A DNA stretch of 28,127 nucleotides from a virus. The DNA is taken from positions 1-28,127 of the IMG/VR virus record IMGVR_UViG_3300037264_000873; one strand, 5' to 3'. Each line of letters begins with the position of its first letter. Position 1 is the first letter of the stretch. Below are positions 1 to 28,127 of the stretch, one piece after another. The notes beneath the pieces were generated by a model. The model saw nothing but the letters and a program-made list of their open reading frames with translations. It did not search any database and was not told the origin of the DNA. The translations under genes were made by a program, and so were the position numbers.

Positions 1-1
1 A

Positions 2-3000
2 ACTTCCCCAGCGGCCCAGCTCGCCTCACGCCTCGTGGCCATCGTCACGGATGCCTTCCAGCGGGGACGAGTCATCTCGGTTCGGTTCGGTCTCACCTTC
101 GGGAACGATGAGGCCACGCTGACCCCCCTCGACCGTGGGGTCCTCCTGGGGGAGATGGCCAACGGTTCACTGTTCGTTCCAGACGTGGCGGACATCCATT
201 TCACCACCGAGAAGTTCTCCATCCGGGTCGGCTCCAAGACCTACACCATCGGCACCGACCTCACCGTGGTTGCAGCATTTGGCCCACTCACGGGGGACGA
301 AGTCGAAGTCCTGTCCACGACGGGGGAAGTTGGGTTCGGGGCTACAACCCTCAGCGACCTTGAGGGGGCTGATGTCGTCTACGACGAGGAGTTCCTTGAT
401 GCCACCGACCTGGCGGACGGTGAGGCGGAGTACAACCCGGCGGACGGGGAATTGAACATTTCGGATGCTGACATCTCTGCCCACGGTGGGGAAACGGCCT
501 ACTTCGTCGAGCGGATGATCACCGAGAACGCTCTCGATGTCAGGGTTAGCCCCGTCATCGGGTCGTTCTTCTTCAACCGTTCGTTGAGAGAGGGCCAGAT
601 CGTCGAGGCCTCCTACTTCGAGGCGGACTCCCAGGGGGCTCTGACGACTGGGACCGAGATCACCGAGTTCTTGTCGCTCATCGTCCGGCAGGAGACGGCC
701 ACACTCGTTGACCCCTTCACCTACACGGTGAACCCAACGGGTCGAACCATCGCCCAAGCCGTGGAAACGCTCATCTGGGTGGACAACAGCCTGCAGAACT
801 TCGGCAACGCCGAAGACGTGACCTTCGACAACGGCACGCTGACCTTCAATGAGGAGGTGGTGGCCACCGCAGTCGTCCAGGTGAACTACGCAGTGTTCGA
901 GGCCTTCGGTGGGGAGCAGGCGTACAACACCTCGACGATCCCAGTGTACCGCCCGCCCTTCTTCCTGGAGGCCGAGCAAGTCCTTTTCGTCCTGGAAGGG
1001 GACCGGACGGCGGACATGGTGCCTGGGAAGCTCCTGAGGCTTGGGGCACAGCCGTTCTACATCAAGTCCTCCACCTACAACCCGTCCACCGATGGGACCA
1101 GCATCGAGGTGTTCCCACCTTCAGATGTGGAGGCTGGGTCACGAGCCCCAGGGAACGATGTTCTCACCCTCATCTCGTCGGTCCCGGTCACCAACACGGT
1201 GGACAGTGTTCCCACGGGCTACGCACCGGCCACCGGCTTCCTCCTCCCCCTGACCGGCGTGACCTATGAGCCCGTCGACAAGGGGATGATCGACATCGTG
1301 TTCCACGGTGACGTGACGCGGTTCGCCGTGGCTGGACACCTCCTGGAGATGGACGGCCATCCGTTCATCATCGCGGCGGCCCAGATCGCCGGCGATGGGA
1401 GAACCACCCTCGTCTCGTTGACGAGTCCAGCCCTTCGTGGGTTCAATTCCAGCACCGACCCCGTGCGGCTGTCCGTCCGGCCCATCTACCAGCCGGCGGC
1501 CAGGGAGTTCCTTGGGATTGCTCCTTTCGTTGCGACCCAAGAGACCGAGCTGGTGTTGTTCGGGGAGACCGACGGGGTGTCCGAACTGCCGGGTCGGACG
1601 CTGGTGCAGGATGTCCACTACACGGTGAATGCAGACGACGGTTCCATCACCCTCCTCGAACCCATCCAAGCCCCCCTCGGAACGGGGCAGCGACTTCTGT
1701 TCGGGTACACCAGGCTCAAGGTTCTGGGGCCATTCAGGAAGGACGGAGCCGTGGTGTACCCGCGGTACAGGGCTGGCTACTCGTTCATCACGTCTCCCTC
1801 GGAGGAGAATGGCCGACTCGGTACGACCCTGGTGGCCAAGTACACCTTCCACAGTCCGGACTCCTTCTATTACCGCACCGTCCCCCTGCAGACCTACATG
1901 GGGGAGGTCTCCAAGATCGCCGTTGGCCGTGTCCAGTCGCAGAGCCCGGCTGGCGGTGCCATCGTGGTGTCCGGGGCATCGACCAACAACTTCGACCAGG
2001 GACGGTTCGGGTTTGAGGCCGAGCGACGAGACATCCTCGACCAGGACCGGGCGGCCCGAGCCTTCATCAGTCTCTACAACGAGGTGGTGATAGCCTTCGA
2101 GCAGGTCTCCGAGGCCATCACTGGGGAAGTGGTTGGCGACCGGGATGGGAAGTTCCGGTTCTTCGTCGGCCGAGGCAAGACCTACGCTCCCCAGGGCTAC
2201 GAGGACGAGATCATGGGGGACCTCAACGCGAGGTTCATTTGGTCCTTGGTGTTCCGGGCAGCCAACGAAGTGTTCGGTGTCGACAGGGCGGATCCGGTGG
2301 TGCTCCCCGAGACGGCCACCATTCCCGATCCGACGACGGGGGAGGTCGAAGGCGACCAGATGGACCCGTTCGTCCTCGACTTCTACATCAAGGAGCAGAA
2401 ACGGTACATCCGGAACGACATGGACGACGAGGTGCTCACAGGGACAAAGAACCCGTTCTTCCTCGCTGGGTTCCCCTTCGGTGGAGCCAAGACGGACGGC
2501 CAGTTCGACCCAATGTGGAAGCCCCACAACCTGTCTCGGCTGTTCCCCGAAGTTGCCCTGGCGTTCACCACCACGCTGCCGGGGCTCGAACCGGACCTGG
2601 AGGCCACCCCGATCAACCCAGGTGTGTACTCCTTCCTGAAGGTGCTTGCCCCACCGAAGCTGTTCCGCAAGGACAAGGACGACGACACCCCGGTCATTGG
2701 CTCCACGTTCCTGCGGATGATTGGCCCAGTGGCGAACCCCGTCCTGGGGGTCATCACGGACCTCTCCGATGTCACCACCCGAGAGCGTCTCCCGCGTGCC
2801 CGCATCTGGGCCTACAGTGCCGATGGGTTCCCAGACATCGACGCGGCCGTAGGCACTGCCACTGCTGGGTTCGCCACGATCATCGCGACGCCCGGGTTCA
2901 TCAAGGACTTCCCCGTGGACCCTGAGACGGGGCTCCCTGATTTCGACCGTCTCCTCTCCGAGGACACCGTCGACAGCGACACGGAAGACCTGGTGACAGG

Positions 3001-6000
3001 GCACGCCGAGCTGTCGGTGCCTGGGTTCAAGGGTGTGGACACGGATGTGAAGCCACCCGTCCGGCAGCAGGTGGCGTTCGGGCGGCCTACAGGAGAGACC
3101 TACGCAGTTGGCAACGCCCAGCAGACCCTCAGCTCGTTCTTCTCGCTCGATGTCGATCCCATCTATGGTGGTGTTTTCGTTGGGTCTGTCGAGAAAGGCT
3201 GCATCATCATCCTGGCGGACGACAAGGGTGACCCCATCGCTGGTTCCGACGTGCTCGCCATCGGGGAGGGAGAGCTGTCTGGGGAGCCGATCGTGCTCAA
3301 CCAGGGAGACACCATCTACGTCACCCTGCCTGCGTCCAAGGACGCCACGGAGATGGACGACCCTCCGACGGCCGAGCAGTTGGAGGAGTTCGCCGACGCC
3401 ATCCCCACCCTCGACGTAGGGCTCAAGCGGCGACGGGGCTTGTGGATGGACATCTCCATGCCCTCCAAGAACGACCCCAACTTCCCGTTCAAGGAGATGC
3501 TCAGCCAGAAGACGCCGTTCCCGCTCCAGACCATCGAGGGGGACGTGGAGTTTCGGAACAGCAACCGCGACCCCACGGAGATCCCGGCTCTCAAGGGCGA
3601 GCCCACCAACGACTCCGGCGACTTCTCCATCCCCTTCTTGTCCTTCGGGAACACCGAGCTGGACCGGTTGGGCGAAGTGGCTACCTCCTTCATCGGTCTC
3701 TCGCAGGTTGATGCTCCCGCGAACTCCCAGTCGGTGTACCCGAACGAAGTCATCGTGGACGACGGGGAGATCCTGGATGTGTCCGACGGGGTGAGGGCAC
3801 CGGCTGTCCTGCACACGGCCACCAGCGACCTCACCCCGGTAACGACGGCTGGTTCCTACCCCGCCAACAGTGGCATTGGGGACGTGAAGCGGTACGACAT
3901 TCTTCTGGTCGAGGTACCCAACTCGGCCTCTGGCATTCAGGTGGGAGCGACGGGCATCCTCACTGTCGGGGACGTGACGACCACCACCGTGGAGGTGCCT
4001 CGGTTCGTCACGCAGAGCTTCCCCGGTGACCCCAACCACTACACCTTCGACCGGGCGATGGTTCACGTCTCCTCGATCTTCGTGACGGGCATGGTCGTTT
4101 CCTTCGCCCTCGGGGTCACGACTTTTGACATCACCACGACCGGGGCTCCGTTCTTCAACGACGGGACGGCCACCGTGTCGTTGACCGGCGGCCTGAACAA
4201 CATCTTCGCCATCGCCAACGCCATCGTCATCCGGCTCTACGAGAACGGTGGCGGGGGCTCACCGGGGTCGCTCATCGAGGAGATCGTCATCACGGGGACG
4301 GGTGGGTTCGCCCACGGGAGCACGGCAGCCGATGAGCCAATCCTGGCCATCTTCGCGGATGAGAAGAAGATCCTGGTGACCACGGCTCTCCCGTTCGTGA
4401 CCAACACGGGCGTCACTTACGACTTCGAGATCACCATTGACACCTGGATCGACGCCACGACGGATGCCACCATCACGGGCCTCGGTGGGACGAGTCTTGG
4501 AGTCGGGGGAGGTACGGGCTCGACCACTGGGTGGGTGGGCGAAGACCGTCTGACGTTCAACGAGCGGTTCGACATGACCACCGCCCCGGAACGGGGAACC
4601 CTGAGAGCGGACGGGGTGACGGTCATCTCGGCCGGTCTCAGTGTGTGGCGGGTCACGGGGGATGGGGGAACGTTGATCAGCGTCAACGCCCCGGGGGTTG
4701 TGAACGGCGGCTTCCCATTGACATTCCTCTCGGCCGATGGTCTGGGGACCGTTGGAACCTTCGCAGCGGCCTCCGCCGGCGGAGCCGGGGACGAGCTTGG
4801 GACCATCCGGGCGATGTCCTGGGAAGCCGAGAACATCCCCGTGGGGCCTGTCACTCCTGTTGTGGTGGCCGGAGTTCCCTCCTCGGACGAGGACGAGAAC
4901 GGAACCATCTGCAATGGCACTGGGGAGCATCATGACGACGAGACCAGCGTGGTTGCCATCACCACAGCCAGTGGGGCTGTGTCCAACGTGGTCTCCGGCG
5001 ATGTCCTCATCATCAAGAAGTCGGCCACGAGTAAGGCAGCGGTATCTGCTGGCACCTTCCTGGTGCGGCACGCCATCGAGGAGAATGTGGCCGGCTACCG
5101 CGAGGTAGCTCTCTCTGGGTCGGCGGGGGCGGGGGGCCAGTTCTTTGATGGGACGTTCGCAACCATCACGGCTTTCAACGAGGGAGCCCTGGAGGTGACT
5201 GTCACCACGCTTGGGGTCGGTCCGGCCACTTCGACCAACGGGACGCTGTGGGATCTCGACACCACGGGAGCCAACCTGTTTGGGGCCTCGGGGATGATCC
5301 GGCTCCACGTCATCCCGAATGCAGGCAACCCGAACACGGTCGTCAGCATGGAGATCGCCTCGATCAACACGCTGACCAATACGTTCACCCTCTCGACTGG
5401 AACGGCCGAAGACCACAAGGGGAACCCTCTCGGCTCGGATGCAGACTTCTTCGCGGTCCTCCAGACGGGCCAGAAGGTCTCGGGATTCCGATTCATCCCC
5501 ATCGGGACATCGGGCTCTGCCCTGGGGTCTGGTCTCCCGTCCAACAGCGTCGTGGGCCATGACCACGGGACCACGACGACCTACGGCTTCCGCCACCTGG
5601 TCATCTCCAATGCAGGCCTGGTCGGAGATGCCTCCACAGCCACGGGGGACAATGCCACGTTTGCCCTGGCGAGCATCATCGACGGGGGTGTGGCTGATGG
5701 GTCCGAAGACATCGGAGTCATCGAGGCGGACGTGGTGGACAACAAGGACTTCCAGGCGAACCAGGAGGCCGTGGTCTACGTGGAGGTGGCTGGGTGGTTT
5801 GACCTGAATGGGCTCCCAACCTCGGGCGGTGCCACGGACTGGGAGGAGATCCACGGCCTGTCGGACGATGCCACCCCGGTCTCGCTCGATGGGGTTCGCT
5901 GCTTGTTCCCGGGGGACAAGTTCGTAGCCGGCAACGAGGTCACCGAGACAGGGGCATTCAAGTCGAACACGGGGCTCATCGGGTTCCGGGCCGAAGCGGG

Positions 6001-7708
6001 CATCTTCACCGAGCCGAGCTGGCCCCGCCCTGTGCGACAACTGGACGAGGTAGTCCCACATGTTGTCGATGCAGGGAACTCAGCAACCACTGACTTCCAG
6101 ATCGGGATGCGGAATCCAACAACCTTCCTGTTCACATCCCCCGAGCCTGTGACGTTCGAGGTCCGACGCATCCGACGATTCCACGATGCTCTGGAGGCGA
6201 TCACAGGCAACCTGGAACCCCTCCGGTTCGCCTATGAGATCCGTCGGGGAGAGGCGGCCTCCTACACCGCCGCCACCCGAACCTTCGTTGCCACGACGCC
6301 CACCCAGTTCGGGGACTTCGAGTCCAAGGACGTGAACATCCACCCTGGGGACGAGGTGAGACTCCTCGACGCGGACGGGGAGGTGGTGGACGCGGCCGAG
6401 ATCGCCGTGGTTGTGGACGGGAGCACGTTGGTCTTCCGTAAGCCAGGGTTTGCCCAGGTCGCGGCTGCCGATGTGGGGACGGTCTACATCGACTTTGAGG
6501 TCTACCTGAACCAGGCTCCGGTTCCCCACGAGCAGTCCAACGAGCAGCTCCTCTCCATCATCACCGAGGAACTCGTCTACGAGACCGTGGCCAACCCCAC
6601 GACAGGCGATGGCGGTCGTGTGGACGTGTTCAACCAGTTGAAGGACACCACCGTCGCCGACTTCACTGCCCTGGGCATCCAGGTGGGGGACGTCGTTCTC
6701 ATCGACCCTGCGGGTGACCTGGAAGGGCCTACAGGACCAGCCACAACACCCGAGCAGGGGTCCAGGCCGTTTGGGGACCAGTCGGTCCCAGGGCGTGGAC
6801 CAGGGCTGCCCTACGATGATGGCCAGCCCTTTGAGCTGGACGACAACCGTGGGTTCTACCGGGTCGTGGAGGTGCTCTCGACCCACCTGGTCGTTTCCGG
6901 GGCCTCGGAGTTCTCTGGCGAGGATGGCTCCGACGTGACCTTCGGCTCGGGGTCCACCGAGTACGCAGTGTTGCCGACCATCTCTGGCTCAACGACCCCT
7001 ACAAGTGGGGCTGGGGATACCGAGGGGCAGCAGGATCTCCGTCCGACAGCCCCCGCAGGTGCCTCCTCCCTTGACCCCAACTCGTACAAGGGGAACCAGC
7101 AGTCCATCGAACCGTTCAGCTACCGCATCATCCGGCCCACGACCCTTCTGGCCAATGAGTCCATCGACCTCGTCCTGTTCATCCGGGAACGGATGCTCTC
7201 TTGGTTGGAGGAGATGGAGACCCCGATGGCTGGTGGGAAGTCAGGGGACTACTACATCTTCCAGCGGGACGAGCACATCTCGGATGTAGGGAGCACCACC
7301 ATCCCCGACGACGGGTTGGGCATCATCCACAACTCGTTCGTGACAGGTTTGGCGGGGGTCACTGACACTTCCCCGTTCGCCAACACGTCGGACTGTCTCT
7401 CGGTACTCGACCGTCGGTTCTGGGTGCTCGACCACCGCCTCGACTCCGAGGTGCCACCCTTCTCGGGAGGGATACCCTACTCGACGTTCGAGGATGGGGA
7501 TGGCCGTCCCGTCCTGCCCGACCTGGTCTCGGGCGTGCTCGATGTGGAGGACCGGCTCCGGCAGCTTCGCTTCGCCTGGGTTCGGTTCCGGTCCGAGCGT
7601 GTGAACGGCACACTCATGGCCGTTCAACGGTTTGACCTCGATCTCCCGCGTCGTCTCAAGGAGCAGGAAGACCTGCTCCGCATGCAGGAGGGCCTCGATA
7701 AGACCTAG
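2..7708 (+). CDS. Giant beta-rich virion structural protein, 5' partial
   Basis: The reading frame is open from the left edge and ends at TAG 7706-7708. The first possible start, GTG at 35, has no purine-rich ribosome site before it and the frame reads sensibly upstream, so the true start probably lies outside the window. At least 2,557 residues are present. I recognise no enzyme motif and see no signal peptide or membrane segment. The protein is rich in Thr, Gly, Val and Asp, as in phage beta-sandwich tail proteins. A roughly 70-residue unit seems repeated near residues 315-385 and 418-490, counted from GTG 35 (compare GKLLRLGAQPFYI with GHLLEMDGHPFII). Near residues 1640-1690 and 2210-2290 there are segments of the form GDVLxI followed by YR and a hydrophobic strand, a pattern also seen in the protein at 16881. 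The last ~60 residues are charged and probably helical. Position ahead of the baseplate genes suggests a tail or baseplate component; the exact role is unknown. Confidence 0.8.
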   Translation, partial: TSPAAQLASRLVAIVTDAFQRGRVISVRFGLTFGNDEATLTPLDRGVLLGEMANGSLFVPDVADIHFTTEKFSIRVGSKTYTIGTDLTVVAAFGPLTGDEVEVLSTTGEVGFGATTLSDLEGADVVYDEEFLDATDLADGEAEYNPADGELNISDADISAHGGETAYFVERMITENALDVRVSPVIGSFFFNRSLREGQIVEASYFEADSQGALTTGTEITEFLSLIVRQETATLVDPFTYTVNPTGRTIAQAVETLIWVDNSLQNFGNAEDVTFDNGTLTFNEEVVATAVVQVNYAVFEAFGGEQAYNTSTIPVYRPPFFLEAEQVLFVLEGDRTADMVPGKLLRLGAQPFYIKSSTYNPSTDGTSIEVFPPSDVEAGSRAPGNDVLTLISSVPVTNTVDSVPTGYAPATGFLLPLTGVTYEPVDKGMIDIVFHGDVTRFAVAGHLLEMDGHPFIIAAAQIAGDGRTTLVSLTSPALRGFNSSTDPVRLSVRPIYQPAAREFLGIAPFVATQETELVLFGETDGVSELPGRTLVQDVHYTVNADDGSITLLEPIQAPLGTGQRLLFGYTRLKVLGPFRKDGAVVYPRYRAGYSFITSPSEENGRLGTTLVAKYTFHSPDSFYYRTVPLQTYMGEVSKIAVGRVQSQSPAGGAIVVSGASTNNFDQGRFGFEAERRDILDQDRAARAFISLYNEVVIAFEQVSEAITGEVVGDRDGKFRFFVGRGKTYAPQGYEDEIMGDLNARFIWSLVFRAANEVFGVDRADPVVLPETATIPDPTTGEVEGDQMDPFVLDFYIKEQKRYIRNDMDDEVLTGTKNPFFLAGFPFGGAKTDGQFDPMWKPHNLSRLFPEVALAFTTTLPGLEPDLEATPINPGVYSFLKVLAPPKLFRKDKDDDTPVIGSTFLRMIGPVANPVLGVITDLSDVTTRERLPRARIWAYSADGFPDIDAAVGTATAGFATIIATPGFIKDFPVDPETGLPDFDRLLSEDTVDSDTEDLVTGHAELSVPGFKGVDTDVKPPVRQQVAFGRPTGETYAVGNAQQTLSSFFSLDVDPIYGGVFVGSVEKGCIIILADDKGDPIAGSDVLAIGEGELSGEPIVLNQGDTIYVTLPASKDATEMDDPPTAEQLEEFADAIPTLDVGLKRRRGLWMDISMPSKNDPNFPFKEMLSQKTPFPLQTIEGDVEFRNSNRDPTEIPALKGEPTNDSGDFSIPFLSFGNTELDRLGEVATSFIGLSQVDAPANSQSVYPNEVIVDDGEILDVSDGVRAPAVLHTATSDLTPVTTAGSYPANSGIGDVKRYDILLVEVPNSASGIQVGATGILTVGDVTTTTVEVPRFVTQSFPGDPNHYTFDRAMVHVSSIFVTGMVVSFALGVTTFDITTTGAPFFNDGTATVSLTGGLNNIFAIANAIVIRLYENGGGGSPGSLIEEIVITGTGGFAHGSTAADEPILAIFADEKKILVTTALPFVTNTGVTYDFEITIDTWIDATTDATITGLGGTSLGVGGGTGSTTGWVGEDRLTFNERFDMTTAPERGTLRADGVTVISAGLSVWRVTGDGGTLISVNAPGVVNGGFPLTFLSADGLGTVGTFAAASAGGAGDELGTIRAMSWEAENIPVGPVTPVVVAGVPSSDEDENGTICNGTGEHHDDETSVVAITTASGAVSNVVSGDVLIIKKSATSKAAVSAGTFLVRHAIEENVAGYREVALSGSAGAGGQFFDGTFATITAFNEGALEVTVTTLGVGPATSTNGTLWDLDTTGANLFGASGMIRLHVIPNAGNPNTVVSMEIASINTLTNTFTLSTGTAEDHKGNPLGSDADFFAVLQTGQKVSGFRFIPIGTSGSALGSGLPSNSVVGHDHGTTTTYGFRHLVISNAGLVGDASTATGDNATFALASIIDGGVADGSEDIGVIEADVVDNKDFQANQEAVVYVEVAGWFDLNGLPTSGGATDWEEIHGLSDDATPVSLDGVRCLFPGDKFVAGNEVTETGAFKSNTGLIGFRAEAGIFTEPSWPRPVRQLDEVVPHVVDAGNSATTDFQIGMRNPTTFLFTSPEPVTFEVRRIRRFHDALEAITGNLEPLRFAYEIRRGEAASYTAATRTFVATTPTQFGDFESKDVNIHPGDEVRLLDADGEVVDAAEIAVVVDGSTLVFRKPGFAQVAAADVGTVYIDFEVYLNQAPVPHEQSNEQLLSIITEELVYETVANPTTGDGGRVDVFNQLKDTTVADFTALGIQVGDVVLIDPAGDLEGPTGPATTPEQGSRPFGDQSVPGRGPGLPYDDGQPFELDDNRGFYRVVEVLSTHLVVSGASEFSGEDGSDVTFGSGSTEYAVLPTISGSTTPTSGAGDTEGQQDLRPTAPAGASSLDPNSYKGNQQSIEPFSYRIIRPTTLLANESIDLVLFIRERMLSWLEEMETPMAGGKSGDYYIFQRDEHISDVGSTTIPDDGLGIIHNSFVTGLAGVTDTSPFANTSDCLSVLDRRFWVLDHRLDSEVPPFSGGIPYSTFEDGDGRPVLPDLVSGVLDVEDRLRQLRFAWVRFRSERVNGTLMAVQRFDLDLPRRLKEQEDLLRMQEGLDKT

Positions 7709-7712
7709 TTCG

Positions 7713-7735
7713 CCTATTGACTTCACCTGTGTAGG
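7713..7735 (+). promoter_or_regulatory. Bipartite CCTATT-N12-GTAGG motif
   Basis: CCTATT at 7713-7718 is followed after 12 bases by GTAGG at 7731-7735, in the short gap after the giant gene. The same pair recurs before genes at 11376, 20524, 24622 and 27742. The AGGAG part (7733-7737) also looks like a ribosome binding site. Its role as promoter or other signal is inferred from recurrence only. Confidence 0.45.
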
Positions 7736-7764
7736 AGACTTCCCTGTCGTTTGACCCTTCCACG

Positions 7765-7989
7765 ATGACCCTTGACGAGCTTCGGGCGAAGCTCGATGAG
7801 CTTGGCATCCCCCATGACACCTGGGGAGCTGCGGGGGGAAGGACTGTCCAGCCGCCTCGGATCGAGAAGTACAAGGAACTCCTGGTCAAGATCCGAACCC
7901 TTCTTGAAGGGCAGGTTGGGAAGGACAAGGACAAACTCTCCGAGCTGCACGAGGTCTTGATGCGTGCAAAGCACGGGGGAGGTGCCTAG
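7765..7989 (+). CDS. Small charged helical protein, unknown function
   Basis: This is a 74-residue protein rich in Lys, Glu, Leu and Asp, with N-terminal MTLDELRAKLDEL and a Lys-rich helical C-terminal half. There are no cysteines, signal peptide or membrane segment. It lies in the structural block, and its TAG (7987-7989) overlaps the GTG start of the next gene by one base, so the two are probably translationally coupled. The ATG at 7765 has no ribosome site near it. The only good one, AGGAG at 7733-7737, is 27 bases upstream and is well placed for an in-frame CTG at 7744, which would add seven residues (reading MSFDPST if initiated with Met). The true start is therefore uncertain. Function is not recognised; a small virion or assembly protein is possible. 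Confidence 0.65.
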   Translation: MTLDELRAKLDELGIPHDTWGAAGGRTVQPPRIEKYKELLVKIRTLLEGQVGKDKDKLSELHEVLMRAKHGGGA

Positions 7990-10523
7990 TGGCCACCGGG
8001 AGTTGGACCATAGTTCAGCCGGGTATCCCGGACGTGTTCACGGATGTGATCGAAACGATCCAGTCCCTTCTGAACGCCCTGCTCGCCATCCTCAACATCA
8101 TTCTGGCCGTCCTCCAGATCGTGAAGGCGTTCATCGCAGGGCTCTTGAACCCCCTTGATGCCTTGATCAACGCCATCATCGCGGAGATCGAGGCTCTGCT
8201 GAACGACATTCGGCAGATCGGCATCTACATCTCGGGGGATTTGGAACTAGACCCCCCCGATTTCAGCGACATCATCGGTGGGTACACGGCCTACGAGCGG
8301 CGGATGATCGGACGCCTCGTGAACCGGCAGGACCCAACCCGTCCGGCGTTCACCTCACGGTCCGCCGTCATTGCCATCTTCATCTACGTCTCGGTGGACA
8401 TTTCGGGCCTCGCTCAACTCATTAAGATCATCCAGGCAATACTCGCGTTCTTCGGCCAGCGAGTCGACATGCGGGTGACTTCGGTGCCTGTCTCCCTTCA
8501 GGTCACCTACGGCGTGGAAGGAGCCCCACTCTCGGCATTCAAGCAACTCACGGGAGCCCTGCGTGAGGGTGAGGTTCCGAACCAAGCCAACCTCCGATGG
8601 GTCATGGCTCCCACGAGCCAGGCGGCACGGTTCATGGCCCCTGGACCCAAGGGATTCCTCATCGAGGTCTCCACGTTGCGTGATGGATTGTTCCTGGCCT
8701 ATGACACCTATGCAGCAAACACCCCAGTGGGGCCAGGGATCAACACTCGCCGTCAAGGACTGATTCGTGACCCTCGAACGGGACTGCCCTTCCGGCTCTA
8801 CGGTGGTCCCGACCTGATCGACGTTGGTGACTTGATGAATGCCCCCTTCAAGGAGGACGTGGACGGCACGAACCGGGTGACCAGACTCTACGCCTACCGA
8901 GACTCCTCCGACAACAACCCCATCCCCATTGGGGCAATGCTAGACGGGGAAAAATACCTGCTGCAAAGGGCTTTCTTTGTGAAGGCAGGGTTCCTCAATG
9001 TGGCTGCTCCTGGACAGGGGTTTGCGGCAACCCTGGCTCATGAGGACATGCCTTGGGAAGCTGATTTTGAGGTTCAGGGGGATGGGAAGGTCAAGGGAAC
9101 TGCTCACGGAGATTCTCCAGCAACCACGGTGTATGTCAGGATCTCCCAAGTGACGGAAACCATTGTGGATGAGGTTGTAACCACTGGGGGGCAGGGAAAG
9201 ACCGGGGCGTTGACTGCACCCTTGATCCTCTGGGAAACAACTGCAAATGACGTATCAACCAAGGCAGAACGGCCTGGGACTGTTCTCTTGACAACCGGCC
9301 TCAACTTCAATGTTGGGGACAAGGGCTTGCCGAGTGAGCCTCTCGAAGTCACGTTCCCGGCCACTTCAACCTTGGACTACATCAACGCAATCACGGCCGC
9401 TTTGGCCGTCCTCGTGCTTGCCCGTTGTGACCTCCCTGTGGCTGCTGGGGAGGCCGTTTTTGCGGACGGGCAGGCAGCCGCCGCTACGGGTCTGGAGGAG
9501 GTGGGTCGCTTCCTCATCCCCCAACTGATCAAGGAAAACAGGGCCACCTACTATGGCAAGCTGAGTGTTGCCCCTGAAGACTTCAGGCGTAACCTACGAC
9601 GTAGGTGCCGCGTTTTCGCGAACTACATCTACCGAACGACCGGACCTATGGGGGAGTTGGAGAAGACCGTGGTGGAGCTTGCTAAACCCCTGCTGGAGTT
9701 CAAGTGGTCAACGCAGAGTGGCCTCCCTGACCTCACGATTCTGGAGTCGCTCGAAGCCTCCAACGTCGACTCGGGCATCGCCCTCAACCCCTTGTGTCTG
9801 GGGCGCAACGACAGGGCTACGCGAGCCTTGTACCGGGCTGAAATTGGCCCCAAGCCAGCTCGGGCACCCTTCTTCAGGGAAAAGAAGGTTGTCCTGAAGG
9901 TCGGGTGGTTGGAGGGGCAGGGGTCTGCCGACATGTCCCCTGTTATTTACTCACTCCCAATCCCCCATCAGGTGTCCTTCTGCCGTAACGTCATCACCAG
10001 TGAGGTGTACGGTTCGGCAGCCGCCGTGCTGAATGTGGCGGCTTGTGTGGTCACCCTCCAACGGAACAAGTCAGGGGACTGGAAGGCATTTCGGTTGTTC
10101 CCACAAGGTCTCCCACCGATTGAGGCCCTTCTGGACGAGATCCTTCGCTGGGTCAAGGCCATCCAGGCCGGGATCAAGGGGTTCGTGGACATCATCATCG
10201 CCTACATCAACTTTCTTCAGGCCCGCATCCTGGAACTCCAGGCGTTGATTGTTCGGATCAACGGCCTGCTCGACGCCTTGACGGGCTTCAATCTGCCAGC
10301 GATGTCAGCACTCATCGTCACAGCCAACGGGACCGATGGCATCCTGCAGGCACTCATCTCTGCCGACAACAAGCCGTCGGACTCCACAGCCTCGGAAGAT
10401 CTCGAAGTGGGTGACTCCGAAATAACCTTTGGCACCTACGGGGCCGGGGTGGTGCTTCTCGCTGGTGGGCTTCCAACGGTCCTCGCCGAACTCCTGGCCT
10501 CACTATTCCCGGAGGCTGAGTAG
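7989..10523 (+). CDS. Putative tail/baseplate structural protein with terminal amphipathic helices
   Basis: The product has 844 residues. GTG 7989 overlaps the previous stop (TAGTG) and is preceded by a strong GGGGGAGGT site. Residues ~18-85 form a long Leu/Ile/Ala-rich helical stretch containing short breaks and charged residues. Residues ~711-770 form a second similar stretch (for example IEALLDEILRWVKAIQAGIK). Between them lies a mixed alpha/beta body. These segments could be amphipathic helices or membrane-interacting; they are less uniformly hydrophobic than typical spanning segments. No enzymatic motif is recognised. The coding sequence around 8930-9320 looks less GC-rich than its surroundings. 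The next gene starts directly after the stop. Position between the giant structural gene and the baseplate wedge gene suggests a virion protein, but family membership is not established. Confidence 0.75.
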   Translation: MATGSWTIVQPGIPDVFTDVIETIQSLLNALLAILNIILAVLQIVKAFIAGLLNPLDALINAIIAEIEALLNDIRQIGIYISGDLELDPPDFSDIIGGYTAYERRMIGRLVNRQDPTRPAFTSRSAVIAIFIYVSVDISGLAQLIKIIQAILAFFGQRVDMRVTSVPVSLQVTYGVEGAPLSAFKQLTGALREGEVPNQANLRWVMAPTSQAARFMAPGPKGFLIEVSTLRDGLFLAYDTYAANTPVGPGINTRRQGLIRDPRTGLPFRLYGGPDLIDVGDLMNAPFKEDVDGTNRVTRLYAYRDSSDNNPIPIGAMLDGEKYLLQRAFFVKAGFLNVAAPGQGFAATLAHEDMPWEADFEVQGDGKVKGTAHGDSPATTVYVRISQVTETIVDEVVTTGGQGKTGALTAPLILWETTANDVSTKAERPGTVLLTTGLNFNVGDKGLPSEPLEVTFPATSTLDYINAITAALAVLVLARCDLPVAAGEAVFADGQAAAATGLEEVGRFLIPQLIKENRATYYGKLSVAPEDFRRNLRRRCRVFANYIYRTTGPMGELEKTVVELAKPLLEFKWSTQSGLPDLTILESLEASNVDSGIALNPLCLGRNDRATRALYRAEIGPKPARAPFFREKKVVLKVGWLEGQGSADMSPVIYSLPIPHQVSFCRNVITSEVYGSAAAVLNVAACVVTLQRNKSGDWKAFRLFPQGLPPIEALLDEILRWVKAIQAGIKGFVDIIIAYINFLQARILELQALIVRINGLLDALTGFNLPAMSALIVTANGTDGILQALISADNKPSDSTASEDLEVGDSEITFGTYGAGVVLLAGGLPTVLAELLASLFPEAE

Positions 10524-10524
10524 A
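10502..10524 (+). promoter_or_regulatory. Possible weak copy of the bipartite motif
   Basis: ACTATT at 10502-10507 and GTAGA at 10520-10524 are separated by 12 bases, matching the spacing of the intergenic copies. However, this copy lies inside the end of the 844-residue gene, and the GTAG includes its stop codon, so it may be coincidental. Confidence 0.2.
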
Positions 10525-11363
10525 TGGCGTTTCGCTGGCTGGGGACGTTCAGGCAGGGGTCATGGAGGGCCTACCGCCGCTTCATCCTCGAAGAACGTCG
10601 GGATGTTGGGGAGCGTATGTCGGTCATTCGTTCAGAGCTGACCCGAATTGGCGATGTGGAAATCATCTACGCCTCGACCACGGACGATGAGGGGGTCACC
10701 ACGGTGACGGAGACGCGGCTTGGGTTCTCTGTTACCCCAGGCTCCTCGCTGGCGAAGTTGGTGCAGGCATATGTCGCCCAGGGGGGCAACCCGTTCGACA
10801 TCTCGATGTTCTTGACTCCAGATCAGGCAGTCGTGTTGGATGACACCGACCCTGACCAGGCAGCAACCGAGTCTCAACCGTCCGGCGGTGTCATGTACCC
10901 GAAGTCCGGTACCTACACCCCAGGAGAGAGGTTCAAGGGCGGTGATGGTTCCCTCAAGAAGGACTACACCGCCCGAGTGGGTGGACCCCGAGTCGTCCCG
11001 GATGCCTCCATTGGCATCTCCGTGGACATGGCAAGGAAATGGCTCCGGCAGGAGATCCGGACCAAGAGGGACGACATCGAGCACCGCATCATCAAACTGT
11101 GTGACCTCCGCGAGCAGCTCAACGAGGAGCTGGAAGCCATCGTGATGGCCGCGGCTGGAGTTTCCTCGGAAATCCCCCTCAAGGACGAGGTTCGTTTTGA
11201 CACGACCCTCTCTGTGGCCAACATCGTGGCGACCATCGACTCCCTCTTCTACACGATGGACGAGACGAACACCCCGGACTTCAGCACACCGAACGAGGAG
11301 GCCCTGGGAAGTCACCCCAACCTACTGGACGACGACGACGAGGAGGCCAACACCGCCCTCTGA
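10524..11363 (+). CDS. Virion-associated coiled-coil protein, unknown function
   Basis: The product has 279 residues. ATG 10524 follows the previous TAG with no gap, and GGAGG at 10511-10515 gives an 8-base spacing, so the genes are coupled. The N-terminal ~50 residues are basic and helical, starting MAFRWLGTFRQGSWRAYRRF. The middle (residues ~55-165) is Gly/Pro/Thr-rich. Residues ~168-212 form a heptad-like helix (KWLRQEIRTKRDDIEHRI and beyond) typical of a coiled coil. The C-terminus is strongly acidic, with a run of four Asp and two Glu near the end. There are no catalytic motifs. Gene order suggests a structural or assembly role ahead of the baseplate wedge genes; this is inference from context. 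Confidence 0.75.
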   Translation: MAFRWLGTFRQGSWRAYRRFILEERRDVGERMSVIRSELTRIGDVEIIYASTTDDEGVTTVTETRLGFSVTPGSSLAKLVQAYVAQGGNPFDISMFLTPDQAVVLDDTDPDQAATESQPSGGVMYPKSGTYTPGERFKGGDGSLKKDYTARVGGPRVVPDASIGISVDMARKWLRQEIRTKRDDIEHRIIKLCDLREQLNEELEAIVMAAAGVSSEIPLKDEVRFDTTLSVANIVATIDSLFYTMDETNTPDFSTPNEEALGSHPNLLDDDDEEANTAL

Positions 11364-11375
11364 CCCGGTATGCGG

Positions 11376-11397
11376 CCTATACATGTGCGTGGGTAAC
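11376..11397 (+). promoter_or_regulatory. Bipartite CCTATA-N11-GTAAC motif
   Basis: CCTATA at 11376-11381 and GTAAC at 11393-11397 are 11 bases apart, in the gap after the 279-residue gene and before the GIY-YIG gene. It matches the recurring intergenic signal except for the last bases of the second box. It probably served the baseplate wedge gene before the endonuclease was inserted. Confidence 0.4.
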
Positions 11398-11418
11398 GAG
11401 CCCTTCGGAGCCAACCCT

Positions 11419-11445
11419 GTGAGCATCGACCCCCAGCTCGGACAC
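11419..11445 (+). repeat. Captured copy of the downstream gene's first nine codons
   Basis: The encoded MSIDPQLGH matches MSVDPQLGH at 12245-12271. DNA identity is exact for 17 bases, 11428-11444 versus 12254-12270. The two sequences diverge after the ninth codon. Confidence 0.75.
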
Positions 11446-12255
11446 CTTCTCTGGTTCTCTCCCGGGGACAAGTTTCCGTTTGATCTCCCTCGCATGGGCA
11501 TCTACGCCATCAAGAACGTAAGGAACGGAAGGGTGTATGTTGGCCAGTCGAGGAGGATGCGTGGGCGATGGCGTGACCACCTCAAGGAACTACGGGCTGG
11601 GCGAGGATCCCCGAAGATGCAGGAAGACTGGGATGCCCACGGGTTGGGATGGTTTGAGTTCGCGGTGTTGGAGGAGGTGAAGGATCCGGCTCTCCTGGAA
11701 AGTCAGGAACAGTACTTCATGGATCTCTTGGGAGCTGCTTGGTCTGGTTACAACACCCTCCCTATGGCTGGTAGTTTCCAAGGGTACACGCCCGATGCTG
11801 CCGCTCGGGCCAAGATCGGTGCGGCTTCCAAGGCAAGGTGGAACTCTGGGATGAAGGAGAAGATGCTCCTGGGGCATCAGGAGTCGGATTATGTCTTCAC
11901 TGAGGAGCATTGCCGTCGACTATCCGAAGCCTTGCGTGGCATCCCAAGGGGAGTGCTCCCGGATGATCACCGGGCCAACATCTCCGCAGCTCTCCAAGGG
12001 AAACATCCTGTTGCAGCCACCGCAGCGTGGACAGGACGTCACCACACCGAAGAAGCCAAGAAGAAGATCGGCTTGGCGAATCGGGGGAAGCCATGCCAGA
12101 GCCACAGCCGTGAGATGCTGAAAGCACGTCGTTCATCTGAGGCAACAAAAGCCAAGATCAGCGTGGCGATGAAGGGAAGGCCGTGGTCCCCCGCTCGGAG
12201 GGCCGCTTATGAGAAATTGAGTTCTGACAAACAGGGGAGTTCCGATGTCGGTTGA
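11419..12255 (+). CDS. Free-standing GIY-YIG homing endonuclease with NUMOD3-like repeats
   Basis: With the GTG start at 11419 (CGGAG at 11406-11410 as ribosome site) the product has 278 residues. An in-frame ATG at 11383 would add 12 residues but has no ribosome site. The GIY-YIG nuclease spans residues ~25-113: G27-I28-Y29, then Y40-V41-G42, Arg45 and Arg50 with H54 in the following helix, E97 as the likely catalytic acid, and Y111-N112 at the end. Residues ~124-270 carry five short NUMOD3-like DNA-binding repeats, such as AKIGAASKARW, KKIGLANRGKP and AKISVAMKGRPWS. It should cut DNA at a phage target and spread by homing. Its first nine codons resemble the start of the downstream gp25-like gene, and its last 11 bases overlap that gene's start. 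This suggests insertion precisely at the start of that gene. Confidence 0.9.
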   Translation: MSIDPQLGHLLWFSPGDKFPFDLPRMGIYAIKNVRNGRVYVGQSRRMRGRWRDHLKELRAGRGSPKMQEDWDAHGLGWFEFAVLEEVKDPALLESQEQYFMDLLGAAWSGYNTLPMAGSFQGYTPDAAARAKIGAASKARWNSGMKEKMLLGHQESDYVFTEEHCRRLSEALRGIPRGVLPDDHRANISAALQGKHPVAATAAWTGRHHTEEAKKKIGLANRGKPCQSHSREMLKARRSSEATKAKISVAMKGRPWSPARRAAYEKLSSDKQGSSDVG

Positions 12256-12271
12256 CCCCCAGCTCGGACAT
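12245..12271 (+). repeat. Second copy of the nine-codon start sequence
   Basis: This is the functional start of the gp25-like gene and matches 11419-11445. It is preceded by AGGGGAG at 12233-12239, located inside the 3' end of the endonuclease gene. Confidence 0.75.
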
Positions 12272-13423
12272 TCCTGCCCGCACCTCGTCATCGAGGAGCC
12301 GGTCGCGTTGGGATCCGATCGACGGTCGCTGGTGCCCAGGGCTCCGATCGGGAACACGAACCTGGTCCGCGTGATCGCCAACAACCAGTTCTACATCCCC
12401 CCGTCTGGCCTGTTCTCCCAGGCCAGTCTCAAGGGGGCACTGTCCGGCCCCTTCGTCATCCAGGGGTGCATCGCCGAGAACGGGTTGACGGTCGATGCCA
12501 ACGTCTTGACGGTGACGAGCAGCACCGAGACCCGGACCTTCCGACTTCCCATCGGGCAACGGGTGCCGACCGACACGCTTGTTCGGTTGTTTCGATCGAC
12601 CTTCACTGACATCGTGGTGGACAACGACGATGGCTACCTCGTGTTCGTGGATGTGGCGAAAGTCGGCCCCGAGTCCAAGATCGCCATTTCAGGGCGGGCT
12701 GCCAAGAGCATCGGGTTCGGCGGGCAGAGAGCTGCTCGGGGAGCGGAGATCTACCCAGGCTGGGTGTACGAGAAGCGAGAAGACATCCTCCCAGCCGTCA
12801 ACCGGAACGGTCAGGTCGTCACCTACGCCAGGTACCCGAAGTTCGTCAAAACGATCCGGATGAACCCGACGTTCAAGATGACCTATGCGTCCAACCCCGA
12901 ACGGTGCCTGCGGTGTCGTGGCACCTACGTTGAGAACGACTGGCGGTTCGACCTCCAAGGGGAGCTGATCACCATCGAGAACGAGAACCTGCTCTACCAG
13001 GCGGCCCTGAAGATCCTGTTGACCAGGCGGGGGTCCAACCCGTTCCACACCGCCTATGGCTCGAAGTTGCTCGACCGAATCGGGGCCAAGGCGGTCGGGG
13101 CTACGGCGACGCTCATCCGCGAGGACGTGGTGACGGCCATGCAGCGGATGCAGACCCTTCAGGGACAGCAGGCCAAGTACCAGAAGGTGACGCTGAAAGA
13201 GCGGCTGGCCACGGTGCTGTCGGTAGAAGTCCTGCCTCACAAGTCCGACCAGACCATCTTCCTCGTGGATGTGGTGGTGTCGAACAACACTGGGAAGCCA
13301 GTACAGCTCTCCATCGTGTTCTCCACCCCAGGGGCGGTAGCCCTCGCCGGAACCAACAACCTCTCCCTCGGACTGGACACCACTGGGCTCACACCCGCTG
13401 AATCCAAGCGGTTCCTCGAATAA
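12245..13423 (+). CDS. Putative baseplate wedge protein, gp25-like C-terminal domain
   Basis: The product has 392 residues. ATG 12245 has an excellent AGGGGAG site five bases upstream. The N-terminal part (residues ~30-200) is beta-rich and not recognised. A C221-L-R-C224 pair lies in the middle. Residues ~248-360 resemble the gp25/lysozyme-like baseplate wedge fold: a helix NLLYQAALKILLTRRGSNPF, then YGSKLLDRIGAKA, a further helix and closing beta strands. In contractile tails this family forms the inner baseplate wedge and meets the sheath initiator region. The directly following baseplate J-like gene, two bases away, supports the assignment. It is longer than classical gp25 (about 130 residues) because of the extra N-terminal region. 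The gp25 call rests on motif shape and context, not on a search. Confidence 0.65.
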   Translation: MSVDPQLGHSCPHLVIEEPVALGSDRRSLVPRAPIGNTNLVRVIANNQFYIPPSGLFSQASLKGALSGPFVIQGCIAENGLTVDANVLTVTSSTETRTFRLPIGQRVPTDTLVRLFRSTFTDIVVDNDDGYLVFVDVAKVGPESKIAISGRAAKSIGFGGQRAARGAEIYPGWVYEKREDILPAVNRNGQVVTYARYPKFVKTIRMNPTFKMTYASNPERCLRCRGTYVENDWRFDLQGELITIENENLLYQAALKILLTRRGSNPFHTAYGSKLLDRIGAKAVGATATLIREDVVTAMQRMQTLQGQQAKYQKVTLKERLATVLSVEVLPHKSDQTIFLVDVVVSNNTGKPVQLSIVFSTPGAVALAGTNNLSLGLDTTGLTPAESKRFLE

Positions 13424-13425
13424 CC

Positions 13426-16400
13426 ATGGCAACCACTCCCACCATCACGGGTCCTGACGGCGTAGAACGCACACTGTTGCGGTTCAGCACGACGCTGCAG
13501 AGCCGCTTCTTCACCGGGACCATCGGTGCCGACACGGTGGATGTCGAGGTGTCGATCCGGGGGGGAGGATTCACCAACGATGCAGACCTCGTGGTGTTCG
13601 AGGGGACCATCTGGACAGTTCCGAACCCAGCCGCCTTCCCTGATGGTCTGGATCTTCTTCCCGGGAGGAACAGCATCCAGGTCCGTTCAGTGGATGCTTC
13701 GGGTTCCGTGTCGGCTCCTGCCGAAGCTGTCGTGACCTTGGTGCAAGAGGCCGACATCGGGATCGTGGCTGCTCCTCCCACCAACATCTCGGTCACGCAG
13801 CTCGACGGGAAGATCCGCATCGACGTGGAGGGCCTCGATGACGAGGGCTTCCAAGGGTTCAACTTCTATGCCTCGATCGATGAGGGTGGGGGAAACTCGG
13901 GCTACCGCCGCATCAACCTCGAAACGGTCAGTGAGGGCACGACCACGGAGGAGCTATCCCCCATCTCCACCATCGAGACGGACTCCGGTGTCGTCGTGGA
14001 CATCAATGGTGACCCGGTGGCAGACCCCCTGTTCTTCCGAGTCACAGGACAGCAGGAAGATGAAGACCTCACCGTCATCCAGTTGGACCTGAACGAGCGA
14101 GTTGCGATTGCAGAGACCGTGAGGGAGATCCGGACTACCATCACCATCGAGTCTGTCCGTGAGATCCAGACCTTTGGCTTTGACCACAACCGACTGGCTG
14201 GCCCAAACAGTGACCCTGCAACCATCTCCAACAGCACGTTTGCAGCCCTATCGGCGGAGGAACTCCTCTACTACGTCGTGACCGCGGTGTTCTTTGATGC
14301 CCTGGCCAACGTCGAGTTCGAGTCCTCCTTCTCCCAGGAGGTCGTGGCTCAACCCCTCCGCATCACCGCCACCTTGGGCTCGTTCCCCACAGTGAGCCGT
14401 CAGGCTCTCGTTCGGGACTTCATCACCTCGGTCTTCCGGTCGAACCCACAGATTCGCGTCGAAGAAGGGGCCACGCTCCGTGAAACGGTCATCGACCCCC
14501 ACTCCTCCGAGACAGAGAGGCTCCGGTTCATTCTCGACTTCCTGCACCGAGCCCGGTCACCAACCCAGCTCCTCACCATCGACGACCCCACGGGCTCCGG
14601 GACTTCAATCTCCGTGACAACTTCGGCCTACAAGCAGGCGTTGAAGAAGGCGTTCCTGCTGACCAACAACGCGGATGTCCAGGCGTTGATCGACTCGGCC
14701 ATCGAGTCCTACGCCTCGAACTTCGGCGTGTTCCGTCGGCCTGGGCGGTCCGCTCAAGGTGAGGTGACCTTCTTCACGAGATCACGGCCGACACGCACGT
14801 TGCAGTTCCCCTTGGGGACGGTGGTGGCAGGCGGCAGCCGGACGTACCGGACAACGAGAGCCGCGTCTATCCCGCTGAACCAGATCGCCTCCTTCTTCGA
14901 CCCAGTCTCGGGCCGGTTCCAGGTCACGGTCCCAGTCAAGGCCGCCACCGTTGGGTCGGCGGGGAACGTGGGGGCTGGACAGGTCCGATCCATCTCCTCG
15001 GCTGTCTCGGGGGTTTCGGTTACGAACTCGGCTGCGATGTTCGGGGGACAGGACCAGGAAACCAACCATCAGCTCGTGGAACGTGCCCGTAACCGGCTCG
15101 CATCGGTCGATGCCGGTACGGCTCGTGGCTATCTCCAAACGGCGGCAGATGTCCCCGGCGTCGTCAAGGCCAACGTGGTGCAGGCCGGACACCCCCTCAT
15201 GCAGCGGGACCTCGACGAGGATGGGGTCCATCGGGGTGGAAAGGTTGATGTGTGGGTCATCGGGGAGAACGTGGCGACGGTCACCGACTCATTTGCGTTC
15301 ACCTTCGAGATCGCCCAGGACGTGCAGTTCGTTCTGGTCTCGACTCCGGCCGACTTGGAGTTCCGAGCCATTGACCCGAACCTGTCGTCCGAGAACCCCA
15401 TCGTCGAGATGCTCGACTTCCCAGAGGCCGGCTATGAGTTCCGCAACGCCTCGACCGGCCAGGTGTTCGATCTGACTGGGGTGACGATCACCTCGTTCGA
15501 TACGATCAGGCTCTCGGCCGACGTGGTGCAGCCCCCAGTTGACCTCACAGATGTCGTGCTCGGGTCATACCGGAGGCGGGTTGGCACCGTCTTCGTGTTC
15601 CCCAGACAGCCAGTGTCGGAGGTCACGGCTGTCACCGGTGTTGTGTCGGGGGTGTTGCCGGCGACATCCTTTGCCCTACACCACCCGGACCCGCCCTTGG
15701 AGAAGGGTCGGTCCTCCTTGGCTGGGGACTTCCTGGAGATCGTTCCGTTCGAGGACACAGACGGGAACATGGTCCCTTCTGGGGAGCTGATCACGGTAGA
15801 GGACGAGTCACACGTCCTCATCGGTGAGTTCCCCGAGTTCGTGGACAGCTTGGGTGCGGTGTTCCTGACGATCGTGGTCACGAACGAGGATGGGACCATC
15901 ACCTACAAGGGGCCGAACGACCCCTCTGGAGACCCTGACTACACCATCATCCTCGGCGACCAGACCACGGCCTTGTCCATCAAGCGGATCGAGGGTGGTG
16001 ACATCGCTTCAGGGCAGACGGTCCTCATCTCCTACAGTCACGACGAGAACTTCACGGTGACCTACCTGACGAACCTGGTCATCTCAGTCACGCAGGACGC
16101 GATTGAGGTTCGGCGTCATGCCACGGCCGATGTGATCGTCAAGGAGGCCGTCCCAGTCCCCCTAGAACTGCAGGCCACGATCGTCCTCAACAAGGGCAAG
16201 GACCAGTCGGACGTGGACCCAGCACTCCGAACGAACATCGAGAACTTCCTCACCAACCTCCGGCTTGGGGACCCCTCCCGGCAGTCGGACATCATCAACA
16301 TCATCGAGAACACCTCGGGGGTCTCCTACGTCGTCGTCCCGATCACGAAGATGGTGCGGGGCGAAGGTTCCCAGGTCGTTCGTGAGGATCTGACCACGGA

Positions 16401-16878
16401 CCTGGCTGCCGAGATCGTCCTTCTGGTGGAGCTGTCAACGGAATCGGTGCTTGTGTGGCTCATCAAGGAGAAGCTGGACGCCGCCACCACGAACGGTGGG
16501 GGGTCTACGACCGAGTTCCGTGGGGTCGTTCAGGACGACGTGTTTCTCGACCTCCTCGGAGCAAATGCCCTGCTGACATCGCTTGGGATCGTGGCCGGCC
16601 GGACCTACATCATCGGGGCGGAAGGGGCCTCCATTCCCGGCTACAGCGATGATGTCACCCTGGGGTCGCTCAGCTCTGAGCAAAAGCTCCAGACCCGGAA
16701 GGATCTCACGGGGAACCGGGTCCTTGTCTCCACCCCACCATCAGACTCCCCAGTGAACCACAACTACGCCGTCACCTACATCGTAGGGGCAGACTCGGGA
16801 GCCAAGGACATCAACCCTGGGGATGCCGAGTACCTGGTGGTAGGCAACTTCCTGTTCACCTATGACCAGGAGCAGTAG
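13426..16878 (+). CDS. Baseplate J-like protein
   Basis: The product has 1,150 residues. ATG 13426 lies two bases after the previous stop with no clear ribosome site, implying coupling. Residues ~116-190 look like a fibronectin-type beta sandwich. The Baseplate_J signature is at residues ~539-590: a GGQDQETNHQLVERARNRL segment followed by Gly-Thr-containing GTARGYLQTA and a V-x-x-A-N-V-V strand. J-like proteins form the wedge core of contractile tail baseplates and control sheath triggering. The protein is much larger than P2 gpJ (about 300 residues), with extra beta-rich modules after residue 640 that repeat a short 'ITYKGPNDPSGDPDY' type strand-turn pattern. The neighbours (gp25-like upstream, another baseplate-type protein downstream) fit the usual baseplate gene order. 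Confidence 0.85.
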   Translation: MATTPTITGPDGVERTLLRFSTTLQSRFFTGTIGADTVDVEVSIRGGGFTNDADLVVFEGTIWTVPNPAAFPDGLDLLPGRNSIQVRSVDASGSVSAPAEAVVTLVQEADIGIVAAPPTNISVTQLDGKIRIDVEGLDDEGFQGFNFYASIDEGGGNSGYRRINLETVSEGTTTEELSPISTIETDSGVVVDINGDPVADPLFFRVTGQQEDEDLTVIQLDLNERVAIAETVREIRTTITIESVREIQTFGFDHNRLAGPNSDPATISNSTFAALSAEELLYYVVTAVFFDALANVEFESSFSQEVVAQPLRITATLGSFPTVSRQALVRDFITSVFRSNPQIRVEEGATLRETVIDPHSSETERLRFILDFLHRARSPTQLLTIDDPTGSGTSISVTTSAYKQALKKAFLLTNNADVQALIDSAIESYASNFGVFRRPGRSAQGEVTFFTRSRPTRTLQFPLGTVVAGGSRTYRTTRAASIPLNQIASFFDPVSGRFQVTVPVKAATVGSAGNVGAGQVRSISSAVSGVSVTNSAAMFGGQDQETNHQLVERARNRLASVDAGTARGYLQTAADVPGVVKANVVQAGHPLMQRDLDEDGVHRGGKVDVWVIGENVATVTDSFAFTFEIAQDVQFVLVSTPADLEFRAIDPNLSSENPIVEMLDFPEAGYEFRNASTGQVFDLTGVTITSFDTIRLSADVVQPPVDLTDVVLGSYRRRVGTVFVFPRQPVSEVTAVTGVVSGVLPATSFALHHPDPPLEKGRSSLAGDFLEIVPFEDTDGNMVPSGELITVEDESHVLIGEFPEFVDSLGAVFLTIVVTNEDGTITYKGPNDPSGDPDYTIILGDQTTALSIKRIEGGDIASGQTVLISYSHDENFTVTYLTNLVISVTQDAIEVRRHATADVIVKEAVPVPLELQATIVLNKGKDQSDVDPALRTNIENFLTNLRLGDPSRQSDIINIIENTSGVSYVVVPITKMVRGEGSQVVREDLTTDLAAEIVLLVELSTESVLVWLIKEKLDAATTNGGGSTTEFRGVVQDDVFLDLLGANALLTSLGIVAGRTYIIGAEGASIPGYSDDVTLGSLSSEQKLQTRKDLTGNRVLVSTPPSDSPVNHNYAVTYIVGADSGAKDINPGDAEYLVVGNFLFTYDQEQ

Positions 16879-16880
16879 GG

Positions 16881-18203
16881 ATGGGTCACGACCCCAAGGA
16901 CAACCCCTTCAACCCACCGTACAGCCTGGCTCAGAACCCGGCTCCGGTCCGGGAGGTTGGGCAGGACTATCAGCGGAAGAAGCAGGCCCTCGTCAACGAC
17001 ATCATGCGGACCTTCCTGGGCCTCCTCCCGTCCAACTACGTCGCCGTTACCAACGGTCCCTGGTACACCCTCCAGTTTCAGGCCATTGCCGAGCAGCTCG
17101 CAGCCATCCAGATCCTCGCTGGGGAGGTTGGGAAGGACTCCGACTTCGACCTCACCCGCACCGAGTTCCTGTGGGAAGTGCTCGGCACCCTGGTGTTCCC
17201 GGGGGCCGATGAGCGAAACGGGGCCCCTCTCATCGACGGCGACACGACGTATCGGGCGTTCTTGCACAAGATGGTCCTGTTCCTCCTCCGCGGGTCTACC
17301 GCAGCAGTTGTCGAGGAGGGGACCGAAACCGTCACCGGCGTAAATGTGGAGCTGATCGAGAAGTTCCTCCACTCGGTTCAACGTGACCCCAACGGTGCCT
17401 GGACCATCGACAACCAATTCGAGATGGAGTTGAACATCGAGGGCTTCCCACCCGGCAACCCGTTCATCATCCAAGGGAACGTCGAAATCGTCCTCGAAGC
17501 CCTGAAGCCAGCCCACACGCTGTTCGAGTACCGACACCTATTCCGAGACACCTTCGGCGACGCCTTCGAGGGTCATCCCGCCGACGACACCAACGGGATG
17601 TCGTGGGAGCTGAACACCTACTACTACGACGACCTCCGGAAGAACTGCTACGGTGTGAAGGAGATCCTCGGGACCGGAGACACGCTCGCCGACCGCACCC
17701 TGTTCACCGACCCAACCTTGAGCTTCGCCACCGTGCAAGTGGGGGCTGTGCTGCACATCACAGCGGGCGTCAATGCGGGTCGCTACCGAGTCATCGACGT
17801 GCGGGCCTTCCCGATTGGGGTGGACACCACACCTCGGGCCTACACGACCTCTCCGAGTGGCCTGGCTGGAACGGCGACCGTGGCTGGGGACGTGATCACG
17901 GCTGCCTCCCAGAACTGGGCACTGGCTGAGGAGGGGGAGATCCTCACCTTCCTGGCAGGCCCCAATGCGGGCTCCTACCGTCTCGACATCCTTCTCGGTC
18001 CCAACGGGGGCTTGCTCGGAGCGGACGATGTGACTGGTCCGGCGACCCAGGTTCGGGTCTCTCCATCACTCCTTCGAGTGGAGCGACGGATGCCTGTGGC
18101 TTCGGTGGTGGGTCAGTCCTACAAGGTCACCGTGGACCGACTCGGGGTGAGGTTCCCCCGGACCAAGACCGGCGAGGACGTGTCGGAGCAGTTCTTCCTC
18201 TGA
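16881..18203 (+). CDS. Putative baseplate/tail protein following gpJ-like
   Basis: The product has 440 residues. ATG 16881 is two bases after the upstream stop, with AGGAG at 16868-16872 (8-base spacing). The N-terminal ~240 residues are mostly helical, with a pattern (LPSNYVAVTNGPWYTLQFQA) that recalls gpI-type proteins encoded after gpJ, though I cannot confirm family membership. Residues ~285-420 carry two tandem beta units, VGAVLHITAGVNAGRYRV and EGEILTFLAGPNAGSYRL, each a strand, an Asn-Ala-Gly turn and a Tyr-Arg strand. Similar units occur in the giant protein at the left edge. It probably forms part of the baseplate. This gene ends the plus-strand baseplate block and converges on a minus-strand gene eight bases away. 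Confidence 0.75.
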   Translation: MGHDPKDNPFNPPYSLAQNPAPVREVGQDYQRKKQALVNDIMRTFLGLLPSNYVAVTNGPWYTLQFQAIAEQLAAIQILAGEVGKDSDFDLTRTEFLWEVLGTLVFPGADERNGAPLIDGDTTYRAFLHKMVLFLLRGSTAAVVEEGTETVTGVNVELIEKFLHSVQRDPNGAWTIDNQFEMELNIEGFPPGNPFIIQGNVEIVLEALKPAHTLFEYRHLFRDTFGDAFEGHPADDTNGMSWELNTYYYDDLRKNCYGVKEILGTGDTLADRTLFTDPTLSFATVQVGAVLHITAGVNAGRYRVIDVRAFPIGVDTTPRAYTTSPSGLAGTATVAGDVITAASQNWALAEEGEILTFLAGPNAGSYRLDILLGPNGGLLGADDVTGPATQVRVSPSLLRVERRMPVASVVGQSYKVTVDRLGVRFPRTKTGEDVSEQFFL

Positions 18204-18205
18204 CT

Positions 18206-18224
18206 CCGGGTTCAGGCGACCCGG
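18206..18224. terminator. Possible hairpin at convergent gene junction
   Basis: CCGGGT (18206-18211) and ACCCGG (18219-18224) form a perfect six-base-pair stem with a seven-base loop, exactly where the plus- and minus-strand genes converge. There is no T-tract on either side, so intrinsic termination is doubtful and some read-through is likely. Confidence 0.3.
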
Positions 18225-18808
18225 ACCAGCCTCCGGGTAAGCCCGGCCCGCTGCATCAGGGTCGGACCATCGTAGGCTTCCCCTCCGAAGTAGTCCCCGA
18301 CCTTGTGCTGCTTGCGGAAGGCTTCCATGGTGGCCGTGTGGCGTTCCACCCACGCCTGGTAGGTCGGCTGGAACATCATGGGAGCCGGGTTTGCAGCCCG
18401 CCATGCGTCGCAATCGGCCTTGAACGCAGCCGACCTGGCCTCCCCCTCGGAGCGGAGACGCGAGGAGTAGTTGGCGACAGTGCCCTCGAGTCCAGGGCGG
18501 AGGATGGAAGCCGGGGCGTTCCAGAGCTGATGCTGGGGCACCATCGGGCTGGAGAACCCACCGCCCTTCTTGAAGGTGACGGCGACGTAGATGCCGTAAG
18601 GGGACTCCTTGACCTCCCACCGAGGCTCCTCGAAGGGGGCCCGCTCACCAAAGCAGAGGGGCACCTCGACCACGGGCGGGTTGACGTTGACGCACTGGGG
18701 ACAGCAGAACTGAACCCAGGTGTGGCGGTCATCACCCTGGTTCCGGAGGAATACCGCCTTGTCCTTGTCCGAAGCCTCGAAACCGCAGTTGTAGCATCGC
18801 AGGGCCAT
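18212..18808 (-). CDS. Zinc-ribbon-like protein, unknown function
   Basis: The product has 198 residues. On the minus strand, ATG at 18808-18806 has a GGGGGAG site three bases upstream. The N-terminus carries a clear four-cysteine ribbon: C5-x2-C8 and C36-x2-C39 (with an extra C35), in the context LRCYNCGF and CCPQC, which should bind one zinc. The remaining ~150 residues are hydrophilic with Trp- and Tyr-containing stretches and no recognised motif. It lies 51 bases downstream of the glycosylase gene on the same strand, so the two may share a transcript. Function is not recognised; nucleic-acid or protein binding is the usual role of such ribbons. The conserved start and strong ribosome site support a real gene. 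Confidence 0.75.
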   Translation of the reverse strand: MALRCYNCGFEASDKDKAVFLRNQGDDRHTWVQFCCPQCVNVNPPVVEVPLCFGERAPFEEPRWEVKESPYGIYVAVTFKKGGGFSSPMVPQHQLWNAPASILRPGLEGTVANYSSRLRSEGEARSAAFKADCDAWRAANPAPMMFQPTYQAWVERHTATMEAFRKQHKVGDYFGGEAYDGPTLMQRAGLTRRLVRVA

Positions 18809-18859
18809 GTTCTCCCCCGTTCTTACAGGTACTACGCGGGAATGGCCCCGATGGACCCC

Positions 18860-20467
18860 CTAATCCCCAGAAGCGATGCGGATGGCCTTCCCCAGATCCG
18901 AGATGACCATCAATGCAGCTTCTTTCGCCTTCTTCGGCTCGTTTCGGTTGTGGAGGATGTAGGAGGGGTGGTAGGTCACGATGACGGGGCACGCGAAGTG
19001 GGTGGTGCCGTTCTGGTAGAGCCAGTCTTGTCGTCGGAGCGACCCAACGGCAGCAGTTGCCTGTTCCCCGGTTAGGTACCGGCCGGCCACCCCGCCGAGG
19101 GCGACGATGACCCTCGGATGGATGATGGCGAGTTGAAGGTGGAGGAACGGTGAGCAGGCGGCCAGCTCATCGGGTTCAGGGGTGCGGTTGTCCGGTGGTC
19201 GGCAGTTTGACACAACAAACCCATTTGCGGTATACCACCCTTCCGAAGTCTCCAAGGTGTACACATGGGTACGAAGTTCGATCTGTTGGACGCGGGAGAT
19301 GCGGTCAGCCTGTATCTCGGGGGGTGGACTCTTGAGGATATCGGGGCGGCACTCGGAGCTTCGGCCCTCACCGTCAAGCATTTCCTGCATAGTAGGGATG
19401 TGCCCTTGAGAACTCGGGGGGAATCCCAACGTCTCTCGGGACGAAGGGGGCGGATCGTCCTGGCTCCAGAGCTGGTGGTGCCGGCCTACTTGGATGGGGT
19501 CTCCATCCAAAGGCTGTCGCAAACGCTTGGATGCCATGAACGGGTGGTGCAGCGGACTTTGGTTCAAGCCGGTGTAAGCCTCCGCGGTCGGGGTGCTGCC
19601 AACCGCAAACGCCTGGAGGCCATGACTGCTGAAAACCTGAGAGAGCTGACTCGCGAGGCTCGTTTGGTGTCCTTGGCCAAGGGGGTGTTGTGGACGAGCG
19701 AGGCTGTGGCCAAGCGGAAACAGACTCGGGCACGGCACATCCACCACAACCCGGAAGGGGTTGTGGGACGAGGCGAAGGGTTCATGGAAGGTCTTCTTCT
19801 GGCTAGGGGGTTGGTGCCAGTGCCTCAACTCCCGGTCCAGGGCTACAATATCGATCTGGCCCTGGTTCCCGTCGCCGTGGAAATCCATGTCGCTACCAGC
19901 AACCCGTTGACTGACCCCCGCCGCCTTCAACGTGCGATAGATCTCCTTGAGTGGGGCTGGCATGTGTTCTATGTGTGGGTCACACAGGCCCATTTTTTGG
20001 GGGCGGGGGCAGCGGAGAAGGTGTTGGCCTTCTACCAGAAGGTGCAGGGGAACCATGCCCTGCCGTGTGAGTACAGGGTGGTTAGGGGTTCCGGTCAACT
20101 TGTGGCCGGCGGCGGTCTCCACAAGAACACCCGGACCCTCATACCATCGCCGGTAGACGCGCTGTACTGAGCGGGCATCCACTATGGTTTCCCCTGGGAA
20201 ACACTTCACGGTGTTCAGGATGTAGACCTCGCTCCGCCGAAGGTTGACTCGGCCGAGGAGGTCATCGAGGAGCCGTCCGGCTGGACCCGTGAAGGGCTCC
20301 CCAGATCGGTTATCATCTTCGCCAGGAGCTTCCCCAGCAAGAACGATGGCAGCTCCAGGGTCCCCCACCCCGAACACCAGCCGGTTCCGGCCATGGTGAA
20401 GGGGGCATCGGGTGCATCCTTCGGCTCGGGTTGTTCGGAGGTGGTCGAGGCGGTCGCTGGCAGACAC
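18860..20467 (-). CDS. Uracil-DNA glycosylase (family 4 type) interrupted by an intein
   Basis: The precursor has 535 residues from GTG 20467 (weak ribosome site). Removing the intein (residues 89-421) leaves a 202-residue glycosylase, the usual size for family 4. These enzymes excise uracil from DNA and carry a 4Fe-4S cluster. Visible motifs are C18-x2-C21 (cluster ligands), GEAPGE at 45-50 followed by the GEPFTGPAG loop at 56-64, C422 in NCRPPDNRTPEPDE and C438 (remaining ligands), and TYHPS at 498-502 (motif 2). The intein sits between Lys88 and Cys422, directly before a cluster ligand, so the mature enzyme can only form after splicing. The gene is on the opposite strand to the structural genes and upstream of the zinc-ribbon gene. 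Family 5 is a less likely alternative, since the active-site loop fits family 4 better. Confidence 0.9.
   Translation of the reverse strand: MSASDRLDHLRTTRAEGCTRCPLHHGRNRLVFGVGDPGAAIVLAGEAPGEDDNRSGEPFTGPAGRLLDDLLGRVNLRRSEVYILNTVKCFPGETIVDARSVQRVYRRWYEGPGVLVETAAGHKLTGTPNHPVLTRQGMVPLHLLVEGQHLLRCPRPQKMGLCDPHIEHMPAPLKEIYRTLKAAGVSQRVAGSDMDFHGDGNQGQIDIVALDRELRHWHQPPSQKKTFHEPFASSHNPFRVVVDVPCPSLFPLGHSLARPQHPLGQGHQTSLASQLSQVFSSHGLQAFAVGSTPTAEAYTGLNQSPLHHPFMASKRLRQPLDGDPIQVGRHHQLWSQDDPPPSSRETLGFPPSSQGHIPTMQEMLDGEGRSSECRPDILKSPPPEIQADRISRVQQIELRTHVYTLETSEGWYTANGFVVSNCRPPDNRTPEPDELAACSPFLHLQLAIIHPRVIVALGGVAGRYLTGEQATAAVGSLRRQDWLYQNGTTHFACPVIVTYHPSYILHNRNEPKKAKEAALMVISDLGKAIRIASGD
19205..20203 (-). mobile_element. 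Intein in the glycosylase, with antisense endonuclease insert
   Basis: The intein spans 333 residues, from Cys89 to Asn421 of the precursor. Block A is CFPGETIV at its start. Block B is GHKLTGTPNHPVLT (residues 121-134), with the conserved Thr and His. Block F is HVYTLETSEGWYTANG (401-416). Block G is VVSN followed by Cys+1. The penultimate residue is Ser instead of the common His, and the usual block F His is replaced by Trp/Tyr; both variants occur in active inteins. No LAGLIDADG or HNH motif lies in this frame. Instead, residues ~142-400 are low-complexity-looking, Pro/His/Ser/Gln-rich sequence that is the codon-aligned complement of a separate plus-strand gene (19265-20170). The splicing parts therefore amount to only about 110 residues. 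Confidence 0.85.
19265..20170 (+). CDS. Vsr-like (EDxHD-type) homing endonuclease nested antisense in the intein
   Basis: The product has 301 residues. ATG 19265 has AAGGTG (19254-19259) five bases upstream. Residues ~11-46 and ~70-105 are two helix-turn-helix segments of the kind used by phage homing enzymes (WTLEDIGAALGASALTVKHF and VSIQRLSQTLGCHERVVQRT). Residues ~175-240 form the nuclease core: E175, then YNID with D197, strand VAVEIHV with E206 and H208, then an R-rich helix and a WHVFYVWV strand. This matches the Vsr-related endonucleases found near split inteins and in phage introns (I-Bth0305I family). It would cut intein-free glycosylase alleles so the intein can spread. The last ~40 residues overlap intein block B on the other strand and may be dispensable. 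The whole gene lies inside the intein, in the same triplet register as the intein frame. Confidence 0.8.
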   Translation: MGTKFDLLDAGDAVSLYLGGWTLEDIGAALGASALTVKHFLHSRDVPLRTRGESQRLSGRRGRIVLAPELVVPAYLDGVSIQRLSQTLGCHERVVQRTLVQAGVSLRGRGAANRKRLEAMTAENLRELTREARLVSLAKGVLWTSEAVAKRKQTRARHIHHNPEGVVGRGEGFMEGLLLARGLVPVPQLPVQGYNIDLALVPVAVEIHVATSNPLTDPRRLQRAIDLLEWGWHVFYVWVTQAHFLGAGAAEKVLAFYQKVQGNHALPCEYRVVRGSGQLVAGGGLHKNTRTLIPSPVDALY

Positions 20468-20512
20468 AACTTCGACCTACCCGACCGGGCTGTTTCCAAG
20501 GCCCCCTGTGAG

Positions 20513-20586
20513 GCGGTGGCTTCCCTATAGCCAGAACCCAGGTAGAGCCCCTCGGAGGAAGCTGGATGGCCGCCAGGATCAGGAGC
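20513..20586 (+). repeat. Duplicated leader of tailspike genes, copy 1
   Basis: This 74-base stretch covers GCGGTGGC, CCTATAG, GTAGAGCCC, a ribosome site and the first seven codons (ATGGCCGCC then two differing codons and AGGAGC). It is collinear and equal in length with 24611-24684, indicating that regulatory and coding parts were duplicated together. Confidence 0.7.
20524..20547 (+). promoter_or_regulatory. Bipartite CCTATA-N12-GTAGAG motif
   Basis: CCTATA at 20524-20529 and GTAGAG at 20542-20547 lie in the 98-base divergent gap between the minus-strand glycosylase and the plus-strand tailspike gene. GGAGGA at 20554-20559 then precedes ATG 20566. This is one of the two best copies of the recurring signal. 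Confidence 0.5.
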
Positions 20587-23500
20587 CTGCGGAACGCACT
20601 GTTCCCCCTCGATGAGGTCAGTCGTGACGACCTCATCATCGGGGACATCGTTACCGTGGCCGCTCTCGACGCGGCCACCACCTACGCTTGGACCTTGACC
20701 TTTGCCCCCGAGGGCTCGACAGCCACGTTCTCGGGCAACCCGGCTGCGGTCTCCCCTGGCTCCTTCACAGTGGACTTGGAGGGGTCGTACCTGGTCCGCC
20801 TCGTGGTGGACGCCGCTCTCCCTTCCGAGGACGTGCAGTACGTCCGACTCCGGGCTCTGACCGTCTTCGGGCAACTCCACCTCATCGCCGCTGGGGAGCG
20901 GCGAGACGAAACGGGAGTCATCCCAGTCGATGTGGACACAGAGGGGTGGGCGAACGAGCAGAACGCGAACCTGCTGACCCTCCTGAACTTCGTCAAGCCC
21001 CTCGTCTCCTCGGGGCGAGTGTTCTACGTTGACGCCAACGACGGGACGGAGAACTACGCCGACTACGACACCATCCAGGAAGCCATTGACGCGGCCGTAG
21101 CCCAAACCCCCACCGACGCCTCCCAGTGGGTCATCCTGGTCCGGCCGGGCCGCTACATCGAGAACCTCACCCTCGCCCCCTTCGTCCATGTGCTCGGGTG
21201 GCCGGGGAACCCTGATGGGCAGGTCTCCGAGGCTGTGGTCGTTGAAGGAACACACACGGCCACCACAACGGCCACGGCCCAGCAGCTCCTCCTGGCGAAC
21301 CTCCACATCGAGAACAACGCGAACACACCAGTCCACACCCTCGGAAAGGCCGGGGACGGGACGCTGAGGGTCTACGCCTGCCGGATCGAGTCCAATGGCA
21401 CCCATGCCTCCCAAGGAGCTGCCCTCTCTCTGACCGGCGGGACCGTCGATGTCATCCGGTCCACCCTCATTCACAACTCGGCCGGGGCGGCAACACGGTC
21501 GGCATACCGCCAGGCCGGGGCATCCACCGTCGGGATTTTCCAGGACTGCGTCATCTCAGGCCCCAGCGGGCTGAGCGTCAACCCCGCAGGTTCCTTGGCT
21601 ACGGGCCTCACCTGCCAGGTCTACAACTCCAAAATCTTCGCGACCCATGCTTCGGGCACCGGCATCTCCTCGATGGCCGAGGAGATGAACGTCCAGAACT
21701 GCGACATCGAGACGGCAGGAGGTACCTCGGTCGCAGTCAACCCCACATCCGTTGCGTTCGCCGGGGATGTGGAGCTGGAGATCAGGTTCTCCAGGTTGTC
21801 CGGGGGCATCCTCTATGACATCACAGGGTTGACTGGGGCGGATGACCTGAAGCTCGGGTCTGTCATCTACACGGCCACGACGTTCCCTGGTGGATCGCCA
21901 ACCTACGAGGCCCTCACCAAGGCGAAGACCGTCTTCTACGACAACACCGCCTCGGGGCTCACGGCCGAGAACGTCCAGGACGCCATCGACGAGGTGGCCG
22001 CCCTCGCCGCCATCGCCCCGGTCGTCTACCACAAGAACATGCCGGAGATCCCGAACGACACCGTCAGGTACCGGGGCTGGGCACCCATCGCTTGTGAGCT
22101 GATCGGCGTCCGGGTCTACATGCAGACGGTCAACTCCGTGGGGACGTACACCCTCACGGTGACCAACAACGCCACGGGGAACACGGTACTCTCGGCAGCC
22201 TCGTTCAACATGAACACGTTGGTGGCCGCCACGGTGACCCCAGTGGGTCTGACGGGGGTGGCTGCCGATCTACTCTTTGCGACGCTCGACCGGTGGACCA
22301 TTGCCCTGACCTCGAACAACCCCGGGTTCAATGGGGAAGGCATCTACGTCGAGTTGGTGTTCAACCCGGCGACAGGTGGTGGGCCGATTGTTGAAGACCT
22401 GGCCACGACCCTGCTCATCGGGAACATCACGGGTGGCACCGACATCGAGCTGACCACGGGCGATGAGATCGTTGGCCAGACCGACGTGGTCCTGCGGTCA
22501 ACCGGAGCAGCCAGCGACATCGAGATGTTCCCAGGAGCCGCCGGAGCGGTCATCGTCAACGGGAAACTCACCGTCACTGGCATCATCGACCCGACGGCAG
22601 TGGTGTTCGATCAGGCATCGGTTCCGACAACAGGGGCAACGGAAGGTGGGTTGTTCGTCTCCAATGGGACGGGCGGGCTCGATCTCGGCAACCTCTACTT
22701 CCGGCCAGCGAGCAGTGGGTCATCCATCCGGGTGTCGCATCTCGGGATCGAGCGGACCCTTCTCCACCGTCTCCAGTTTGAGGCTTCGACGGTCGGGAAC
22801 ATCCTTCCGGCTGCGATCTTCTTCTTCGATCCGACCCTTGCCACCACCAACCCCTCCAATGGGGACATCCTCGTCCTCAACGACGGGTTCAACCCGGCCG
22901 AGACCTTCACCTTCAAGACCGTGCCCGCTGGGGCCTTCGATGTTGGGATCAACGCAGGGGATGTGAAGATTACCCTGACCAATCTCGCGACAGCCATCGA
23001 GACGGACAGTGCCAGGTTCCGGGCCGTGAAGGTCATCGACCTCACCCGCATCCACACCAACACCGCTGTCCGCGGCCACGCGGTCATCATCGTCTGCCGG
23101 ATCAATGCAACGCCCGGGGTGCCCCGTATTTACGGGACTTTTGCGGTTCCGCTGACAAGTCGTCCTCGGAGGTCTGGGTTCACATCAAGTGACCTTCGCT
23201 ACAACGTAGATGATACGATCACACTCACCCTTCCCACGGCGGACCCAGGAGTCCGCCAATCGTTCGGGTACGAGCAGGTAGGCTTCTCGGCCCTGTCCAA
23301 TGGGCAGGTCAGGGTCACGGCTTCGGAGCCGGCCCTCTACACACGGCAGCTCGTATCCCCGACCTCGGGCGTCAACTGGATTCCCGTCGGTCCAGCGGTG
23401 GAGCAGTACGGGACCGGGGTGGCCGTTTCCCCAGGGAACACGGTCACCAACTTCTTCTTCGTTCCGAGGAACGTCACCATCGTTGGCATCAAGGTCTATG

Positions 23501-23757
23501 CCCACACCGTCCCGGTGACCGCTGGAACCTACACCCTGGCGGTGGATGCCGACGGAAGTGGCATCCTCTCGGCAGCGACGTTCGACCTGACTTCGCTGTC
23601 AGCGGCAGTGCTCACGTCTGTGTCGCTCACGGCGACAACGAGCCTCCTCAATCGTCTCACAGGGTCACGCATTCGGTTCAGCTTCGCCAGTAACAACGGA
23701 GATCTCACGGCGAGCGGGATGCACATCCAAATCCTCTATCGGTCCCGAACCTTGTAG
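20566..23757 (+). CDS. Beta-helix tailspike/tail fibre protein 1
   Basis: The product has 1,063 residues, ATG with GGAGGA six bases upstream. Residues ~22-98 look like a PKD/Ig-type sandwich (YAWTLTFAPEGSTATFSG). Residues ~151-445 form a pectin-lyase-type right-handed beta-helix: YVDANDG, then YDTIQEAIDAA, WVILVRPGRY and repeated short coils with Asn and Gly turns. A linker motif YDNTASGLTAENVQDAIDE is at ~457-475. Two copies of a ~115-residue jelly-roll-like domain follow, at ~486-600 and ~945-1062 (compare GTYTLTVTNNATGNTVLSAA with GTYTLAVDADGSGILSAA). Such proteins bind and may cleave host surface glycans; no catalytic residues can be assigned. The protein is paralogous to that encoded at 24664 over the N-terminal half and in shorter later segments. 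Confidence 0.85.
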   Translation: MAARIRSLRNALFPLDEVSRDDLIIGDIVTVAALDAATTYAWTLTFAPEGSTATFSGNPAAVSPGSFTVDLEGSYLVRLVVDAALPSEDVQYVRLRALTVFGQLHLIAAGERRDETGVIPVDVDTEGWANEQNANLLTLLNFVKPLVSSGRVFYVDANDGTENYADYDTIQEAIDAAVAQTPTDASQWVILVRPGRYIENLTLAPFVHVLGWPGNPDGQVSEAVVVEGTHTATTTATAQQLLLANLHIENNANTPVHTLGKAGDGTLRVYACRIESNGTHASQGAALSLTGGTVDVIRSTLIHNSAGAATRSAYRQAGASTVGIFQDCVISGPSGLSVNPAGSLATGLTCQVYNSKIFATHASGTGISSMAEEMNVQNCDIETAGGTSVAVNPTSVAFAGDVELEIRFSRLSGGILYDITGLTGADDLKLGSVIYTATTFPGGSPTYEALTKAKTVFYDNTASGLTAENVQDAIDEVAALAAIAPVVYHKNMPEIPNDTVRYRGWAPIACELIGVRVYMQTVNSVGTYTLTVTNNATGNTVLSAASFNMNTLVAATVTPVGLTGVAADLLFATLDRWTIALTSNNPGFNGEGIYVELVFNPATGGGPIVEDLATTLLIGNITGGTDIELTTGDEIVGQTDVVLRSTGAASDIEMFPGAAGAVIVNGKLTVTGIIDPTAVVFDQASVPTTGATEGGLFVSNGTGGLDLGNLYFRPASSGSSIRVSHLGIERTLLHRLQFEASTVGNILPAAIFFFDPTLATTNPSNGDILVLNDGFNPAETFTFKTVPAGAFDVGINAGDVKITLTNLATAIETDSARFRAVKVIDLTRIHTNTAVRGHAVIIVCRINATPGVPRIYGTFAVPLTSRPRRSGFTSSDLRYNVDDTITLTLPTADPGVRQSFGYEQVGFSALSNGQVRVTASEPALYTRQLVSPTSGVNWIPVGPAVEQYGTGVAVSPGNTVTNFFFVPRNVTIVGIKVYAHTVPVTAGTYTLAVDADGSGILSAATFDLTSLSAAVLTSVSLTATTSLLNRLTGSRIRFSFASNNGDLTASGMHIQILYRSRTL
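21934..21993 (+). repeat. Conserved linker repeat of tailspike genes, copy 1
   Basis: Sixty bases that match 26077-26136 at 55 positions, encoding the YDNTASGLTAENVQDAIDE linker. It is the best conserved DNA shared by the two paralogues that I found. Confidence 0.8.
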
Positions 23758-23769
23758 GCGGAGTCCCAG

Positions 23770-24162
23770 ATGGCCGAGTTCTTCAGCAACAGTGATGCGG
23801 TCCGTCCAGGTCCTTGGATCCCCATCACGGCGTTCGGAACTGGATGGGTAAATGCTGGGGCTGGTGGTCCAAACGACTTCGCCGTGCTGTCGTACCGTGT
23901 ACACCCGGACAACACCGTAGAACTCCGGGGTGGTGCCTTCGCCTCTGGTGGAGCACCATCCTCCACGCTGTTTACGGTCCCCACCATCATCAAGCCTTTC
24001 AACGATGTGCTCGTGGCTGCCCAGTACGAGGTTGGCTTAGTCAGCGAAGGTCGCCCGGCAACCATTTTCAGTTCCAGCGGGAATGTGGGAATGGGAAGTG
24101 CGAACCAACCGGCCGTTACGGGTGATCAGCACACTTTTGAGGGTGTTCGCTACAACCTGTGA
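23770..24162 (+). CDS. Small tail-fibre-associated protein with receptor-binding-type domain
   Basis: The product has 130 residues. ATG 23770 follows the tailspike stop by 12 bases, with GGCGGAG at 23757-23763. The sequence begins MAEFFSNSDAVRPGPWIPIT and continues with GTGWVNAGAG, YRVHPDNTVELRGGAFASGG and TLFTVPTIIKPFNDV. This series (Trp, then GW-N-G, then a V-x-L-R-G strand and a hydrophobic-P-x-x-x-x-P-x segment) is typical of single-domain beta sandwiches at the ends of phage tail fibres. It probably forms a trimeric tip or a cap associated with the spike. It is likely co-transcribed with the upstream spike gene. Function is inferred from fold-like pattern and position. Confidence 0.7.
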   Translation: MAEFFSNSDAVRPGPWIPITAFGTGWVNAGAGGPNDFAVLSYRVHPDNTVELRGGAFASGGAPSSTLFTVPTIIKPFNDVLVAAQYEVGLVSEGRPATIFSSSGNVGMGSANQPAVTGDQHTFEGVRYNL

Positions 24163-24172
24163 GAAGACACTG

Positions 24173-24598
24173 ATGCCGTTCGACTCCCCGATGACCGCGA
24201 TCCGAGGCCTACTCCAACGGGCACGCTTCCAGATCGCCGACACCGAGGCTGTGGACAACCCCAGTGGGACCAAGGCCATCGGGCAGTTCCAGTTCCTCCC
24301 GTCCTTCTACGGAGAGACTGGCACCTATCGCTTCGAGGCGGTGCTCAGCGTTTCCAACGCCTTGATCACCGGGTCGGTGCAGTTGTACAACGTCACGGAC
24401 GGAGAGGCGGTCACGAACGGCCTCCTTCAGACGACCAGCACCACGCCGACACAGGTCATCAGCTCCCCGCTGACAGTGGGCTCGGCAGCCGGCAACCTGA
24501 AGGACACAACGAAGATCTACGAGGTGAGGATCTCGGTCACTGGGGCACTTGCCTCGGACATCCTGTCGGTGGGCTCGGTCCTCCTCCGGGTCGCCTGA
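24173..24598 (+). CDS. Small fibre-associated beta protein, unknown function
   Basis: The product has 141 residues from ATG 24173, with GAGAAG at 24161-24166 and a 10-base gap after the previous stop. The frame is open further upstream (ATG at 24083), but that would overlap the preceding gene by 80 bases and adds an implausible sequence, so the later start is preferred. After a short N-terminal segment (MPFDSPMTAIRGLLQRARFQ) the protein is beta-rich: TGTYRFEAVLSVSNALITG, SVQLYNVTDGE and DTTKIYEVRISVTG. This resembles the jelly-roll carbohydrate-binding-like domains in fibre-accessory proteins. It lies between the two tailspike paralogues and likely belongs to the same transcript as the first. 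No catalytic motif is visible. Confidence 0.7.
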   Translation: MPFDSPMTAIRGLLQRARFQIADTEAVDNPSGTKAIGQFQFLPSFYGETGTYRFEAVLSVSNALITGSVQLYNVTDGEAVTNGLLQTTSTTPTQVISSPLTVGSAAGNLKDTTKIYEVRISVTGALASDILSVGSVLLRVA

Positions 24599-24610
24599 CC
24601 CTTGGGGCGG

Positions 24611-24684
24611 GCGGTGGCCGTCCTATAGCAGCAAGGGTGTAGAGCCCTTCCCGGAGAGGATGGATGGCCGCCATCATCAGGAGC
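24611..24684 (+). repeat. Duplicated leader of tailspike genes, copy 2
   Basis: Counterpart of 20513-20586, of equal length. Shared blocks are GCGGTGGC, CCTATAGC, GTAGAGCCC, a GGAG-type ribosome site and ATGGCCGCC with nearby ATCAGGAGC. Confidence 0.7.
24622..24644 (+). promoter_or_regulatory. Bipartite CCTATA-N11-GTAGAG motif
   Basis: CCTATA at 24622-24627 and GTAGAG at 24639-24644 lie in the 65-base gap before the second tailspike gene. The ribosome site GGAGAGGA (24653-24660) follows. The spacing is one base shorter than in the first tailspike copy. Confidence 0.5.
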
Positions 24685-27600
24685 ACCGTGTCGCCGGTAG
24701 CCCACCCCGTAACGGGTGTGGCTCGGGGCACGGTGAACGGGGCGAGCCGAGACGACCTCTACGTCGGCGATGCAGTCACCCTCTTGTCCGTGAACACGGC
24801 GGGCACCTACGCCTGGACCCTGGCCTACCGTCCACCTGGGTCAACGGCTGCCTTCTCGGGAAGTGCCCTCGCCCAGTCCCCCGGCTTCATCACCGTGGAC
24901 CGGGAAGGGCCGTACCTGATCCGGCTCACGGTGGACCTGGGCCAACCCACCGAGAGCACCCAGTTCGTCAGGCTCCGGTACCTCACCGACTTCGGCCAAC
25001 TCCGCCTTGTGTCTGCGGGTGAGCAGAACAACAGCGGCATCCCAGTCCCCGTTGATCAGAGTGCCCAGGGGTGGGCGGATGCCCAGAACACCAACCTCAC
25101 CACCCTGCTTGGGCTCATCGCCAAGGTCTCGACCTCGGGTCGGGTTCTCTACGTTGACCAGAACGGTTCCTCGACGGACACCATCCTCGGGTACGCCGAC
25201 TTCGACAACATCCAAGACGCCATCGACGAGGCCGTCTCGAACGGGCCCACGTTGGCAGAACCCTGGGTCGTCCTCGTCCGGCCAGGCCTCTACACCGAAG
25301 ACCTGGCCTTCGCCCCCCACGTCCACGTCTATGGGTGGCCTGGCACACCCGAGGGGGATGATCAGAACCGGGTTGCCCGCATCCGTAGCGACACGGCCTT
25401 CCATACGGCTGCCTTGGCGGGCGTGACCGACCATGTGTTCCTGGCGAACCTCACCTTCGAGCACCCCATCAACGGCACAGACCCCGCCATCGTGAAGTCT
25501 GGGGTGGGCAGTCTCCACATCTACCGCTGTGCGATCACCAACCAGGGCTCCTCGGCGAGTCAGGGTCCGGCACTTCGGGTGACCGCTGGGTTCGTCGAGG
25601 TCATCGGGAGTCAGCTCCTCCTCAACCCTGGGGCGGGTACCGACCGTCCGGCACTTCGGGTTCTCGGGTCAACAACGACGGTGGAACTCACCGACACGGT
25701 CGTCACAGGTCCAACTGGGGCCATCTTCGAGATCGGCTCGACCGTCACTGCTCGGGACACCCGGTTCAATGGAACCGCCGGAGCAGGAGCGGCGGCCAGC
25801 ATCATCTCGGACGCCTTGGCACTGACGCTGGACTACTGCACCGTCCGAGCACCCCTCGTCGTGAACCCCCTCCGGGTCCACCCATCGGCAGCCGCTCTCA
25901 TCGGGTCCGTGGCCCTCACGATGCGATGGACCTATGTGGACGGCGGCATCCTGTATGACACCACGGGGGTCACGGGAACGACCACCCTCCTCCTGGGGTC
26001 GTGCGAGTACTCGACCCTATCCTTCCCAGGAGGCTCCCCAACCACCTTCGCAGCCACTACGAAGGCCGCGACCCTGTTCTACGACAACACCGTCTCGGGC
26101 CTGACCGCCGAGAACGTCCAGGATGCCATCGACGAGCTGCAAGTCCTCGCCACAGCCGTCCGTACCCTCGATGATGCTTACGATGCGGGTGGTGGTGGGC
26201 CAGGCACAGGTCGGGACATCATCGCCGATGCGGGGGCCGTCCGAATCCTGGATGCTGCGGCTCCTTCCGAACCTGTCCCACCATCGAACACGGACGGACG
26301 GCTTCAGGTGGTCGGGAACGTGGAGGTGGGGTCCATTGGGAAGCCCGAGATCGATCTCGACCCGAATCCATTCGGCGGTGGTCCATTGGTCCGGCTCGGC
26401 CGACTCATCCAGGCCAACAACACCCCCTGGGGCTCCACGGCTTTCATCCTTGGCCAGTCAACGGGAGCACCGGACCACAACAACTACAACCTCCGGGTCC
26501 AGACCGAGTCCTCCTTCACCGGCGGTCGGATTGGTCGTCTCACCCTCCGAGGAGGTGATGGCCTTGCCAATGGCGTCACGACCCCGTTGCCTGGTCCGAT
26601 CTACGTCCAGGCGGGCTCCGCCCAGGCAGGACCGAACGACGGGGCAGATGTGTTCCTCGTTCCTGGCGATGGTCTCGGGGCTGGGGGTGTGGGCTCCCTC
26701 ATCCTCGTTCGCCCCCAGAACGCCACACCTGCAACGCTGACGGCTGGTGGAGCCTTCGTGGGTGGCGTCGCCGGAACCATCCGGTTCGCCATCGACATGG
26801 TGGCCATCGAGGTCGCCATTCTGGCTGGGGACACCCTGGTGGCGGTCCTCGCGAAGTTCGATGCCACGGGTCATGTGACTGCTGCCCATGTCCTCGGCGT
26901 CATCACCCTCACCACGGTTGCCACGGGAGAGAACGCCGAGATCCACTTCCTCAACGACACCGTTGGAGGCAGCCTAGACACGGCCCTCGGCGGCTTCGAT
27001 GGTCAGTCCCAAGTGGACGGCACATGGCCCTCGACCATCGCGATTCGGGTCACTGGGACCAATGAGATCAGCATCGGGGTCGGTGGAGCCACGGGGCCCC
27101 TGGTCTACAACTCGGACACGGGCAAGCTGACCGTCCCGGGGATCATCGACCCGATTGGTCTCGTGCTCGACCAGACCGTTCCACTCGTGGCCGATCCTGG
27201 CAAGGGGGTCATCTTCATCGGCGATGGGACCGGGGGAACGATCGTCGGGAACTTCTACTATCGGTTCGGGGGAGGGGCTCTCCAGGACATCTCGGCCGTT
27301 GTGGGTGGCTCAACGGGGTTCACCGTCAAGGACGAGGGCACCACCGTTCCCAACGGGCCTTTCACGATCCTCAACTTCACCGGATCAGGGGTTGTGGCTG
27401 CGGATGCAGGGGGTGGTCAGGTCAATGTGACCATTACTAGTGCGGGGGGTGTCCAAGGGGTAGCCCAGGAGATGTTCAACGCCTCTGCCTTCACCTTCGG
27501 TGGAGGCGTCTCCTCGGTGGCCTTGGGCAGCACCTTGAACACCGCCGCCGCCGTCCAAGGGTTGATCCTCCTCGCCCGGAATGGACTGCTGGACATGGTC

Positions 27601-27723
27601 AACGTCGGTCCGGCACTCCCAACAACTGCGGACCAATACCGCCTCTCCGGGGGCAACCTGCAAATCGGAACGGACATCACGACATCGAGCAACGCCTACC
27701 GGGTTGTCTACCCGACGCCGTGA
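24664..27723 (+). CDS. Beta-helix tailspike/tail fibre protein 2
   Basis: The product has 1,019 residues, ATG after GGAGAGGA. It is paralogous to the spike at 20566: a PKD/Ig-like sandwich at ~36-110 (YAWTLAYRPPGSTAAFSG), a pectin-lyase-type beta-helix at ~158-455 (YADFDNIQDAIDEA, WVVLVRPGLYTEDLAF), and the linker YDNTVSGLTAENVQDAIDE at ~472-490. The C-terminal half differs more. It has a shared TGKLTVPGIIDPIGLVLDQ segment near ~820, then a GFTVKDEGTTVPNGPF to LNFTGSGV strand pair common in phage fibre proteins (~883-920). A distinct final domain of ~80 residues probably contacts the receptor. It lacks the duplicated jelly-roll domain of paralogue 1. Two spikes with a common base and different tips suggest a branched or dual-specificity adsorption apparatus. 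Confidence 0.85.
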   Translation: MAAIIRSTVSPVAHPVTGVARGTVNGASRDDLYVGDAVTLLSVNTAGTYAWTLAYRPPGSTAAFSGSALAQSPGFITVDREGPYLIRLTVDLGQPTESTQFVRLRYLTDFGQLRLVSAGEQNNSGIPVPVDQSAQGWADAQNTNLTTLLGLIAKVSTSGRVLYVDQNGSSTDTILGYADFDNIQDAIDEAVSNGPTLAEPWVVLVRPGLYTEDLAFAPHVHVYGWPGTPEGDDQNRVARIRSDTAFHTAALAGVTDHVFLANLTFEHPINGTDPAIVKSGVGSLHIYRCAITNQGSSASQGPALRVTAGFVEVIGSQLLLNPGAGTDRPALRVLGSTTTVELTDTVVTGPTGAIFEIGSTVTARDTRFNGTAGAGAAASIISDALALTLDYCTVRAPLVVNPLRVHPSAAALIGSVALTMRWTYVDGGILYDTTGVTGTTTLLLGSCEYSTLSFPGGSPTTFAATTKAATLFYDNTVSGLTAENVQDAIDELQVLATAVRTLDDAYDAGGGGPGTGRDIIADAGAVRILDAAAPSEPVPPSNTDGRLQVVGNVEVGSIGKPEIDLDPNPFGGGPLVRLGRLIQANNTPWGSTAFILGQSTGAPDHNNYNLRVQTESSFTGGRIGRLTLRGGDGLANGVTTPLPGPIYVQAGSAQAGPNDGADVFLVPGDGLGAGGVGSLILVRPQNATPATLTAGGAFVGGVAGTIRFAIDMVAIEVAILAGDTLVAVLAKFDATGHVTAAHVLGVITLTTVATGENAEIHFLNDTVGGSLDTALGGFDGQSQVDGTWPSTIAIRVTGTNEISIGVGGATGPLVYNSDTGKLTVPGIIDPIGLVLDQTVPLVADPGKGVIFIGDGTGGTIVGNFYYRFGGGALQDISAVVGGSTGFTVKDEGTTVPNGPFTILNFTGSGVVAADAGGGQVNVTITSAGGVQGVAQEMFNASAFTFGGGVSSVALGSTLNTAAAVQGLILLARNGLLDMVNVGPALPTTADQYRLSGGNLQIGTDITTSSNAYRVVYPTP
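26077..26136 (+). repeat. Conserved linker repeat of tailspike genes, copy 2
   Basis: Matches 21934-21993 at 55 of 60 bases, with 16- and 17-base perfect blocks. It encodes the linker between the beta-helix and the C-terminal domains. Confidence 0.8.
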
Positions 27724-27741
27724 CCCGGTTTCGGTAGCCCT

Positions 27742-27765
27742 CCTATTCCCACGCATGTTGTAGAC
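27742..27765 (+). promoter_or_regulatory. Bipartite CCTATT-N12-GTAGAC motif
   Basis: CCTATT at 27742-27747 and GTAGAC at 27760-27765 lie in the 77-base gap after the second tailspike gene. A GGAGG ribosome site (27788-27792) precedes ATG 27801. Confidence 0.45.
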
Positions 27766-27800
27766 GAGCTGGAGCTGTTCACCTCACGGAGGCCACCCAC

Positions 27801-28127
27801 ATGGCCGGCAAAGTTTCCCTCTCTCAGCTTCGGGTCAGCTCTACTGTCCTCAACGCGGGCTTGGAGTCCTACACCGACGGCACTCTCGGACTCGACTCCA
27901 TTCGGGTTGCGGCCTCGACCGGCCTGGCCAGGTTGGCCGCGGGCATTGGCATCGACGTCACCGGAACGGTGACGTTCACCACAGCGAGCTGGACGTTCAA
28001 TGCCGCTGCCACCCTCGCCGTTGTCGGAGCGAGCTTCTCGGGTACCGAGGTACCGAACTCCGACTGGGTGTTGAGCCAGATCGCCACCGGGGTGAACTGG
28101 AAGTTCCCGGTCCTTTCGGCCACAGCC
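27801..28127 (+). CDS. Structural protein, 3' partial
   Basis: The frame starts at ATG 27801, with GGAGG about eight bases upstream and a bipartite motif before it, and stays open to the window edge (109 codons seen). The protein begins MAGKVSLSQLRVSSTVLNAG and continues with Thr-, Ala- and Val-rich sequence such as GIDVTGTVTFTTASWTFNAAA and a VPNSDWVLSQIATGVNWKF segment. Repeated short strands of the TVTFTTASWTF type are common in beta-helical or collagen-like phage fibre shafts and in tail-fibre N-terminal attachment regions. It is probably another tail-fibre or appendage gene, given the two spikes upstream. The rest lies outside the window, so the assignment is tentative. Confidence 0.7.
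   Translation, partial: MAGKVSLSQLRVSSTVLNAGLESYTDGTLGLDSIRVAASTGLARLAAGIGIDVTGTVTFTTASWTFNAAATLAVVGASFSGTEVPNSDWVLSQIATGVNWKFPVLSATA

Follow-up and report, generated by a model that had tools for sequence, protein, structure and literature searches.

Cases of long antisense overlap with conservation of both encoded proteins are few and contested. Dassa et al. (2009) reportedly described fractured genes with split inteins, in which a free-standing Vsr-like endonuclease gene lies between the two halves. In inteins, an in-frame endonuclease domain at a conserved insertion site is the rule (PMC6801210). Phage methylases without inteins carry out-of-frame HNH genes on the same strand (PMC11855218), and the nuclear group I introns Dsq.L2066 and Dir.S956-2 carry antisense His-Cys endonuclease genes (PMC9548176). 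An endonuclease encoded antisense within an unbroken intein, of which an earlier note on the present locus had known no described example, has no precedent that we found in open-access PMC papers, an absence that is not proof.

Here we analyzed a 28,127-nucleotide stretch of viral DNA (IMG/VR record IMGVR_UViG_3300037264_000873; the window), in which a uracil-DNA glycosylase (UDG) gene is interrupted by an intein. The analysis is computational and draws on coding and selection on both strands, predicted folds, the start signal, distribution, and empty and occupied sites. With high confidence, we interpret the locus as a mobile splicing intein with a free-standing Vsr-like homing endonuclease encoded antisense within it. 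We also consider it probable, with somewhat less assurance, that the locus represents a large class of viral inteins that bear their homing endonuclease on the other strand, with ~90% of the intein coding for protein in both directions, and in which splicing and nuclease motifs share codons. Antisense transcription, splicing, cleavage and homing are what we infer from these data.

The interrupted UDG gene and the gene on its opposite strand

The minus strand encodes, at 18860..20467, a family 4 UDG precursor of 535 amino acids with a GTG start (TIGR00758, 1e-46; PF03167, 4.6e-33). The match to UDG_fam4 (TIGR00758) falls in two pieces. The N-extein (20204..20467, minus; precursor residues 1-88) ends in NTVK and the C-extein (18863..19204, minus; residues 422-535) starts with CRPPDNR, while the spliced extein sequence aligns with phage UDGs as single pieces. 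Between the exteins lies an intein of 333 amino acids (19205..20203, minus), which runs from Cys1 to Asn333 and is followed by Cys+1.

The intein ends proposed in the earlier note are borne out by TIGR01445 (intein_Nterm), which matches above its cut-off, and by a profile search in which the window intein matches intein structures. A search of the whole window with PF14890 (Intein_splicing) gives no match, the long insert probably preventing one; the window's match to PF14890 is under the curated cut-off, and 66/67 family members are matched. The splicing residues C1, TPNH, N333 and C+1 are present in the window, and across the family Cys1 is retained in 91/95 members, TPNH in 87/95, the terminal Asn in 91/92 and Cys+1 in 90/92. 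In block B (HKLTGTPNHPVLT; 20066..20104, minus), N41 and H42 are invariant in 67/67 members. The penultimate His is replaced by Ser in the window and is absent in 41/92 scored members, a point that we counted against a splicing intein. The AlphaFold model of the sense protein, which resembles the RadA and RecA inteins, has a Hint fold at both intein ends (pLDDT 92-98); most of the stretch ~128-290 is disordered (pLDDT 33-50 in the middle). The sense frame is unbroken in the window and in the relatives read, i.e. the intein is neither split nor fractured.

Opposite the intein, the plus-strand gene at 19265..20170 starts with ATG and encodes 301 amino acids followed by TGA. Both reading frames are as first described, with the same triplets read in exactly coincident register: plus codon 1 pairs with the sense codon for His401, and the plus stop lies opposite sense codon 100. 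The antisense nesting claimed in the earlier note therefore stands, but the ~266 residues that it gave are too few. The overlap comprises 301 codons (sense residues 101-401), or ~90% of the intein, and the plus frame extends across the complement of block B and of part of block A as well. Its last ~35 codons, antisense to block B, encode conserved C-terminal strands of the nuclease fold. At the other end, the complement of blocks F and G (HVYTLETSEGWYTANGFVVSN; 19205..19267, minus) includes the start codon of the plus gene and, 5′ of it, a Shine-Dalgarno-like AAGGTG (19254..19259, plus). No sigma-70-like promoter is recognised in 18800-20600, which counts against our interpretation.

Two helix-turn-helix (HTH) segments and a Vsr-like core had been read from the plus-strand product, and the AlphaFold model agrees. 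It was built from 67 alignment rows (the window and IMG/VR sequences) and shows tandem HTH units and an alpha/beta nuclease, with a mean pLDDT of 86. The first HTH covers residues 10-43 (19292..19393, plus; helices 10-18, 23-30 and 34-43), and the second, seen both in the model and as an HTH_58 match (3.7e-8, residues 55-114), covers residues 68-101 (19466..19567, plus). The Vsr-like nuclease domain, residues 169-284 (19769..20116, plus), was delimited using VIA-align and conservation. In VIA-align, the nearest solved folds are Vsr (1cw0, Z 11.6) and I-Bth0305I (3r3p, Z 11.4). I-Bth0305I is also ranked first by Foldseek against the PDB, but with weak E-values (best 0.029), and a profile search with the antisense protein matches 3r3p and 3hrl (1.2e-6 for 3hrl).

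The conserved acidic residues of a Vsr-like PD-(D/E)xK nuclease are present (D197 and E206 in 67/67 members, E171 in 65/67). Y194 and A204 are likewise invariant, and Q188, N195 and R223 nearly so. Pfam MTES_1575 is matched by 42/67 members, the window protein itself reaching only 0.017. Fold and conservation point to a nuclease of the Vsr-like, MTES_1575/DUF559 type. The EDxHD signature, including a conserved His, is what we take to be the mark of I-Bth0305I-type homing endonucleases. Position 208, a possible counterpart of the His of the EDxHD motif, is His in 22/67 members and so is not conserved in the family; the suggested Vsr-like kinship holds for the fold. Neither frame, in profile searches with the window and the family, gives an above-cut-off match to nucleases of the LAGLIDADG or HNH type. 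In 14/14 annotated GenBank records of occupied loci, the antisense gene is without annotation.

Distribution, host genes and empty sites

Inteins of this group are carried by 126 phage records, >200 IMG/VR stretches and 6 genome contigs. In tblastn, the sense intein finds 126 phage records and the antisense protein 121; where the lists are comparable, the two sets of hits coincide in position and lie on opposite strands. The IMG/VR and GTDB scans used alignments of closer subsets of the family. The IMG/VR profile scans matched 217, 45 and 205 stretches, of which 80, 45 and 80, respectively, were kept, and the GTDB scan matched 7 contigs. Single-protein scans of viral contigs gave 0 and 1 loci.

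The first 15 relatives, with ~20-30% protein identity and 42-68% GC, all have an antisense ORF of ~230-300 codons in the same register. A search using the Hint domain only retrieved 80 loci, and the antisense gene is found in every one. It is present in all fetched members of the group except one mini-intein (L088), locus L146 being a different intein outside the group. This distribution suggests a conserved class of inteins and not a lone oddity.

The mini-intein of L088 (3001-3498) has 166 amino acids and retains the FHGD motif, with the antisense gene reduced to a remnant; it is likely the decayed end of a homing cycle. Three metagenomic loci (L056, L179 and L184) have either a frameshift or one stop codon in the antisense frame and are possibly pseudogenes or assembly errors.

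The host genes include those for MuF or minor capsid proteins, TerL, UDG, dCMP deaminase and RtcB, among others. The UDG insertion site is homologous in the window, L105 and L016. In L016 (439-4713) and L041 (1859-5263), UDG and a family A DNA polymerase form a single open frame, with the intein within the UDG part. RtcB is otherwise known as a host gene of other inteins, and in L037 (2164-4212) an RtcB RNA ligase is interrupted by an intein of this class. One MuF-like gene, in L001, has two different inteins ~75 codons apart (2764-3687 and 3916-4833), each bearing its own antisense endonuclease gene.

The window UDG (18860-20467) is matched by PHROG 15127, ‘head protein’ (4.7e-33). The match spans the intein including its middle and is best over the intein (residues 87-234), and PHROG annotation would thus label a DNA-repair gene a head protein. 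Elsewhere in the window, 13426-16878 encodes a Baseplate J-like protein, while none of the families searched was matched by the large flanking ORFs 7989-10523 and 24664-27723 in Pfam, or 35-7708 and 20566-23757 in PHROGs.

Of the relatives that the earlier note had suggested looking for, there are some without the intein, namely intein-free phage UDGs, and one with only a remnant of the insert (the mini-intein). In P. aeruginosa phages BR313c and JBD44, the same site is occupied and empty, respectively, between flanks that are 94-97% identical, and the BR313c intein has a clean junction between AAC and TGC. In Gordonia phages Angelicage and Sedona, one site with 96% identical flanks holds very different inteins, one having been swapped for another that is ~25% identical (allele replacement), and the site is empty in Fitzgerald. 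Among Salmonella phages, SETP7 is empty at the site occupied in Ijeoma. Such exact empty sites in near-identical phages point to mobility. In the endonuclease tree, TerL copies and deaminase copies each form one clade, a grouping consistent with fidelity to site and occasional jumps. Three loci from Gordonia Vividuovirus (L005, L013 and L148) have a common MuF site, which is empty in many phages and filled by divergent inteins in others.

The alternative that survives best, although we regard it as improbable, is that a genuine antisense protein has lost its homing function and binds DNA to regulate the host gene, or acts as an antisense-transcript device. Tandem HTH domains would suit such a role, and a virion gene could be regulated by a gene on its opposite strand. 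However, a regulator leaves unexplained the strict invariance of Tyr194, Asp197, Ala204 and Glu206, the exactness of the empty sites, the replacement of one intein by a distant one, and the pairing with inteins across a wide range of unrelated genes.

Coding and selection on the two strands

Since the codons of both strands coincide, every substitution can be classified by its effect on both proteins. We analyzed 8 pairs of relatives in this manner, distinguishing the middle region, block B and the exteins. In the middle, the nonsynonymous ratio is 0.36 (0.31-0.41) for the antisense and 0.78 (0.68-0.89) for the sense frame, and it is antisense position 3 that evolves fastest. The exteins of these genes give 0.48 for the sense and 1.10 (0.99-1.19) for the antisense frame, the pattern expected where only one strand codes. 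Block B has low ratios on both strands (sense 0.11, antisense 0.36). The substitution pattern thus argues for purifying selection on the antisense frame with a near-neutral sense frame in the middle, and for the reverse in the exteins.

On the sense strand, a His codon CAT is an antisense ATG. The block F His, opposite which the endonuclease start had been placed, is CAT in 65 members and CAC in 14, compared to 245 and 535 in the exteins (p 1e-18). Similarly, the block F Leu is CTC or CTT in 74/86 members, compared to 1364/3382 (40%) in the exteins (p 6e-18), and the complement of these codons is the GAG or AAG of the antisense ribosome site. Both elements proposed in the earlier note, the ATG complementary to His401 and the AAGGTG opposite block F, are seen in the window, with codon bias there throughout the family. 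This bias suggests that the start signal opposite block F is under selection.

The active-site strand of the nuclease is also shared. Its A-V-E is the complement of sense F-H-G, and in the window V203-A-V-E-I207 lies opposite the sense motif DFHGD (intein residues 107-111; 19871..19885, minus). Glu206 is encoded by GAA in 61 members and GAG in 6, whereas the family overall favours GAG, and Ala204 is encoded by GCC in 66/67 members. These codon choices imply that sense FHGD is constrained too, so that the motif appears to be constrained on both strands and the sense middle would not be a wholly passive linker. The earlier idea of an antisense-encoded linker thus fits the mostly disordered middle but not FHGD. 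At E171, by comparison, the codons are GAA in 33 members and GAG in 32, and the opposite sense residue is Phe or Leu: it drifts while the nuclease keeps its Glu. A second enzyme in the sense middle was considered and ruled out, this region being disordered and near-neutral apart from FHGD.

It is very unlikely that only the antisense nuclease codes and that the sense frame is an open, non-splicing insertion whose host proteins are dead or insert-bearing. The disorder and near-neutral ratio of the sense middle would fit such an insertion, but the retention of Cys1, TPNH, the terminal Asn and Cys+1 across the family, the low sense ratio of block B and the matches to intein profiles and the Hint fold would not. 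Moreover, the exteins are under purifying selection, and many of them are needed virion genes.

At the window GC of 62%, an open antisense frame has a probability of ~0.07 when the sense protein and the codon usage of the region are taken as fixed, and the converse probability is ~0.15. Among 301-codon stretches of the other window genes, 55/271 are also open in that antisense register. Taken by itself, the window gives no significance to the double opening, which could be chance; we rejected window-only significance as evidence, and the case beyond chance is made by comparison with relatives. From block B to block F, 94/95 non-redundant loci are without an antisense stop, the stop-free stretches being ~140-280 codons long (mostly 200-275), against 114/509 control extein windows open in the matched antisense register. 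The summed log10 P for the 95 loci, given the sense proteins and extein codon usage, is -265, a figure that is only indicative since the relatives are not fully independent. Even so, the median end branch of the endonuclease tree is 0.77 changes per site, and the antisense register is identical in 146/146 loci, window included. Least credible of the three alternatives is that only the intein codes and the antisense ORF arises by chance from high GC and from codon choices that avoid TTA, CTA and TCA, which would be compatible with the window figures but not with open relatives that include phages of 42-50% GC, an antisense ratio far lower in the middle than in the exteins, a selected ATG and ribosome site, and a confidently modelled protein that matches nuclease families.

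A probable mobile intein and its relation to known systems

The central proposal of the earlier note, a free-standing opposite-strand endonuclease that leaves the intein frame unbroken, is sustained by relatives, substitutions, structure, start codons and empty sites. In the mechanism that we propose for this mobile intein, the minus strand would yield the UDG precursor, from which the Hint domain formed by both ends of the intein would excise itself and join the UDG halves at NTVK|CRPP. The complementary plus strand would yield a separate protein of two HTH units and a Vsr-like PD-(D/E)xK nuclease, its translation starting from the ATG and ribosome site opposite block F. The nuclease may then cleave the insertion site in host-gene alleles that lack the intein, and repair would copy the entire intein along with the nested gene. 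The sense frame would need to stay open, splice and retain FHGD, the remaining middle serving as a disordered linker.

Hundreds of divergent copies keep the register, the start signal and the shared motifs, which opens the evolution of double coding to direct measurement. Intein biology gains an architecture in which mobility is supplied from the opposite strand. If this is true, a likely benefit would be that expression of the endonuclease is freed from the timing of a late host gene, and loss of the selfish gene would seldom leave the host protein intact. Phage annotation overlooks the antisense gene and mislabels hosts, as with UDG under a ‘head protein’ PHROG, and the group is a source of numerous new candidates for site-specific nucleases and for inteins.

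The architecture is a large, unannotated new variation on mobile inteins. With canonical mobile inteins (PI-SceI, TliVMA), the window intein shares the Hint domain, blocks A, B, F and G, Cys1 and Asn/Cys+1, an endonuclease region between blocks B and F, and the invasion of conserved sites. In the canonical elements, however, the endonuclease is an in-frame LAGLIDADG or HNH domain, whereas here it is a separate Vsr-like protein from the opposite strand and the sense middle is disordered. Fractured split-intein loci likewise have a free-standing Vsr-like nuclease at the endonuclease position of the intein, but in them both the intein and its host gene are divided, while the window intein frame is intact through the antisense gene. 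I-Bth0305I and the EDxHD enzymes share the Vsr-like fold, the conserved acidic residues (E171, D197 and E206 here) and separate DNA-binding modules; I-Bth0305I is intron-borne, whereas the window nuclease is nested in an intein and belongs to a family with His 208 in only some members. The HNH genes of phage methylases are also hidden endonucleases that overlap an open host-gene frame, but on the same strand in a different frame and without an intein or splicing domain. Finally, Dsq.L2066 and Dir.S956-2 also have an endonuclease gene opposite in orientation to a self-splicing host element, but a group I intron acts as RNA and need not be translated, whereas in the window both strands are protein-coding over ~300 codons.
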